From the NCBI RefSeq assembly GCF_900112415.1, contig NZ_FOLV01000022.1, forward strand, positions 1 to 58,271: a DNA stretch of 58,271 nucleotides, in the 5' to 3' direction. This stretch comes from Bacillus sp. 491mf. GTDB taxonomy: Bacteria > Bacillota > Bacilli > Bacillales > Bacillaceae_G. The notes beneath the pieces are model-generated. The model ran no database searches and was not told where the DNA came from. It worked only from the letters and a program-made list of their open reading frames with translations. The position numbers were made by a program, and so were the translations under genes. Below, piece after piece: positions 1 through 58,271 of the stretch (the first letter of the stretch is position 1; each line of letters begins with the position of its first letter).

Positions 1-24
1 TAAAACTGCCATTGCGATTGCCAT
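1..24 (-). CDS. 5' end of an unidentified leftward gene (partial)
   Basis: The reverse strand has an ATG at 24-22 preceded by a strong GAGGAGG ribosome binding site at about 32-39. Only eight codons (MAIAMAVL) lie inside the window, too few to identify the product. A cre-like palindrome upstream suggests carbon catabolite control. Confidence 0.6.
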
Positions 25-80
25 GTGATTTCCTCCTCTTTTTGTTGTTAAGATGTGTTTCATCTTTATACCCTTATTAT

Positions 81-94
81 AGTAAGCGCTTACA
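81..94. promoter_or_regulatory. cre-like CcpA operator
   Basis: AGTAAGCGCTTACA is a near-perfect palindrome that matches the Bacillus cre consensus TGWAANCGNTNWCA at all but the first base. It lies about 57 bp upstream of the leftward start codon at 24, so it probably controls that gene. Confidence 0.6.
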
Positions 95-221
95 TTATTA
101 TCAATACATTTTGGTATGTAATATTGCATATTGAAATGTGTTTTAAATTCTCTTCTATTTTTATGAGGTCATAGATTAAGTGATGCAGGGGGAAATTGGT
201 TGTTATTTTTTAAAGATAGGA

Positions 222-249
222 TTGTAGGTTATATGTATATCGCTATAAT
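222..249 (+). promoter_or_regulatory. candidate sigma-A promoter for the sensor kinase
   Basis: TTGTAG (222-227) and a consensus TATAAT (244-249) are separated by 16 bp, 68 bp upstream of the kinase start. Prediction by eye only. Confidence 0.4.
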
Positions 250-316
250 AAAAATGGTGGGGTATAGTTTTAATAGCTATTTATAAAATTGTTGTTGTCG
301 ATAAAGGGGGTTTAAC

Positions 317-1552
317 ATGGACAAAGCTCATATACTTATACAAGAGGAAGTTAAAGCATTAAAGCTTTATTTAAGTTTATTTTATGCAATCTTCTTCTTG
401 AGTGATATCATATATTATTATGTTTATCCTAAGGTGCATACGAGAAGTAGCGATATAGGTTTTCCAGAAGGTAGTTTAGGAGTCTGGATGTATGCTTTTA
501 TGTTTTTATTGTTGTTAATCGCTATCTATTTTATAAAAAAGAAAAATATATATATTGTAAAATATATTATCTTTATAGGATTTATTTTTATTGATTTGAT
601 TAATAATGTAATGATTTATTATGGTACTACAGAACCATTTGATAATGGTAATGCAGTAGAACTGTTTTTAATGTTATTTTCCCCTATTTTTGTGAATAAA
701 CGTTATTTTTGGATCGTGTCATTTGGGGTAGTTGGAAAGTATGCTTTGTTAGGAATCGTGTTACATACACCGATTGTAATTGTACCTATTGTGCTATGTG
801 TAAGTTTTGCGATGATTGCGTTTATTCTGTTAACACGTTTTCAATCGTACGTACGTACAATTAAAAACATGTTTGAAGAAGCGCAACAAGTTGAAAAATT
901 AGCAGTCATCGGAAAAATGTCAGCTACGATTGCACATGAAATACGCAATCCGTTAACATCATTAAAAGGCTTTACGCAGTTGCAGAGAGAAAAACACCCT
1001 GAAGATGCAAAGTGCTATAACATCATGGTGCAGGAGATCGAACGTATAAATGCGATTGTTAGTGAATTAATGGTTCTTGGAAAACCGAAACAAAGACACT
1101 ACGCATTACATAATATAAAAGATATTTTATATTATGTGATTTCGATTGTAGAACAATCAGCTTCTCAACATGGGATTACCATATTGGCATTTTTTGCTAA
1201 AGAATTACCTTCTATACAGTGTGATGAGAAACAGATGAAACAAGTATTTCTTAACATTATTAAAAATGCGATCGAGGCTATGCCTAGCGGCGGTAATATT
1301 AGTGTGGAAGCGAATGTAGTTCATAGTGATCAAATTGTAGTGAGTGTGATTGATGAAGGGTGCGGGATGGACCAAGAGAAAGTAGATAAAATAGGTGAAG
1401 CTTTTTATACGACAAAGGAAAATGGAACGGGTTTAGGTTTAATGGTTACACAAAAAATTCTTGAAGAACATCAAGGTGAAATGGAATTTGAAAGCAAACT
1501 TGGTATCGGGACAAAGATCAATATTAAGCTGCCGATAGGAGAAGTGAATTAA
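317..1552 (+). CDS. Membrane sensor histidine kinase, sporulation-kinase type
   Basis: This 411-residue protein has an N-terminal region of about 190 residues with five or six hydrophobic segments. A dimerization/phosphoacceptor domain follows, whose H box is TIAHEIRNPLTSLKGF with phospho-accepting His207. The HATPase domain shows an N box (NIIKNAIEAMPSGG), a G1 box (DEGCGMD) and a G2 box (GTGLGLMV). The start follows an AAAGGGGG ribosome binding site. No response regulator gene is adjacent, as is usual for orphan kinases that feed the Spo0F/Spo0A phosphorelay (KinB-like membrane kinases). That role is inferred; the ligand sensed by the membrane domain is unknown. Confidence 0.85.
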   Translation: MDKAHILIQEEVKALKLYLSLFYAIFFLSDIIYYYVYPKVHTRSSDIGFPEGSLGVWMYAFMFLLLLIAIYFIKKKNIYIVKYIIFIGFIFIDLINNVMIYYGTTEPFDNGNAVELFLMLFSPIFVNKRYFWIVSFGVVGKYALLGIVLHTPIVIVPIVLCVSFAMIAFILLTRFQSYVRTIKNMFEEAQQVEKLAVIGKMSATIAHEIRNPLTSLKGFTQLQREKHPEDAKCYNIMVQEIERINAIVSELMVLGKPKQRHYALHNIKDILYYVISIVEQSASQHGITILAFFAKELPSIQCDEKQMKQVFLNIIKNAIEAMPSGGNISVEANVVHSDQIVVSVIDEGCGMDQEKVDKIGEAFYTTKENGTGLGLMVTQKILEEHQGEMEFESKLGIGTKINIKLPIGEVN

Positions 1553-1562
1553 ATATACGTGG

Positions 1563-1607
1563 AAAAACTCTATTTTGGAAAAGATTAATCAAAATAGAGT
1601 TTTTTTG
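1563..1607 (+). terminator. Rho-independent terminator after the sensor kinase
   Basis: A 13-bp stem (AAAACTCTATTTT pairing with AAAATAGAGTTTT) is followed by a T run, starting about 10 bp after the kinase stop codon. Confidence 0.9.
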
Positions 1608-1654
1608 TTGTTTTATAATTGATATTCACATAAATATATCCGTTTTACTCTTTC

Positions 1655-1802
1655 AACATCTAGGGCTCTGCTATGCAGAATAAAACATGATTCTCGTTTG
1701 CTTTGTCTTTATGTTTTAACGTTGCCCGTGGCAGAAACAGGCCCTAACCGCATCTATGCATGGCTAGGTGCTCTCGCCCATCTAAAAAGAAAGAGGTTTT
1801 GT
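1655..1802 (+). repeat. bcr1-like interspersed repeat, copy A
   Basis: This stretch shares a core with eight other intergenic segments of the window: a Cys-less AT-rich head, then GTGGCAGAAACAGG, CTAACCGC, TGGCTAGGTGCTCTCGCC and an A-rich/GGTTTT tail. The family resembles the ~155-bp bcr1 repeat of the B. cereus group; that name is from memory. Outer borders are approximate. It fills most of the 1553-1877 gap, and nothing else was seen there. Confidence 0.65.
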
Positions 1803-1877
1803 GGGTATTCACCTATTGCTTCTTACTTGCATATCGTAACTTATGTAGTGAAACTGCTTACAAGGGAGTGAAAGGCA

Positions 1878-2990
1878 GTGACAGGAAACATAAAAAACTA
1901 TTATGCCGGCGGTAATACAGCAAGGGGATTTTACAGTTTGTATGAAGAGAATGTAACGGGATTAGACCGATTGTTTATTCTAAAAGGTGGGCCTGGAACG
2001 GGAAAATCTTCACTGATGAAGGTGATTGGCCGTGAGTGGGTACAGAAAGGGTACGATATTGAGTTTTTACATTGTTCATCTGACAATCATTCAATTGATG
2101 GTGTAATTATTCCGTCGTTAAAAGTAGGGATTGTTGATGGAACAGCACCACATGTGATTGAACCGACAATGCCAGGTGTTGTTGAAGAGTATGTAAACTT
2201 AGGTAGTGCTTGGGACTCTGCTGAGCTTAGGAAACATAAAGGTGAGATTGTAAACTATACATCAGAAGCGACTAAGGCGTTTCAGTCAGCTTATGCGTGT
2301 TTTAAGACGGCGCTAGAGGTTCATGACGAATGGGAGAAGTTTTATATCGATCACATTGATTTTGAAAAAGCAAATGAATTAACAAAACAACTTGTGCAGC
2401 AACTTTTCACTGATAAAACGTGTACGAAAAAAGCGAATGTGAAGCATCGTTTTTTAGGAGCAGCAACGCCGAAAGGAGCAGTTGATTTTGTTCCGAATTT
2501 AACAGAGGATGTACCGAAGCGTTATTTTATAAAAGGAAGACCTGGTTCTGGGAAATCGACAATGTTAAAGAAATTAGCGGCGGCAGCTGAAGAGAAAGGT
2601 TTTGATGTTGAGATTTATCATTGCGGCTTTGATCCAAATAGTCTTGATATGGTTATTGTTAGAGAACTTGGGTTTGCCATTTTTGATAGTACAGCACCGC
2701 ATGAATATTTTCCAACTCGTGAAAGTGATGAAATCATTGATATGTATGAGCTTATTATTGAGCCGGGAACAGATGAGAAATATGCAGTAGAAATTCAAGA
2801 TGTATCGAGACGCTACAGAGAGAAAATGAATGAAGCGATGTCCTATTTAGCAAAGGCAAAATCTGTGCGTGATAAGCTAGAGAAAATTTATATTGCGGCG
2901 ATGGATTTTGAAAAAGTGGATGCATGCAAAGAGGAGATTCAAGCTGAGTTTGAGCGGATTGCAGAACTTGTTGCTGAGCAGCAAAGTTAA
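1878..2990 (+). CDS. Duplicated P-loop ATPase of unknown function (PRK06851-like)
   Basis: The 370-residue protein consists of two tandem copies of one P-loop module. Copy one carries GGPGTGKSS near residue 37 and copy two carries GRPGSGKST near residue 222. Each is followed by similar text (EFLHCSSDNHSIDGVIIP versus EIYHCGFDPNSLDMVIV, then DGTAPHV / DSTAPHE). The conserved HC and TAPH motifs support an ancient internal duplication. It reads as the PRK06851-type family of predicted ATPases, whose role is not known to me. The GTG start is supported by AAGGGAGTG just upstream. It is monocistronic, between a repeat and its own terminator. Confidence 0.8.
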   Translation: MTGNIKNYYAGGNTARGFYSLYEENVTGLDRLFILKGGPGTGKSSLMKVIGREWVQKGYDIEFLHCSSDNHSIDGVIIPSLKVGIVDGTAPHVIEPTMPGVVEEYVNLGSAWDSAELRKHKGEIVNYTSEATKAFQSAYACFKTALEVHDEWEKFYIDHIDFEKANELTKQLVQQLFTDKTCTKKANVKHRFLGAATPKGAVDFVPNLTEDVPKRYFIKGRPGSGKSTMLKKLAAAAEEKGFDVEIYHCGFDPNSLDMVIVRELGFAIFDSTAPHEYFPTRESDEIIDMYELIIEPGTDEKYAVEIQDVSRRYREKMNEAMSYLAKAKSVRDKLEKIYIAAMDFEKVDACKEEIQAEFERIAELVAEQQS

Positions 2991-3032
2991 TCCAAAAGGC
3001 ACATAAGTGCCTTTTGGATTAGTGCTTTTTTC
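2989..3032 (+). terminator. Terminator after the duplicated ATPase
   Basis: A 14-bp perfect stem (AATCCAAAAGGCAC pairing with GTGCCTTTTGGATT) overlaps the stop codon and is followed by AGTGCTTTTTT. Confidence 0.85.
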
Positions 3033-3034
3033 CG

Positions 3035-3100
3035 TTATCGACCGTTCTTTGGAATATATCGGCGCTTTTCACAATATATCGGCGATTCGACACAATATAA
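3035..3100 (-). repeat. CGCCGATATAT array, two units (reverse orientation)
   Basis: ATATATCGGCG occurs at 3054-3064 and 3074-3084, exactly 20 bp apart, with a decayed third unit (TTATCGACCGTTCTT) before them. The same unit recurs in arrays near 31239, 52441 and 57532. The remainder of the gap to 3311 shows no other recognisable feature. Confidence 0.7.
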
Positions 3101-3311
3101 AGACACCTCGATGATATTCGACATACAGGTGGTCGATTTGCTGAGTTGAATCATACCGAAAAGTGGACTTTTTAGTTAGCCTCTTTTTAAAATCGTACTT
3201 TCTTCTAAAGTTGTCGATAATGGAGTTGTATACGTTTTTAAATAAGACGAAGGAATCTTATTATATTTGTCGAATTTCCAGGGAAATGATCAGAAAATGA
3301 GAGTGATACAT

Positions 3312-4088
3312 ATGAGAGAAACAATCCAGTTAGAATTAAAAAGAATTGAGAAAGAGAATGATGTAAAAATCTTGTTTGCAGTTGAATCAGGGAGCCGTGC
3401 GTGGGGATTTCCATCAAAAGATAGCGATTATGATGTGCGCTTTGTGTACGTACATCGATTGGAATGGTATTTATCAATTGAGCAGAGGCGGGACGTTATT
3501 GAGTATCCAATTAACGACGCCCTTGATATAAGCGGTTGGGAACTCCGCAAAGCACTGCAGCTATTTTCTAAATCGAATCCGGCTTTGTTAGAGTGGATCA
3601 ATTCACCAATTGTATACATGAAGGCATCAGATCTTTCGGAGCATTTGCAGGAAATGAGTAGTCAGTTTGATCCAAAAGCAACGGTATATCATTATTTACA
3701 TATGGCATCTAAAAACTATCGCGCATTTTTGCAAGGTGAAGAAGTAAAGTTGAAGAAATATTTTTATGTATTACGTCCGATACTGGCGTGCAAATGGTTA
3801 GAAAAGAAAGGGATACTGCCACCTGTTGAATTTGAAAGATTGGTGAATGAATTAACATTAGATGCCGCACTGTTACAAGAAATCGAGGAACTGCTTAAGA
3901 AGAAAAAAGCGGGTATCGAGCTGGATGTAGGCCCGAGAATTACGTTACTAAATGAATTTTTAGAAGAACAGATTACCTATTATGAAGAGTATGTAAAAAG
4001 TCTAGAAAAGAAATCAGTTATAGATATTGAAAAGTTAAATGTACTGTTTCAAGATATGTTACATGAAAGTTGGAAAGAGCACGGATAA
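3312..4088 (+). CDS. YcgL/RlaP-like nucleotidyltransferase
   Basis: The 258-residue protein opens with a polymerase-beta-type nucleotidyltransferase motif, ESGSRAWGFPSKDSDYDVRF, in which the GS and the DxD aspartates are the expected metal and nucleotide ligands. This arrangement and the length fit the YcgL family of B. subtilis, related to RlaP predicted RNA-repair nucleotidyltransferases. Substrate unknown. The ATG at 3312 was chosen because GAGAGTGAT precedes it; an ATG at 3297 and a TTG at 3267 are in frame but less well supported. The stop codon is inside its terminator. The gene stands alone. Confidence 0.75.
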   Translation: MRETIQLELKRIEKENDVKILFAVESGSRAWGFPSKDSDYDVRFVYVHRLEWYLSIEQRRDVIEYPINDALDISGWELRKALQLFSKSNPALLEWINSPIVYMKASDLSEHLQEMSSQFDPKATVYHYLHMASKNYRAFLQGEEVKLKKYFYVLRPILACKWLEKKGILPPVEFERLVNELTLDAALLQEIEELLKKKKAGIELDVGPRITLLNEFLEEQITYYEEYVKSLEKKSVIDIEKLNVLFQDMLHESWKEHG

Positions 4089-4103
4089 TTCGTGCTCTTT
4101 TTT
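4075..4103 (+). terminator. Terminator overlapping the nucleotidyltransferase stop
   Basis: AAAGAGCACG pairs with CGTGCTCTTT around a short loop containing the stop codon, followed by six T. Confidence 0.85.
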
Positions 4104-4135
4104 ATAAGAGAAATGTTCTTTAGTTCATTCTTAGA

Positions 4136-4294
4136 TTTTCGACATACAAATTGCTGTTAAGAAGAAAAACCGTGCCGCCACTTGCTTGTTCCTTTTGTTT
4201 AAAACCTCGCATGTGGCAGAAAGAGGACCTGACCGCTTCTATGCACGGCTAGATGCTCTTGTCCTCCTCAAAAAGGAAGGGGGTTTTTATGCCT
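4136..4294 (+). repeat. bcr1-like interspersed repeat, copy B
   Basis: This is a near full-length member (about 159 bp). It has the TTTTCGACATACAAATTGCTG head, a GCATGTGGCAGAAAGAGG centre, CTGACCGCTTCTATGCACGG, and the pyrimidine/purine tail AAAAAGGAAGGGGGTTTTTA. It sits between convergent genes. Confidence 0.7.
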
Positions 4295-4300
4295 TTTATA

Positions 4301-5827
4301 TTATATATCCTCAATTCTTTTTAATGCTTCATCTGCTGGCCCTTCAATTACCTCTCCTTCAATTGAAAAACGTGAACCGTGACAAGGACAATCCCATGTG
4401 CAGTCACCGCTATTCCACTCCACTTCGCAACCTAAGTGTGTACAAGTTGTATCGACAATGTGAAGTTTGCCGTCGTCATCTTTATATGCGCCGGCACGTT
4501 TTCCGTTTACATTTACAACAGAACCTTCTCCGTTTACGAGATCTTCTGGTTTGCGAAGAGCAAATTCCAGTTTTCCTTCAATTAAATGTTTTGCTACGTC
4601 GAGGTTTTGTGTAACAAACGTTTTTAAATCTGGATTCGTATGGAATCGTGATGGTGCGTAAAGTTCTTTATAGGGACTATCGATTTTCATAATGGATGCT
4701 TTTAGCAATAAAGCTGCTGCGACTCCATTTGTCATACCCCATTTGCGGTAGCCGGTTGCTACAAAAATATTAGGGTTACTTTCATTAATGTGCCCGACAT
4801 AAGGAACTTTATCGAGTGTAATTAAGTCTTGTGTTGCCCATCTGTATGGAATTGCCTCTATACCAAAGGTTTCTTCGCCGAATGTTTGCAGCGCTTCGTA
4901 ATGGTTCATCATGTTAATGCCTTGTCCCGTTTTATGACTTTCACCACCAATTAACACGAGTTTTTCGCCATTCATTGTGGTGTAGCGGAGGGATCGTTTT
5001 GGGTTATCGACGCTTATATACATTCCTCCTGGATACTCTTGCTTTGTTTTTACGCCAAGGACATACGAGCGTTCTGCGTACATTCTAGCGAAGAAGAAGC
5101 TGTTTGCATCATAAAAAGGAAAGTGAGAGCAAGAAATAATGTAACTACAAGTGATTCGATGTCCAGCTTTTGTAATCACTTGCTGATAAGATCCTTTTTC
5201 TACATCAATTGCAGTTGTATTTTCATATATAACGCCGCCATGTTCAATGAACTGTTCGACAAGCGCTGCTAAGTAGCGAAGCGGGTGGAACTGAGCTTGA
5301 TTCTTTATAACAAGTGCCGCCTTTATAGGAATGGGAAGTGGGATACTTTCTACGTATTCGCCAGGAATATCAAGCTTTTTGTATGCCTCTAATTCTGTTG
5401 TTAATTTGTGTAGATTATCGGTTTCGTTTGTATATAGATAAGCATCTTCTTCCGTGAAATCACATTGGATATTGTGCTGCTGAATGGTATCTTTTATAAA
5501 TTGCAGTGCTTCATTGTTTGCCTCGTAATACAATTTTGCTTTTTCTTCTCCAAAGTGATCAATGAGTTCATTGTAAATAAGATCATGCTGCGTTGTAATC
5601 TTTGCGGTTGTATGTCCGGTAGTTCCGTTTAAAATGTTGCCTGCATCAATTAAAGCAACTTTGATTCCTTCTTTTGCGAGCAGGTAGGCTGTTGTGATGC
5701 CGGTGATGCCTGCTCCGACAATGGCAACTTCAGTTTTTATGCTCTCTGTTAGTTTTGGGAAGGTAGGCAAGTGAATAGAATCACGCCAATATGGTTCTGG
5801 AAATTTTGGGAGTTGGTTATATTCCAA
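4301..5827 (-). CDS. FAD-dependent oxidoreductase with C-terminal Rieske domain (YhfW-like)
   Basis: The 508-residue protein has an N-terminal dinucleotide-binding fold (VAIVGAGITGITTAYLLA, residues about 30-47) of the DAO/glycine oxidase type. The last 70 residues form a Rieske [2Fe-2S] domain. The cluster ligands are visible as C462-T-H464 and C480-P-C-H483. The domain order matches B. subtilis YhfW. The electron donor and substrate are unknown; a soluble electron-transfer dehydrogenase is likely because there is no signal peptide. The start is a TTG at 5827 with GAGGTG seven bases upstream. Transcribed alone, converging on the nucleotidyltransferase. Confidence 0.85.
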   Translation of the reverse strand: MEYNQLPKFPEPYWRDSIHLPTFPKLTESIKTEVAIVGAGITGITTAYLLAKEGIKVALIDAGNILNGTTGHTTAKITTQHDLIYNELIDHFGEEKAKLYYEANNEALQFIKDTIQQHNIQCDFTEEDAYLYTNETDNLHKLTTELEAYKKLDIPGEYVESIPLPIPIKAALVIKNQAQFHPLRYLAALVEQFIEHGGVIYENTTAIDVEKGSYQQVITKAGHRITCSYIISCSHFPFYDANSFFFARMYAERSYVLGVKTKQEYPGGMYISVDNPKRSLRYTTMNGEKLVLIGGESHKTGQGINMMNHYEALQTFGEETFGIEAIPYRWATQDLITLDKVPYVGHINESNPNIFVATGYRKWGMTNGVAAALLLKASIMKIDSPYKELYAPSRFHTNPDLKTFVTQNLDVAKHLIEGKLEFALRKPEDLVNGEGSVVNVNGKRAGAYKDDDGKLHIVDTTCTHLGCEVEWNSGDCTWDCPCHGSRFSIEGEVIEGPADEALKRIEDI

Positions 5828-6145
5828 GAAAATGCACCTCGTATTCTAATAAGTTTATATTACTTAATTTTTCCAATAACGAGAATTTCATGTGCTAAAA
5901 ATAAATTATTTTAAAATAGTTTATTAATGGGGTTTTTAGATAGGGATTTCATTTGGGTTTGGCTGACATCATGGCAGATAAATAAGATAGAGTATAGTAT
6001 TTTTCACAGAATGGAATAGTAAGCGAAGTGAAGATGCTGGAATGATGGGAAGTATAAAAGGTGATAAATAAGCGTTTTTTCTTTAGTAGCATAGGAAGTA
6101 ATTATGAAAGTATAACCAACTTTTATGACCTAGTAATAAAATCTA

Positions 6146-6175
6146 TTGACAATATAGAAAGCGTACTGATATGAT
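6146..6175 (+). promoter_or_regulatory. candidate promoter of the desaturase
   Basis: TTGACA (6146-6151) and TATGAT (6170-6175) are spaced by 18 bp. This leaves a 5' untranslated region of roughly 180 bases before the start at 6360, long enough for leader control. The rest of the 5828-6359 gap is AT-rich with no other feature I can name. Confidence 0.5.
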
Positions 6176-6359
6176 TCAACTTGTGGAAAGGTTGATAAAG
6201 GGTAAAAAGAGAAATGTTTTTCAATGAATAATAATTGTAAGAGTGAGTGAGCATAATTTTCTGTGAGAGAGAAAATTTATAATAATAGTATTATCAATCT
6301 GGAAACACCAATCGTTATATGCAAAGTGCGTAAGCGCGGCAAGAGAAGGGGGCAAAAGA

Positions 6360-7439
6360 ATGAAGGATCTTCATACGTTTGGCTGGTATGCAGCACGTGT
6401 ATCACCGCATTTGCCAAAAAAGGCATTTAAACCAGTTCCGGCTCGTTTGTTTGGCGGACTAGCCTACTTATTGATTACGGTAGCAGGTTTTTTGGCAATT
6501 GGCTTATTTAATTTGAATGCGTGGGCTAATCTTGGAATTGCAATCGTTTTAGGGTTGTGTTTTGCTTCTATGGGATTTCTTGGACATGAAATTTTGCACG
6601 GTACAGTAGTAAGAAAAGCTTGGTTACGAGATTTTCTTGGGGCAATCGCGTTTATGCCATTATCAACTGGACCGAAATTGTGGAGAAAGTGGCATAATTT
6701 GACTCACCATGTACATACACAACATGAAGAGCATGATCCAGATGCGTGGCCAACGATGGATAAGTTTAAGAAAAGCAAATTTTTACGATGGGTATATCGC
6801 CTTCCGTTACATGTTCGTTCCTTCTTTAGCTTTTTGTCGTTAACACTTCAATTTACAGTGCATTCGTCTCGTATGTTTTTCCTTTTTATCAAGGAATTTA
6901 AGCCATCAACTCAAAAATCTGTATGGCTTCAGCTTCTTTTACCATGGACAGTGTGGATTAGTTTATTGTTTATTATGGGTCCTGCAAAATGGTTTTTTGC
7001 TTATGTTATTCCATTATTAATTGCAAACGCTATTGTAATGGGATATATCGCAACAAATCACCGTTTGAATCCAATTGTTCCTGTAAACGATCCGCTTGCA
7101 AACTGTTTATCGGTAACAGTGCCGCGCTGGGTAGACGTATTACATTTTAACTTTTCATATCATACAGAACATCACTTGTTCCCAGGTATGAGCTCGAAAT
7201 ACTATCCATTAGTAAAAGAGAAAATTAAAGAAATGTGGCCGGAGCGCTATCATGAAATGCCGATGGGGAAAGCATTAGCTGCGCTTTGGAATACACCGCG
7301 TGTGTATTATCAAGGTAGTGAGTTAGTTGACCCGCATAAGGCGCATGTATATGGCTCTTTAGGGAATGGGTTAGATCCTGCGAATATTGAATATCGCCAG
7401 GAAAAGATAGAAGATTCAAAAGTTGTGAAGAACGGCTAA
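6360..7439 (+). CDS. Membrane acyl-lipid fatty acid desaturase
   Basis: The 359-residue integral membrane protein carries the three histidine boxes of acyl-lipid desaturases: GHEILHG (near residue 77), HNLTHHVHTQHEEH (near residue 118) and HTEHHLFPG (near residue 271). Several hydrophobic helices separate them. These histidines bind the di-iron centre that inserts a double bond into phospholipid acyl chains, usually to keep membranes fluid in the cold. B. cereus has two such enzymes of different regiospecificity (delta-5 and delta-10), and I cannot tell which this is. RBS is AAGGGGGC. A bidirectional terminator follows. Confidence 0.9.
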   Translation: MKDLHTFGWYAARVSPHLPKKAFKPVPARLFGGLAYLLITVAGFLAIGLFNLNAWANLGIAIVLGLCFASMGFLGHEILHGTVVRKAWLRDFLGAIAFMPLSTGPKLWRKWHNLTHHVHTQHEEHDPDAWPTMDKFKKSKFLRWVYRLPLHVRSFFSFLSLTLQFTVHSSRMFFLFIKEFKPSTQKSVWLQLLLPWTVWISLLFIMGPAKWFFAYVIPLLIANAIVMGYIATNHRLNPIVPVNDPLANCLSVTVPRWVDVLHFNFSYHTEHHLFPGMSSKYYPLVKEKIKEMWPERYHEMPMGKALAALWNTPRVYYQGSELVDPHKAHVYGSLGNGLDPANIEYRQEKIEDSKVVKNG

Positions 7440-7454
7440 AATATAAGTTTTAAG

Positions 7455-7530
7455 TATGATATAAAAGCCCCCTTTTTTAGGAGGACGAGAGCACCTGGCC
7501 GTGTTTAGAAGCGGTCAGGTTTTGCTTTGT
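7455..7530 (-). repeat. bcr1-like interspersed repeat, copy C (truncated, inverted)
   Basis: AGGAGGACGAGAGCACC, CTGGCCGTG and GAAGCGGTCAGG match the reverse complement of the repeat tail, but the distal half is missing. It lies directly downstream of the desaturase. Confidence 0.6.
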
Positions 7531-7578
7531 ATTGCAACGATATATAATATAGAACCTTCATGTTTTTTATAGAATGAT

Positions 7579-7613
7579 AAAAGCACGAGCTCGTAGAGAG
7601 TTCGTGCTTTTTA
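7579..7613. terminator. Bidirectional terminator between desaturase and ABC permease
   Basis: AAAGCACGAGCTC pairs with GAGAGTTCGTGCTTT with a single G-T mismatch, with A and T runs on both sides. It is placed between convergent genes. Confidence 0.8.
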
Positions 7614-8297
7614 CATAGGAATCTCTTTTTGTTTCCCGGCTTGTGTGTAATTCGTATTTTTTCGTGCTAATTTTTTTTCAAGAAGATGTACAAAGTACGT
7701 GAAGAGAAGGACAAGCGAAAGGTAATAGACGCTGACAATCATATATGTGTCGAGCTGCTGAAAGTTTGCGGCAGCTTCAGAAAGCCCAGTGCCCCATAGT
7801 TCTGACATTCCTACATAAGCAACGAGAGAGGAGTCTTTTAAACCAATAATAAACTGATTGCCAAGCGGCGGAAGCGATAAACGGAACGCTTGTGGCAAAA
7901 TAATTCGCCGCATTGCTAATGGATATGCCATTCCTAAAGAGCGGGCTGCTTCAAGTTGACCGCGGTCCACGGATTGAATAGAGCCTCTAAAAATTTCTGT
8001 AATATAAGCACCGTTATGGACAGCAAGAGCAATTGCCCCTGCCCAAAAAGGCGATAATACAATAATAGATGTAATTCCAAAATAGAGGATCATAATTTGT
8101 ACAACTAGCGGTATCCCGCGAATAATTGCAATGTATACATGGGCGATTCCATTTAAGACTTTACTATTGGAAATACGAAAAAAGGCAAATAATAATCCAA
8201 TTAAGCATCCAAGTAATAAGGACGTTATGGTTAGTTGCAGTGTAATGACAACTGCTTTTAGGAACGTTGGATATGTAGATATGAAAATATCAATCAT
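7611..8297 (-). CDS. Polar amino acid ABC transporter permease
   Basis: The 228-residue membrane protein has about five hydrophobic helices and the EAA loop EAARSLGMAYPLAMRRIILPQA that docks on the ATPase. It belongs to the HisM/GlnP type permeases; B. subtilis TcyB/TcyL cystine permeases have the same layout. The ATG at 8297 is preceded by GAGGTG; an upstream extension of the frame lacks an RBS. It is the third gene after the ATPase and binding protein but is separated from the latter by 339 bp holding a repeat copy. Its expression may therefore rely on read-through or its own promoter. Confidence 0.85.
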   Translation of the reverse strand: MIDIFISTYPTFLKAVVITLQLTITSLLLGCLIGLLFAFFRISNSKVLNGIAHVYIAIIRGIPLVVQIMILYFGITSIIVLSPFWAGAIALAVHNGAYITEIFRGSIQSVDRGQLEAARSLGMAYPLAMRRIILPQAFRLSLPPLGNQFIIGLKDSSLVAYVGMSELWGTGLSEAAANFQQLDTYMIVSVYYLSLVLLFTYFVHLLEKKLARKNTNYTQAGKQKEIPM

Positions 8298-8375
8298 CGT
8301 TATCACCTCTATATCGTTTTTTTTACTATGGTAACCATGCCCCACTGAAAGATGTGGGGCACTATTTGTAAAAAA

Positions 8376-8635
8376 TCTAGTAACTACTCAGCCATACATT
8401 TCATTTAGAAGTTTGGTAAGGGATATGATTCCAGCGAAAATACGTCCTTTATTACTTATAATTGCTGCCATGAAGATAAAAATGGACCTACACCTCGCTG
8501 TCTTTCTTTGTTTTAAAGCTTTGCGCGTGGCAGGAAAAGGCACTGACCGCTCCTATACATAGCCAGGCCCTCCTAGACCATTTAAAAAAATGCTTTTCTG
8601 CCTTTTTTTCATAGAGTGACTGAGTAGTTATAAGA
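8376..8635. repeat. Long-range inverted repeat flanking a repeat insertion
   Basis: TCTAGTAACTACTCAG (8376-8391) and CTGAGTAGTTATAAGA (8620-8635) are inverted copies with two mismatches. They enclose about 228 bp that includes bcr1-like copy D. A separate hairpin with stem TGCCCCAC / GTGGGGCA lies at 8338-8361. See findings. Confidence 0.55.
8465..8612 (+). repeat. bcr1-like interspersed repeat, copy D
   Basis: GCGTGGCAGGAAAAGGCACTGACCGC and a degenerate AGCCAGGCCCTCCTAG tail match the family. It lies between two genes of one operon on the opposite strand. Confidence 0.6.
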
Positions 8636-8636
8636 T

Positions 8637-9422
8637 CTATTTCTCTTTCTCACCTAAAATGTTACGGCCAAACCACTTTTTACTGATTTTTTCATAGGTG
8701 CCGTCTTGAATGATTTCATCCAGTGCTTTATTTAATTTCTGTAGTAATTCTTTGTCGTCTTTCCGAACAGCAATGGCCATTTCATCAAGGGATAATGGTT
8801 TTCCAGCGTCTTTTATATTTGCTTTTCCTTCTTTCATCATGCGAAGACCTACCATTTGATCTGTTACAACAGCATCAATTCGTCCTGGTTCTAAGTCCAT
8901 AAGAGCGGTAATATCACTATCGTATTCGGTAATTTGGTCTGTTTGTTTGGCAATAAGTGTTTTGAATGTACTTGCTTTCACAACACCTACTTTTTTTCCT
9001 TTTAAATCTTCAGCGGAGGAGATGGATTTGTTCGTTTTTGTAACGAAAATTTGGGCGCCGGAACGATAATACGGATTTGTAAAGTTAACTGCTTTTAGAC
9101 GATCTTCTGTGATGGCCATACTTCCTAAAATCACGTCATATTTTTTTGCTTGCAATCCTTGGATTAATGTTTCCCAAGGATTTGTGACAGGAACAGCCTT
9201 CATGTTCATTTTCTTAGCAAGAGCTTCACCGATTTCGACGTCAAAACCGACAAGCTTACTATTTTCTTTATAGTTAAATGGTTTATACAAGCCGCTCATT
9301 GCGTAGCGAAATTCTTTCTTTCCATCAGTTGATGAAGTACTACTTTCTTTACTACAGGCTCCTAATAATAAAGAAGCGCATAATGTAATCGCCGCGATCA
9401 TTTTAAACATATTTCGCTTCAT
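8637..9422 (-). CDS. Amino acid ABC transporter substrate-binding lipoprotein
   Basis: The 261-residue precursor starts with a basic, hydrophobic signal peptide ending in the lipobox LLLGAC, so the mature protein would be anchored by lipid on Cys22. The body is a family 3 extracellular solute-binding fold (GFDVEIGEALAKKMNMK, then NPWETLIQGLQAKKYDVILG). Such proteins bind glutamine, cystine, arginine or similar amino acids; the ligand cannot be read from sequence alone. The start has GGAGGTG upstream. It lies 17 bp after the ATPase gene in the same transcript. Confidence 0.9.
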   Translation of the reverse strand: MKRNMFKMIAAITLCASLLLGACSKESSTSSTDGKKEFRYAMSGLYKPFNYKENSKLVGFDVEIGEALAKKMNMKAVPVTNPWETLIQGLQAKKYDVILGSMAITEDRLKAVNFTNPYYRSGAQIFVTKTNKSISSAEDLKGKKVGVVKASTFKTLIAKQTDQITEYDSDITALMDLEPGRIDAVVTDQMVGLRMMKEGKANIKDAGKPLSLDEMAIAVRKDDKELLQKLNKALDEIIQDGTYEKISKKWFGRNILGEKEK

Positions 9423-9439
9423 AAAAGCACCTCCATTTT

Positions 9440-10162
9440 TTATAAAATGTTTCGTAAAAATTGCTTCGCACGCGGATTTGACGGAGCGGTGAAAAATTGT
9501 TCTGGGGCTGCATCCTCTACGATTTGTCCGTCATCCATAAAAATAATGCGGTCAGCTACTTCACGGGCAAATCCCATTTCATGCGTGACGATAATCATCG
9601 TCATACCTTCTTTGGCGAGGTCTTTCATAACTTGTAGTACTTCTCCGACGAGTTCAGGATCGAGGGCTGAGGTAGGTTCATCGAATAACATAATTTTTGG
9701 ATTCATTGCGAGTGCTCTTGCAATAGCAATTCGCTGTTTTTGACCACCAGATAAAAGATCGGGTGTTACATTCGCTTTATCTTTCAATCCAACCTTTTCT
9801 AGTAATTCGTAGGCAATGTTTGTTGCTTTTATTTTATCTAACTTTTTGACGTGAATAGGAGCTTCAATGATGTTTTCTAATGAGGTCATATGAGGAAATA
9901 AGTTGAAATGTTGAAAAACCATACCGACATTTTCACGGACTTTGTTTAAGTTTGTATGTTTCAGATGAATTTGTTCTCCCTGTATCGAAACTTCTCCATT
10001 ATCATACACTTCCAGGAAGTTTAAACAGCGGAGTAATGTACTTTTCCCTGAACCACTCGCACCGATTAAGACAACAACTTCCTTTTCTTCTACGTGTAAA
10101 TTGACGTTTTTTAATACGTGTAAAGACCCAAAGGATTTTGTAAGATTTTGAACTTGTATCAT
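9440..10162 (-). CDS. Polar amino acid ABC transporter ATPase
   Basis: The 240-residue protein has Walker [10 protein letters not shown], signature LSGGQKQR, Walker [13 protein letters not shown] and the H-loop [16 protein letters not shown], all typical of the GlnQ/TcyC subfamily. It energises import through the permease and lipoprotein encoded next. It is the first gene of the leftward operon, with a GGAGGGGG RBS immediately before the ATG. No riboswitch was recognised upstream. Confidence 0.92.
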
Positions 10163-10439
10163 GCATCCCCCTCCAACGAAATATAGATGTATAAAAATAA
10201 CTTATTTCTGTTAATTAGTCATAAATTGTCAAATTCCTTTATTTTTGTAAAAAAATCAAAAGGCTATCGGTTGTCGCATATAAATAGAAAACAGGAAAAT
10301 TTGTTATTTTTGAAAGTAGAAGTGAAGAATAACTCGACTAATAGTATTTATATAGAAAGTTTAGATGTGATGAGGATGAAAAGAAAAATGAGGAATTAAA
10401 ACGAAGAAGAAAAAGCGATTAAATTGTCAAATTTAGAGA

Positions 10440-10748
10440 GCATATGTGAAGCCCTAGAATGTTAACCAGGTGACATTCTAGATTATAAGAACTTAAATCG
10501 AGGGGAATATATCACGATGCCCTCTCAAGCTAAGAACGTAATAAAACAGCCTTTTCAAAAAGGGTGATGACATAAGCCTCAAAAGCACAAGTCAACATAA
10601 AGTAATGAATTAAAGTTTATATACGTAAAAGGCTTTCGGTTATTAAAAAACAATTTCATTAATTATCGTAATGCCTCTTATCAGCAGCCAAGGTGTGCAA
10701 CAACTAAAAAAGGTCCCTTAGACGCGTTATAAAGGGACCTTTTTTAGT
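10440..10748 (+). ncRNA. candidate structured small RNA with terminator
   Basis: The gap between the ABC operon and the VOC gene has several hairpins in a row on the plus strand. CTAGAATGT pairs with ACATTCTAG (10454-10482). GAGGGG pairs with CCCTC (about 10500-10525). AGCCTTT pairs with AAAGGCT at longer range (about 10548 and 10629). A strong final hairpin, AAAGGTCCCTT with AAGGGACCTTTTTT, ends near 10746. No open reading frame with an RBS was seen. The terminator is symmetric enough to work in both directions. It resembles no riboswitch class that I could recognise. No convincing promoter was found; the assignment is tentative. Confidence 0.35.
10706..10748. terminator. Strong bidirectional terminator
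   Basis: AAAAAAGGTCCCTT and AAGGGACCTTTTTT form an extended stem flanked by A and T runs. It could terminate the VOC gene (minus) and the candidate small RNA (plus). Confidence 0.85.
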
Positions 10749-10794
10749 TTTCATAGTTGTTTATAAAAATTCATCTCATGTTTTGTGAAATTCT

Positions 10795-11356
10795 AAGTTG
10801 ATGAGCATGATGCGAACCTTAGATTGTTATTTCAATTTGATTTCCTTCTGGATCACTTACTACACTTTCATAGTATCCATCGCCAGTAAAACGAGGTTCA
10901 CTTAATATAGGATAGCCAGCTTCTCTTAATGTTCCCGTTAATTGATTTACGTTATTCTTGTTTCCGGCAGAAAAAGCTAAATGAGCATATCCAGTAACTT
11001 CATTTTTCGGTTTATTCTTTACTCCTTTCTTTCGCATAATTTCTATACGTGCCCCCGTTTCAAATGTAATAAAATAAGATTCAAATTGTTTTGTTTCATT
11101 ACGATATAAATTATTAGCTTTACCTTTAAAATATTTAGTATAAAATGAGCGCATTAATTCTAAATCATTTACCCAAATAGCTATATGTTCAATCTTCATT
11201 ATCTTCACCTTTCAATTCAAAGTCTTATTTTGATTTTCTTATAAAAGAAGGAAATCAAAAAATGCCATAAGTGGAAAATTAAATTTTTAATCCAAAAAAA
11301 TTGTTCGTTTTTTTACACTTGGGGGCAAGGGATTTTCTCAAGTTGATGGGCATGAT
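10795..11356 (+). repeat. 17-bp direct repeats flanking the VOC gene
   Basis: AAGTTGATGAGCATGAT (10795-10811) and AAGTTGATGGGCATGAT (11340-11356) differ at one base and bracket the VOC gene. Apart from the second copy, the 11200-11504 gap is AT-rich and featureless to my eye. Confidence 0.5.
10819..11199 (-). CDS. VOC-superfamily (glyoxalase-fold) protein
   Basis: The 126-residue protein has the paired beta-alpha-beta-beta-beta modules of the vicinal oxygen chelate fold. It begins MKIEHIAIWVNDLELMRSFY, with the first metal-ligand His, and ends with SDPEGNQIEI, carrying the terminal Glu. Members include glyoxalase I, fosfomycin and bleomycin resistance proteins and dioxygenases; the substrate cannot be assigned. 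The ATG at 11199 is chosen because AAAGGTG lies seven bases upstream; a GTG three codons earlier has no clear RBS. It is downstream of and co-oriented with the MFS gene of the azasugar-type cluster, and flanked by 17-bp direct repeats. Confidence 0.8.
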   Translation of the reverse strand: MKIEHIAIWVNDLELMRSFYTKYFKGKANNLYRNETKQFESYFITFETGARIEIMRKKGVKNKPKNEVTGYAHLAFSAGNKNNVNQLTGTLREAGYPILSEPRFTGDGYYESVVSDPEGNQIEITI

Positions 11357-11504
11357 AATTAAGGGAGTAATTCTTTTATTTCGATACTAATCACGTATAT
11401 CTCTTAAGAATTTACTCGCAGGGACTTTTATTTTCTTTTTATTTATTAAAGCCATATTTAAGATTATAAAACTTAATTAAGACTAATAAACAAATTTTAT
11501 ATGT

Positions 11505-12713
11505 TTAACCTTTATGGTTTTGGTCTAATTCTTTAATAAAGGATAATTGCTTAGTTCCTAATAATTGTATACCAATTATTAGCATTAGCATTATGAACAT
11601 GATGCTGGCAAAAAACCAAAAAGAAATATGGACAGGATAAGTATCCATGCTGTGTCCAATCATAACAGGGATTACGGATCCGCCAAATCCGTTCATAGCT
11701 AATAATATACTAGTTGTTTTTTCTGTCTGACCTGGAAAATATTTATTGGTAATAATTAAAGCAATAGCAAACATTGCTGCCATACATAAACCTAGTAAGA
11801 AGCAAAGAAAGAAGCCAATCCAAATATTGTTATTTAATCCGAAGGCTATAAGAACTAATAAGCCCCCAATATTTATAAATAGTAAGAAAGAATTATAGGT
11901 AAATTTTTCTGAAATGCTCCCCGTTAATGCACGTCCTATTACCATTGCTAGCCAATAAATTGTTACAGTCACGGTGGCCAGTGAATTTGAAATACCCCAT
12001 TCCTCTCTAAATATTGAAGGTAAAAAATGAACAATAGATACCTCACTCCCACCATAACAAAAGAAATAGATGGCTGAAAATATAATAATGGGAACGGTCT
12101 TTTTTGTGTAAGAACTGATCTTCTGATTAATGGGGGAGGCATCCTTTTTATTTTTAATAAGATACCCATTAATTGTGCCAAAAGATGCGAGTTTCCAACC
12201 AAGCATAACAAGAAAAGAAGAAATACCTAAGAGGAAGAATGCATATTCCCAGATACCGTTACTTATTAGAAAGCTAGAAAAAAGAGGCATGAATAGTGCT
12301 CCCAGTCCAAATGCAACTTCTAGTTTTCCCATTGCCATAGCTTGTTTTTCTTGGAATGTTACTAAAATAATAGTACCGATACAAGATTCGGCTAATCCAG
12401 CACCATATCCTGCTAATGCAACGAGAGGGAAGAGCAAATGCCAATCTGGTAAAAAAAATATAAATAATTCAAGGCTAATTAGAAATAATCCAATGACTAC
12501 AACATGCTTCCTCCCTAGTTTCTGAACTAAAAAGGGCATGCTAATTACCCCAAGCAGAAAACCAATGAATTGACTAAAAATAAGTACACCGCCATTACTA
12601 TAGTTTTGTTTATAGTGAGTTAATATTTCAGGTAGCAGTGCACCAATGACAACTAAAGTAAATGCAATTATCATGTAAGAAAAAAAGCTAATCCATAACA
12701 AACGATTTTTCAA
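11505..12713 (-). CDS. MFS transporter, divergent to the azasugar-type trio
   Basis: The 402-residue protein has about 12 hydrophobic helices and MFS loop signatures such as VQKLGRKHVVVIG between helices 2 and 3. It resembles FucP/NagP-like or drug-export MFS proteins but I cannot assign a substrate. It starts at a TTG with AAGGAGG eight bases upstream; no ATG is near. It diverges from the aminotransferase across a 334-bp control region. This suggests shared regulation and a possible role in exporting the cluster product or importing a sugar precursor (inference). Confidence 0.8.
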   Translation of the reverse strand: MKNRLLWISFFSYMIIAFTLVVIGALLPEILTHYKQNYSNGGVLIFSQFIGFLLGVISMPFLVQKLGRKHVVVIGLFLISLELFIFFLPDWHLLFPLVALAGYGAGLAESCIGTIILVTFQEKQAMAMGKLEVAFGLGALFMPLFSSFLISNGIWEYAFFLLGISSFLVMLGWKLASFGTINGYLIKNKKDASPINQKISSYTKKTVPIIIFSAIYFFCYGGSEVSIVHFLPSIFREEWGISNSLATVTVTIYWLAMVIGRALTGSISEKFTYNSFLLFINIGGLLVLIAFGLNNNIWIGFFLCFLLGLCMAAMFAIALIITNKYFPGQTEKTTSILLAMNGFGGSVIPVMIGHSMDTYPVHISFWFFASIMFIMLMLIIGIQLLGTKQLSFIKELDQNHKG

Positions 12714-12948
12714 TTATACCGCCTCCTTAGTAACAAGCATATTTTGATAAGATTGTGAAACTAATACGGTTAATTATTTAACAATTTCTAATTATACTAA
12801 AAAATAACAAAATATTTTAATTATTTTATCGATTGTAACTTTCTCAATATGTTTACGTTATTTTAACTTGTGATGGAATAATTTACAGTATATTATAATT
12901 TTGTTATTTAATAACATTTTTAAAGTTGTAGCACTTATGAGATGCAAT

Positions 12949-12998
12949 CATACTCAACTATTGGTTCGTTAGGAGGGCCCCCTAACGTAATGAGTGTG
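12949..12998. promoter_or_regulatory. GC-rich dyad in the divergent control region
   Basis: CGTTAGG (12967-12973) and CCTAACG (12981-12987) flank AGGGCCC. Outer arms CATACTCA (12949-12956) and TGAGTGTG (12991-12998) can also pair, allowing one G-U. In this very AT-rich gap the element stands out. It could be an operator for a regulator encoded elsewhere or a 5'-UTR hairpin. The remaining 12714-12948 sequence is AT-rich with no clear promoter. Confidence 0.55.
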
Positions 12999-13047
12999 CT
13001 CATGATTATTATTTTGACATTAATAAAATAATAGGAGTGTTGTAAAG

Positions 13048-14322
13048 ATGAATGGAAAAGTTAAAAATCCAACAAGTCCTGATAGCCTTTACTATAAAGT
13101 TGATGATGTTGTTATGGAGAGAGGCGAAGGAATCTATCTTTATGATCAGGATGGGAATAAATATTTTGACTGTGCATCAGCTACATTTAACTTAAATTTG
13201 GGCTATAGCAACAAAGAGGTAATTGATGTAGTGAAAAATCAAATGGATAATCTTATACACGTTACTTCTTCGTATCAGACAGATGCTGTAAACACATTAG
13301 CACAAAAACTTGTTGAAATCGCTCCTAGTAATCTAACAAGGGTACACCCAAAGGTTAGCAGTGGTTCAGCAGCGAATGAGGGTGCTATTAAAATGGCACA
13401 ATATAATACTGGTAAACGTGACGTTATATCTTTATTTCGAAGTCATTTGGGACAAACTTACATGATGTCAGCACTTTCAGGTAATGCTTTTCGAAGAGAA
13501 CCGTTTCCACCTCAATTTTCATTTGGGTTACAAGTTCCAGACCCTTATTGCTTACGTTGTTTTTATAATCAAAAATCAGATTCTTGTGGCATGTTATGTG
13601 TTGAAAGAATTAACGATTTTATTGAATATGCCAGCACAGGAAATGTTGCTGCAATTATAGTTGAACCGATATCCGGTAATGGCGGGAATATAGTTCCTCC
13701 TAAAGGCTATTTTCAAGCACTGAAAAAGTTATGCGAAGAGCGTGATATTGCATTAATTTTTGATGAGATACAAACTGGATTTGGCAGAACAGGTAAAATG
13801 TTTGCTGCTGATTACTTTGATGTCCAGCCAAATATGATGACTGTAGCAAAAGGGTTAGGTGGAACCGGATTCCAAGTAGCGGCAATTCTTACTGAGGAAA
13901 AGTATGGAGGTATGCCTGGACATCATCACTCATTTACGTATGGTTCGAATGTAATGGCCTCTGCAGCAGCATGTACTACAATTGAAATTCTACAAAGACC
14001 TGGTTTCTTAGAAAATGTAACTGTGGTGGGGAATTATATCATGGGGCGTTTAGAGGGAATGAAAGAGAAATTTAAGTTTATTGGAGATGTAAGAGGAGTC
14101 GGGTTAATGATTGGGGTTGAAATTGTGAAAGATAACAATGAACCTGATGTTGAGCTGACTAATCATATTGCCAAACGTGCTATGGATCACGGCATAATTA
14201 TTAGAACATCAAGATATGGCTATGGAAATGTATTTAAAGTTCGTCCACCTCTTACTATTACTTTGAGTGAAGCAGAAGAACTATGCTATAGATTAGATAG
14301 ACTACTGGAGGAAATAAAATGA
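13048..14322 (+). CDS. Class III PLP aminotransferase (GabT1-like, azasugar type)
   Basis: The 424-residue enzyme is a fold-type I, class III transaminase. FDEIQTGFGRTG contains the PLP-ring Asp239 and Gln242, and TVAKGLGG contains the Schiff-base Lys268. A Cys-rich CLRCFYNQKSDSCGMLC segment (near residue 172) is common in this class. It starts after AGGAGTG. Its stop overlaps the next start (ATGA), and the next two genes encode a sugar phosphatase and a zinc dehydrogenase. This trio matches B. amyloliquefaciens gabT1-yktC1-gutB1. There the transaminase aminates C2 of fructose 6-phosphate to give 2-amino-2-deoxymannitol 6-phosphate. Family assignment is firm; the substrate is inferred from context. 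A GABA or diamine transaminase is the alternative. Confidence 0.85.
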   Translation: MNGKVKNPTSPDSLYYKVDDVVMERGEGIYLYDQDGNKYFDCASATFNLNLGYSNKEVIDVVKNQMDNLIHVTSSYQTDAVNTLAQKLVEIAPSNLTRVHPKVSSGSAANEGAIKMAQYNTGKRDVISLFRSHLGQTYMMSALSGNAFRREPFPPQFSFGLQVPDPYCLRCFYNQKSDSCGMLCVERINDFIEYASTGNVAAIIVEPISGNGGNIVPPKGYFQALKKLCEERDIALIFDEIQTGFGRTGKMFAADYFDVQPNMMTVAKGLGGTGFQVAAILTEEKYGGMPGHHHSFTYGSNVMASAAACTTIEILQRPGFLENVTVVGNYIMGRLEGMKEKFKFIGDVRGVGLMIGVEIVKDNNEPDVELTNHIAKRAMDHGIIIRTSRYGYGNVFKVRPPLTITLSEAEELCYRLDRLLEEIK

Positions 14323-15266
14323 AAAACTACATTATTGAGTTGGGGAAATACGTATACAATCAAATAAAAAATCAAAAGGGAACTTTAAAGAACCGCATAG
14401 TAAATGGGTACTCACCGGGTGGAGATGCCCAATTTAATATTGACGAAGCAGCAGAAAAAGCAGTTCTTGATTATATATTAGAAAAAAAAGAGCCTGTTGT
14501 ATTTTATACCGAGGATGGTGGATTGAAAACTTTTGGGGAGAATCCAGAATACATCCTAATTATAGATCCAATTGATGGTACTCGTCCTGCAGCAGCAGGT
14601 TTGGAAATGTCATGTATATCAATTGCATTAGCGAAGTACAAAGATAATGCGAAAATTAAAGATATTGAATATGCTTTTTTAATGGAACTTAAAACAGGAA
14701 ATTATATGTACGGTGATATTTTTTCGAATTCGATAGAATTTGAAGGATATAATAGCCAATTACCAAATTTAAGCCAAGACAAAGAAATTAAAAATATGTT
14801 TTGGAGTTTTGAGTTTAACGGTCATCCTACTAAATTAATGATAGAATCCTATGGTCATTTAATTGATGAATCTGCAAACAATGGCGGAGTATTTATATTT
14901 AATAGCGCGTCATATTCTATTTCAAGGATTATTACAGGACAGATGGATGCATATGTTGATATTGGAAACAGACTGCTTAAAGATTCCCCAGAATTATTAG
15001 ATGATTTCCAAAGAGTAGGAAATGGTCAGGTATTACATTTATTTCCATATGATATAGCCGCAAGCGTATTTTTAGCAAAAAAGGCAGGAGTAATGATTAC
15101 TGATGCATATGGGAAATCTTTAGATGAAACATTGTTAACAGACCTTAGTTATAGTAATCAACAGTCATGTATAGCGGCTTCTACCAAAGAATTACACCAA
15201 AATCTATTGGAACAAATTAATTGGAAACGGAGCGAAAAAAAATATGAAGGCATTGGTATGGACTGA
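14319..15266 (+). CDS. Inositol-monophosphatase-family phosphatase (YktC1-like)
   Basis: The 315-residue protein has the metal-binding motifs of the IMPase/FBPase superfamily: TEDGG (about residue 66), DPIDGTRPAAAG (about residue 87, in place of DPxDGTxNF) and the C-terminal YDIAASVFLAKKAG. It should hydrolyse a sugar or polyol phosphate with magnesium. The ATG overlaps the aminotransferase stop by four bases and follows GGAGG, so the two are translationally coupled. In the azasugar pathway this step removes phosphate from the amino-mannitol phosphate. It is longer than typical IMPases (about 260-270 residues), with extra sequence between residues 120 and 190. Confidence 0.82.
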   Translation: MKNYIIELGKYVYNQIKNQKGTLKNRIVNGYSPGGDAQFNIDEAAEKAVLDYILEKKEPVVFYTEDGGLKTFGENPEYILIIDPIDGTRPAAAGLEMSCISIALAKYKDNAKIKDIEYAFLMELKTGNYMYGDIFSNSIEFEGYNSQLPNLSQDKEIKNMFWSFEFNGHPTKLMIESYGHLIDESANNGGVFIFNSASYSISRIITGQMDAYVDIGNRLLKDSPELLDDFQRVGNGQVLHLFPYDIAASVFLAKKAGVMITDAYGKSLDETLLTDLSYSNQQSCIAASTKELHQNLLEQINWKRSEKKYEGIGMD

Positions 15267-16290
15267 AAATAAACAATTAGAATATAAGGAAGTAGAAGAG
15301 CCAAAAATACAAAAAAATAATGACGTAAAGGTCAAAATATATGGGACTGGAATATGTGGAACTGATCTAAATGTATTAAAGGGAAAAATGTATGCTGCAC
15401 CAAACATGGTTATGGGGCATGAATCAGTTGGTGTAGTAGTTGAAGTAGGAGAAAACGTAAAAAATGTAAAGGTAGGGGATCGCGTAGTAATTGATCCTAC
15501 TCAATTTTGCGGAAAATGTTATTTTTGTAGAAAAGGATTAACATGTTATTGCGAAGAATTTGATGATTGGCAATTGGGAATTGGTTCTCATGGAACATTT
15601 GGAGAATATTATGTTGGAGAAGATAGATTTATTTATAAATTGCCTGAATCAATGGAATGGGAAAGAGCAACTCTAATTGAACCTCTTGCTTGTGTTCTTA
15701 GTGTTATAGAAAAAGCAAACATAAAGCCCCATGAATCAGTTTTAGTCTTAGGATCAGGACCAATAGGGTTGTTAGTTCAATTAATTGTGCGAAAGCTTGC
15801 TAGAATTACAGTCGCAACAGAAATTGGTCATTTTAGAGCAGAGGCAGCAAAAAAAATAACTAAATATGTGTATCATCCTCAAGACCTGTCTTTAGAAGAG
15901 GTTCTTCGTATTAACCAGGGAAGAAAATTTGATGTAATTTTTGATGCGATAGGCAATCAACTTGAATGGGCATATCCACTGATTGAAAAGGGCGGGAGAC
16001 TGATACCTATGGGGTTTGATGACACTTATGAGTTTACAGTCAAACCTTTTGAACTCTTATCAAAAGGCATTACAATTATAGGGACAGGGGAAGCTCATCA
16101 CATGATGGAAAAAGCTTTGTCATGTGCAATAGATTTACCTGAATTATCAAGTTTAATTACAGATAAAGTACTACTTGAAGATTTTAATAGCGCTATTGGA
16201 GATCTAATAGGTATTGATCCAATTACTAATGAAAGAAAAGATATTCAGTCTATAAAGACTATCTTAGTCTCCGAACCTGGTGTTATATAA
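15244..16290 (+). CDS. Zinc-dependent medium-chain dehydrogenase (GutB1-like)
   Basis: The 348-residue protein is a medium-chain dehydrogenase of the sorbitol/threonine dehydrogenase type. Visible features are the catalytic zinc Cys in GICGTDLN, GHESVG, the structural zinc cysteines in CGKCYFCRKGLTCYC, and the NAD-binding VLVLGSGPIGLL (about residue 166). It overlaps the phosphatase gene by 23 bases and has GGAG upstream. In the gabT1-yktC1-gutB1 pathway it would oxidise C6 of 2-amino-2-deoxymannitol so that the amine closes into a piperidine (mannojirimycin/nojirimycin). That role is inferred from the cluster; a generic polyol dehydrogenase is the alternative. Confidence 0.85.
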   Translation: MKALVWTENKQLEYKEVEEPKIQKNNDVKVKIYGTGICGTDLNVLKGKMYAAPNMVMGHESVGVVVEVGENVKNVKVGDRVVIDPTQFCGKCYFCRKGLTCYCEEFDDWQLGIGSHGTFGEYYVGEDRFIYKLPESMEWERATLIEPLACVLSVIEKANIKPHESVLVLGSGPIGLLVQLIVRKLARITVATEIGHFRAEAAKKITKYVYHPQDLSLEEVLRINQGRKFDVIFDAIGNQLEWAYPLIEKGGRLIPMGFDDTYEFTVKPFELLSKGITIIGTGEAHHMMEKALSCAIDLPELSSLITDKVLLEDFNSAIGDLIGIDPITNERKDIQSIKTILVSEPGVI

Positions 16291-16308
16291 CCGGTTAGAA
16301 TAAAAATA

Positions 16309-16339
16309 GTAAAAAGAACCTAGCAAAAGGTTCTTTTTT
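16309..16339 (+). terminator. Terminator of the azasugar-type operon
   Basis: AAAAGAACCT pairs with AGGTTCTTTTTTT, 20 bp after the dehydrogenase stop codon. Confidence 0.85.
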
Positions 16340-16458
16340 TAGGTTTCTTTCATGGTAGTTGAACTGTATTTTATCTTTGATTGGTATAGCTTTGGAGCAA
16401 TCCATATAATTAGTTGGTTCTTAATGAACTTTATAATTAACTAACAAAACGAGGGTAA

Positions 16459-16654
16459 GCAACGGAGCTTACTTTGAAAGAAGCGACAGAAAATATTATG
16501 GAAGTAGCAATCTCTGAAGAAATCCCAGCAAGAACACAGGAATTTGTTTGTGTAATGATGAAACAATCTGAAAATATGATATGATCAGCTATCAAGAGAT
16601 TTAGAGAAACGCGCAGTAGAATTAAAAAAGACAATTGCGCAGTTTATGGTATAG
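16459..16654 (+). pseudogene. Decayed coding fragment, possibly a chemoreceptor C-terminus
   Basis: One frame reads KEATENIMEVAISEEIPART then QEFVCVMMKQSENM and hits a stop. After a frameshift near 16580 another frame reads LSRDLEKRAVELKKTIAQF to a stop at 16654. The helical, Glu/Gln-rich text resembles the end of a methyl-accepting chemotaxis or similar sensor protein. There is no start codon with an RBS. It is a remnant downstream of the azasugar-type operon, perhaps marking its insertion site. The rest of the gap up to argR is AT-rich and otherwise empty. Confidence 0.45.
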
Positions 16655-16826
16655 GGAAGAATGAGGATTGTTCTTCCTTTTTATTTTGTTGGAGGTGTAT
16701 CAAATTTTGATACATTATATAGAAAAGTAAAAATATGAACGTTTCCGTAACATTTACCTCTATCCCTTTTAGATGGAAATTATAGCAAGATATAATAAAG
16801 CTATAATATTAGAAGGAGTGTCTTTC

Positions 16827-17276
16827 ATGAAAAAAGAGAAAAGACAACAACTAATTAAACAATTGGTGAGAGAGAATGAAATAGATAGACAAGAAAAATT
16901 GGTAGAGTTGTTAGAGGAACGGGGGGTATCTGTTACACAAGCAACGATTTCTCGAGATATTCATGAATTAAATGTAGTAAAGGGATCTTCGGCAAAAGGA
17001 CAAGTTATATATAAGATTTTTACAGACGAGAAGAGGAGGGCAGATATACAGTTAAAGAAAAAGTTAAAAGAAGTTGTTATACAAATCGATTATATAGAAC
17101 AGATGACTATTATTAAAACTTTGCCTGGGAATGCTCATGTTATTGGGGCCTTATTAGATGAACTAGATTGGAAAGAAAAAATAGGATGTGTATGTGGGAA
17201 TGATACATGTCTTGTAATTTCTGGATCAAAAGTAGAAAGGGAGATTTTAAAAGATAGATTGAATTTGATTATGTAG
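16827..17276 (+). CDS. argR: Arginine repressor/activator ArgR-family regulator
   Basis: The 149-residue protein has the ArgR winged-helix domain (SVTQATISRDIHELNVVK, residues about 34-51) and the C-terminal hexamerisation/arginine-binding domain ending in CVCGNDTCLVI, whose Asp binds arginine. The ATG at 16827 follows AGAAGGAGTG, so an upstream in-frame ATG at 16773 is not needed. Placed before arcA, it likely adjusts the arginine deiminase operon to arginine supply. Many Bacillus genomes carry two or more ArgR paralogues, and this one is the arc-linked copy. Confidence 0.9.
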   Translation: MKKEKRQQLIKQLVRENEIDRQEKLVELLEERGVSVTQATISRDIHELNVVKGSSAKGQVIYKIFTDEKRRADIQLKKKLKEVVIQIDYIEQMTIIKTLPGNAHVIGALLDELDWKEKIGCVCGNDTCLVISGSKVEREILKDRLNLIM

Positions 17277-17297
17277 GTACAAATTAAAAAACCAACA

Positions 17298-17460
17298 TAA
17301 AACCATTCTTTTTAGGTGGACGAGCGTATCTGGCCGTGCATAGAAGCGATTAAGACCTGTTTCTGCCACATGCGAAGTAAAAACAAAGGAAGAAAGCGAG
17401 TATAGGATCATTTTTTTCTACATAGCAGCAATCTATATGTCGAAAAATCAAAATATATTT
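17298..17460 (-). repeat. bcr1-like interspersed repeat, copy E (inverted, full length)
   Basis: It reads TAGGTGGACGAGCG, CTGGCCGTGCATAGAAGCG, CTGTTTCTGCCACATGCGA, TACATAGCAGCAATCTATATG in reverse-complement order relative to copies A and B. Confidence 0.65.
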
Positions 17461-17471
17461 ATACATATAAA

Positions 17472-17516
17472 TGAGAAGGCTGTTTCTAATGAAAATTAGA
17501 ACAGTCTTTTTTAATT
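17472..17516 (+). terminator. Terminator downstream of argR
   Basis: AAGGCTGTTTCTAAT pairs with ATTAGAACAGTCTT, followed by TTTTTT. It is about 200 bp past the argR stop, beyond the inserted repeat copy. Confidence 0.75.
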
Positions 17517-17534
17517 TATATATACAAGTTGAAA

Positions 17535-17625
17535 AACGATATAAAACCTAGGGGGAGGCGAGAGCATTTGGTTGCGCATCGAAATGACTTATATGTCCAA
17601 GAACGAAAATGAATGTATACATAAG
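17535..17625 (-). repeat. bcr1-like interspersed repeat, copy F (internally deleted)
   Basis: Both ends are present (TAGGGGGAGGCGAGAGCATT and CTTATATGTCC with the AT-rich tail), but the central part is missing. Its outer ends resemble copy E, which lies in tandem with it. Confidence 0.5.
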
Positions 17626-17765
17626 GTTTAAGCAACAATCAGAAGGGGTGTTTGTATCTTTACTGACGGAAAGCTCTCATCAATCGGGATGTTTCTAATA
17701 TATTTCTTATATGAGATAAAAAATTTCAACTTCAAATAGGCGGCCATTATACAGCTAATATGCGT

Positions 17766-17804
17766 GATATTTCACCTTATTAGTTAATTATGAAGTGAAA
17801 TATC
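17766..17804. promoter_or_regulatory. Inverted repeat GATATTTCAC / GTGAAATATC upstream of arcA
   Basis: Perfect 10-bp arms at 17766-17775 and 17795-17804 are 19 bp apart. A third related half-site, TGTGAAATATTCCAC, lies at 17845-17859. These resemble Crp/Fnr-family (TGTGA-N6-TCACA) half-sites, so ArcR or Fnr is the likely ligand; ArgR is the alternative. Confidence 0.5.
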
Positions 17805-17866
17805 TTATAAAAATACAATTACATATCGTTTTTAAAAAATAATTTGTGAAATATTCCACTTAGTAA

Positions 17867-17880
17867 TGTTAGCGTTTTCA
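17867..17880 (+). promoter_or_regulatory. cre-like site in the arcA promoter
   Basis: TGTTAGCGTTTTCA matches the cre consensus with one mismatch and lies 72 bp upstream of the arcA start. CcpA control of arginine deiminase operons is known in related bacilli. Confidence 0.55.
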
Positions 17881-17951
17881 CAAATCTGTATATGCATTCC
17901 GTTTATTATGTATTTGTAGACAACAAACAAATTTAAAAGGAGGTACAACAA

Positions 17952-19184
17952 ATGAAACATCCGATCCATGTTACTTCAGAAATTGGAGAATTAGAAACGG
18001 TTTTACTAAAGCGTCCTGGTAAAGAAGTGGAGAACTTAACGCCAGATTATTTGCAACAATTATTATTTGACGATATTCCATATTTACCAATTATTCAAAA
18101 AGAGCATGATTATTTTGCGCAAACGTTACGCAATCGGGGTGTTGAAGTTCTTTATTTAGAAACACTAGCAGCTGAGGCGTTAGCTGATAAAAAACTTCGT
18201 GAAGAATTTGTTGATCGTATTTTAAAAGAAGGACAAGCTGATGTAAACGGTGCGTATCATAATTTAAAAGAATATTTACTTTCCTTTTCAAATGAAGAAA
18301 TGATTCAGAAGATTATGGGGGGCGTACGGAAAAACGAAATTGAAGCTAGTAAAAAGACCCACCTGTATGAATTTATGGAAGATCATTATCCATTTTATTT
18401 AGATCCAATGCCAAATCTATATTTTACTCGTGACCCAGCAGCTAGTATAGGTGGCGGTTTAACAATTAACAAAATGAGAGAACCAGCACGGAGACGTGAA
18501 TCATTGTTTATGGAATATATCATTAAACATCATCCACGCTTTGCGAGTCACAATGTACCAGTTTGGTTAGATCGCGATTATCAGTTTCCAATTGAAGGCG
18601 GCGATGAGCTGATCTTAAATGAAGAAACAATTGCGATTGGCGTATCGGCTAGAACATCGGCTAAAGCGATTGAACGTTTAGCGAAAAATTTATTTAGTCG
18701 TCAAAATAAAATTAAGAAAGTACTAGCAATAGAGATTCCAAAATGTCGTGCATTTATGCATTTAGATACAGTATTTACAATGGTTGATTATGATAAATTT
18801 ACAATTCATCCAGCTATTCAAGGTCCAGAAGGAAATATGAATATTTATATTCTGGAAAAAGGAGAGAGTGAAGAAGTTCTTAAAATTTCACATCGTACTT
18901 CTTTAACTGAGGCTTTAAAAGAAGCATTAGGTTTGAGTGAATTGGTACTTATTCCTTGCGGAGGAGGAGATGCGATTGCTTCTGCTCGTGAACAATGGAA
19001 CGACGGATCTAACACACTAGCAATCGCACCGGGCGTAGTTGTTACATATGATCGTAACTATGTATCCAATGCTTTATTACGAGAGCATGGTATTGAGGTT
19101 GTGGAAGTATTAAGCTCAGAATTGTCTCGCGGCCGTGGGGGTCCACGTTGTATGAGTATGCCGATTGTTCGAAAAGATATTTAA
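17952..19184 (+). CDS. arcA: Arginine deiminase
   Basis: The 410-residue cytoplasmic enzyme hydrolyses arginine to citrulline and ammonia, the first step of the deiminase pathway. Diagnostic stretches are [10 protein letters not shown], the substrate-binding [18 protein letters not shown] with the catalytic His, and the C-terminal [12 protein letters not shown], which carries the nucleophilic Cys. Start follows AAAAGGAGG. It leads an arcABDC operon with 27-36 bp junctions. Long upstream control DNA holds Crp/Fnr-like and cre-like sites, which fits induction by arginine and oxygen limitation. Confidence 0.97.
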
Positions 19185-19214
19185 TTTAAATAGAGAAGAA
19201 AGTAGGGATGAGTG

Positions 19215-20213
19215 ATGATGATGACAAAACCAAACTTAAAAGGAAGAAGTTTTCTTGCTGAAAAAGATTTTACAGAGGAAGAATTATTATATCTTATTGA
19301 TTTAGCGGCAGAATTAAAAGAGAAAAAGAAAAATGGTATCCCGCATCATTATTTAGAAGGTAAAAATGTTGCCCTACTATTTGAAAAAACCTCAACTCGT
19401 ACCCGTTGTGCATTTACAGTAGCATGTACAGATTTAGGGGCAAGTCCTGAATACTTAGGTAAAAATGATATTCAGCTAGGAAAGAAAGAATCTGTTGAAG
19501 ATACAGCAAAAGTGTTAGGACGTATGTTTGACGGTATTGAATTCCGTGGATTCTCCCATGCAACAGTAGAATCACTAGCGAACAATTCAGGTGTACCAGT
19601 ATGGAACGGCTTAACAGACATGTGGCATCCGACACAAACACTTGCTGATTTGTTAACAATAAAAGAGCACCTCGGAGAATTAAAGGATAAGAAGCTCGTC
19701 TATGTCGGCGACGGACGTAATAATGTCGCAAATAGCTTGTTAGTTGGCGGCTCAATGGTCGGAATGGAAGTGCACATTTGTACCCCAGAATCATTATTCC
19801 CAGCACAGGAAATCGTTGATATCGCGAAACAATATAGTGACCGGGTAATGGTAACGAGCAACGTAGAAGAAGCTGTTGCAGGTGCTGATGTTATTTATAC
19901 AGATGTATGGGTATCTATGGGCGAAGAAGATAAATTTGCTGAACGTATTGAACTTCTTACTCCATATCAAGTGAACATGGAAATGATTAAAAAGACCGGA
20001 AATGAAAATATGATTTTCTTACATTGTTTGCCTGCATTTCATGATGTAGAAACATTGTATGGAGAGGAAATATATGAAAAATATGGCATAAAAGAAATGG
20101 AGGTAAGTGACGAAGTATTCCGCAGTAAGCATTCAAAAGTATTTGATCAAGCGGAAAATAGAATGCATACAATTAAAGCGGTTATGGCAGCTACTTTAGG
20201 AAATATGGAATAA
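19215..20213 (+). CDS. arcB: Catabolic ornithine carbamoyltransferase
   Basis: The 332-residue enzyme phosphorolyses citrulline to ornithine and carbamoyl phosphate. It has the carbamoyl-phosphate motif STRTR (about residue 57), [11 protein letters not shown] and the ornithine-side HCLPAFHD. Four consecutive start-like codons exist; ATG at 19215 was chosen because GTAGGG lies about seven bases upstream. The gene is 30 bp after arcA. A 12-bp perfect hairpin follows it without a long T run. Confidence 0.96.
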
Positions 20214-20239
20214 AGAAGGAGGAGATTCCTCCTTCTTTA
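20212..20239 (+). promoter_or_regulatory. Intercistronic hairpin between arcB and arcD
   Basis: AAAGAAGGAGGA pairs with TCCTCCTTCTTT across a tiny loop. Only three T follow, so it may act as a partial terminator or an mRNA-stabilising hairpin that sets arcAB above arcDC expression. Confidence 0.6.
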
Positions 20240-20297
20240 TCCCTCTATTGGTAAAAGTTTCACTGTATTCCTATCTGATAAAAGAGAGGTGAGTGTA

Positions 20298-21713
20298 GTG
20301 GGGGACGAAAAAAAATTAGGACTGTTTACTTTGACCGCTCTTGTTGTAGGCTCGATGATTGGTGGCGGAGCATTTAACTTAGCGAGTGATATGGCAAAGG
20401 GTGCAGGTGCAGGGGCAATTATTATTGGATGGATTATAACAGGTATCGGAATGGTTTCTCTTGGATTATCATTTCAAAATTTAACAGTGAAAAGACCGGA
20501 TTTAGATGGTGGAATTTTTAGTTATGCAAAAGCTGGGTTTGGTAATTTTATGGGGTTTAATAGTGCCTGGGGATACTGGTTATCCGCTTGGCTCGGAAAT
20601 GTAGCTTACGGTACGCTGTTATTTTCCTCAATAGGTTATTTCATTCCTGCCTTTGAAGGGGGACAAAATGTAGCATCCATTATTGGAGCAAGTGTATTAC
20701 TTTGGTGTGTTCATATGATGATTTTACGGGGTGTACACTCAGCAGCACTTGTAAATTTAGTCACAACAATTGCAAAGTTAGTACCTGTCTTTGTATTTAT
20801 TATTGTCGGGATATTTGCTTTTCATATTGATATTTTCGTAGATGGATTTTGGGGGCAAGGTGCTACTTTCTCTTGGGCGGATGTAGGAAGTCAAGTAAAA
20901 AGTACAATGCTTGTCACACTTTGGGTATTTATTGGGGTAGAAGGAGCTGTCGTCTTATCAAGTCGTGCAAAAAGTCGAAGTGATGTTGGGAAAGCAACTG
21001 TTATTGGATTAATAGGAACTCTCATTATATACATTCTTCTGACATTATTATCATTAGGAATTATGAAGCAGGCGGACGTTGCGAATTTGAAAAATCCAGC
21101 AATGGCCTATTTATTTGAAAGCGTTGTCGGAAAATGGGGGGCTATCTTTATTAACTTAGGTTTAATCATTTCTGTATTAGGTGCTTGGTTAGGCTGGACG
21201 TTGCTAGCATCTGAAATTCCTTATTTAGCTGCAAAAGACGGCGTATTTCCAAAATGGTTTGGGAAGGAAAATAAAAATAAGGCTCCTGTCAATGCATTAT
21301 GGTTAACAAATGGTCTGATTCAAGTTTTCTTATTGACATTTGTTGTTTCAGATCAAGCTTACCATTTTGCATTTTCACTCGCTTCTTCGGCGATTTTAAT
21401 TCCTTATGCTTTTTCAGCATTCTATCAATTTAAGTATAGTTTGCAGTCCGGGGAGAAAGATCGTACAAGAAATATTGTCATTGGTTTAGTTGCGAGTATG
21501 TATGGGATTTGGTTAATTTATGCAGCAGGTTTAAATTATTTATTGCTGACTATGACATTATATGCACCAGGAATTTTTATCTTTTATAAAGTTCAAAAGC
21601 AAACAAATCAAAAACAAATCTTTACTCGTGTCGAGCTTATTTCTTCGGTAATTATCGGAATTTTAGCGCTGTTTGCAATTTATCAATTGGCTACAGGCGG
21701 TATTACTCTTTAA
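20298..21713 (+). CDS. arcD: Arginine/ornithine antiporter
   Basis: The 471-residue protein is an APC-superfamily transporter with about 12-13 hydrophobic helices. It has the early signature VGSMIGGGAFNLASDMA and KRPDLDGGIFSYAKAGFG. It swaps external arginine for internal ornithine, so the pathway yields ATP without transport cost. The GTG at 20298 is eight bases after AGAGAGG; a GTG three codons earlier overlaps the RBS and is less likely. Order arcA-arcB-arcD-arcC is as in other bacilli. Confidence 0.94.
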   Translation: MGDEKKLGLFTLTALVVGSMIGGGAFNLASDMAKGAGAGAIIIGWIITGIGMVSLGLSFQNLTVKRPDLDGGIFSYAKAGFGNFMGFNSAWGYWLSAWLGNVAYGTLLFSSIGYFIPAFEGGQNVASIIGASVLLWCVHMMILRGVHSAALVNLVTTIAKLVPVFVFIIVGIFAFHIDIFVDGFWGQGATFSWADVGSQVKSTMLVTLWVFIGVEGAVVLSSRAKSRSDVGKATVIGLIGTLIIYILLTLLSLGIMKQADVANLKNPAMAYLFESVVGKWGAIFINLGLIISVLGAWLGWTLLASEIPYLAAKDGVFPKWFGKENKNKAPVNALWLTNGLIQVFLLTFVVSDQAYHFAFSLASSAILIPYAFSAFYQFKYSLQSGEKDRTRNIVIGLVASMYGIWLIYAAGLNYLLLTMTLYAPGIFIFYKVQKQTNQKQIFTRVELISSVIIGILALFAIYQLATGGITL

Positions 21714-21749
21714 AAAAACTCTTTTGAAAAGAAATAGGAGGGTTACAAG

Positions 21750-22691
21750 ATGACAAGAAGAAAAATCGTCGTTGCATTGGGCGGAAATGCAATCCAATCT
21801 GGAGATGCTACTGCACAGGCACAACAAGAAGCGTTAGAAAGAACGGCAGAACAATTGGTTAAAATCATGGAAAATAATGTAGACGTTGTCATTGCACACG
21901 GGAATGGTCCACAAGTAGGTAACATCTTATTGCAGCAAAAAGCAGCGGAAACGGACAAAACACCTGCTATGCCACTAGATACTTGCGGGGCAATGAGCCA
22001 AGGAATGATTGGGTATTGGATGGAAAATGCAATTGAAAAGGCTTTGAAAAAACGGGGTATCGAAAAAGATGTAGTAACGGTGATCACGCGGGTTGAGGTG
22101 GATAAGGATGATGAGGCATTCGAAAATCCAACAAAACCAATTGGTCCCTTTTATACAGAAGAAGAAGCACGAAAGTTAATGGAGACAACAAAAGCTACGT
22201 TTAAAGAAGATGCAGGACGTGGCTGGCGGCGTGTTGTACCATCGCCAAAACCGGTAAGTATTCACGAGCATAAAGTGATTAATGCATTAGTGGAGGACGG
22301 TGATATTGTCATTGCTGTTGGAGGCGGAGGCATCCCTGTTATTGACTCGAAAGATGGATTAGTAGGAACGGAGGCTGTTATTGATAAAGATTTTGCTGCT
22401 CAAAAATTAGCTGAATTAGTAGATGCTGATATTCTCGTCATTTTAACTGCAGTTGATTATGTGTATGTAAACTTCAATACGCCAACTGAGAAAAAATTAG
22501 AGAATGTTACAGTTGCTGAACTAGAGAAATATATACAAGAAAATCAATTTGCACCTGGAAGTATGCTTCCGAAAATTGAAGCAGCTATTAACTTTGTGAA
22601 TACAGATCCAAAACGAAAAACGATTATTACTTCATTAGAAAAAGTATATGAAGCGTTAGAAGAAAATGCGGGAACCATTATTTCAAAGTAA
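21750..22691 (+). CDS. arcC: Carbamate kinase
   Basis: The 313-residue amino acid kinase-fold protein makes ATP from carbamoyl phosphate and ADP, the energy-yielding last step of the pathway. It shows [10 protein letters not shown] at the N-terminus, [19 protein letters not shown] and SMLPKIEAA. It starts after ATAGGAGGG. A strong terminator follows the gene. Confidence 0.96.
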
Positions 22692-22706
22692 GAGTTATAA
22701 ATATTT

Positions 22707-22754
22707 GAACAGAAAGGGAATGAAGTGACAGGCTTCATTCTTTTTCTGTTCAAG
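22707..22754 (+). terminator. Terminator of the arcABDC operon
   Basis: TTGAACAGAAAGGGAATGAAG pairs, with a few mismatches, with CTTCATTCTTTTTCTGTTCAA. It is a long stem after arcC. Confidence 0.75.
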
Positions 22755-22817
22755 TAAGTTCATAAAGTATTCATGATAAAGGAAAAAAATTAACGCTTTA
22801 TTATGATAAGATAATTT

Positions 22818-22831
22818 TGAAAACGCTTTCC
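22818..22831 (+). promoter_or_regulatory. cre-like site upstream of arcR
   Basis: TGAAAACGCTTTCC matches the cre consensus except for the last base, 126 bp before arcR. Confidence 0.5.
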
Positions 22832-22956
22832 TTATACTACATAACAATTACAGACCCTCACCTCAAGATGAAAAGAGAAGCAAAAAAAAATAGGCGGAGG
22901 ATGAAGAATCCTAAGCTGATGGAAGTTTCACTTTATAGAAAGAGAGAGGACATTTC

Positions 22957-23646
22957 ATGCAAAAACGTAATATAGTTGAAGATTTAAGGAAATTTGAATT
23001 ATTTGCTGACTTAACAGATACGAAATTAAAAAGTCTAGCACAGTTTGTGTATTGGCGAACCTATAAAAAGGGTCAATATTTATTTTTAGAAGGTGATTCA
23101 AGAGAAAGAATTTACTTTATGTTAGATGGATTTGTCAAATTAGAGCGAGTGAATCAAAGCGGAAATTTCTTATATGAAGATTACGTAAAGCGTTTTTCCA
23201 TTTTTCCTTATTGTGGTATGTTTACAGATGCGTCATATAATTATACGGCTATAGCAATGACGGACGTTGATGTGTACTATATTCCCACTTCTATTTTTGA
23301 GGATATGGTGAAATCGAATCGACAGCAGCTCATGCATATTGTTCAGGAACTGTCTTCTATACTGAAAATAAATGAAAAGCGTGTCCAAAATATTACTACT
23401 CCAAATGCACAAGACCGCGTTATACAAACATTAGGTTACTTGATGAACGATTTAGGAGAAGAAGCGGGAAAAGAAATTTTAATTTCATGTCCTCTCACAA
23501 CCATTGAAATTTCTAAAATATCCGGGACATCTCGCGAGACTGTTAGCGGGGTATTAAAGCAACTAAAAAATGATTGTATTGTTACAATTCTAGATAAAAA
23601 AATCACAATACATAATCCGGCTTATTTTGAAGAAAGTGCGATGTGA
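22957..23646 (+). CDS. arcR: Crp/Fnr-family regulator of the arginine deiminase pathway
   Basis: The 229-residue protein has an N-terminal cyclic-nucleotide-binding-like beta barrel (GQYLFLEGDSRERIYFMLDG) and a C-terminal helix-turn-helix (TTIEISKISGTSRETVSGVL). It lacks the clustered N-terminal cysteines of iron-sulfur Fnr, as expected of ArcR proteins. ArcR activates arcABDC anaerobically in related bacilli. It lies just downstream of arcC, separated by a terminator, with its own cre-like site. Confidence 0.9.
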   Translation: MQKRNIVEDLRKFELFADLTDTKLKSLAQFVYWRTYKKGQYLFLEGDSRERIYFMLDGFVKLERVNQSGNFLYEDYVKRFSIFPYCGMFTDASYNYTAIAMTDVDVYYIPTSIFEDMVKSNRQQLMHIVQELSSILKINEKRVQNITTPNAQDRVIQTLGYLMNDLGEEAGKEILISCPLTTIEISKISGTSRETVSGVLKQLKNDCIVTILDKKITIHNPAYFEESAM

Positions 23647-23713
23647 AAAATTAGATAGTAGGGAAATGAGTAATAATATTAATGAAGTTAATTATTAACT
23701 ATATAGTCTATTG

Positions 23714-23747
23714 AAGTTCTTTATATGTGTATAAAGAACTTTTTTCA
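23714..23747 (+). terminator. Terminator after arcR
   Basis: AAGTTCTTTA pairs with TAAAGAACTT, followed by a T run; about 70 bp after the arcR stop. Confidence 0.8.
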
Positions 23748-23870
23748 CGTTATCCAATATAAGGATTTTAAGTTGGAAGCAGCAAATTATAACCGCTATT
23801 TGGATAAAATTTTCACTTTGTTTCAGACTAATCATACACATATATTTAGTACGAATGTAAAAATTTATCG

Positions 23871-23919
23871 TTGCAAACTCTGTATATTTTGATATGATAG
23901 TGTTACGAAAACGTTTGCA
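23871..23919 (+). promoter_or_regulatory. Promoter and LacI/CcpA-type operator of the alpha-glucosidase gene
   Basis: TTGCAA (23871-23876) and TATGAT (23893-23898) are spaced by 16 bp. CGAAAACGTTTGCA at 23906-23919 overlaps the predicted transcription start. It fits a LacI-family (MalR) or CcpA operator that represses by blocking initiation. Confidence 0.55.
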
Positions 23920-23951
23920 TAACAAAATTGTGCAAAAGGAGAGATGAGATT

Positions 23952-25616
23952 ATGAACAAAACGTGGTGGAAAGAAGCTGTAGCTTATCAAATTTATCCGC
24001 GCAGTTTTATGGATTCAAACGGTGATGGTATCGGTGATTTACAAGGTATGATTTCAAAGTTAGACTATTTGAAAGATCTAGGCATTGATGTAATTTGGAT
24101 TTGCCCAATGTATAAATCACCAAATGATGATAACGGTTATGATATTAGTGATTATCAAGATATTATGGACGAATTTGGTACGATGGCTGATTTTGATGAA
24201 CTATTAGCAGAAGTGCATAAACGTGATATGAAGCTAATTATTGATTTAGTTATTAATCATACAAGTGATGAGCATCCGTGGTTTATTGAATCGCGTTCTT
24301 CTAAAGATAATCCAAAGCGTGATTGGTATATTTGGCAGGATGGAAAAAATGGGAAAGAACCGAATAACTGGGAAAGTATTTTTAACGGATCTGCTTGGGA
24401 GTACGATGAAACAACGGACCAATATTACTTACATCTGTTCTCACGTAAGCAACCAGATTTAAACTGGCAAAATGAAGAAGTGCGCGAGACTTTATATAGT
24501 ACGGTGAATTGGTGGCTTGATAAAGGAATTGATGGCTTCCGTGTTGATGCGATTAGTCACATTAAGAAGGAAGAAGGATTTAAGGATATGCCGAATCCGA
24601 AAGGGTTAAAGTATGTGCCTTCTTTCGATAAACATATGAATGTAAATGGCATTCAGCCACTTTTAGAAGAGTTAAAAACAAACACGTTTGCCAAGTATGA
24701 TATTATGACTGTCGGCGAAGCAAATGGTGTGAAAATTGAAGATGCTGAGCTTTGGGTTGGAGAAGAGCAAGGGAAGTTTAATATGGTATTTCAATTTGAG
24801 CATTTAAGCTTATGGGATGCAGAAAAGAAAAAAGATCTCGATGTTGTAGGGCTTAAAAAAGTGTTAACAAAGTGGCAAAAAGGGTTAGAAAATAAAGGTT
24901 GGAATGCGCTATATATTGAAAATCATGATAAACCTCGTATTGTTTCTACTTGGGGTGATGACAAACAATATTGGCACGAAAGTGCAACAGCTTTAGGAGC
25001 AATGTATTTCTTTATGCAAGGTACGCCGTTCATTTATCAAGGACAAGAAATCGGGATGACGAATGTTCAGTTCCCGCGTATTGAAGACTATGATGATGTG
25101 GCGATTAAGAACTTATATCGTCAAAAGATTGAAGAGGGAGTACCTCATCAAGAAATTATGGAGATTATTTGGGCATCTTGCCGCGATAACTCACGTACAC
25201 CGATGCAGTGGAGTAACGAAGAAAATGCTGGTTTTACAACAGGTACACCTTGGTTTGGAATGAATCCAAATTATAAAGAAATTAATGTAGACGCGCAGCA
25301 AACAGACGCAAATTCTATTTTAAATTTCTATAAAAAGATGATTGTGCTGAAAAAAGAACATGAAGTGTTTACGTATGGCACGTACGATTTACTGTTAGAA
25401 GATCATCCGCAAATTTATGCGTATACACGTACGTTACATGATGAAAAAGTTGTTGTAATGAGCAATGTATCAAAGAGTGAAGCTGTATATGATGAGACTG
25501 CGTTCGAGCTAAAATGCAATCGTTTGCTTTTAAATAACTATGAAGTAGAAGAGCATGATGCAGTGACAACAATTAATTTAAAACCATATGAAACAAGGAT
25601 TTATCGTGTTTATTAA
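23952..25616 (+). CDS. malL: Oligo-1,6-glucosidase / alpha-glucosidase (GH13)
   Basis: The 554-residue protein is a family 13 glycoside hydrolase. Visible conserved regions are DLVINHTSDEH (region I), GFRVDAISHI with the nucleophile Asp (region II), the acid/base Glu in VGEANG (region III) and ENHDKPR (region IV). Closely similar enzymes cleave isomaltose, panose and maltose-type oligosaccharides inside the cell. The ATG at 23952 follows AAAAGGAGAG; an earlier in-frame ATG lacks an RBS. Linked to the PTS gene downstream, it probably processes (phospho)alpha-glucosides. A trehalose-6-phosphate hydrolase is the nearest alternative. Confidence 0.9.
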   Translation: MNKTWWKEAVAYQIYPRSFMDSNGDGIGDLQGMISKLDYLKDLGIDVIWICPMYKSPNDDNGYDISDYQDIMDEFGTMADFDELLAEVHKRDMKLIIDLVINHTSDEHPWFIESRSSKDNPKRDWYIWQDGKNGKEPNNWESIFNGSAWEYDETTDQYYLHLFSRKQPDLNWQNEEVRETLYSTVNWWLDKGIDGFRVDAISHIKKEEGFKDMPNPKGLKYVPSFDKHMNVNGIQPLLEELKTNTFAKYDIMTVGEANGVKIEDAELWVGEEQGKFNMVFQFEHLSLWDAEKKKDLDVVGLKKVLTKWQKGLENKGWNALYIENHDKPRIVSTWGDDKQYWHESATALGAMYFFMQGTPFIYQGQEIGMTNVQFPRIEDYDDVAIKNLYRQKIEEGVPHQEIMEIIWASCRDNSRTPMQWSNEENAGFTTGTPWFGMNPNYKEINVDAQQTDANSILNFYKKMIVLKKEHEVFTYGTYDLLLEDHPQIYAYTRTLHDEKVVVMSNVSKSEAVYDETAFELKCNRLLLNNYEVEEHDAVTTINLKPYETRIYRVY

Positions 25617-25617
25617 T

Positions 25618-25650
25618 AAAAAAAGATGCTTATATAGCATCTTTTTTTAT
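25618..25650 (+). terminator. Terminator after malL
   Basis: AAAAAAAGATGCT and AGCATCTTTTTTT form a strong stem directly after the stop codon. Confidence 0.9.
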
Positions 25651-25688
25651 ATAAAAATTGTATTTTTAATAAAATTGTTATTGCAATA

Positions 25689-25744
25689 TGAAAACGCTTT
25701 TATTAAAATAAATTTATGAAAACGATTGCGTAAAACGTTTTCGC
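25689..25744 (+). promoter_or_regulatory. Three clustered LacI/CcpA-type operators before the PTS gene
   Basis: TGAAAACGCTTTTA (25689-25702), TGAAAACGATTGCG (25717-25730) and TAAAACGTTTTCGC (25731-25744) all carry the AAACG-N(T/A)TT core. They lie 66-121 bp upstream of the start and probably mix CcpA and a local LacI-type repressor site. Confidence 0.55.
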
Positions 25745-25809
25745 GAGGGGAAATGCAATTATTATTTATACATGAGGGATTGTAATTTAGAAAAAGGAGG
25801 AACAAAAAA

Positions 25810-27450
25810 ATGAAAAAACTTGCATCTTTTGATTTTTGGCAAAAGTTCGGAAAAGCTTTATTAGTAGTAGTAGCGGTTATGCCAGCTGCTGGTTTAATGA
25901 TTTCCATCGGTAAATTAATTGGTATGTCTGCGGGCGATGTATCTGCCGTGCAAATAATTGCTAGAGTTATGGAAGATATCGGTTGGGCAATTATTGTAAA
26001 CTTAAACATTTTATTCGCTGTAGCAATTGGGGGATCTTGGGCAAAAGATCGTGCGGGTGGTGCATTTGCAGCATTGCTAGCATTCGTATTAACGAACCGA
26101 ATTACAGGAGCAATTTTTGGTGTAAACGCTGTAATGTTAGCGAGTTCAAAAGCAAAAGTATCTTCCTTATTAGCGGGAGATTTACTTGTAAAAGATTATT
26201 TCACTTCTGTTCTTGGTGCACCAGCACTTAACATGGGAGTTTTCGTAGGTATTATTTCAGGTTTCTTAGGAGCTACGCTATACAATAAATATTATAACTA
26301 TAATAAATTACCACAAGCATTAGCTTTCTTTAACGGAAAACGTTTCGTACCATTTGTAGTAATTGTTGGTTCTACAATCACTGCTATTATTTTATCGTTC
26401 GTATGGCCATTCATTCAAAGTGGATTAAACGAATTTGGACGCTGGATTGCAGCTTCAAAGGATAGCGCACCAATTGTTGCGCCGTTTGTATATGGAACAT
26501 TAGAACGTTTATTATTACCATTTGGATTGCATCATATGTTAACGATTCCGATGAACTACACAGCGCTTGGCGGATCGTACACAATCTTAACAGGTGCTAA
26601 GGCAGGACAAATTGTAGCGGGACAAGATCCATTATGGCTTGCATGGATTACAGACTTAAATAGCTTAATAACGAAAGGTGATATGAAAGCATATCACGAT
26701 TTATTAAATAATGTTGTTCCAGCACGTTTCAAAGTAGGACAAGTTATCGGTTCAACTGCATCATTAATTGGTATCGCATTTGCGATGTACCGTAACGTAG
26801 ATGTAGACAAGCGTCATAAATATAAACCAATGTTCTTCTCAGCAGCATTAGCAGTATTTTTAACTGGGGTTACAGAGCCGATTGAATTTATGTTTATGTT
26901 TATTGCCCCAGTATTATATGTTGTGTATGCGATTATCACTGGTGTAGCATTCGCATTAGCAGATTTAATTAATTTACGTATCCATGCATTTGGTTTTATT
27001 GAGTTATTAACTCGTACACCAATGATCGTAAAGGCTGGATTAACAAGAGATCTTATTAACTTCTTTGTTGTATCAGCTATCTTCTTTGGATTAAACTTTA
27101 CAATCTTCAACTTCTTAATTAAAAAGTTCAATTTACCAACACCAGGACGTGCTGGTAACTACATTGAGAATGAAGATGGTGCTGAAGAAGCAGCAGTTAA
27201 TGTGAAAGAAGGTTCATTAGCGACAGTGGTTATCGCGCTGTTAGGCGGGAAAAACAACATTGCAGATGTAGATGCTTGTATGACACGTTTACGTGTGACA
27301 GTAAAAGACTTAGATATCGTTGCAAAAGAAGCGGATTGGAAGAAGAACGGAGCGCTTGGCTTAATTGTAAAAGATAAAGGTGTACAAGCTGTGTATGGTC
27401 CAAAAGCTGACGTATTAAAGTCTGATATTCAAGATATTTTAGGGATATAA
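25810..27450 (+). CDS. PTS alpha-glucoside-type EIICB transporter
   Basis: The 546-residue protein is a glucose-family PTS permease with an N-terminal EIIC membrane domain of about 10 helices (LPFGLHHMLTIPMN and TGVTEPIEFMFMF are substrate-site stretches). A C-terminal EIIB domain holds the phospho-accepting Cys in ADVDACMTRLRVTVKD. No EIIA is fused or adjacent, so it must borrow one such as EIIA-Glc, as MalP/GlvC does. It should import and phosphorylate maltose or a related alpha-glucoside. RBS AAAAAGGAGG is strong. The next gene starts three bases after its stop. Confidence 0.9.
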   Translation: MKKLASFDFWQKFGKALLVVVAVMPAAGLMISIGKLIGMSAGDVSAVQIIARVMEDIGWAIIVNLNILFAVAIGGSWAKDRAGGAFAALLAFVLTNRITGAIFGVNAVMLASSKAKVSSLLAGDLLVKDYFTSVLGAPALNMGVFVGIISGFLGATLYNKYYNYNKLPQALAFFNGKRFVPFVVIVGSTITAIILSFVWPFIQSGLNEFGRWIAASKDSAPIVAPFVYGTLERLLLPFGLHHMLTIPMNYTALGGSYTILTGAKAGQIVAGQDPLWLAWITDLNSLITKGDMKAYHDLLNNVVPARFKVGQVIGSTASLIGIAFAMYRNVDVDKRHKYKPMFFSAALAVFLTGVTEPIEFMFMFIAPVLYVVYAIITGVAFALADLINLRIHAFGFIELLTRTPMIVKAGLTRDLINFFVVSAIFFGLNFTIFNFLIKKFNLPTPGRAGNYIENEDGAEEAAVNVKEGSLATVVIALLGGKNNIADVDACMTRLRVTVKDLDIVAKEADWKKNGALGLIVKDKGVQAVYGPKADVLKSDIQDILGI

Positions 27451-27453
27451 GAA

Positions 27454-28245
27454 ATGAAATTATTAACGCTAAATTGTCATTCGTGGCAAGAAGATGAGCA
27501 ACTTGCAAAGATTCATTATTTAGCAAAAATGATTCAAGAAAATGACTATGACGTCATCGCATTGCAAGAGGTAAGTCAGTCAATTACGGCTCAAAATATA
27601 TCCGGTAACATGAAAGAAGATAATTTTGTCCGCTTATTACAAGTAGAACTAGAAAAGCTTGGCGCGGCAAAATATGACGCTGTATGGGACTTTGCTCATA
27701 TCGGGTACGATGTGTATGAAGAAGGTTTAGCCATTTTAACAAAACATGCAATTCAAAAGAGTGATTCCTTTTTCGTATCAAACAGTACAGATACAACATA
27801 CTGGAAAACAAGAAAAATTGTCAGTATAACTGTTTCTTATTACAACCAGCCGGTGACATTATATTCTTGTCATCTTGGCTGGTGGAATGACGAAGAAGAA
27901 CCATTTCAAAATCAAGTCGATCATTTACTGCATCGTGTAGATAAAGATGAATTGTCGCTCTTAATGGGTGACTTCAATAACAATGCACGTTTGCAAAATG
28001 AAGGCTATGATTATCTCATGCAAAAGGGTTTATATGACACGTATCAATTAGCAAAGCAAAAAGATGAAGGAACAACTGTACAAGGAAAGATTGCTGGATG
28101 GGATGAGAATAAACAAAATTTACGTATCGACCTTATTTTAAGCAATCAACCTGTACAAGTTACTTCTTCCAAAGTAATTTTTAATGGGATAAACCGAGAA
28201 GTAATATCGGACCATTTTGGCGTTGAAGTTCAAATTAACATGTAA
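27454..28245 (+). CDS. Endonuclease/exonuclease/phosphatase-fold protein in the PTS operon
   Basis: The 263-residue soluble protein has the EEP (DNase I-like) motifs: LLTLNCHSW, ALQEVSQ with metal-ligand Glu, YSCHLGWWND with catalytic His, LMGDFNNNA, RIDLIL and SDHFGV. Members cleave nucleic acids, sphingomyelin or inositol/sugar phosphates. It starts three bases after the PTS stop, so it is co-transcribed. That context hints at a phosphatase or phosphodiesterase acting on imported sugar phosphates, not a nuclease, but this is inference. Confidence 0.8.
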   Translation: MKLLTLNCHSWQEDEQLAKIHYLAKMIQENDYDVIALQEVSQSITAQNISGNMKEDNFVRLLQVELEKLGAAKYDAVWDFAHIGYDVYEEGLAILTKHAIQKSDSFFVSNSTDTTYWKTRKIVSITVSYYNQPVTLYSCHLGWWNDEEEPFQNQVDHLLHRVDKDELSLLMGDFNNNARLQNEGYDYLMQKGLYDTYQLAKQKDEGTTVQGKIAGWDENKQNLRIDLILSNQPVQVTSSKVIFNGINREVISDHFGVEVQINM

Positions 28246-28247
28246 TG

Positions 28248-28291
28248 AAAAGGCAACCACCGTGCAAAATACGGAATGGTTGCCTTTTTTA
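28248..28291 (+). terminator. Terminator of the PTS/EEP operon
   Basis: AAAAGGCAACCA pairs with TGGTTGCCTTTTTT just after the EEP stop codon. Confidence 0.9.
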
Positions 28292-28503
28292 TTACATTTC
28301 ATATATAATCTTCAATATTGAACGTAAAACTAAAACGGTCAATTTGTTTGTATATTTCATGAAAAGTATCATATAATGATGTATACAGTTTTCAGGAGTG
28401 ATAGGTCATTTCAGTTAAATTTTTCAAAAAACAATGTTATAATGGCGAAATGCATGTATGAATTCGGACGAAAGAAAAAACATATGATTAGGTGATTAAT
28501 AAA

Positions 28504-31143
28504 ATGAAACAAATATGGCGTATTTATACGACAGACATACGGAATGTAGCAAGGCACTGGGCTGCAATTGTTATCATCATAGGGCTTACGATTTTACCAT
28601 CGCTCTATGCATGGTTTAATATTGAGGCCTCGTGGGACCCTTATGGAAGTACGAAAGATGTTCCTATCGCAATATCTAATGAAGACAAAGGTTCAAATTT
28701 ACGAGGGAAAGACATTAATATAGGGGAAGAAGTCGTGAATTCCCTAAAAAACAATAAAAACCTCGGTTGGAAGTTTGTTGATAAAAAGGAAGCAATACAT
28801 GGCGTGAAGCATGGCGAATATTATGCAAGTATTACCATTCCGAAAGACTTCTCAGAAAAAATTGCAACGGTATTAGATGATAATCCGCAAAAACCAGAAA
28901 TTCAATATTATGTGAATGAAAAGGTAAATGCCATTGCACCAAAGATTACTTCAAAAGGCGCGTCCGGTATTGTTGAGGAAATAGGCAAAAACTTTGTCAA
29001 AACCGCAAATGGTGAGATTTTTAAAATCTTTAATGAACTTGGAATTGATCTAGAAACAAACTTACCAAGTATCGAAAAAGTAAAGGATCTCGTTTTCAAA
29101 TTAGAAACGCAAATGCCAGAAATCAATAAAGTGGTAGATACAGCATTAACGGATGCTGGCACGGCGCAAGATCTTGTCAAAACAGCACAAGATACGATGC
29201 CAAAGGTTGAAAGTATCATTCATGATAGCCAGCAACTAACGAAAGATTTAGATTCGTTCTTTGCCGCAAATGATCAAACGCTGGATGAGGCACCAGCAGC
29301 TATTAAGAGAGACTTAACGTATGCGAAAAAAGCTGCTGATGGTACGGCGCAGATTACGGATTTATTAAAAGATCCGTTGAAAAATGTAAACAAGGAAACG
29401 CTTAAGGATCAGATAAAATCTTTACAAAATACAGCAAATACAGTAAAGGAAGTTTCGCAAAAGATTCCTGGTTATACAGATAAAGCAAGAGAAGTTTTAA
29501 ATAAAGCACCAACTGCTGAAGAACTCAAACCGATTGCTGAAGGAATAGAGCAATTATCTACAGGAGCTATTGACCGGATTGATATAGAAATTAAAAGCTT
29601 ACAGGATTCTAATCAACCTGATAAAGATGTGCGTATTAAAGAATTAGAACAATTAAAAGAATCATTAAATGCAATCAAGAAAAAGTCAAAAGCAATAACA
29701 GAAGCAGCGAACGATCTCAATAAGAATAAGCAGTCCATTGAAAATTTATTAAATCAAATCGATAGTTTAGCAAAAGATGTTGAAAAAGGCTCAAATAATT
29801 TTATTAATGTTACGAATGATTTAATAAATAAAGTTGATAATGGTATAGGTGGTAACGTAAATCTAGAACCGGTCAAACAAGGACTATACGACGTTCAATC
29901 GCAGCTTCAAAAGGGCATTAATATGATAGATGATATTATTCCAGTGTTAAATGATGTAGATAAGCTTGCTGGTCATGCAGGGAAAACAACAAATATTCCT
30001 GAAAAAGTAGCGCAGTTAAATGATGCAAAAGGAAAGATGCAAGAGGGCATAGATGTAGCGAACAAAGGCATTGATATGATCAATAAAGGAGAACGACCTG
30101 CAAAAGATATTGTAGAAAGTTTAAACTCCCTATCTAAAGATGCATCCAACGTATTAGGTGATATTTTAGCACGATATGACTCTGAAATTGTCCCAAGTTT
30201 CAACGATGCAATTGCTAAAACGAAAAAAATAAACAAAGATGCAGCGGATGTTTTAAATACAGCGAATCAAAGTCTACCTAATGTCAAAAAACTACTAGAA
30301 GATGCATCAAAAGGATTAACTGTTGGCAAAGAAGAAGCTGAAAAAATAAAAGCAGAGCTTCCTGAAGCTGAGAAGAAAATTAAAGAAATTGCTAATAAAA
30401 TTCGCGAATTTGAATCAGAAGAAGATTTAAAAGACATCATTCGTCTATTAAAGCATGATGTAGAAAAACAAAGTGATTATTTCGCAAATCCAGTAAACTT
30501 AAAAGAGAATAAATTATACCCACTTCCAAACTACGGTTCAGCAATGTCACCGTTCTACACAGTGTTAGCATTATGGGTAGGGGCATTGCTCATGGTGTCA
30601 TTATTAACAGTAGAAGTACATGAGGAAGATGCGGAATATAAAAGTTATCACATTTACTTCGGCCGTTTCTTAACATTCTTAACGATCGGTCTTGCGCAGG
30701 CATTTATCGTAGCGATGGGAGATATATTCTTATTAGGCACGTATGTGGTTGATAAATTCTGGTTTGTCCTGTTTAGCATGTTAATTGCTGGAGTGTTCGT
30801 TTGTATCGTATACTCACTTGTTTCTGTATTTGGAAACATCGGTAAATCCATGGCAATCGTGTTACTTGTATTACAAGTTGCTGGTTCAGGTGGAACATTC
30901 CCAATTCAAATGACACCGAAGTTCTTCCAAATGCTATATCCATTCCTGCCGTTCACGTATGCAATTCGTATTATTCGTGAGACAGTAGGCGGTATGCTTT
31001 GGGATATTGTCTGGAAAGATCTTCTCGTATTATGTTTATGGGTAGGTGTAATGCTTATTATTGCACTAGTATTGAAAAAGCCAATTAATAAGTCGAGCGA
31101 AAAGTTTGTAGAAAATGCAAAAGGAAGTAAGATAATTCATTAA
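28504..31143 (+). CDS. yhgE: YhgE/Pip-family membrane protein
   Basis: The 879-residue protein has one N-terminal transmembrane helix (about residues 17-38). A long extracytoplasmic region of about 600 residues follows, rich in Lys/Glu/Asn heptads and predicted coiled coil. Five C-terminal helices of the ABC-2 permease type start near residue 690. This is the architecture of YhgE and phage infection protein (Pip), which serve as a phage receptor in Lactococcus and are linked to ESX/type VII loci in some firmicutes. The ATG at 28504 is preceded by AGGTG; a GTG four codons earlier overlaps that RBS. Cellular function is unknown. Confidence 0.85.
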   Translation: MKQIWRIYTTDIRNVARHWAAIVIIIGLTILPSLYAWFNIEASWDPYGSTKDVPIAISNEDKGSNLRGKDINIGEEVVNSLKNNKNLGWKFVDKKEAIHGVKHGEYYASITIPKDFSEKIATVLDDNPQKPEIQYYVNEKVNAIAPKITSKGASGIVEEIGKNFVKTANGEIFKIFNELGIDLETNLPSIEKVKDLVFKLETQMPEINKVVDTALTDAGTAQDLVKTAQDTMPKVESIIHDSQQLTKDLDSFFAANDQTLDEAPAAIKRDLTYAKKAADGTAQITDLLKDPLKNVNKETLKDQIKSLQNTANTVKEVSQKIPGYTDKAREVLNKAPTAEELKPIAEGIEQLSTGAIDRIDIEIKSLQDSNQPDKDVRIKELEQLKESLNAIKKKSKAITEAANDLNKNKQSIENLLNQIDSLAKDVEKGSNNFINVTNDLINKVDNGIGGNVNLEPVKQGLYDVQSQLQKGINMIDDIIPVLNDVDKLAGHAGKTTNIPEKVAQLNDAKGKMQEGIDVANKGIDMINKGERPAKDIVESLNSLSKDASNVLGDILARYDSEIVPSFNDAIAKTKKINKDAADVLNTANQSLPNVKKLLEDASKGLTVGKEEAEKIKAELPEAEKKIKEIANKIREFESEEDLKDIIRLLKHDVEKQSDYFANPVNLKENKLYPLPNYGSAMSPFYTVLALWVGALLMVSLLTVEVHEEDAEYKSYHIYFGRFLTFLTIGLAQAFIVAMGDIFLLGTYVVDKFWFVLFSMLIAGVFVCIVYSLVSVFGNIGKSMAIVLLVLQVAGSGGTFPIQMTPKFFQMLYPFLPFTYAIRIIRETVGGMLWDIVWKDLLVLCLWVGVMLIIALVLKKPINKSSEKFVENAKGSKIIH

Positions 31144-31147
31144 TAAT

Positions 31148-31182
31148 AAAGGTTCCTGCCGGTGGGTAGGAACCTTTTGTTT
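31148..31182 (+). terminator. Terminator after yhgE
   Basis: AAAGGTTCCTGCC pairs imperfectly with GGTAGGAACCTTTT, directly after the stop codon. Confidence 0.8.
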
Positions 31183-31238
31183 ATGAGGAGCGTTGAGTAT
31201 GTCGAACATCGTCGAAGAGTCTTTATATCATGTCGAAG

Positions 31239-31330
31239 CGCTGATATATTATAAAAAGTGGTCGATATATTATAAAAAGCGCCGATATATTGTAAAAGTC
31301 GCTGATATATTGAAAAAAGCGCCGATATAT
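31239..31330 (+). repeat. CGCCGATATAT array, five units
   Basis: Units CGCTGATATAT, GGTCGATATAT, CGCCGATATAT, CGCTGATATAT, CGCCGATATAT start at 31239, 31260, 31280, 31300 and 31320, giving 20-21 bp spacing with A-rich spacers such as TATAAAAAG. A header with GTCGAACATCGTCGAAG precedes them. It is placed between convergent yhgE and topB. Confidence 0.8.
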
Positions 31331-31342
31331 TAGCAGGCATGA

Positions 31343-31373
31343 AAAAAAAGAGTTGGTAAACCAACTCCTTTAA
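31343..31373 (-). terminator. Terminator of topB
   Basis: On the minus strand AAGGAGTTGGT pairs with ACCAACTCTTTTTTTT, immediately after the topB stop. Confidence 0.85.
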
Positions 31374-33559
31374 TCAAACTTCAATTTCTTTAATGCTTCT
31401 GCTAATGCATTATTCAGAGGTTCTTCCTGCTGTTGTTGCTGTTTCATGTATTTTTGAACAGCACGTTTATCTGCTTTGTTACCTGATTCTTTTTTACGAC
31501 GGTCTTGGAATGAAGAAAGTTTCTCGCGATAGCCGCATTTACATGCGAAGATTTGGCCTTCTCCTTCACCGCGAAGTTCTAGTTTTTTCTTACATTGCGG
31601 GCAGCGTGCGTTTGTCGCGCGGGATACATTTTTGCGATGACCACATTCACGATCTTGGCATACAAGCATTTTTCCTTTTTTGCCGTTTACTTCTAGCATT
31701 GGTTTGCCGCAGTCTGGGCAAGTTTTTGTGGAAATGTTGTCGTGCTTATATTTTTTATCGCTCGATTTAATTTCAGAAACAATTTCTTTTGTGTAGTTTT
31801 TCATTTCAGAAATAAATACTTCTTTTTTCAACTTGCCTTTCGCGATAGCCTCAAGTTTTTGTTCCCACTCAGCAGTTAGCGTAGGTGATTTTAATTCTTC
31901 TGGTACTAAATCTAGTAATTGACGGCCTTTTGATGTAATGTGAATGTCTTTGCCGCGTTTTTCAATTAAGAATGAATTGAACAATTTATCAATAATGTCG
32001 GCGCGTGTCGCAACTGTACCTAGTCCGCCCGTTGACTTTAATGTATCAGCAAGCTGTTTGTTTTGCGTATCCATATACTTTGTTGGATTTTCCATAGCCG
32101 AAAGTAATGTTGCTTCATTAAAACGCGCAGGTGGCTTTGTTTGACCAGATGTCCCTGCAATTAGTTTCACGTTTAATGTATCGCCTTTTTCGATGCGAGG
32201 TAAGATTTGTTCTTTTAAATCGTCCACTGCATCGTCATCTTCAAAGCGATTTTCATAAACTTCTTTCCAGCCAGAATTCATAATTGTTTTGCCGCGTGCG
32301 ACAAAGTTTTCATCACCGATTTTAGCGCGTAACGTTAGTTGCTCGTATTCAAAAGCAGGGAATAAAACTGCTAAGAAACGTTTGACAACTAAATCATAAA
32401 TTTTGCGCTCTTTATCTGTGAAAGCTGAGAAGTTTACATAGCTTTCTGTTGGAATGATTGCATGGTGATCACTTACTTTACTATCATCAACAAAAGATTT
32501 GGAAGCTTTGATTGGTTTCGTTAAAACTTTATTAGCTAAAGAACGATACTCACCTATTCCGCAAGCTTTCAGACGTTCTGGAAGTGTTCCAACGATGTCA
32601 GATGAGATATAACGTGAATCTGTCCGCGGATATGTTAATACTTTGTGCTGTTCATACAGTTTTTGCATAATATTTAACGTTTCTTTTGCGGAATAACCAA
32701 AGATTTTATTTGCATCACGTTGTAATTCTGTTAAGTCGTAAAGACCAGGAGCAAATGACTTCTTAGCTTTTTTCTCAATTTCAACTACAGTCGCATTTTG
32801 GTTTCCTAATTTTTTTACAATCGCATCAATTTTTTCTTTATCAAAGCTGCGGCTATTGCCTTTCGCATCTTGCCAAGTGAGCTTTAATCTCTCTGTTGTT
32901 TGTGCTTCAATGCCATAGTATGTTTGTGCTTTGAAGTTTTTAATTTCATCTTCACGTCCTGCGATAATTGCTACAGTAGGTGTTTGAACACGACCGCAAT
33001 TTAATTGTGCATTGAATCTTGTAGTTAATGCACGTGTTGCGTTAAGACCGATATACCAGTCAGCTTCCGAACGGGCAACAGCTGAAGCATATAAATTGTC
33101 GTATGCTTTACCAGGTTTCAAGTTTGCAAAACCATCTTTAATCGCTTTATCGGTAACAGATGAAATCCATAGACGTTTAATCGGTTTATTAATTCTCACT
33201 TTATCAATAATCCAACGAGCTACTAATTCTCCTTCGCGACCAGCGTCTGTAGCTACGATGATTTCATTTACATCATTTCTAGTCAATTGACTTTTCACAG
33301 CATTAAATTGCTTGCCAGTTTGCTTAATCACCGTTAATTTTAAACGTTCCGGAAGCATTGGAAGATCTTCAAGATTCCACTTTTTATACTTCACATCATA
33401 ACTTTCAGGATCTGCTAATGTAACGAGATGCCCTAAAGCCCATGTAACAATATATTTACTTCCTTCAATGTAACCATTTCCTTTTTTATCGCACTTCAAT
33501 ACACGCGCAATATCACGTGCAACAGAAGGTTTTTCAGCAATTACAACACTTTTTGCCAT
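31370..33559 (-). CDS. topB: DNA topoisomerase III
   Basis: The 729-residue type IA topoisomerase has the toprim domain (AEKPSVARDIARVL and DAGREGELVARWI with acidic metal ligands) and the active-site Tyr in LTYPRTDSRYI (about residue 310). The C-terminal tail has two zinc-ribbon-like segments (CPDCGKPM...CQDRECGH and CPQCKKKL...CKCGY). It decatenates and unknots DNA during replication and recombination. The ATG is preceded by AAAGGATG. It stands alone and converges with yhgE. Confidence 0.95.
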   Translation of the reverse strand: MAKSVVIAEKPSVARDIARVLKCDKKGNGYIEGSKYIVTWALGHLVTLADPESYDVKYKKWNLEDLPMLPERLKLTVIKQTGKQFNAVKSQLTRNDVNEIIVATDAGREGELVARWIIDKVRINKPIKRLWISSVTDKAIKDGFANLKPGKAYDNLYASAVARSEADWYIGLNATRALTTRFNAQLNCGRVQTPTVAIIAGREDEIKNFKAQTYYGIEAQTTERLKLTWQDAKGNSRSFDKEKIDAIVKKLGNQNATVVEIEKKAKKSFAPGLYDLTELQRDANKIFGYSAKETLNIMQKLYEQHKVLTYPRTDSRYISSDIVGTLPERLKACGIGEYRSLANKVLTKPIKASKSFVDDSKVSDHHAIIPTESYVNFSAFTDKERKIYDLVVKRFLAVLFPAFEYEQLTLRAKIGDENFVARGKTIMNSGWKEVYENRFEDDDAVDDLKEQILPRIEKGDTLNVKLIAGTSGQTKPPARFNEATLLSAMENPTKYMDTQNKQLADTLKSTGGLGTVATRADIIDKLFNSFLIEKRGKDIHITSKGRQLLDLVPEELKSPTLTAEWEQKLEAIAKGKLKKEVFISEMKNYTKEIVSEIKSSDKKYKHDNISTKTCPDCGKPMLEVNGKKGKMLVCQDRECGHRKNVSRATNARCPQCKKKLELRGEGEGQIFACKCGYREKLSSFQDRRKKESGNKADKRAVQKYMKQQQQQEEPLNNALAEALKKLKFD

Positions 33560-33671
33560 ATTTCAAACATCCTTTCAATTTCCGTAAGTTAACTATAGCA
33601 TACATCCCTTTCGGATTCAGTTATTCCGAAGATTCGTATCCGTTGTTATGAAATATAAGTGTTCCATTTTT

Positions 33672-33765
33672 AACTAGCTTCAGAAATGCCTTAAACACCG
33701 CCTGTGACCGCTCTAATACATGGCCAGTTACTCTCGCCATCCTAAAAAAAGGGGTCTTTTATGTT
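33672..33765 (+). repeat. bcr1-like interspersed repeat, copy G (partial)
   Basis: CTGTGACCGCTCTAATACATGG, CAGTTACTCTCGCC and AAAAAAAGGGGTCTTTTA match the right half of the family. Confidence 0.6.
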
Positions 33766-33799
33766 TTTTCTTTATGTAAAATTTCGGCAAGGAAAATAA

Positions 33800-33920
33800 A
33801 ATATACCCAGCACTCGCTGTCTCCCTTTGTTTTAAACGTTGCCGTGGTAGGAACAGGTCCTGACCGCTCAAATACACGGCCAGTTGCTCTCGCCCATCTA
33901 AAAAAGGGGTTTTTACATCT
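33800..33920 (+). repeat. bcr1-like interspersed repeat, copy H
   Basis: It contains GCACTCGCTGTCTCCCTTTG, GTGGTAGGAACAGG, CTGACCGCTC, ACACGGCCAGTTGCTCTCGC and AAAAAAGGGGTTTTTA. It lies in tandem with copy G upstream of the thiM riboswitch. Confidence 0.65.
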
Positions 33921-33980
33921 TTTTTCAACTTGTTATTTCAACAGAATCAGAGTAGACTCTGAAGTAAATGAATAAGAAAA

Positions 33981-34071
33981 CACATGGGAGTTTGCGGATG
34001 CAAACTGAGAGTACGGCTACTCCGTCGTTGACCATTTGAACCTGTTGGATAATGCCAGCGTAGGGAGAGTG
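33981..34071 (+). promoter_or_regulatory. TPP riboswitch upstream of thiM
   Basis: Conserved thi-box segments are present: CACATGGGAG, CAAACTGAGAGT, TTGAACCTG, GGATAATGCCAGCG and TAGGGAGAGTG. Thiamine pyrophosphate binding would favour the terminator that follows and shut off thiM-thiE. Confidence 0.93.
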
Positions 34072-34087
34072 TAAGAGCACATTATGA

Positions 34088-34121
34088 AGACACTTTGCAT
34101 GCGCAAAAGTGTCTTTTTTGC
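34088..34121 (+). terminator. Riboswitch-controlled terminator before thiM
   Basis: AGACACTTTGCATGCG and GCAAAAGTGTCT form a stem followed by TTTTT. It lies between the TPP aptamer and thiM. Confidence 0.85.
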
Positions 34122-34154
34122 TATATCTCCCATTATAAAAAAGGAGAGATACAT

Positions 34155-34961
34155 ATGAAAATGAAAGAAATTGCCCAAGTAGTTGAGACAGTACGAGAAA
34201 GAAATCCGCTCGTTCATAATATTACAAATGTCGTCGTGACAAATTTTACTGCCAATGGATTACTGGCATTAGGTGCATCGCCTGTGATGGCATACGCAAA
34301 AGAAGAAGTAGCTGAAATGGCAAGTATTGCGGGAGCACTCGTTTTAAATATGGGGACACTTCGCCAAGAAGAAGTAGAGGCGATGCTTATTGCTGGAAAG
34401 TCAGCAAATAATCATAATGTACCAATTATATTTGATCCCGTCGGTGCTGGGGCAACTTCGTATCGAACAGAAGTGGCAAGGTATATTCCAAGTGAAGTAA
34501 AGCTAGCAATCATCCGTGGCAATGCAGCAGAGGTTGCAAATGTTATTGATGAGAGTTGGGAGATTAAAGGGGTTGATGCAGGGGGAGGAAATGGTGATGT
34601 TGTTTCCGTTGCGAAACAAGCAGCAAGGCAGCTACGTAACATTATCGTTATTACTGGAAAAGAAGATGTTATAACTGATGGGGAAAGAACGTTTATTCTT
34701 CGTAATGGTCATCCTATTTTAACGAAAGTAACAGGAACAGGGTGTTTATTAACATCTGTTATCGGAGCGTTTACGGCAGTTGAAAAAGATTACGTAAAAG
34801 CAGCTGTTGCGGCGGTAGCATTTTACGGTGTAGCGGCAGAAATTGCGGCAAGTAAAACAGCTAAGCAAGGACCGGGAAGTTTCCAAATTGAATTTCTAAA
34901 TCAGTTAGCAAACGTTACTGCAGAAGACGTTGAACGATATGGAAATGTTGAAGAGGTTTGA
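34155..34961 (+). CDS. thiM: Hydroxyethylthiazole kinase
   Basis: The 268-residue enzyme phosphorylates 4-methyl-5-(2-hydroxyethyl)thiazole for thiamine salvage. It shows [20 protein letters not shown] near the N-terminus, DPVGAGAT, and the C-terminal [15 protein letters not shown] with the anion hole and catalytic Cys. The ATG at 34155 follows AAAGGAGAG; the in-frame ATG at 34095 lies inside the terminator and is not the start. thiE follows after 18 bp. Confidence 0.95.
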
Positions 34962-34979
34962 TAAGGAAGGATGAGAGAA

Positions 34980-35636
34980 ATGGCACGGATTGATAAACAA
35001 CGTATGTCTGAGTTACTACAAGTGTATTTTATTATGGGAAGTAATAATTGCAGCAAAGATCCATTACAAGTTATGAAAGAAGCTCTTGATGGCGGAGTTA
35101 CCCTTTTTCAGTATCGTGAAAAAGGTGACGGAGCATTAACGGAAGAAAACCAGTATACATTTGCAGGGCAGCTACAATCATTATGTAAAAAGTATCATGT
35201 TCCATTCATCGTAAATGATGATGTGGAATTAGCAATAGCGTTAGATGCAGATGGTGTTCATGTTGGGCAAGATGATGAAAACATTCAGATCGTACGTGGA
35301 AAAATGGGCGATAAAATCATTGGTGTATCCGCTCATACAATAGAAGAAGCTCGTTTTGCGATTGAAAATGGTGCCGATTATTTAGGAGTAGGACCGATTT
35401 TTCAAACAAACACGAAAAAAGATGCAAAAGCGGTACAAGGAACGGCAGGATTGCGTTTTTTCCGTGAAAGTGGCATTGGAATTCCGATTGTCGGTATTGG
35501 TGGGATTACAATTGAAAATGCTGCTTCTGTCGTTGAAGCAGGGGCAGATGGTGTTTCGGTGATTTCAGCGATTAGTTTAGCGGAGTCTCCTTATAATAGT
35601 GCGAAGAAATTGGCTGAGCAAGTGAAAAAAATTTAA
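34980..35636 (+). CDS. thiE: Thiamine-phosphate synthase
   Basis: The 218-residue TIM-barrel enzyme joins the pyrimidine and thiazole moieties to form thiamine phosphate. It shows [46 protein letters not shown] and PIVGIGGI. The ATG at 34980 is nine bases after AAGGAAGG; an ATG at 34971 abuts the RBS and is unlikely. It forms a thiM-thiE salvage operon under the TPP riboswitch. Confidence 0.95.
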
Positions 35637-35651
35637 ACAAACGTTTGATTA
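35633..35651. repeat. Solo copy of the TTAAACAAACGTTTGATTA palindrome
   Basis: This 19-bp sequence is identical to the three copies in the tandem array at 49911-50019. Here it spans the thiE stop codon. Confidence 0.75.
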
Positions 35652-35652
35652 A

Positions 35653-35687
35653 AAAGAGCTAGTCCTTGTAAAGACTAGCTCTTTCTT
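35653..35687. terminator. Bidirectional terminator between thiE and the Dcu gene
   Basis: AAAGAGCTAGTC pairs with GACTAGCTCTTTC around an eight-base loop between convergent genes. Confidence 0.85.
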
Positions 35688-35689
35688 CA

Positions 35690-37003
35690 TTAAAACATCA
35701 GTGAAACGAGAAGCATCCCTATTCCAATTGATGTAATTGTTGCGACCAGACCTGGGATCATAAAGCTATGATTTAACACATATTTACCGATACGAGTTGT
35801 ACCTGTACGGTCAAAGTTAATTGCCGCGACGATTGTTCCGTAGTTTGGAATAAAGAAATATCCGTTTACAGCTGGGAACATTGCGATCAATAGTACCGGT
35901 GAAATGCCAAGTGTTAATCCAAGTGGTATTAATGCACGTACTGTTGCAGCTTGGCTATATAACAAGATTGATAGCACGAATAGTGCAATTGCAAATAACC
36001 ACGGTGCACTCGTTACGAGTCCTTGGATAGAACCTTGAATTATTTGTAAGTTACCGTTAAAGAACGTATCTCCCATCCAGGCGATACCGAAAATTGCAAC
36101 AACTGCTGTTGCTCCTGCTTTAAAGACGTTACCAGATACGATGCTTTCCACATTTGGTTTACAAAAAATAATAATAAGTGCTGCGATTGTTAGCATAACC
36201 ATTTCAATGGTGTTTGGCATCGAAAGACGTACAAGTTTTCCGTCTATCATCCAGCCAGGACGTAATGCTTCAAAAGATCCAAGAAGAACAACTAAAACTG
36301 TTGCCAATAAAAAGAGGATAACAGACAGTTTTGCACCTTTTGGAACAATAAATTCTTTCTTTTCTTCTAGTTTTGGAATTACGCCTTCTTGTAATCGCTT
36401 TAAATATTCTTCATCTTCGTTTAGCTCTTTCCCCATTTTGCTTGCTACGAAAGCAGCTAACATACAAGCGATAAAGGTAGATGGAATACTAATTTTTAAA
36501 ATATCTAATAGTGTAATCTTATAGTCAGCAAGCATAGCGAGAAGTGCAACGGTTGCTGCTGAGATTGGACTGGCCGTAATCGCTTGCTGCGATGCAATAA
36601 CAGCAATTGACATTGGACGCTCTGGTCGAATTCCTGATTCACGCGATACTTCAGCAATGACAGGAAGAACTGAATAGGCAACGTGTCCTGTTCCTGCGCA
36701 AAACGTAAATAAATAAGTGACGATAGGGGCAAAGAACGTAATCCATTTCGGATTTTTACGAAGCGCCTTTTCTGCAATATGAACAAGATATTCCATTCCC
36801 CCAGCAGCTTGCAACGCTCCAGCAGCAGTAATAACTGCTAAAATCATAAGCATAACATCAATTGGGGGAGAGGTTGGTTGTAAATGGAAGAAGAAGACAA
36901 AGATTGCCATCCCAACACCACCCATTACGCCAAGGCCAACACCTCCAAGACGTGCACCGACGAAAATGCAGAGTAATAAGATGGTAAACTGTAGCCAGAA
37001 CAT
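35690..37003 (-). CDS. Anaerobic C4-dicarboxylate transporter, Dcu family
   Basis: The 437-residue membrane protein has about 10-12 hydrophobic segments. DcuA/DcuB-type motifs include GARLGGVGLGVMGGVGMAIF at the N-terminus, FCAGTGHVAYSVLPVIAEV, and the C-terminal PNYGTIVAAINFDRTGTTRIG. Such carriers exchange fumarate, malate or aspartate for succinate in anaerobic growth. The ATG at 37003 follows CGGAGGTG. No dctSR-type regulator is adjacent. The upstream region to 37258 is AT-rich with no recognisable operator. Confidence 0.9.
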   Translation of the reverse strand: MFWLQFTILLLCIFVGARLGGVGLGVMGGVGMAIFVFFFHLQPTSPPIDVMLMILAVITAAGALQAAGGMEYLVHIAEKALRKNPKWITFFAPIVTYLFTFCAGTGHVAYSVLPVIAEVSRESGIRPERPMSIAVIASQQAITASPISAATVALLAMLADYKITLLDILKISIPSTFIACMLAAFVASKMGKELNEDEEYLKRLQEGVIPKLEEKKEFIVPKGAKLSVILFLLATVLVVLLGSFEALRPGWMIDGKLVRLSMPNTIEMVMLTIAALIIIFCKPNVESIVSGNVFKAGATAVVAIFGIAWMGDTFFNGNLQIIQGSIQGLVTSAPWLFAIALFVLSILLYSQAATVRALIPLGLTLGISPVLLIAMFPAVNGYFFIPNYGTIVAAINFDRTGTTRIGKYVLNHSFMIPGLVATITSIGIGMLLVSLMF

Positions 37004-37257
37004 AGTATGCACCTCCGAGATAATAATTAATTGCTATTATCAAATAATTTACCCTGTTTCATGATTCGAAAGTTGAATCCTAAAATGAATCTATAAAAAT
37101 GGCTTTTTTTAATTATATAACACATCAAAAACATGACCCGCTCTGTTTGTTAAAATTATGTTACAAAAGGGTTATTTTGGTATTTTTATATTTGTATGTA
37201 TAAATAAATGGTTAATCAAATTGGATGTTGTAATCTGTGGAAACATAAGGTTGTAAA

Positions 37258-37303
37258 TAAAACTGCACTAGAAATTTCACCTTTTCTAGTGCAGTTCTTT
37301 TTC
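37258..37303. terminator. Terminator downstream of the gal cluster
   Basis: AACTGCACTAGAAA pairs with TTTTCTAGTGCAGTT, with T-rich DNA on the plus-strand side. It lies between the galE remnant and the Dcu promoter region. Confidence 0.75.
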
Positions 37304-37310
37304 GAATGTT

Positions 37311-37460
37311 TTAATACCCTTCTCGATGACTATGATACCATTTCCATTCTGTAGCGATAATATCCTTAATAGAAATATATTTTGGTTTCTAACCAAGAAC
37401 TTCCTTGGCCTTCAAACTTGATGCAATTAACGCATCTGAATCATCTGGTTGAGGCGCATC
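37311..37460 (-). pseudogene. galE: Decayed 3' end of galE (UDP-glucose 4-epimerase)
   Basis: On the minus strand, in a frame different from galT, the text reads PDDSDALIASSLKAKEVLG, an in-frame TAG at 37391-37389, then KPKYISIKDIIATEWKWYHS and HREGY before a normal stop at 37311. This matches the typical GalE tail (xxDxxxLIASSxKAKxxLGWxPxY ... HPxGY). The conserved Trp after LG is replaced by the stop. Only about 50 codons survive; the rest is deleted up to the galT 3' end, whose last codons overlap this sequence. Confidence 0.8.
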
Positions 37461-38949
37461 GATTCGTGCTTTGTAATTCTTTGATAAAGCGATCAAACCC
37501 TGCCTTGCCATCTTTATTCATCTTATAGACACCAGCATCTTCTAAGACACGTTCAAATTTTTGGGCAACTTCAGTTTGAAGAAATCTTTGGATGGTCTCT
37601 TCTGTATAGCCGCCCTTGGCTTTTAATTCATCTGCCCATTTTTTATGGATTTCAGGAACAGTGGCTTCCTTATCTAATAAGTACAGTTCAACTTCATGGA
37701 GCTCCTCAATCAAACGTGGAGGGAGAATCGCAAGGCCCATGACTTCAATAAGCCCGATATTTTCTTTCTTAATATGCTGTACATCTGGATGTGGGTGAAA
37801 AATTCCATCAGGGTATTCCTCACTCACATTATTATCACGCAGGACAAGATCAATTTCATACTTTTCTTCATGGCGCCGCACAATTGGTGTAATCGTATGA
37901 TGATTTATGCCATCTTTTGATTCTGCACGAATTTGTAAAGATTCATCTGAATAGTTCTTCCAACTTTCATGGATATAGGCGCTGGCATGAATTAGTTCTT
38001 CTTTGTTTAAAGAAGAGAGGCGAATTACACTCATTGGCCAGTTGACAATACCGCAAGAAATATTCGGGTAGTCAGATAGTTCGAATGTTTTAAGAACTTT
38101 AGCCTTTGCCATTGGAAAGTTATGGCGTCCAGATTGATAGTGATCATGACTTAGAATCGATCCTCCTACAATAGGTAAATCGGCATTTGAACCAATGAAA
38201 TAGTGTGGCATGATTTCTACAAAACTGAGTAAACGAGAGAATGCCTCACGAGAAATTTTCATTGGCCGATGCTTCTTAGATAATACGATGGAGTGTTCGT
38301 TAAAGTATGCATATGGTGAATATTGAAAACCCCATTCTTCTCCATCTAGCTTGAGGTCAATGATTCGGTGATTGCTTCTGCCTGGATGGTTTAAGCGACC
38401 GAAATATCCTTCATTTTCAATACAAAGCAAACATTTTGGATAATTGCCCCTCGGTGCATTTTTAGCCGCCATGATCTCTTTTGGATCTTTCTCTGGTTTG
38501 GACAAATTAATAGTAATCTCAAGTTCACCATATTTTGATTCTGCTAAATAATGAATATTTTTTGCAATCGCACAGGTCTTTATATAATCATTTCGTTTAC
38601 TTAGTTCAAAGAAATAATCCGTTGCTTGTTCGGGGCTTTTGCGATATGCCTTCAGGAAATTTGCATTGACCTTGGAGGGAAGTGGGGTAATTACATTCAT
38701 TAAAAGCGCTTCGAACATATCATGATTGGCCCCGTGTTTAGAGATCATAAGATTTTCCGTCGCTTTATCCATAAGCGTATCCAACAGCATATGTGGGTCT
38801 GTTTCAACTCCGCTGGTAATCTCTCCCATTTCCGATTCGCCAATCAAACGTAATAGCTGATTGTGCATATAAATTCGGTCACTTTCCTCAATGGCTCCAT
38901 TCTCAATTGCAAGTGTAGTAAAATCGTAAATTGCTTGACATGTGTTCAT
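37441..38949 (-). CDS. galT: Galactose-1-phosphate (UTP/UDP-glucose-hexose-1-phosphate) uridylyltransferase, class II
   Basis: The 502-residue protein is of the Firmicutes GalT type, longer than and unlike the E. coli enzyme. It has PKCLLCIENEGYFGR, HSIVLSKKHRPMKISREAF, GGSILSHDHYQSGRHNFPMA, with the HxH-type uridylylation motif, and HPHPDVQHIKKENIGLIEVM. It transfers UMP to galactose 1-phosphate in the Leloir pathway. The ATG at 38949 follows GAGGTGG; the frame is open back to 38970, overlapping the galK stop. The final codons (NRCASTR) run into DNA that belonged to galE, so its C-terminus was probably altered by a deletion. Confidence 0.9.
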   Translation of the reverse strand: MNTCQAIYDFTTLAIENGAIEESDRIYMHNQLLRLIGESEMGEITSGVETDPHMLLDTLMDKATENLMISKHGANHDMFEALLMNVITPLPSKVNANFLKAYRKSPEQATDYFFELSKRNDYIKTCAIAKNIHYLAESKYGELEITINLSKPEKDPKEIMAAKNAPRGNYPKCLLCIENEGYFGRLNHPGRSNHRIIDLKLDGEEWGFQYSPYAYFNEHSIVLSKKHRPMKISREAFSRLLSFVEIMPHYFIGSNADLPIVGGSILSHDHYQSGRHNFPMAKAKVLKTFELSDYPNISCGIVNWPMSVIRLSSLNKEELIHASAYIHESWKNYSDESLQIRAESKDGINHHTITPIVRRHEEKYEIDLVLRDNNVSEEYPDGIFHPHPDVQHIKKENIGLIEVMGLAILPPRLIEELHEVELYLLDKEATVPEIHKKWADELKAKGGYTEETIQRFLQTEVAQKFERVLEDAGVYKMNKDGKAGFDRFIKELQSTNRCASTR

Positions 38950-38966
38950 CGTTTCCACCTCACTCA

Positions 38967-40136
38967 TCATCCAATCACTGTAGTTCCACTACCAATGTGT
39001 GCTACATAAAAGATAGGTGCATATCCCACAACTTTGATATATTCATCATAAACATTGTTTTTAAAAGTGTTGGTTTCACTCTCTTTTACTAATGCGATGG
39101 CGCATCCCCCAAATCCTGCTCCAGTCATCCGGGCTCCAAGTGCACCCTTTTGTTTTTGCGCAGCGGCCACCAATGTATCTAATTCAAGTCCGGTTACTTC
39201 ATAATCATCTCTTAAAGATGCATGAGAAGCATTTAATAGCTTTCCGAACTCTTCTAAATCACCTGCAGTAAGAGCTGCTTTGGCTTTTTTTGTACGTTCA
39301 TTTTCGTAAACTGCATGCTTCGCGCGTTTCATTAGGATTTCATCCCCAATAAGACTTTGATTTGCATCAAATTCTGTTTTGCTTAGTTCTCCAAGCGCAT
39401 GAATCTCTAGCTTCGTTTGAAGACGTGCGAGTGCTTCTTCACATTCAGCACGGCGCTCATTATATTTTGAATCTGCTAGTTCACGACGTTTATTCGTATT
39501 CATAATTACAATAGCATAGTCGTCCAAAACAACTGGAACCATTTCATACTCTAACGTATTGGTATCAAGGAGAATCGCTTTGTCTTCCTCACCAAATCCA
39601 ATAGCAAATTGATCCATAATACCAGAATTTACACCAATGAATTCATTTTCAACTTTTTTACCCATTTTCACTAATTCAAGTCGCGTTACGTCTAAGTTAA
39701 ACAAGTCTTCTAATACTACGCCTACAAGTAATTCAAGTGAAGCACTACTGGAAAGTCCCGCTCCATTTGGAATCGTTCCTTCAACTAATAACTCAAAACC
39801 ACAATCTATTTTATGACCTGCTTCTTTCAGTGTTAAGATAACTCCTTTTATATAATTTGCCCAATTCGCATGTTTATCGTAATCTAGTTCATTCAATGTG
39901 AAACTTATTACTCCAAGTTCTTCAAAGTTCGTTGAGTAAACGAATACTCTATCATCCTCACGACGTCTAGCTACTCCGTAAGTTCCATAAGTAATAGAAG
40001 CGGGGAATACATAGCCACCATTGTAGTCTGTATGTTCTCCAATTAAGTTGATACGTCCTGGAGAAAAGTATTGAGTTGTTTCTTGAACGCCAAATACCTC
40101 AGCAAATTTTAAAACTAGCTCACGTTTCTTTTCCAT
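38967..40136 (-). CDS. galK: Galactokinase
   Basis: The 389-residue GHMP kinase phosphorylates alpha-D-galactose at C1. It shows the galactokinase signature [18 protein letters not shown], the ATP-binding [13 protein letters not shown] and the C-terminal [17 protein letters not shown]. The ATG at 40136 follows GGGAGG; the frame extends upstream without a better RBS. It sits between galM and galT in the leftward gal cluster. Confidence 0.96.
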
Positions 40137-40224
40137 AAGTATAAGCCTCCCTTTTGCATTCATTTCAAATAAATTCTGATAGCAGTACATATTTCATATT
40201 TAAAGAGACTATCCGAAATGACTC

Positions 40225-41256
40225 TCAAATAATATGAAATTCTGTCATCGTATAATAAGTTGAATCTGCTCTAAGAACGATATCCCCAAAATCGGGATAC
40301 TGTTCAGCACCCGGAGAAACCTGTGTTTCAAAGGTAATTCCGCCATGGTTTGCAAGTTGCTTTTCATGCATGAGAGGGGTATTCTCACCAAAATTTGCCG
40401 TAAAGATGACGACGCTTGGTTCTTTTGTGGCTATTTCAATAGTAACCACTTCATCCGGGCTAATGAGTTTCACTGAACGATTTGATAGTTCAGGTCGGTT
40501 CAAGAAAAATGGGTGATCAATTCCATCCACTAATTCTTTTTGATCAAAAGTACTATTGAAGGTTTCCTTAAGTTTAACTGGCTTTCGAAAATCAAACGCA
40601 GTTCCTTCTACAGGCAACTTTTCACCAATTGGAATACTTTTAGGGTCAAGTGGTGCAAATCTATCACTATCCACCCATAATGTGTGTTCATTTACAGGCT
40701 GCGTTACATCACCAGTTAAGTTGAAGTACACGTGATTTGTTGGATTAAACAAAGTATCTTTGTCACTTGTCGCCCTAGTTTCTACTTTCCAAACATTCGT
40801 GTTTGTTAACGTGTAACGTATCTCAACATCAAGATTCCCCGGAAAACCATTTTCACCATCTGGACTCACCGTGTGAAATATGACTGAAGCCTCATCATTA
40901 TTATCGATAACTTGATATTGCCACTTTTTACTTTCGAATCCTGGGGTACCGCCATGTAAGGTGTTGCCGGTTGTCTCATCAATTTGTACTTTATAGATAT
41001 CCTTATCAATTTGAAAAGTTCCATTTTGAATTCGTCCAGCTACTCGTCCAATTGAGGCACCAATATATAAATCTTTTTCAAAATATTCCTTTGCTGTATC
41101 AAAACCAAGCACGAGCTCACGTAGACCATTCGTTGTCGGTACCTTTAAACTCGTAATGCGAGCACCTAAATCTGAAACAGTTAATTGCAAGCCGTTCAGA
41201 TTGTTAATCGTGATCATCGTATAACCTGCACCGAAATCTTTTGTTGTAATATTCAT
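40225..41256 (-). CDS. galM: Aldose 1-epimerase (galactose mutarotase)
   Basis: The 343-residue beta-sandwich enzyme converts beta- to alpha-galactose to feed GalK. It has GASIGRVAGRIQNG, TLHGGTPGFESKKW with catalytic-site His, NPTNHVYFNLTGD with the second catalytic His, GIDHPF, and the C-terminal FETQVSPGAEQYPDF with the catalytic Glu. The start follows GAGGAGAG. It is 20 bp after the transporter gene and 88 bp before galK. Confidence 0.94.
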   Translation of the reverse strand: MNITTKDFGAGYTMITINNLNGLQLTVSDLGARITSLKVPTTNGLRELVLGFDTAKEYFEKDLYIGASIGRVAGRIQNGTFQIDKDIYKVQIDETTGNTLHGGTPGFESKKWQYQVIDNNDEASVIFHTVSPDGENGFPGNLDVEIRYTLTNTNVWKVETRATSDKDTLFNPTNHVYFNLTGDVTQPVNEHTLWVDSDRFAPLDPKSIPIGEKLPVEGTAFDFRKPVKLKETFNSTFDQKELVDGIDHPFFLNRPELSNRSVKLISPDEVVTIEIATKEPSVVIFTANFGENTPLMHEKQLANHGGITFETQVSPGAEQYPDFGDIVLRADSTYYTMTEFHII

Positions 41257-41276
41257 TTTGACTCTCCTCTACTCCT

Positions 41277-42725
41277 TTATTTAGAATGAGCAAGTGCAGC
41301 ACCTTCAGTTGCTTCCTCGCCATGATTTAGCTTTGCTTCTAGTTCTTTGACGATTTGAGCATGTTTTTTCTCAGTTAATGTAATCTTCCATACGAAAATG
41401 ATAGCAGAGAAAATCATGAGTGCTGCTGGGAGGTAGAACGCATACAGATGAAACGTTGAAATACCGTCTGCAGTAATGTCTGCTGCTGTGGCATTGCCAG
41501 TCATCCCAGAAGCAACAGCTACAAACCCAACGATTCCGTTTGATAAAGCTCCGGCAATTTTATCGAGTAATGGACGAATTGATAAAGTCACAGCTTCGTT
41601 TCGGGTACCATTTTTCCATTGTCCATATTCAACTGAGTCGGTAATAGTCATCAAAGCTGAAAGAAAAATGAGCTGCTGAGGGAAGTAGAAGAGCACCAAT
41701 CCCACAATAACCATTGGTAGACTTGTACCAGCTAAGCCAAAACATACGTATGCCAAAAGCATCATTACAATCCCGCCAATATAGACAAAACGTCTTGAAA
41801 TTAATTTCGTGAGCGTTGGGAAAAGTGGAACGGCAATTAAGCCTAATACAGCTGCAATTAATCCCACAATCCAGAACTCACCTGAATTTCCTAGAATATA
41901 TTTGAAGAAGTAGAATAACACAGCAGTAGTTGCAACATTGGCAATCGCATATGCAATATATGAAAGTGCTAACCACATCAACTGATCGTTTTTAGCGATG
42001 GCTTTGAAAATATCTTTAATGCCTGCCTTTTCTTGTTGTTGACGAATTACGCTATCATTTTCTTTTGTACCAAGTGCTGTAATAATTGCTGTTCCACCAG
42101 AAATAACAGCAGCAATCACGCCAAACCAAAACCAACCAGAAGCCCCCTGAGAATGTTCACCAGTCATCAAGAAAGTAAAGAACGTAACGATTGGTACAAC
42201 TGCTAGTGTAGTCCCATTTGCCCCAAGTGATGATCCAAGTCGCGCAAATGTTGCCAATTTTTCTCGTTCCTTAGTTTCAGTGCTTAACGCTGGAATCATC
42301 GACCAAAAAGCAATGTCCTTAAATGAATAAAAACTATCGAGCAAGATATAAACAATTGCAAATAAAATGATGAACAGTGTAGTATTATGAATTGCAAGAC
42401 CGAAGAAATTAGTAAATATACATACAAGAAGGATAGAACTAACTAAACCACCAATGACTAACCAAGGCTTAAATTTCCCGAATCTCGTTTTTGTGTTGTC
42501 AATTATTCCTCCAATAATCGGATCAAAAATAATTTCTACCAATCGGATTACTACGACTAAACTCGTAATAATTCCAATCATTTTTGCAGTCGTTGCTTTA
42601 TCAGCTCCAGTGAACATCGCACTCGTAACAAAGACCATAAAATAGGTGCTCAAAGTTACATAAAATATGTCATGACCAAATGCACCTAAGGCATAGGAAA
42701 CACGTTGTTTTAATTGTCCATTCAT
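41277..42725 (-). CDS. GPH-family sugar:cation symporter (probable galactose/galactoside)
   Basis: The 482-residue membrane protein has about 12 helices and the GPH loop signatures FDPIIGGIIDNTKTRFGKFKP and LSTETKEREKLA. It resembles LacS/MelB/GalP carriers but lacks the C-terminal EIIA domain of full LacS. Its first position in the gal cluster points to galactose or a galactoside as the substrate. The ATG at 42725 follows GAGGGG; an ORF extension upstream is not used. Two cre-like sites precede it. Confidence 0.85.
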   Translation of the reverse strand: MNGQLKQRVSYALGAFGHDIFYVTLSTYFMVFVTSAMFTGADKATTAKMIGIITSLVVVIRLVEIIFDPIIGGIIDNTKTRFGKFKPWLVIGGLVSSILLVCIFTNFFGLAIHNTTLFIILFAIVYILLDSFYSFKDIAFWSMIPALSTETKEREKLATFARLGSSLGANGTTLAVVPIVTFFTFLMTGEHSQGASGWFWFGVIAAVISGGTAIITALGTKENDSVIRQQQEKAGIKDIFKAIAKNDQLMWLALSYIAYAIANVATTAVLFYFFKYILGNSGEFWIVGLIAAVLGLIAVPLFPTLTKLISRRFVYIGGIVMMLLAYVCFGLAGTSLPMVIVGLVLFYFPQQLIFLSALMTITDSVEYGQWKNGTRNEAVTLSIRPLLDKIAGALSNGIVGFVAVASGMTGNATAADITADGISTFHLYAFYLPAALMIFSAIIFVWKITLTEKKHAQIVKELEAKLNHGEEATEGAALAHSK

Positions 42726-42767
42726 TTTTATTCCCCTCTTTTTGAAAAAAAATTTTAACAACAATTA

Positions 42768-42869
42768 AGAAAGCGCTTGCAAAGTTAAGTGTAAAAAACT
42801 AACGAACTCCATTCATGTCCTTTCGGTGGTTTTCTTTTTCATGTATAGTTTAACAAGAAAACGCTTTCC
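42768..42869 (-). promoter_or_regulatory. Two cre-like operators in the gal divergent promoter region
   Basis: AGAAAGCGCTTGCA (42768-42781) and AGAAAACGCTTTCC (42856-42869) both match the cre core. They fall between the divergent symporter and AraC-type genes, so glucose repression of galactose use is likely. Confidence 0.6.
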
Positions 42870-42968
42870 GTTTTATATCGTTTTGTGACCTTGATTTAAC
42901 CTTTTGTTGCATTTCTTCCTTCAAAAGGCAGCTTAGGTTATAGTAATCACGAAGAGGGGGAGAAGCTC

Positions 42969-43874
42969 ATGGAACAAGCAATCTTTATTAAAAAAGAACA
43001 GCATCACTTCTCAGGCGAACTTTATTTTGATTTTTGTGGTTTTTCAAAAACACTGCCTTTTCATACTTTTGGACCAGCTGTACGTAACAGCTACATTATT
43101 CATGTCGTGTTGGATGGAAAAGGAACGTACTATATAAAAGATGAAAAATATTCATTGCAGAAAGGAAATATTTTTCTCATTCCTCCAGGGGAGTCGACCT
43201 TTTATCGCTCGGATGGAGAAGAACCATGGTTATACGCGTGGCTGTCATTTGGCGGGAAGGTCGCAGAGGAAATTATTCATTATTCGAGTTTTAAAGAAGA
43301 TAACTACTCTGTTACCGCAACTAACATTCAACAATATTCGGATATTATCTTGGAGTGTATGAATTACTCCCAGGGTACATTAGAAGATGAATTAAAGTTG
43401 AATGAGCTGACCTATCGTTTTTTAAGATTATTACTTACAGATGGCGGCGAATTCTCACCATCTGTAAAACAAAAATTTTCACGACTCGCGATTGAAGCGA
43501 TGACATATATTGGAGAACACTATGTAGAGGAAATTACAGTAAGTGATGTGGCAAATCATCTTGCGGTCAATCGAAGCCATCTTTCGCGGGTCTTTCACAG
43601 TCATTTCGGGATGAGCATGAAGGACTGGCTTTTAAGGGTGCGCATTAATCACGCAGCGTATTTACTTTCAATGACAAATGAATCGGTAGAAAACATTTCT
43701 TATCAGGTGGGTTTTCGCAGTTTAGTAGTCTTTAGCCGCATATTTAAAAAAGTGACTGGAGAAACACCTACGCATTATCGAAAACGTATGTCGAAAGAGA
43801 ATTTCCAAACAATCTCTTTATCAAGCTTGAAGTTCTTACTTGATGAACAAGAAATTATTTCACGGGCCACTTAG
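42969..43874 (+). CDS. AraC-family regulator of the gal cluster
   Basis: The 301-residue protein has an N-terminal cupin-like sensor domain (LDGKGTYYIKDEKYSLQKGN, then FLIPPGESTFYRSDGEEPW). The C-terminal pair of helix-turn-helix motifs includes ITVSDVANHLAVNRSHLSRV and ENISYQVGFRSLVVFSRIFK. It reads like the MsmR/YesS sugar-responsive activators. Divergent to the galactose genes, it is the probable local activator. RBS AGAGGGGG. Confidence 0.87.
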   Translation: MEQAIFIKKEQHHFSGELYFDFCGFSKTLPFHTFGPAVRNSYIIHVVLDGKGTYYIKDEKYSLQKGNIFLIPPGESTFYRSDGEEPWLYAWLSFGGKVAEEIIHYSSFKEDNYSVTATNIQQYSDIILECMNYSQGTLEDELKLNELTYRFLRLLLTDGGEFSPSVKQKFSRLAIEAMTYIGEHYVEEITVSDVANHLAVNRSHLSRVFHSHFGMSMKDWLLRVRINHAAYLLSMTNESVENISYQVGFRSLVVFSRIFKKVTGETPTHYRKRMSKENFQTISLSSLKFLLDEQEIISRAT

Positions 43875-43931
43875 GAAAAATAAATTTGTTTGTTCATAAA
43901 AATAATCCATGCTACAATGAAAACGAATTGA

Positions 43932-44018
43932 AACAGGGGAGCCTATGTGGCTGAGAGGATGTAACAATACATCGACCCTTAACCTGATCTGGATAATGCC
44001 AGCGTAGGGAGTTGTATC
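43932..44018 (+). promoter_or_regulatory. TPP riboswitch upstream of the thiamine-precursor import operon
   Basis: It contains ACAGGGGAGCC, GTGGCTGAGAGG, GACCCTTAACCTGATCTGG and ATAATGCCAGCGTAGGGA, a near-consensus thi box. The hairpin at 44059-44099 is the expression platform. Confidence 0.95.
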
Positions 44019-44058
44019 AAGAATCGTAGCAATTGTTATTCTATGATAACTTGTATAT

Positions 44059-44099
44059 AAAGCTTTCCTGCTTTGCGGCAGGAAAGCTTTTTCTTTTTG
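44059..44099 (+). terminator. Riboswitch-controlled terminator
   Basis: AAAGCTTTCCTG pairs with CAGGAAAGCTTT, followed by TTCTTTTTG. Confidence 0.88.
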
Positions 44100-44133
44100 T
44101 ATGAAATTTATTTAATATGGGGAGGAATTTAGT

Positions 44134-44454
44134 ATGTCACAGCAAGTTACAGTTTCATTTTCAGTTGTACCACAAGCGAAGCATAAAGATGTATATGCGG
44201 TTGTAGATAAAGCGATTGAAGTTGTTCAGCAGTCAGGTGTGCGCTATGAAGTTGGCGCGATGGAAACGACAATGGAAGGGGATTTAAACGAGCTTCTTGA
44301 TATTATTAAACGTGCGCAGCAAGCTTGCATCGATGATGGGGCAGAAGAAGTGGTTACTTCTATTAAAATCCATTATCGCCCAAGCACAGGCGTAACGATT
44401 GATGAAAAAGTATGGAAGTATCGTGAAGAATATGAAAAAACAGAAGAAATCTAA
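44134..44454 (+). CDS. MTH1187/YqgV-type small ligand-binding protein (UPF0045)
   Basis: The 106-residue ferredoxin-fold protein begins QQVTVSFSVVPQA and has the ...YEVGAMETTMEGDLNELL... stretch typical of the MTH1187/YqgV (DUF77) family. Family members, like YkoF, are thought to bind thiamine or its pyrimidine. It is the first gene after a TPP riboswitch and overlaps the permease gene by 23 bases, which supports a role in thiamine-precursor handling. Confidence 0.82.
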   Translation: MSQQVTVSFSVVPQAKHKDVYAVVDKAIEVVQQSGVRYEVGAMETTMEGDLNELLDIIKRAQQACIDDGAEEVVTSIKIHYRPSTGVTIDEKVWKYREEYEKTEEI

Positions 44455-45202
44455 TATAGCAATTACGACAATTTGGCTGTTCCTTCTCATCGCAATATGG
44501 GAAGGAGCAGTTTCGATATTCCATATTGAACCGTGGATTTTGCCGAAGCCGTCTGCAATTGTACATGAACTTATCGACATGAAAGATTTACTACTTCCCA
44601 ATACAGTGCAGACTTTGCAAGAAGTACTTATCGGGTTATTTTTTGCCATTATACTTGGAACGAGCATTGCAATTATTATGGATGTGATTCCGTTATTCCG
44701 TGTGTTAATCAATCCGCTATTAGTAATTTCACAAACAGTTCCGATTGTTGTACTTGCACCTTTATTTATTATTTGGTTTGGCTACGGAATGCTGCCAAAA
44801 GTAATGGTTGTTATTCTCGTATGCTTCTTTCCCGTTACACTTAGTATTTTAGAAGGTTTTCAAACGGTAGATCAATCCATGCTAAAGCTGCTGCAAACCA
44901 TGAGGGCAAGTAAGTGGCAAGTCTATCAAAAAGTAAAATTTCCAGCAGTATTGCCATACTTTTTTTCGGGATTAAAAATTGCTGTTACATATAGCGTAAT
45001 GGGAGCCATTATTGGGGAATGGCTTGGTGCAAGTGAAGGTCTAGGTGTTATGCTGACAAGGGCAACAAAATCCTTTTTAACAGCTCGTGTGTTTGGAATT
45101 GCTGCTGTTATTGTCTGCGTGACGCTACTGTTGTATTTTATTGTTGAATTTATGGCAAGACTAACAGCACCGTGGGTTTACAGAAAGGATGGGAGAAAAT
45201 GA
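44432..45202 (+). CDS. thiX: ThiX-like ABC permease for thiamine pyrimidine precursor
   Basis: The 256-residue membrane protein has about six helices and the permease loop TMRASKWQVYQKVKFPAVLP of the nitrate/taurine/NMT1 (SsuC-like) family. With the NMT1-type lipoprotein and the ATPase downstream it forms a ThiXYZ-like importer for formylaminopyrimidine or a related HMP precursor. The ATG at 44432 lies inside the preceding gene and its RBS is weak, so translational coupling is likely. It overlaps thiY by four bases. Confidence 0.83.
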   Translation: MKKQKKSNIAITTIWLFLLIAIWEGAVSIFHIEPWILPKPSAIVHELIDMKDLLLPNTVQTLQEVLIGLFFAIILGTSIAIIMDVIPLFRVLINPLLVISQTVPIVVLAPLFIIWFGYGMLPKVMVVILVCFFPVTLSILEGFQTVDQSMLKLLQTMRASKWQVYQKVKFPAVLPYFFSGLKIAVTYSVMGAIIGEWLGASEGLGVMLTRATKSFLTARVFGIAAVIVCVTLLLYFIVEFMARLTAPWVYRKDGRK

Positions 45203-46191
45203 AAAAAGGGTTAAAAGTGTTATTAGCAGCTTCGTTATTATTTACATTTGCAGGCTGCTCAGCAGGCAAGAAAGAAGAAAGTAAAGAGAAAAAAGTAACA
45301 GTAGTATTGGATTGGTTTCCAAATACAAATCATACTGGTTTATATGTAGCAAAGACGAAAGAGTATTATAAAAAACAAGGGTTAGATGTAGAAATTATTC
45401 AGCCAGGTGAAAATACGTCTGCTGAACAAATGGTAGCATCAGGTAAAGCTGATTTTGGTGTAAGTTATCAAGAGAACGTAACAACAGCAAGGGTTGAAGA
45501 TATTCCAGTTGTATCAATTGGTGCGGTTATTCAACATAATACATCTGCATTTGCATCTTTAAAAAAGGATAACATCACATCTCCAAAAGCATTTGAAGGA
45601 AAACGATATGGCGGTTGGGGAGCACCGGCTGAAGAAGCGACATTAAAAACAGTTATGGATAAGCATCAAGCAGACTATAATAAAGTGCAAAAAGTTGTGC
45701 TTGGACAAACAGATTTCTTTAAATCGATTGGCCGTGATGCTGATTTTGAGTGGATCTATTATGGCTGGGATGGTATTGAAGCGAAGAGAAAAGGCATTGA
45801 GCTGAACACGATTATGTTAAAAGATTTAAATCCAGCATTAGATTATTATAGTCCTGTTATTATTACTAGTGAAAAACATGTAAAACAAGATAAAGACTTT
45901 GTGAAGAAGTTTATGAACGCAACAACAGATGGCTATAACTTTGCAATTAAAGAACCGAAAGAAGCAGCGGATATTTTAATTAAAAATGTACCGGACATTA
46001 ATAAAGAGCTTGTACAAGAAAGCCAAAAATGGTTAAGTACGAAATATCAAGATGATGCGAAAGCGTGGGGAGTACAGAAGGAAGAAGTATGGACGAATTA
46101 TATGAATTTCTTATATGACAATAAAGTCATTAAAAAGAAAATTGATGTGAAAGCGGCCTTTACGAACGAATTCCTTCCGAATGAAAAATGA
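45199..46191 (+). CDS. thiY: ThiY-like NMT1/THI5 substrate-binding lipoprotein
   Basis: The 330-residue precursor has a signal peptide ending in the lipobox FTFAGC. It then has LDWFPNTNHTGLYVAKTKEY, a hallmark of THI5/NMT1-type pyrimidine-binding proteins, followed by SYQENVTTARVEDIPVVS and RYGGWGAPAEEATLK. It delivers the thiamine pyrimidine precursor to the permease. RBS GGGAG precedes the ATG at 45199. Confidence 0.9.
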   Translation: MKKGLKVLLAASLLFTFAGCSAGKKEESKEKKVTVVLDWFPNTNHTGLYVAKTKEYYKKQGLDVEIIQPGENTSAEQMVASGKADFGVSYQENVTTARVEDIPVVSIGAVIQHNTSAFASLKKDNITSPKAFEGKRYGGWGAPAEEATLKTVMDKHQADYNKVQKVVLGQTDFFKSIGRDADFEWIYYGWDGIEAKRKGIELNTIMLKDLNPALDYYSPVIITSEKHVKQDKDFVKKFMNATTDGYNFAIKEPKEAADILIKNVPDINKELVQESQKWLSTKYQDDAKAWGVQKEEVWTNYMNFLYDNKVIKKKIDVKAAFTNEFLPNEK

Positions 46192-46937
46192 GCGGACTAC
46201 AAGTAAAAGACGTTACGAAAACATTTGATGAGAAAACAGTGCTAGAGCATATGAACGTTGTGGTTCAAGAGGGTGAATTCGTTTCTTTTGTTGGACCAAG
46301 TGGTTGCGGAAAAAGTACGTTATTAAACATTATAGCTGGCATTGAACAAGCAAATGATGGAGATGTGATTTACGAAAACCAATCCGTTATGAATCGAAAC
46401 ATTGTGAGCTATATGCCGCAGCAAGATCTCTTGCTTCCATGGCGTTCAGCCCTTCATAATATTGTATTACCGTTAGAAATTGAAGGACAATCGAAAAGAA
46501 AGCGATTAGAAATTGGTATGGAAGCATTACGGCAATTTGGACTTGATGAATATGCAGATCATTATCCAGACGCGTTATCAGGTGGAATGCGGCAACGTGT
46601 TAGCTTCTTACGGACGTATTTATGTGATAAACCGATTATGCTTCTTGATGAACCCTTTGGAAAACTAGATGCATTTACAAAAATGGAAGTGCATAGCTGG
46701 TTATTAGAGTCATGGCAAAAAGGGAAACAAACGATCATAATGGTTACGCATGACCTAGACGAAGCGATTTTGTTATCAGATCGCGTCTTCATTCTGTCAC
46801 AGCAACCTTCAACAATTGTCGGCGAAGTGAAAGTGAACTTGCCGCGCCCTAGAACGATGGACATGTTAACGTCAGAAGAATTAAAAGAAGATAAAACAGA
46901 GATATTGAAAATACTAGCTCCTTATATGAGGAAATAA
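46188..46937 (+). CDS. thiZ: ThiZ-like ABC ATPase
   Basis: The 249-residue ATPase has Walker A GPSGCGKST, signature LSGGMRQR, Walker B IMLLDEPFGKLD and the H-loop IMVTHDLDEA. Its ATG overlaps the thiY stop (ATGA). It is the energising subunit of the ThiXYZ-like importer and the last gene of the TPP-regulated operon. Confidence 0.9.
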   Translation: MSGLQVKDVTKTFDEKTVLEHMNVVVQEGEFVSFVGPSGCGKSTLLNIIAGIEQANDGDVIYENQSVMNRNIVSYMPQQDLLLPWRSALHNIVLPLEIEGQSKRKRLEIGMEALRQFGLDEYADHYPDALSGGMRQRVSFLRTYLCDKPIMLLDEPFGKLDAFTKMEVHSWLLESWQKGKQTIIMVTHDLDEAILLSDRVFILSQQPSTIVGEVKVNLPRPRTMDMLTSEELKEDKTEILKILAPYMRK

Positions 46938-46943
46938 AGCATT

Positions 46944-46995
46944 ACCCCTTAACGGTTTTTGATACTATTAACTGTTAAGTGGTTTTTTGTTAGAT
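46944..46995 (+). terminator. Likely terminator of the ThiXYZ-like operon
   Basis: CCCCTTAACGG and CTGTTAAGTGG form an imperfect stem followed by TTTTTTG. Confidence 0.6.
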
Positions 46996-47107
46996 TCTAA
47001 GCAGGAATTTTAACAAATTTGCAGAATTTAGCATATGATAGAATAAATGTATGATTTTTGTTTATTCTATATACAAATAATAATTTCTAAAGAGGTGAAA
47101 GGATAAG

Positions 47108-47146
47108 ATGACTTTATCAACTGTTCTTCAAATGGTTTTGGCTTGA
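47108..47146 (+). CDS. 12-codon leader peptide upstream of the ABC-F gene
   Basis: ATG at 47108 opens a 12-residue frame, MTLSTVLQMVLA, ended by TGA at 47144. It is preceded by AGAGGTGAAAGG, as good an RBS as the real genes have. The stop codon lies inside a segment that can pair with downstream attenuator sequence, which suggests a stalling-sensitive leader peptide. Confidence 0.6.
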   Translation: MTLSTVLQMVLA

Positions 47147-47270
47147 TAAGGGAGTAGTCTGCCCATTTTTTGAGTAAAAGCCAACCGAAAGACAGTAGAT
47201 AAAGAACCTTATTCCTTTTTTACGATAATAATTTGTAATGGATAAGGTGTGTTTACCTTATCCATTTTTA
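47132..47270 (+). promoter_or_regulatory. Attenuator of the ABC-F gene
   Basis: A terminator hairpin, AATGGATAAGGT (47237-47248) with ACCTTATCCATT (47255-47266) and a T run, lies between the leader peptide and the ABC-F gene. ACCTTATTCC (47206-47215) is a competing partner of GGATAAGGT, and TGATAAGG at the leader stop codon (47144-47151) can in turn pair with ACCTTATTCC. GGTTTTGGCTT (47134-47144) also pairs with AAGCCAACC (about 47179-47187). Mutually exclusive pairings of this kind are classic transcription attenuation. Confidence 0.6.
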
Positions 47271-47349
47271 CGTTTAGCGAATTGAATATTGTTTTTTTGT
47301 ACTGTTCTCTCGTTTGGCTTTAGATGTAAAGCGAAAAGGAGAGAGTAAA

Positions 47350-48888
47350 ATGAGTATGTTATCAGTTGAAAATCTTACCCATATGTATGGGGATAAAATA
47401 ATCTTTCAAAATATTGGTTTTCGATTACTTCGAGGTGAGCATGTTGGTCTTGTAGGGAGCAACGGAGCGGGAAAATCAACGTTACTGCGTATATTAGCAG
47501 GAGAGTTACTTCCTGATAAGGGAGCGATTGAATGGTTTCCTCAGATGAAGATCGGTTTTTTACAGCAACATATAGATTTGCAGGCTGGCACAACGATTAT
47601 GCAGTATTTACAAAGTGCCTTTGCTCACTTGTATGATATCGAGAATAAGATGCTGCAAATCGCAGAGAAAATGGCAACATGTGATAACCTGGAACAATTG
47701 TTAGTGAAATACGGAGAATTACAAAGTGTACTTGAGCATTCTGATTTTTATCATGTTGAGGAAAAAATCGAAATGATTGCTACGGGATTAGGAATTTTAG
47801 AACTTGGTATGGATCGCGATGTGGCACAACTAAGCGGCGGCCAACGCACAAAACTGTTATTAGGAAAATTATTATTAGAAGAGCCGCACGTTTTATTACT
47901 CGATGAACCAACAAACTATCTTGATAACGTGCATATTGAATGGCTTATGGGTTATTTGAAACATTATGAACACGCTTATATTGTCGTTTCGCATGATGAA
48001 AGGTTTTTAAATGAAATTACGAATGTCATTTATCATTTAGAACATAAAGGACTGAAACGCTATATCGGCAATTATCAATCATTCATAACAAACTATGAGC
48101 AACATAAACAGCAATTACAAGTCGCGTATGATAGGCAACAAAAAGAGATGGAAAGACTAAAGAACTTTATTCAAAAGAATAAAATTCGTAAAGCGAAACA
48201 AGCAAAGAGCCGTGAGAAAGTATTAGCAAAAATAAATCAAATCGGAAAACCAACTTCTGCACTGCAACCGCGCTTTATGTTTCAGGTGCACTTGGATCCA
48301 GTTAGCCGAATTTTAGAGACTAAAGATATGCAGATTGGTTATAAAGAGCCTTTATTCAGCCCCATTGATTTACAAATAAAGCGCGGTGAAAAAATTGCAA
48401 TCGTCGGCTATAACGGGATTGGGAAAACAACAATGTTAAAAACAATGCTTGGGTATTTGCAGCCGTTAAGTGGCACGGTGCAAATAGGAGAGCGAGTAAA
48501 CCCGGCGTATTTTGCACAAGAGGAATTTGCTACGGAGCAAACACCGCTTGAGGAAGTATGGTCACTGCGGCCAGATATGACGCAAAAACAAATTCGGCAA
48601 TCATTAGCAAGATGCGGCTTAACAGAAGAGCACATTTTACAGCCGCTTTGTTCTTTAAGCGGCGGAGAACAAACGAAAGTACGTTTATGTGAGTTAATGT
48701 TAACAGAAAGTAATGTACTTGTTTTAGATGAACCGACGAATCATTTAGATGTTCGGGCAAAAGAAGCACTGAAGCAAGCTCTTATGGAATATGAAGGCAC
48801 AGTGCTACTCGTTTCTCATGAACCAGATTTTTATGAAGAATGGGTGACGCAGGTTTGGATTGTGCAGGACTGGTGCAACCGCACTTAA
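47350..48888 (+). CDS. ABC-F family ATPase (YfmM/VmlR-like ribosome protection or translation factor)
   Basis: The 512-residue protein has two ABC domains and no membrane segments. The first has GSNGAGKST, LSGGQRTK, LLLDEPTNYLD and VSHDERFL; the second has GYNGIGKTT, LSGGEQTK, LVLDEPTNHLD and VSHEPDF. A charged linker of about 80 residues (KKQQL... KNKIRKAKQAKSREKVL) joins them, as in the P-site tRNA-interaction motif of ABC-F proteins. ABC-F members rescue stalled ribosomes or dislodge antibiotics. The N-terminus resembles YfmM. The ATG at 47350 follows AAAAGGAGAG. The attenuated leader suggests drug-inducible expression, which is inference. Confidence 0.88.
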   Translation: MSMLSVENLTHMYGDKIIFQNIGFRLLRGEHVGLVGSNGAGKSTLLRILAGELLPDKGAIEWFPQMKIGFLQQHIDLQAGTTIMQYLQSAFAHLYDIENKMLQIAEKMATCDNLEQLLVKYGELQSVLEHSDFYHVEEKIEMIATGLGILELGMDRDVAQLSGGQRTKLLLGKLLLEEPHVLLLDEPTNYLDNVHIEWLMGYLKHYEHAYIVVSHDERFLNEITNVIYHLEHKGLKRYIGNYQSFITNYEQHKQQLQVAYDRQQKEMERLKNFIQKNKIRKAKQAKSREKVLAKINQIGKPTSALQPRFMFQVHLDPVSRILETKDMQIGYKEPLFSPIDLQIKRGEKIAIVGYNGIGKTTMLKTMLGYLQPLSGTVQIGERVNPAYFAQEEFATEQTPLEEVWSLRPDMTQKQIRQSLARCGLTEEHILQPLCSLSGGEQTKVRLCELMLTESNVLVLDEPTNHLDVRAKEALKQALMEYEGTVLLVSHEPDFYEEWVTQVWIVQDWCNRT

Positions 48889-48935
48889 TAGTGAGGAAAG
48901 TGTTTCTTGTTAGTTGAACCAATCGGGCTTTTACA

Positions 48936-49000
48936 GGCAGTTATACCCCCACCTATCTTCTTTGCTTCTCTTCCAATCTTGAGGTGGGGGTCTTACTGCC
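48936..49000. repeat. Long imperfect palindrome, possible PATE/IS605-type remnant
   Basis: GGCAGTTATACCCCCACCT (48936-48954) and AGGTGGGGGTCTTACTGCC (48982-49000) are 19-bp inverted arms with two mismatches around a 27-bp pyrimidine-rich loop. It may also terminate the ABC-F transcript. See findings. Confidence 0.65.
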
Positions 49001-49044
49001 CGTTAATGCGGGATAAACTGTAAATAAGGGGAGGGGGTGGTGTT

Positions 49045-49416
49045 ATGGATATTTTTTCGATTCTTGCGGAGGAACGTATTCGGCAAGCGCTGAAAAATGG
49101 TGAATTTGAAGACCTGCCAGGGAAAGGGAAACCTCTTGAGTTAGAAGATTTATCGATGATCCCAGAAGAACTTCGCATGAGTTACAAAATTTTAAAAAAT
49201 GCTGGTATGATCCCTGAAGAAATGCAGTTACAAAAAGAGATGTTAAAAATAGAAGATCTAATTGCTTGTTGTCATGATGAGGAAGAGAGACAACAATTAC
49301 AAGAAGAATTAACGGCGAAATCACTTCGTTTTCAACAACTGATCGAAGAGCGAAAAATGAAAGGAACAGCTTCATTTGGTATATACCGCGATAAGATATT
49401 TCGAAAACTTTTGTAA
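49045..49416 (+). CDS. DUF1992-domain protein (DnaJC28-like conserved domain)
   Basis: The 123-residue protein begins ILAEERIRQALKNGEFEDLP and then GKGKPLELEDLSMIPEELRM, the hallmark of DUF1992, a domain also found in eukaryotic DNAJC28. The remainder is a charged helical tail. No catalytic motif is visible, and the function is unknown. RBS GGGGAGGGGG. Confidence 0.8.
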   Translation: MDIFSILAEERIRQALKNGEFEDLPGKGKPLELEDLSMIPEELRMSYKILKNAGMIPEEMQLQKEMLKIEDLIACCHDEEERQQLQEELTAKSLRFQQLIEERKMKGTASFGIYRDKIFRKLL

Positions 49417-49441
49417 GGAAGATCGTATGATTTTGAAGTAA

Positions 49442-49594
49442 ATAAGAGAGAACGATTGTTATCTGTACAATTATCTCGAAAATCATCCTAATTTAGGTAA
49501 AAATGTAATTTTATTAAAGGATATGAAGAGAGTTTTGTCGAAATATTTAGTTGTGACTGCTTTCCCTGAAAAATATAAATTGCACTCTAGTTGA
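49442..49594 (+). other. Open frame without start, possible gene remnant
   Basis: Between TAA at 49439 and TGA at 49592 one frame stays open for 50 codons and reads like protein (CYLYNYLENHPNLGKNVILL, then KDMKRVLSKYLVV). It has no start codon with an RBS. It could be the tail of a lost gene or chance. Confidence 0.25.
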
Positions 49595-49616
49595 GGAGTG
49601 AAAGGGGGATTTTAGG

Positions 49617-49865
49617 ATGGAAATGGAAATGATAGTAGGCGTTATGTTTTTTATTTTACTGTTTGCAATTATTGTAAAAGTAAGTGCATCGAGCGGAAGA
49701 AAAAAGGGACGAAAACGATACAATTCCGATTCAACGGATAGTACAGGATATAGTGCACCAATATTTTTTGCAGACTCTAGTGACAGCTCAGGAGATTGTG
49801 GAAGTTCTTTTGGCGGAGATGGTGGCAGTTGTGGCGGTGGAGATGGCGGCGGAGGTGGAGATTAA
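49617..49865 (+). CDS. Small membrane-anchored Gly/Ser/Cys-rich protein
   Basis: The 82-residue product has one N-terminal transmembrane helix (residues 4-23) and a basic stretch (SGRKKGRKR). A Ser/Asp-rich middle follows, then a glycine-rich C-terminal tail containing two cysteines (GDCGSSFGGDGGSCGGG). AAAGGGGG precedes the ATG. I do not recognise a named family; Gly-rich tails of this sort end some TPM-domain and small membrane proteins. It is followed by a terminator. Confidence 0.65.
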   Translation: MEMEMIVGVMFFILLFAIIVKVSASSGRKKGRKRYNSDSTDSTGYSAPIFFADSSDSSGDCGSSFGGDGGSCGGGDGGGGGD

Positions 49866-49869
49866 CACA

Positions 49870-49898
49870 GAAATGCGCCTGAAGTGGCGCATTTTTTA
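49870..49898 (+). terminator. Terminator after the Gly-rich small protein
   Basis: AAATGCGCC pairs with GGCGCATTT, followed by a T run. Confidence 0.9.
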
Positions 49899-49910
49899 TT
49901 GTTTTGAAAT

Positions 49911-50019
49911 TTAAACAAACGTTTGATTAGTTGGGGGGAAGCCTTGGAAAATGTATTAAACAAACGTTTGATTAGTTGAGGGGAAGGCTTGTGAAATCTA
50001 TTAAACAAACGTTTGATTA
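49911..50019. repeat. 45-bp tandem repeat carrying the AAACAAACGTTTG palindrome
   Basis: TTAAACAAACGTTTGATTA occurs at 49911-49929, 49956-49974 and 50001-50019, exactly 45 bp apart. The intervening text (GTTGGGGGGAAGCCTTG / GTTGAGGGGAAGGCTTG) is also repeated with a few changes. A fourth, solo copy ends thiE at 35633. Confidence 0.9.
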
Positions 50020-50057
50020 ATGGGAGAAAAGCGCTATTAGAAACTGAAAGATAGGCA

Positions 50058-50215
50058 TAAAAAGCTCTTTTTTTAAGGGGGGCGAGAGCATCTGGCTGTG
50101 CATGGAAACGGTCAGTTCCTTTTCCTGCCACGTGCAAGATTTAAAACAGAGGGAACAAGCAAGTAGCTGGCATGCTGTATTCTACATAGCAGCGACTTAT
50201 GTGTTGGAAAATCAA
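50058..50215 (-). repeat. bcr1-like interspersed repeat, copy I (inverted, full length)
   Basis: It contains AGGGGGGCGAGAGCATCTGG, GCATGGAAACGGTCAG, CTGCCACGTGCAAG and CTACATAGCAGCGACTTATG, the reverse complement order of the family, and runs into AAAATATATTCATATAAAT. Confidence 0.65.
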
Positions 50216-50271
50216 AATATATTCATATAAATAAACACCTGATTAATAAAGAGATAAAGAGGGAATATGGA

Positions 50272-50415
50272 ATGGAAAAAAAGCCGAAATTGAAAAACAA
50301 AGGGAAAATGATTGCATTTGCTGTAGTGGGGGGTGGGTTTGTTTTATTTAAGATTGCGTTAAAACTTTGGAAAGTGTATGCGATTCATAACTGGATTGAT
50401 AAGATGTTTTCATAA
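50272..50415 (+). CDS. 47-residue single-helix membrane protein
   Basis: The frame begins MEKKPKLKNKGKMIAFAVVG and continues with a hydrophobic helix (residues 13-31), then WKVYAIHNWIDKMFS. AGAGGGA lies upstream. The positive-inside N-terminus and the single helix are typical of genuine small membrane proteins. The function is unknown. A terminator follows six bases after the stop. Confidence 0.65.
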   Translation: MEKKPKLKNKGKMIAFAVVGGGFVLFKIALKLWKVYAIHNWIDKMFS

Positions 50416-50419
50416 ATAA

Positions 50420-50457
50420 GGAAATTTCCTCTTGTAAGAAAGAGGAAATTTTTGTTA
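50420..50457 (+). terminator. Terminator after the 47-residue protein
   Basis: GGAAATTTCCTCTT pairs with AAGAGGAAATTTTT. Confidence 0.8.
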
Positions 50458-50461
50458 AAAT

Positions 50462-50482
50462 TAGACTGAACGGTCGGTTTAG
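50462..50482. promoter_or_regulatory. TetR-type operator 1 (before the tetR gene)
   Basis: TAGACTGAACGGTCGGTTTAG is identical base for base to the site at 51107-51127 and has the ACCGACCGTT-type dyad of TetR operators. It lies 12 bp upstream of the regulator start, which implies autoregulation. Confidence 0.75.
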
Positions 50483-50494
50483 TGAGGTGCAATA

Positions 50495-51079
50495 ATGAGA
50501 AAGAGTGCTGAAGAAATTAAAAGAGAAATTGCTTATAAAGCAAAAGAGCTATTTTCAAAAACAGGGTATGCAGCAACATCTATGGAAGACATTTGTGAAG
50601 TTACTGAGCGGAGTAAGGGCAGTATTTATTATCACTTTAAAAGTAAAGAAGAATTGTTTTTATTTGTAGTGAAGCAGCATACGTACGATTGGCTGGAAAA
50701 ATGGGCCGAAAAAGAAAAGCAGTATCAGACAAGTACAGAAAAGCTGTATGGTCTTGCTGAATATTTTGTGGACGATGTCCAAAACCCAATTTCTAGTACA
50801 ATTGAGGAATTTTTAACGAGTCAAGTTGTAAGGAAAGATATAATGGATGAAATGATTGCCTTAACTCGTGAAACGTATGGGATTTTCAAGAAGCTAGTCG
50901 AAGAAGGAATGGCATCAGGTGAATTTCGCCAAGATGATGTAAATGATCTCATGTACGTTGTGAACGGTCTATTAGCTGGACTTGGTCCACTATATTATGA
51001 AATGAATGTAGAAGAAATGAAACGGATTTATAAGAAAGCAATTGATGTTTTATTACAGGGAATGGCAGCTGGATCGTAA
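50495..51079 (+). CDS. TetR/AcrR-family repressor
   Basis: The 194-residue protein has the N-terminal TetR helix-turn-helix: IAYKAKELFSKTGYAATSME followed by DICEVTERSKGSIYYHFKSK. The helical C-terminal ligand domain ends with a YsiA/QacR-like segment. An identical 21-bp operator precedes both this gene and the MFS gene, so it most likely represses both until a drug-like ligand binds. RBS GTGAGGTG. Confidence 0.9.
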   Translation: MRKSAEEIKREIAYKAKELFSKTGYAATSMEDICEVTERSKGSIYYHFKSKEELFLFVVKQHTYDWLEKWAEKEKQYQTSTEKLYGLAEYFVDDVQNPISSTIEEFLTSQVVRKDIMDEMIALTRETYGIFKKLVEEGMASGEFRQDDVNDLMYVVNGLLAGLGPLYYEMNVEEMKRIYKKAIDVLLQGMAAGS

Positions 51080-51106
51080 TGTCAGCGCTTTTCTTTTGAA
51101 ACTAAT

Positions 51107-51127
51107 TAGACTGAACGGTCGGTTTAG
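51107..51127. promoter_or_regulatory. TetR-type operator 2 (before the MFS gene)
   Basis: It is an exact copy of operator 1, 15 bp upstream of the MFS start and 27 bp after the tetR stop. A separate promoter for the pump is implied. Confidence 0.75.
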
Positions 51128-51142
51128 AAAAGAGGAGATACG

Positions 51143-52339
51143 ATGAATGCTTTGTTAAAAAATCGAGTGTTTCTGCTTGTAATTGCTTCTGATATTTTAC
51201 AACAATTTGCGATTTGGATCCGAAATATGGCGCTTTTGTTTTTTGTTATGGAACAGACAAATAATGATCCCGTTTCTGTTTCTATATTGTCTGTCATGGA
51301 ATATGCTCCTATATTTATCTTTTCGTTTGTTGGAGGTGCCTTGGCTGATCGGTGGAATCCAAAGCGCACAATGATTACAGGGGATATATTAAGTGCACTA
51401 TCTATCGTTATGATTGTATCATTGTTAAATGTTGGGTATTGGCAAGCGTTATTTGCTGCAACATTTGTGTCAGCAGTCGTCAGCCAATTTTCACAGCCAG
51501 CAACTTCGCGCGTTTTTAAACATCATGTCGAAGAGGAACATGTTAGTGCAGCCATTGCAATATCTCAAAGTTTACAAGCATTATTCCTTATCTTTGGTCC
51601 AGTTGTCGGAACATTTGTATATACGCAGCTCGGTTTATCCGTATCATTGTACAGCTTAATCATTCTTTTTGCTTTATCAGCCCTTTGTCTTTCATTGCTG
51701 CCAAGGTGGGAGAAAGCGGTAGAGATGACGCAATCTTCATTATGGAATGATATAAAAGAAGGTTGGTTGTATGTGTTACGTTCGAATCCTCTGCTAATGT
51801 TGACTGCTGCTTTTTCAATCATTGGTTTAGCATCGGGGTTAGTACAACCGCTTGAAATCTTTCTCGTTGTGGAGCGGTTAGGAATGGAGAAAGAAGCTGT
51901 CCAATATTTAACTGCAGCTGATGGCATTGGAATGTTAATTGGGGGCGGCATAGCAGCTATGGTTGCTACAAAAGTAAAGCAGAAACATTTGCTCGTTTTT
52001 GGGATGCTCGTTTTAGCCGTCTCATTTGTTGTAGAAGGATTTTCGACTTCGTTTTGGATTACAGTGTGCATGCGTTTTATAACAGGAATTTGTTTAGCTT
52101 GTGTAAATATCGTAATCGGAACGTTTATGATTCAACTTGTAGATGAAAACATGATTGGCCGGGTAAACGGAACGGTATTACCGCTATTTATGAGTACATT
52201 GTTAATCGGTGTTTCACTAGGAGGAGTATTGAAGGAGACAACTTCGCTCGTAATCGTATTTAGTATAGCGGCAGTATTAGGTTTAGCAGCTGTTTTACCG
52301 ATACTTCGAATGAAAATGACACAAAAACAAGAAGGATAA
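51143..52339 (+). CDS. MFS efflux transporter under TetR control
   Basis: The 398-residue protein has 12 hydrophobic helices and the MFS loop DRWNPKRTMITGDILSA between helices 2 and 3. It is of the MFS_3 (macrolide-efflux-like) type. With the adjacent TetR repressor it is probably an inducible drug or toxic-lipid exporter; the substrate is unknown. RBS AGAGGAG. A terminator hairpin (GGAGCTGAC / GTCAGCTCC) follows at 52351-52389. Confidence 0.85.
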   Translation: MNALLKNRVFLLVIASDILQQFAIWIRNMALLFFVMEQTNNDPVSVSILSVMEYAPIFIFSFVGGALADRWNPKRTMITGDILSALSIVMIVSLLNVGYWQALFAATFVSAVVSQFSQPATSRVFKHHVEEEHVSAAIAISQSLQALFLIFGPVVGTFVYTQLGLSVSLYSLIILFALSALCLSLLPRWEKAVEMTQSSLWNDIKEGWLYVLRSNPLLMLTAAFSIIGLASGLVQPLEIFLVVERLGMEKEAVQYLTAADGIGMLIGGGIAAMVATKVKQKHLLVFGMLVLAVSFVVEGFSTSFWITVCMRFITGICLACVNIVIGTFMIQLVDENMIGRVNGTVLPLFMSTLLIGVSLGGVLKETTSLVIVFSIAAVLGLAAVLPILRMKMTQKQEG

Positions 52340-52350
52340 AAGATAAAAAC

Positions 52351-52389
52351 GGAGCTGACTTGGAAAAGGACGAATGTCAGCTCCTTTTC
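52351..52389 (+). terminator. Terminator after the TetR-controlled MFS gene
   Basis: CGGAGCTGAC and GTCAGCTCC form the stem, followed by TTTT. Confidence 0.8.
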
Positions 52390-52440
52390 GGGCATTTAGA
52401 ATGTTGAACATTGTCGGATCGTCTTTAAATCGTGTCGAAT

Positions 52441-52512
52441 CGCCGATATATCGAAAAAATCGCCGATATATTGCAAAAAACGGTCGATATATTTGAAAAA
52501 TCGCCGATATAT
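52441..52512 (+). repeat. CGCCGATATAT array, four units
   Basis: Units start at 52441, 52461, 52482 (GGTCGATATAT) and 52502, a 20-21 bp period with A-rich spacers. The header GCATTTAGAATGTTGAACATTG is shared with the 57532 array. Confidence 0.8.
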
Positions 52513-52529
52513 CAGTGTACATATAATAA

Positions 52530-52577
52530 GGAGCTGGTTCAAAAGACATTTACATCTCTTTTGAGTCAGCTCCGTTT
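52530..52577 (-). terminator. Terminator of the UMF1-type MFS gene
   Basis: On the minus strand GGAGCTGACTCAAAAGA pairs with TCTTTTGAACCAGCTCC just after the stop codon. Confidence 0.8.
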
Positions 52578-52579
52578 CA

Positions 52580-53866
52580 TTATAACGTCTCTGGTTTTTG
52601 AGAAGGCTCTGTTACAGAAGTCGAAGAACTTTCTGGTACACGTGTTAATAGAAATCCGCCGATTATAAATAGTACGATAATACTTAACACACCAGCGTTT
52701 GTTTTACCAGTTAACTGCGTTGTGACACCGACGAGAACCGGACCCATAATGGCTGCGAATTTACCAAATATGTTATAAAAGCCGAAGAATTCGTTTGCGG
52801 ATTCTTTCGGAATAAGCTTTGCAAAATAGGAGCGGCTTAACGCTTGAATACCACCTTGTGAAGTAGCAACGAGCATCGCTAAAATCCAGAAATCTAACGT
52901 TGTTTTTATGAAGTAAGCGTACGTACAAATAATAATATAAATAATAATACCAACATATAGCATTTTCTTTCCGGTAAATGTTTCAGATAACTTGCCATAT
53001 AATAGTGCAAATGGACAGGCGACAATTTGTGTAACGAATAAAATAATGATTAAATTTGTTGCGCTAATGCCAAGGTCTGTTCCATATGCTGTTGACATTG
53101 TAATGATTGTGTCGACTCCATCAATATAGAAGAAATAAGCAAGGAGGAAGAAAAAAACGGTTCGATATTGACGGATATTTTTAAATGTATAAGCAAGACG
53201 TTTAAAGCTTGTCACAACAGGATTTGGATCACGTTCGATAAAATAGTGTTGTTCAACATTTTTTAACATAGGGATTGTAAAGAGTCCCCACCAAAGCGCT
53301 GTAATTGCGAATGAAATTTGGCTTGTCACGCCGACTGATAGTGGGATGACACCTTTTTGTGAAAGAATAATAAGAGCCATGCAGCCGATAAATGGAATCG
53401 TGCTCCCGATATAGCCAAGAGCAAAGCCGCGCGTTGAAATACGGTTCATTCGGTCCTCTGTCGTCACATCTATTAAAAACGCATCGTAAAAAATATTGGC
53501 TCCTGCAAATCCAATTAAAGCAAACATATAACAGCCAAGTAAAAGAATCCACTGCGAAGTTGGTACTGCTGCCAACATCCCTGTAAAAGTAATGCCTAAT
53601 AGGAAAAAGAATGTGAAGAACCGTTTCTTAAATCCTTTATAATCAGCAATTGTACCGAGAATGGGAGCAAGTATAGACACCATAAGTGTCGCAAAGGAAT
53701 TGGCATACCCCCAATATGCAGTTGATGTTGTACCTGCAAGTCCAGCTTCTTTAGCGGCTGCTTTAAAGTAGATTGGAAATATAGCAGTTGTAATCACGAG
53801 TGAATATACCGAGTTTGCCCAGTCATATAATATCCAGCTTTTTTCTTGCCTGGACATTTTTTTCAT
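52580..53866 (-). CDS. UMF1/Atg22-type MFS protein (YxiO-like)
   Basis: The 428-residue membrane protein starts SRQEKSWILYDWANSVYSLV, the hallmark of the UMF1/Atg22 branch of the MFS. IADYKGFKKRFF and GANIFYDAFLIDVTTEDRMN follow, with about 12 helices. Fungal Atg22 exports amino acids from the vacuole; the bacterial role is unknown. The ATG at 53866 follows GAGGAGG; the frame upstream is not needed. It converges with the TetR-controlled pump. Confidence 0.87.
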   Translation of the reverse strand: MKKMSRQEKSWILYDWANSVYSLVITTAIFPIYFKAAAKEAGLAGTTSTAYWGYANSFATLMVSILAPILGTIADYKGFKKRFFTFFFLLGITFTGMLAAVPTSQWILLLGCYMFALIGFAGANIFYDAFLIDVTTEDRMNRISTRGFALGYIGSTIPFIGCMALIILSQKGVIPLSVGVTSQISFAITALWWGLFTIPMLKNVEQHYFIERDPNPVVTSFKRLAYTFKNIRQYRTVFFFLLAYFFYIDGVDTIITMSTAYGTDLGISATNLIIILFVTQIVACPFALLYGKLSETFTGKKMLYVGIIIYIIICTYAYFIKTTLDFWILAMLVATSQGGIQALSRSYFAKLIPKESANEFFGFYNIFGKFAAIMGPVLVGVTTQLTGKTNAGVLSIIVLFIIGGFLLTRVPESSSTSVTEPSQKPETL

Positions 53867-53962
53867 ATACGTTCCTCCTCTAACTAATGTAATGTTATTG
53901 TACATAAAGACGTACGTAAAAAAGAGAAACTAACTGAATATTTACATATTTTTTACGGAACT

Positions 53963-55276
53963 TTACAATTCTAATAAATCTTCAATAACTTTCCCGTCTG
54001 TTTCACCAAGGTGTAACCCAAGTAATCTTGCAATTGTAGGACCTTCATCAATCAGTCGCATGTGCGGAATAACCGCGCCTTGACGAATTCCCTTACCAGC
54101 TGCCATGAAAATCGTTTCATAATTTGGTTTTGACGGGGAATAGCCGTGAGTACCAAACGTATATTTTTTATTAGATGTTACATCTTTTCTTGTAATCTCT
54201 CTTATAAAGTCTCCAGTATGATTTTCTAAAAAGTAATAGCCTTCTCTTGCTTCTAGCATAAAGAGGCAATTTCCGTCGGCTCCTAAATCTTTTGCTTCCT
54301 CATCGGTTAATAGAAATTCTATGCCGCTTTGTTTATCTTGTATGAGCTCTTGCAATAAACGGTGTAAGTCTCCAATTGTTTCTGTATCATTTTTATCTTT
54401 TACGTATATATATGCTGAGCCGTCACAGCTTTGACAATATGCTTTCCAATTTGTTACTTCCCCTTTTTGATTCACGTTAAGAAAGCCTTTTTCACGCAAT
54501 AAGACGTTTAATTGAATAGCCTTATTCTCATCTAATGCGCTATGATCTCCAAGTGCAATGATTGTCGCCCTGTCATACATACCGCTTTCGCGGAGTGCAT
54601 CGACAATTGCACCTAGACGCTTGTCATGGCGATGAATCGCAGCGACTGTTTCCTCAGAAGAAAATCCATGGTAATGGCGCTGCGTATCTAAGTCAGTAAA
54701 ATGAACAAACATAAGATTTGGCTTTTTCGTTTGAATTGTATGTACTGCAGAAGCAAGGACAAAATCATCAAGCTCCGGTTGTGACAAACCATTTCGAATG
54801 TGACCAAAACGCTGATTTAACTCTAGTTGATACAATGGGCTCCCACTGAATAAGGAGACGAGCACTTGATTTTGCCAGGGACGATTTGGAAAAATCTCCG
54901 GCATGTTGTAGTCAATTTTTGCTCTTCCTGTTACAGGCCATAGAAGTGAAGCTGTTTTTAAGTTTGCTTTTCGCGCTTCATCATAAAGGGTTGTTCCTTG
55001 AATCGAGCGGCGGTACCAGTGCCAATCCGGTGATTCCTTCCCAGGTTGTAGCAGTGTATTGCTTACAACCCCATGCTTCGCAGGATAATTTCCTGTCACA
55101 ATCGTTGTATGAGATGGGTATGTAACAGATGGATAAATACCTTCAACTTTTTCAGCGTATGCACCGCGTTCTAGTAAAGAACGAAAGTGCGGAAGGTTTT
55201 GTAATATAGGAAAATCTAAAGCTGATAAACAATCAAAAGATAAGATAATGACATGTTTTGTAGCAGGTTTGTTCAT
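53963..55276 (-). CDS. Alkaline-phosphatase-fold nucleotide pyrophosphatase/phosphodiesterase
   Basis: The 437-residue protein belongs to the type I phosphodiesterase/NPP family. VIILSFDCLSALDFPIL carries the first metal Asp. YPSVTYPSHTTIVTGNYPAK carries the nucleophilic Thr and zinc ligands. HFTDLDTQRHYHGF, ALGDHSALD and GTHGYSPSKPNYETIF hold the remaining metal Asp/His residues. No signal peptide is evident, so it is probably cytoplasmic. The substrate is unknown. It starts after TTGGAGG and lies 96 bp upstream of the UMF1-type gene on the same strand. Confidence 0.88.
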   Translation of the reverse strand: MNKPATKHVIILSFDCLSALDFPILQNLPHFRSLLERGAYAEKVEGIYPSVTYPSHTTIVTGNYPAKHGVVSNTLLQPGKESPDWHWYRRSIQGTTLYDEARKANLKTASLLWPVTGRAKIDYNMPEIFPNRPWQNQVLVSLFSGSPLYQLELNQRFGHIRNGLSQPELDDFVLASAVHTIQTKKPNLMFVHFTDLDTQRHYHGFSSEETVAAIHRHDKRLGAIVDALRESGMYDRATIIALGDHSALDENKAIQLNVLLREKGFLNVNQKGEVTNWKAYCQSCDGSAYIYVKDKNDTETIGDLHRLLQELIQDKQSGIEFLLTDEEAKDLGADGNCLFMLEAREGYYFLENHTGDFIREITRKDVTSNKKYTFGTHGYSPSKPNYETIFMAAGKGIRQGAVIPHMRLIDEGPTIARLLGLHLGETDGKVIEDLLEL

Positions 55277-55407
55277 AGAATAATACCTCCAAAAGTTCTA
55301 CAACTTATTTTTATACATTACTATTAATACTTGGTAATAAAAATACTGATAAAATGAAAGTTTTTTTAGAATTTTTAGTTTATAATATAATTAAGGGAGT
55401 GAAAAGA

Positions 55408-55683
55408 ATGGAATTTTTTCTAATAAGCAGCATAATCACAATGATTCTTGTTTTTTTGATTTCGTTCACATTACGCAAAATTTTCCCAAATCGTTCGCTT
55501 GATATTACGTTCGGACTTATTATGATTATCATTTTCTTGGGTTGCATTATTTGTACGTTATTTTTCAGAGATGGATGGGAAGGCATGGCATATGGTTTTC
55601 TCTGTTTTTTTATATTAATTGGAACAGTTACTGGGATGTTACTTCATCAAATCGTGAAATTTTTTCGAAAGAAATATATGTAA
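55408..55683 (+). CDS. Small three-helix membrane protein (YesK-like)
   Basis: The 91-residue protein has three hydrophobic helices with a short basic loop (RKIFPNRSLD) and a basic C-terminus (KFFRKKYM). The ATG at 55408 follows AAGGGAGTG; an earlier ATG at 55354 has no RBS. The size and layout recall the YesK-like family, but this match is from memory. Function unknown. Confidence 0.65.
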   Translation: MEFFLISSIITMILVFLISFTLRKIFPNRSLDITFGLIMIIIFLGCIICTLFFRDGWEGMAYGFLCFFILIGTVTGMLLHQIVKFFRKKYM

Positions 55684-55789
55684 TACGAGTATAAAACAAA
55701 GTAAATTGAAAAGAATATATAAAAATCAAAAAATTCCCTATTGCGTTATAATTGAGTGTGTATTATGATAATCAACAAATTTATATTGT

Positions 55790-56014
55790 TATGACGATGA
55801 AAAAGGATTAGTACATATTCAATCTTTTCGCAGAGAGAGAATCCAGTGGCTGAGAGATTCTTAAAAGAAAATATGGAACCTACCTTTGAGTTCTGCATAT
55901 GCAGCGGGATAGTCCCGTTATAAAGCAAGAGAGCATATACATGTTGTATATGAATCAGGGTGGTAACGCCGGCAAAAAGCTCGGTCCCTATTTTAGGGAT
56001 GCGGGCTTTTTTTA
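55790..56014 (+). promoter_or_regulatory. T-box leader (tRNA-Pro) of proS
   Basis: The leader has an antiterminator T box, AGGGTGGTAACGCCGG (55957-55972). A terminator, GCTCGGTCCCTA with TAGGGATGCGGGC plus a T run, ends at about 56013. In the long stem I region GGAACCTACC places CCT (55879-55881), a proline codon, at the specifier position. Uncharged tRNA-Pro should therefore open transcription of proS. Confidence 0.93.
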
Positions 56015-56036
56015 TTTTGAGAAGGAGGAAAAGAAA

Positions 56037-57467
56037 ATGAAAAAAGAACAAGTACAAGCCATTACAAAAATGGAAGAAGATTTCGCACAGTGGTATACGG
56101 ATATCGTAAAAAAAGCGGAACTTGTTGACTATTCAAGTGTAAAAGGATGTATGATTTTGCGCCCTTATGGTTACGCCCTTTGGGAAAATATTCAAAAATT
56201 AATGGATGAAAAGTTAAAAGAAACAGGTCATGAAAATGTATATATGCCAATGTTTATTCCAGAAAGTTTACTTCAAAAAGAGAAAGACCATGTAGAAGGT
56301 TTTGCGCCAGAAGTAGCGTGGGTAACGCACGGCGGGGATGAGGAATTAGCTGAGCGTCTCTGCATTCGTCCAACATCTGAAACGTTATTTTGTGAGCATT
56401 TCTCAAAAATTGTACAGTCGTACAATGATTTACCAAAGCTATATAATCAGTGGTGCTCTGTTGTCCGTTGGGAAAAAACAACACGTCCATTTTTACGCAC
56501 AACTGAATTTTTATGGCAAGAAGGTCATACGATTCATGAAACAGCGGAAGAATCACAGCAAGAAACGCTTAACATCTTAAATATATATGCGTCGTTTTGT
56601 GAGGAGTATTTAGCGATTCCAGTTATAAAAGGACAGAAGACGGAAAAAGAAAAATTTGCAGGGGCAAAAGCGACGTACACAATTGAAAGCTTAATGCATG
56701 ATGGAAAGGCATTACAAACGGGTACATCGCATAATTTTGGCACGAACTTCACGGAAGCGTTTGATATTAAGTTTCTCGATCGAAATGGGAAGTGGCAATA
56801 TGCGCACCAAACATCTTGGGGCGTATCAACGAGAATGATCGGCGGTCTTATTATGGTGCATAGTGATGATAATGGACTTGTATTACCACCAAAGATTGCA
56901 CCAACGCAGGTGATGATTGTACCAATTGCTCAGCATAAAGAGGGCGTGTTAGAAAAAGCAGCTGAATTGCAATCTCGTATTCAAAAAGTTGCGCGCGTGA
57001 AAATGGATGCAAGCAACAAAACACCAGGCTGGAAGTTTAATGAATATGAGATGAAAGGTATACCAGTTCGTTTAGAAGTAGGGCCGAAAGATATTGAAAA
57101 AAATCAAGCTGTCCTTGTACGCCGTGACACGAAAGAAAAAGAATTTGTAGCTATAAATGAATTAGAAGAACGCATTACAAAGTTACTTGAGGATATTCAG
57201 CAGTCTCTATTTGAAAAAGCAAAAACTTTGCGTGAAGAAAAAACGTATGTAGCTACTACTTTTGAAGAGATGAAGCAAGTATCAGCAGAAAAGCAAGGAT
57301 TCATTAAAGCAATGTGGTGTGGAAGCCTTGAATGCGAAGAAAAGTTAAAAGAAGAAGCGGGCGTTACATCACGTTGTATGCCATTTGAACAAGAAGAATT
57401 AGCTACGCATTGTGTGTGCTGTGAGAAAGATGCGAAGCATATGGTGTATTGGGGTAAGGCGTACTAA
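56037..57467 (+). CDS. proS: Prolyl-tRNA synthetase, short (archaeal/eukaryal-like) type
   Basis: The 476-residue class II synthetase has motif 1 text ([20 protein letters not shown]), motif 2 ([20 protein letters not shown]) and motif 3 ([20 protein letters not shown]). It lacks the large editing insertion of the bacterial-type enzyme. The tail carries a zinc-type cluster ([11 protein letters not shown] and [11 protein letters not shown]) and ends WGKAY, as in eukaryote-like ProRS. The ATG follows GAAGGAGG. It attaches proline to tRNA-Pro and is controlled by the T box. B. cereus-group genomes also have a long ProRS elsewhere, so this is probably the second, inducible copy. Confidence 0.95.
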
Positions 57468-57474
57468 GAATGAG

Positions 57475-57504
57475 AAGGAGCTGATTGATCAGCTCCTTTT
57501 TGTG
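57475..57504 (+). terminator. Terminator after proS
   Basis: AGGAGCTGATTGATCAGCTCCT is a perfect palindrome followed by TTTTTG. Confidence 0.9.
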
Positions 57505-57531
57505 CATTTAGATTATTGAACATTGCCGAAT

Positions 57532-57561
57532 CGCCGATATATAGAAAAAGCACCGATATAT
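57532..57561 (+). repeat. CGCCGATATAT array, two units
   Basis: CGCCGATATAT (57532-57542) and CACCGATATAT (57551-57561) follow a GCATTTAGATTATTGAACAT header like that of the 52441 array. Confidence 0.7.
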
Positions 57562-57641
57562 TAGTCGACATATAAATCTGTATATGTACATGATCGCATG
57601 AATTCTTGACAATCCTCAAACAAGGGAAGCGATGGCAATTA

Positions 57642-57650
57642 TGTTATAAT
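57642..57650 (+). promoter_or_regulatory. Extended -10 promoter element of the SH3b gene
   Basis: TGTTATAAT contains the TGn extension and a perfect TATAAT, 67 bp before the start. No good -35 is seen at the standard distance. Confidence 0.45.
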
Positions 57651-57716
57651 ATGAGATAAGAAAATAAGGGAAGGAAGTGACTTGGGAATATAGACATCTT
57701 TATATTCTAGTGAGCT

Positions 57717-58271
57717 ATGAAACGAACAACAAAGCAAATAATAGCTGGTACATTTTTAGCGACGGTAGCATCTCTTACTTCTACAAATGCTTTTGCACAA
57801 GAAGAAACCACAGCTACAGTAAATGCCACAAATTTAAATATACGTCAACAACCAACAACACAAAGTAAAATTGTCGGAAAAGTGAAACAAGGAACAACTG
57901 TAAAGGTATTAGAAATACAAAAAGACTGGGCAAAAATTTCTTACGATGGTAAAGAAGGCTATGTTTCACTGCAGTTTTTAAAGATAGCAGGAGCAACGCC
58001 TACAATAGAATCGAAGCAACAACCAAGTATTAATAGCGGACAACATGAAACAGGTGTTGTAACAGCAACACGTTTGAATGTTCGTAATAATCCTGGTGTA
58101 GGTAGCACTCTTCTTGGAAGTGTTCAAAAAGGAGAGACAGTTACTATTATAGGAAAAGCAAATGGCTGGGCGAAAATTTCGTACAAAGGAAAAGAAGGCT
58201 ACGTTTCGCTAGAGTTTGTGAAATTAGGGGATAAGGCAACAGAACAGATTGAGTCAGGCCCGCAAGAAACA
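57717..58271 (+). CDS. Secreted SH3b-repeat cell-wall protein (partial, runs off the window)
   Basis: The visible 185 residues start with a signal peptide, MKRTTKQIIAGTFLATVASL, cleaved after NAFA. Two bacterial SH3 domains follow (residues about 32-86 and 110-166), each with the pattern ATxLNxRxxP...GxVxxGxxVxV...WAKISYxGKEGYVSLxF. Such repeats bind peptidoglycan and in this genus usually precede an NlpC/P60 or 3D hydrolase domain, as in EntFM/CwlFM-like proteins. The catalytic part is outside the window. The RBS before the ATG (GTGAG) is weak. Confidence 0.85.
   Translation, partial: MKRTTKQIIAGTFLATVASLTSTNAFAQEETTATVNATNLNIRQQPTTQSKIVGKVKQGTTVKVLEIQKDWAKISYDGKEGYVSLQFLKIAGATPTIESKQQPSINSGQHETGVVTATRLNVRNNPGVGSTLLGSVQKGETVTIIGKANGWAKISYKGKEGYVSLEFVKLGDKATEQIESGPQET

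What the first reader, a model, noticed from the sequence alone, without database searches (positions are those of the whole stretch)
11505..16290. Azasugar-type biosynthetic cluster: MFS transporter divergent from aminotransferase-phosphatase-dehydrogenase trio
Seen: a class III PLP transaminase (Lys268), an IMPase-family phosphatase (DPIDGT) and a zinc medium-chain dehydrogenase in one translationally coupled run (4-bp and 23-bp overlaps) with its own terminator, and a divergent MFS gene. Known: the same three families in the same order, gabT1-yktC1-gutB1 of B. amyloliquefaciens, start nojirimycin/deoxynojirimycin biosynthesis by turning fructose 6-phosphate into mannojirimycin. Inferred: this strain makes a piperidine iminosugar, a glycosidase inhibitor, exported or supported by the MFS protein. 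No reductase or dehydratase for later deoxy steps is visible, so the product may be (manno)nojirimycin-like or be finished by unlinked enzymes. I do not recall this cluster at this site in reference B. cereus genomes.
Basis: partly seen in the sequence, partly recalled or inferred. Interest (0 to 1): 0.88.

Follow-up and report, generated by a model that had tools for sequence, protein, structure and literature searches.

The report
Azasugar gene cluster with its transporter
Four neighbouring genes here match a known bacterial gene set for making azasugars, sugar look-alikes that block sugar-cutting enzymes; the kind is already well described, so this is a further carrier rather than something new.

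Summary
Confirmed and, on sequence evidence, supported. Window 11505-16290 holds an intact class-III aminotransferase, IMPase-family phosphatase and zinc dehydrogenase in one overlapping run (4 and 23 bp), with a divergent MFS gene. All four are closest to members of the published Bacillus azasugar three-gene cluster (gabT1-yktC1-gutB1) and its MFS neighbour. Nearest are an unnamed Bacillales genome, G549 (94/90/90/69%), and Brevibacillus fortis (90/89/85/75%). The aminotransferase carries the published signature and sits in the azasugar clade, apart from other class-III transaminases of B. fortis. dN/dS of the trio is 0.04-0.07. The cluster is patchy (1 of 26, 9 of 44 and 1 of 81 genomes in three groups), and an MFS gene accompanies it in three arrangements, suggesting a dedicated transporter. 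Most likely it turns fructose 6-phosphate into mannojirimycin and on to a nojirimycin-type piperidine; published work reports that the Bacillus trio yields 1-deoxynojirimycin in E. coli. The product, the transport direction and an empty site in the B. cereus group are untested. New member of a known kind.

The parts
11505..12713 (-). MFS transporter gene (TTG start, AAGGAGG upstream), orthologue of the MFS gene linked to azasugar clusters; inferred transporter of the product
12714..13047 (.). divergent intergenic region; only the stretch just before the start (ATAATAGGAGTGTTGTAAA) is clearly shared with G549 and B. fortis; hairpin with arms 12967-12973 and 12981-12987, not seen in the related loci
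13048..14322 (+). gabT1-type class III aminotransferase (PLP Lys268; azasugar signature SGNAFRREPFPPQFSFGLQVPDPYCLRC at residues 144-171)
14319..15266 (+). yktC1-type IMPase-family phosphatase (TEDGG, DPIDGT, PYDIAA)
15244..16290 (+). gutB1-type zinc-dependent medium-chain aminopolyol dehydrogenase (C38, H59, E60; C89/C92/C95/C103; Ile236 as in wild-type GutB1)
16311..16338 (+). candidate intrinsic terminator (11-bp stem, T-run)
   Evidence: read

Best explanation
A Bacillus-type azasugar (iminosugar) biosynthetic cluster with its linked MFS transporter. The aminotransferase puts an amino group on C2 of fructose 6-phosphate; the IMPase-family phosphatase removes the phosphate, giving 2-amino-2-deoxymannitol; the zinc dehydrogenase oxidises C6 with NAD+, and the aminoaldehyde closes on itself to mannojirimycin. 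Unlinked host enzymes then epimerise and reduce it to nojirimycin and 1-deoxynojirimycin. The MFS protein most likely exports the product. Shown here: gene content, intactness, orthology of the four genes, active-site residues, purifying selection, repeated linkage of the MFS gene. Carried over from published work on orthologues: the three reactions. Inferred: the final product and the direction of transport.
For: Identity to FZB42-type loci G163/G069/G624: AT 83-84, phosphatase 80-81, DH 73-75, MFS 56-57%; in all three the trio is followed by sulfate-permease-family and sodium/bile-acid-symporter-family genes, the neighbours the paper gives for FZB42. Window joins G549 and B. fortis in a 100/99 aminotransferase clade and G163/G069/G624 in the next, 100/99. 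Signature present. dN/dS 0.042-0.067 for the trio and 0.118-0.137 for MFS against G549 and B. fortis, no inner stops. MFS homologue beside 20 of 22 fetched loci with both AT and DH, window included, in three arrangements: divergent 4, downstream same strand 2, upstream same strand 14. A P. polymyxa record with the HAD-type cluster carries the name GutB1, 2-amino-2-deoxy-D-mannitol dehydrogenase, and an MFS gene. The TYB trio in E. coli gives 1-DNJ (PMC4338435 passage).
Against: No product data. The signature motif is not exclusive: G511 carries it with no dehydrogenase or IMPase homologue beside it, though it has an HAD-family gene three genes on. C. pinensis makes a different azasugar (DAB-1) with related enzymes (PMC8382821). 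The MFS gene is less conserved than the trio, and its best NCBIfam model (TsgA, 68 bits, cut-off 221) says nothing about direction. The sister order of window, G549 and B. fortis is unresolved.
Confidence: 0.85

Rival explanations
1. Same chemistry, different azasugar: the cluster stops at mannojirimycin or nojirimycin, or yields a deoxymanno-, pyrrolidine or otherwise modified product.
For: Late enzymes are not in the cluster. Related clusters make DAB-1, and the authors say the product cannot yet be predicted from the networks (PMC8382821).
Against: All three enzymes are close to the Bacillus type (73-84%), not to the P. polymyxa-like clusters (AT 44-46%, DH 33-35% for P. polymyxa and G047); the Bacillus trio gives 1-DNJ in E. 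coli (PMC4338435 passage).
Confidence: 0.12
2. A catabolic run: the MFS protein imports an amino-polyol or sugar and the three enzymes feed it into metabolism.
For: All three enzyme families also occur in catabolism (family knowledge); the nearest NCBIfam MFS model is not an exporter by name; the linked P. polymyxa gene was called a putative fucose permease in print (PMC8466323 passage).
Against: A phosphatase between transaminase and dehydrogenase wastes phosphate in a catabolic path; the related trio has been shown to work in the making direction (PMC4338435 passage).
Confidence: 0.05
3. Ordinary housekeeping genes: GABA or acetylornithine transaminase, inositol monophosphatase and sorbitol dehydrogenase set side by side.
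For: Broad family names only.
Against: No NCBIfam cut-off is reached among the families shown (25 of 70 for the aminotransferase, best 336.5 bits against 552; 4 of 4 for the phosphatase; 23 of 23 for the dehydrogenase). The AT clade excludes the other class-III rows at 100/100, and the same trio in the same order recurs in G549, B. fortis, G163, G069 and G624.
Confidence: 0.02
4. A recently arrived but silent or decaying cluster.
For: A relic exists elsewhere: in 8 kb of G745 only a dehydrogenase end and MFS pieces are found, no aminotransferase or phosphatase homologue.
Against: Four intact frames, strong purifying selection, intact RBS.
Confidence: 0.05

Closest known systems
gabT1-yktC1-gutB1 (TYB) azasugar cluster of Bacillus velezensis/amyloliquefaciens (FZB42, 140N), PMC8382821 and PMC4338435
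   Same: Same three families in the same order, overlapping genes, divergent MFS neighbour in the three FZB42-type loci examined, aminotransferase signature, 73-84% identity of the trio to those loci
   Different: Different genomic site (between a VOC/glyoxalase-like gene and argR-arcA here; next to sulfate-permease-family and bile-acid-symporter-family genes there); sequence nearer to G549 and Brevibacillus fortis
Azasugar-type cluster of Brevibacillus fortis NRS-1210 (L001, raw contig; genes identified here)
   Same: Four orthologues, 90/89/85/75% identity
   Different: MFS gene lies downstream on the same strand
   Same: Aminotransferase, dehydrogenase and phosphatase with an MFS gene upstream; same signature region
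   Different: HAD phosphatase (shown for P. polymyxa, and G217), other gene order, AT 44-46% and DH 33-35% identical (P. polymyxa and G047)
Other class-III transaminases (GabT, alanine/serine racemase 9wqz, dialkylglycine decarboxylase)
   Same: Family and, by alignment, the PLP-lysine region
   Different: No SGNxFRxxxFP signature in the four B. fortis paralogues or Ilyobacter GabT; no linked phosphatase and dehydrogenase in the annotated Ilyobacter and Natronosalvus loci

Membership tests
Bacterial azasugar three-gene cluster (3GC), Bacillus/IMPase type | Aminotransferase PF00202, phosphatase PF00459 and dehydrogenase PF08240/PF00107 clustered, in that order | tested here: met
   definition from PMC8382821
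Bacterial azasugar three-gene cluster (3GC), Bacillus/IMPase type | Aminotransferase at least 40% identical to GabT1 (network cluster 7 of PMC8382821) | tested here: met
   83-84% to three FZB42-type orthologues; FZB42's own protein was not compared
Bacterial azasugar three-gene cluster (3GC), Bacillus/IMPase type | Signature SGNXFRXXXFPNXXXXXXXLXVPXPYCXRC or its Bacillus form AFRREPFPpqIxSfgLQVPD | tested here: met
   Window 144-171 SGNAFRREPFPPQFSFGLQVPDPYCLRC. Met in the Bacillus form; the printed general form has N after FP and is two residues longer. Not exclusive: also in G511, which has no dehydrogenase homologue beside it
Bacterial azasugar three-gene cluster (3GC), Bacillus/IMPase type | Catalytic residues intact | tested here: met
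   K268 and D239 (AT, 12 rows); E65, D66, D83, D86, D245 (phosphatase, 6 rows); C38, H59, E60 and four structural Cys (DH, 9 rows) invariant; the roles are recalled family knowledge
Bacterial azasugar three-gene cluster (3GC), Bacillus/IMPase type | Transamination of fructose 6-phosphate and production of an azasugar | not testable with these tools
   needs enzyme assay and mass spectrometry
MFS gene linked to azasugar clusters | Orthologue of the cluster-linked MFS gene, next to the trio | tested here: met
   75% to B. fortis, 69% to G549, 56-57% to FZB42-type; 100/100 group of six
MFS gene linked to azasugar clusters | Exports the azasugar | not testable with these tools
   PMC8382821 hypothesises a role in azasugar transport; direction unknown
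Recent insertion into a B. cereus-group genome | Clean empty site in close relatives | tested here: inconclusive
   No close relative of the window's flanks turned up (best listed flank match 80% identity over 223 bases in G345; arc-region matches at most 74%; the list is cut)

The most novel reading that the evidence does not exclude
The four genes form a mobile azasugar module whose MFS gene has been re-attached in different arrangements (divergent, or downstream) as it moved between Brevibacillus, a Bacillales lineage, the B. subtilis group and a B. cereus-group host. In this host, beside the arginine deiminase operon, it makes an azasugar other than 1-DNJ, released as a glycosidase inhibitor against hosts or competitors.
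Probability: 0.12. Interest if true: 0.5.

Novelty: new member of a known kind. Interest (0 to 1): 0.3.

Why it matters
Azasugars are glycosidase inhibitors with drug relevance whose natural role is open. This window adds a carrier next to the arginine deiminase operon of what looks like a B. cereus-group strain. The comparison also shows that an MFS gene accompanies the trio in different arrangements, which strengthens the published guess that it handles the product and makes it an easy knockout test in a known producer.

Tried and rejected
Rfam scan of 10000-20000: no match at gathering threshold. Own-genome search: no genome held. Aminotransferase in viral contigs: 8 pattern matches, none a relative. 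Plasmids: no cluster close to this one; DNA matches in 7 records covering 2-4% of the query; best aminotransferase 48.6% in P. polymyxa, 5 records in all. Flanking DNA in plasmids: 2 records at 69.7 and 72.7% over 5-10% of the query, and none. Repeats at the cluster edges: short two- or three-copy matches only, no evident target-site duplication. Conserved regulatory element in the divergent region: none beyond the RBS; RNA fold z-score -1.45, not significant. Base composition as a sign of transfer: cluster GC 33-37%, GC3 20-28%, against GC 30-40% and GC3 17-35% for the other ORFs listed, so uninformative. Leftover coding-like piece 16440-16640: no Pfam match to the hand-typed peptides and no plasmid DNA match. 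Structure prediction was not run, because sequence identity already settles the families.

Papers: PMC8382821 read in parts 1-4 of 5 (outline, text); PMC4338435, PMC8466323, PMC10904899 and PMC11844564 seen as passages; all others only in search listings. Searches pairing azasugar or nojirimycin terms with Bacillus cereus: 2 papers; a loose 2-of-5 search; 3,952 papers, 15 listed, none of these 15 holding azasugar or deoxynojirimycin; 2 papers; 6 papers, none holding 'Bacillus cereus group'. No listed title or abstract opening reports this cluster in the B. cereus group; the papers of these four searches were not opened for this, apart from the passages named above. The supplementary table of PMC8382821, which underlies its 126 Bacillus hits, could not be read and may include such strains.

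Changed after re-checking: neighbours of the three FZB42-type loci, at first named by eye, were confirmed by Pfam; G511 was found to have an HAD-family gene nearby; the relic in G745 was searched again over 8 kb.
Full report
What is there. Pfam puts them in PF07690, PF00202, PF00459 and PF08240/PF00107. Among the NCBIfam families shown, none reaches its cut-off for any of the four (25 of 70 families shown for the aminotransferase; all 4, 23 and 10 for phosphatase, dehydrogenase and MFS).

Comparison with the known system. Beal and Horenstein 2021 (PMC8382821, parts 1-4 of 5 read) define the azasugar three-gene cluster and an aminotransferase signature. They describe the FZB42 locus with an MFS gene and, after the trio, an anion/sulfate transporter and a bile-acid symporter. 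The window's proteins are 83-84, 80-81, 73-75 and 56-57% identical to theirs. Closer still are G549, an unnamed 5.5-Mb Bacillales genome (94/90/90/69%), and Brevibacillus fortis NRS-1210 (90/89/85/75%). In the aminotransferase tree of 33 rows, the window, G549 and B. fortis form a 100/99 group, joined by the FZB42-type rows at 100/99. The 25 rows on that side stand apart at 100/100 from the four other B. fortis transaminases, Ilyobacter GabT and three more class-III rows. Several of the excluded rows are long branches, and the root is only for drawing. The order within window/G549/B. fortis is not resolved (83/56; open).

Signature. A relaxed form of the published pattern, written by me, was met strictly by 13 of 33 aminotransferases, loosely by 10, and not by 10. 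The window meets it strictly, in the Bacillus form. Against reading too much into it: G511 meets it strictly but has no dehydrogenase or IMPase homologue in 17 kb. Its neighbours are a gene with only sub-threshold FAD-enzyme similarity, a uridine-kinase-like gene and an HAD-family gene. Two other transaminases, a B. fortis paralogue and Ilyobacter GabT, share the PYCYRC end. The trio, not the motif, carries the assignment.

Function kept. Against G549 and B. fortis, dN/dS is 0.042-0.067 for the trio and 0.118-0.137 for the MFS gene, with no inner stops. Synonymous distances are already large (0.68-1.48), so these are rough, and against G163 they are saturated. K268 and D239 of the aminotransferase are invariant in 12 of 12 aligned rows, the zinc-site residues of the dehydrogenase in 9 of 9, and the metal-site acids of the phosphatase in 6 of 6; residue roles are recalled family knowledge. 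Dehydrogenase residue 236 is Ile, as in wild-type GutB1 of PMC4338435; residue 163, Asp in that GutB1, is His here and Glu in the three FZB42-type loci.

The MFS gene. Of 22 fetched loci (window included) where both aminotransferase and dehydrogenase homologues were found, 20 also hold an MFS homologue. The two without are G700, which has an HAD-type trio, and a Streptomyces plasmid locus with no annotated phosphatase. The two kinds of MFS protein form separate groups at 100/100, with 33-37% identity between them in the 8 rows compared. Staying linked through rearrangement fits a role with the product, as PMC8382821 had guessed. Direction is not shown.

Distribution. The aminotransferase at E <= 1e-90 was found in 17 of 398 drawn class genomes, B. 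fortis's own genome included. At E <= 1e-100 it was found in 1 of 26 genomes of the B. fortis genus and 9 of 44 of the G163 genus. DNA of the trio was found in 1 of 81 in the set of G549's relatives, G549 itself. In the order draw, 4 of 397 matched the trio at DNA level (G549, G624, G069, G163) and 6 others matched only single pieces. One of these, G745, keeps only a dehydrogenase end and MFS pieces. This patchiness fits horizontal movement with loss, as PMC8382821 suggests for the cluster in general.

Host and site. The cluster lies between a VOC/glyoxalase-like gene and an argR-type gene, followed by arcA, an ornithine-carbamoyltransferase-family gene, an arginine-ornithine antiporter and arcC. 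A DesB delta-10 desaturase above NCBI's cut-off (665.9 against 500 bits) and, from memory, the arginine deiminase sequence point to the B. cereus group; the species is not established. No genome with close flanks turned up, so the empty-site question stays open. The 84,980-species scan with the aminotransferase returned 3 loci, of which one is close, B. fortis at 90%; the others are 27-28%. That suggests rarity among species representatives, but the scan relies on exact short peptides.

How it works. Known for orthologues (passages of PMC4338435 and PMC10904899): transamination of fructose 6-phosphate, dephosphorylation, and NAD-dependent oxidation of 2-amino-2-deoxymannitol to mannojirimycin. 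The epimerase and reductase to 1-DNJ are unknown, yet the trio in E. coli gives 1-DNJ. Given 73-84% identity in all three enzymes to FZB42-type loci, the same route is the best reading here. The exact final product is inference.

Verdict. A real, intact azasugar cluster with its linked transporter gene; ordinary in kind, apparently unusual in host and site. Interest 0.3.

Noticed in passing
window 16440-16640: A coding-like stretch (LKEATENIMEVAISEEIPARTQEFVCVMMKQSENMI in one frame) bounded by stops between the cluster and argR; perhaps the relic of an older gene at this site. No Pfam or plasmid match.
   Followed up: partly
window 12967-12987: Hairpin CGTTAGG-AGGGCCC-CCTAACG 60-80 bases before the aminotransferase start, not seen in related loci; possible operator or attenuator, fold not significant.
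   Followed up: partly
window 37441-42764: Galactose-pathway genes (uridylyltransferase at 37441, galactokinase at 38967, aldose 1-epimerase at 40225) with an MFS_2 sugar transporter at 41277; from memory uncommon in the B. cereus group.
   Followed up: partly
window 23928-27450: Glycoside hydrolase above the phosphotrehalase subfamily cut-off (573 against 535 bits) but below the TreC equivalog cut-off (631 against 799), next to a PTS IIBC of unknown sugar (TIGR02003).
   Followed up: no
L048 and L074 (genomes G511 and G582): Azasugar-like aminotransferase (61-63% to the window). In L048 it is followed by a weakly FAD-enzyme-like gene, a uridine-kinase-like gene, an HAD-family gene, a FemAB/GNAT-like gene, an ATP-grasp/amino-acid-ligase-like gene and a Met-tRNA-synthetase-like gene; G582 shares the neighbour next to the aminotransferase (by eye). 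Possibly an undescribed natural-product cluster.
   Followed up: partly
L047 (genome G207): Aminotransferase 58% identical to the window's beside an amino-acid-kinase-family gene and a large ORF without a significant Pfam match; no phosphatase or dehydrogenase homologue in 17 kb.
   Followed up: partly
L076 (genome G745): Decayed azasugar cluster: dehydrogenase C-terminal piece and MFS fragments only, no aminotransferase or phosphatase homologue in 8 kb.
   Followed up: partly
L001 15821-17137 (Brevibacillus fortis): Staphylopine-dehydrogenase-family gene (PF10100) a few genes after the azasugar cluster; with the two ORFs before it (no Pfam match) it may be an opine-metallophore set (recalled).
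   Followed up: partly
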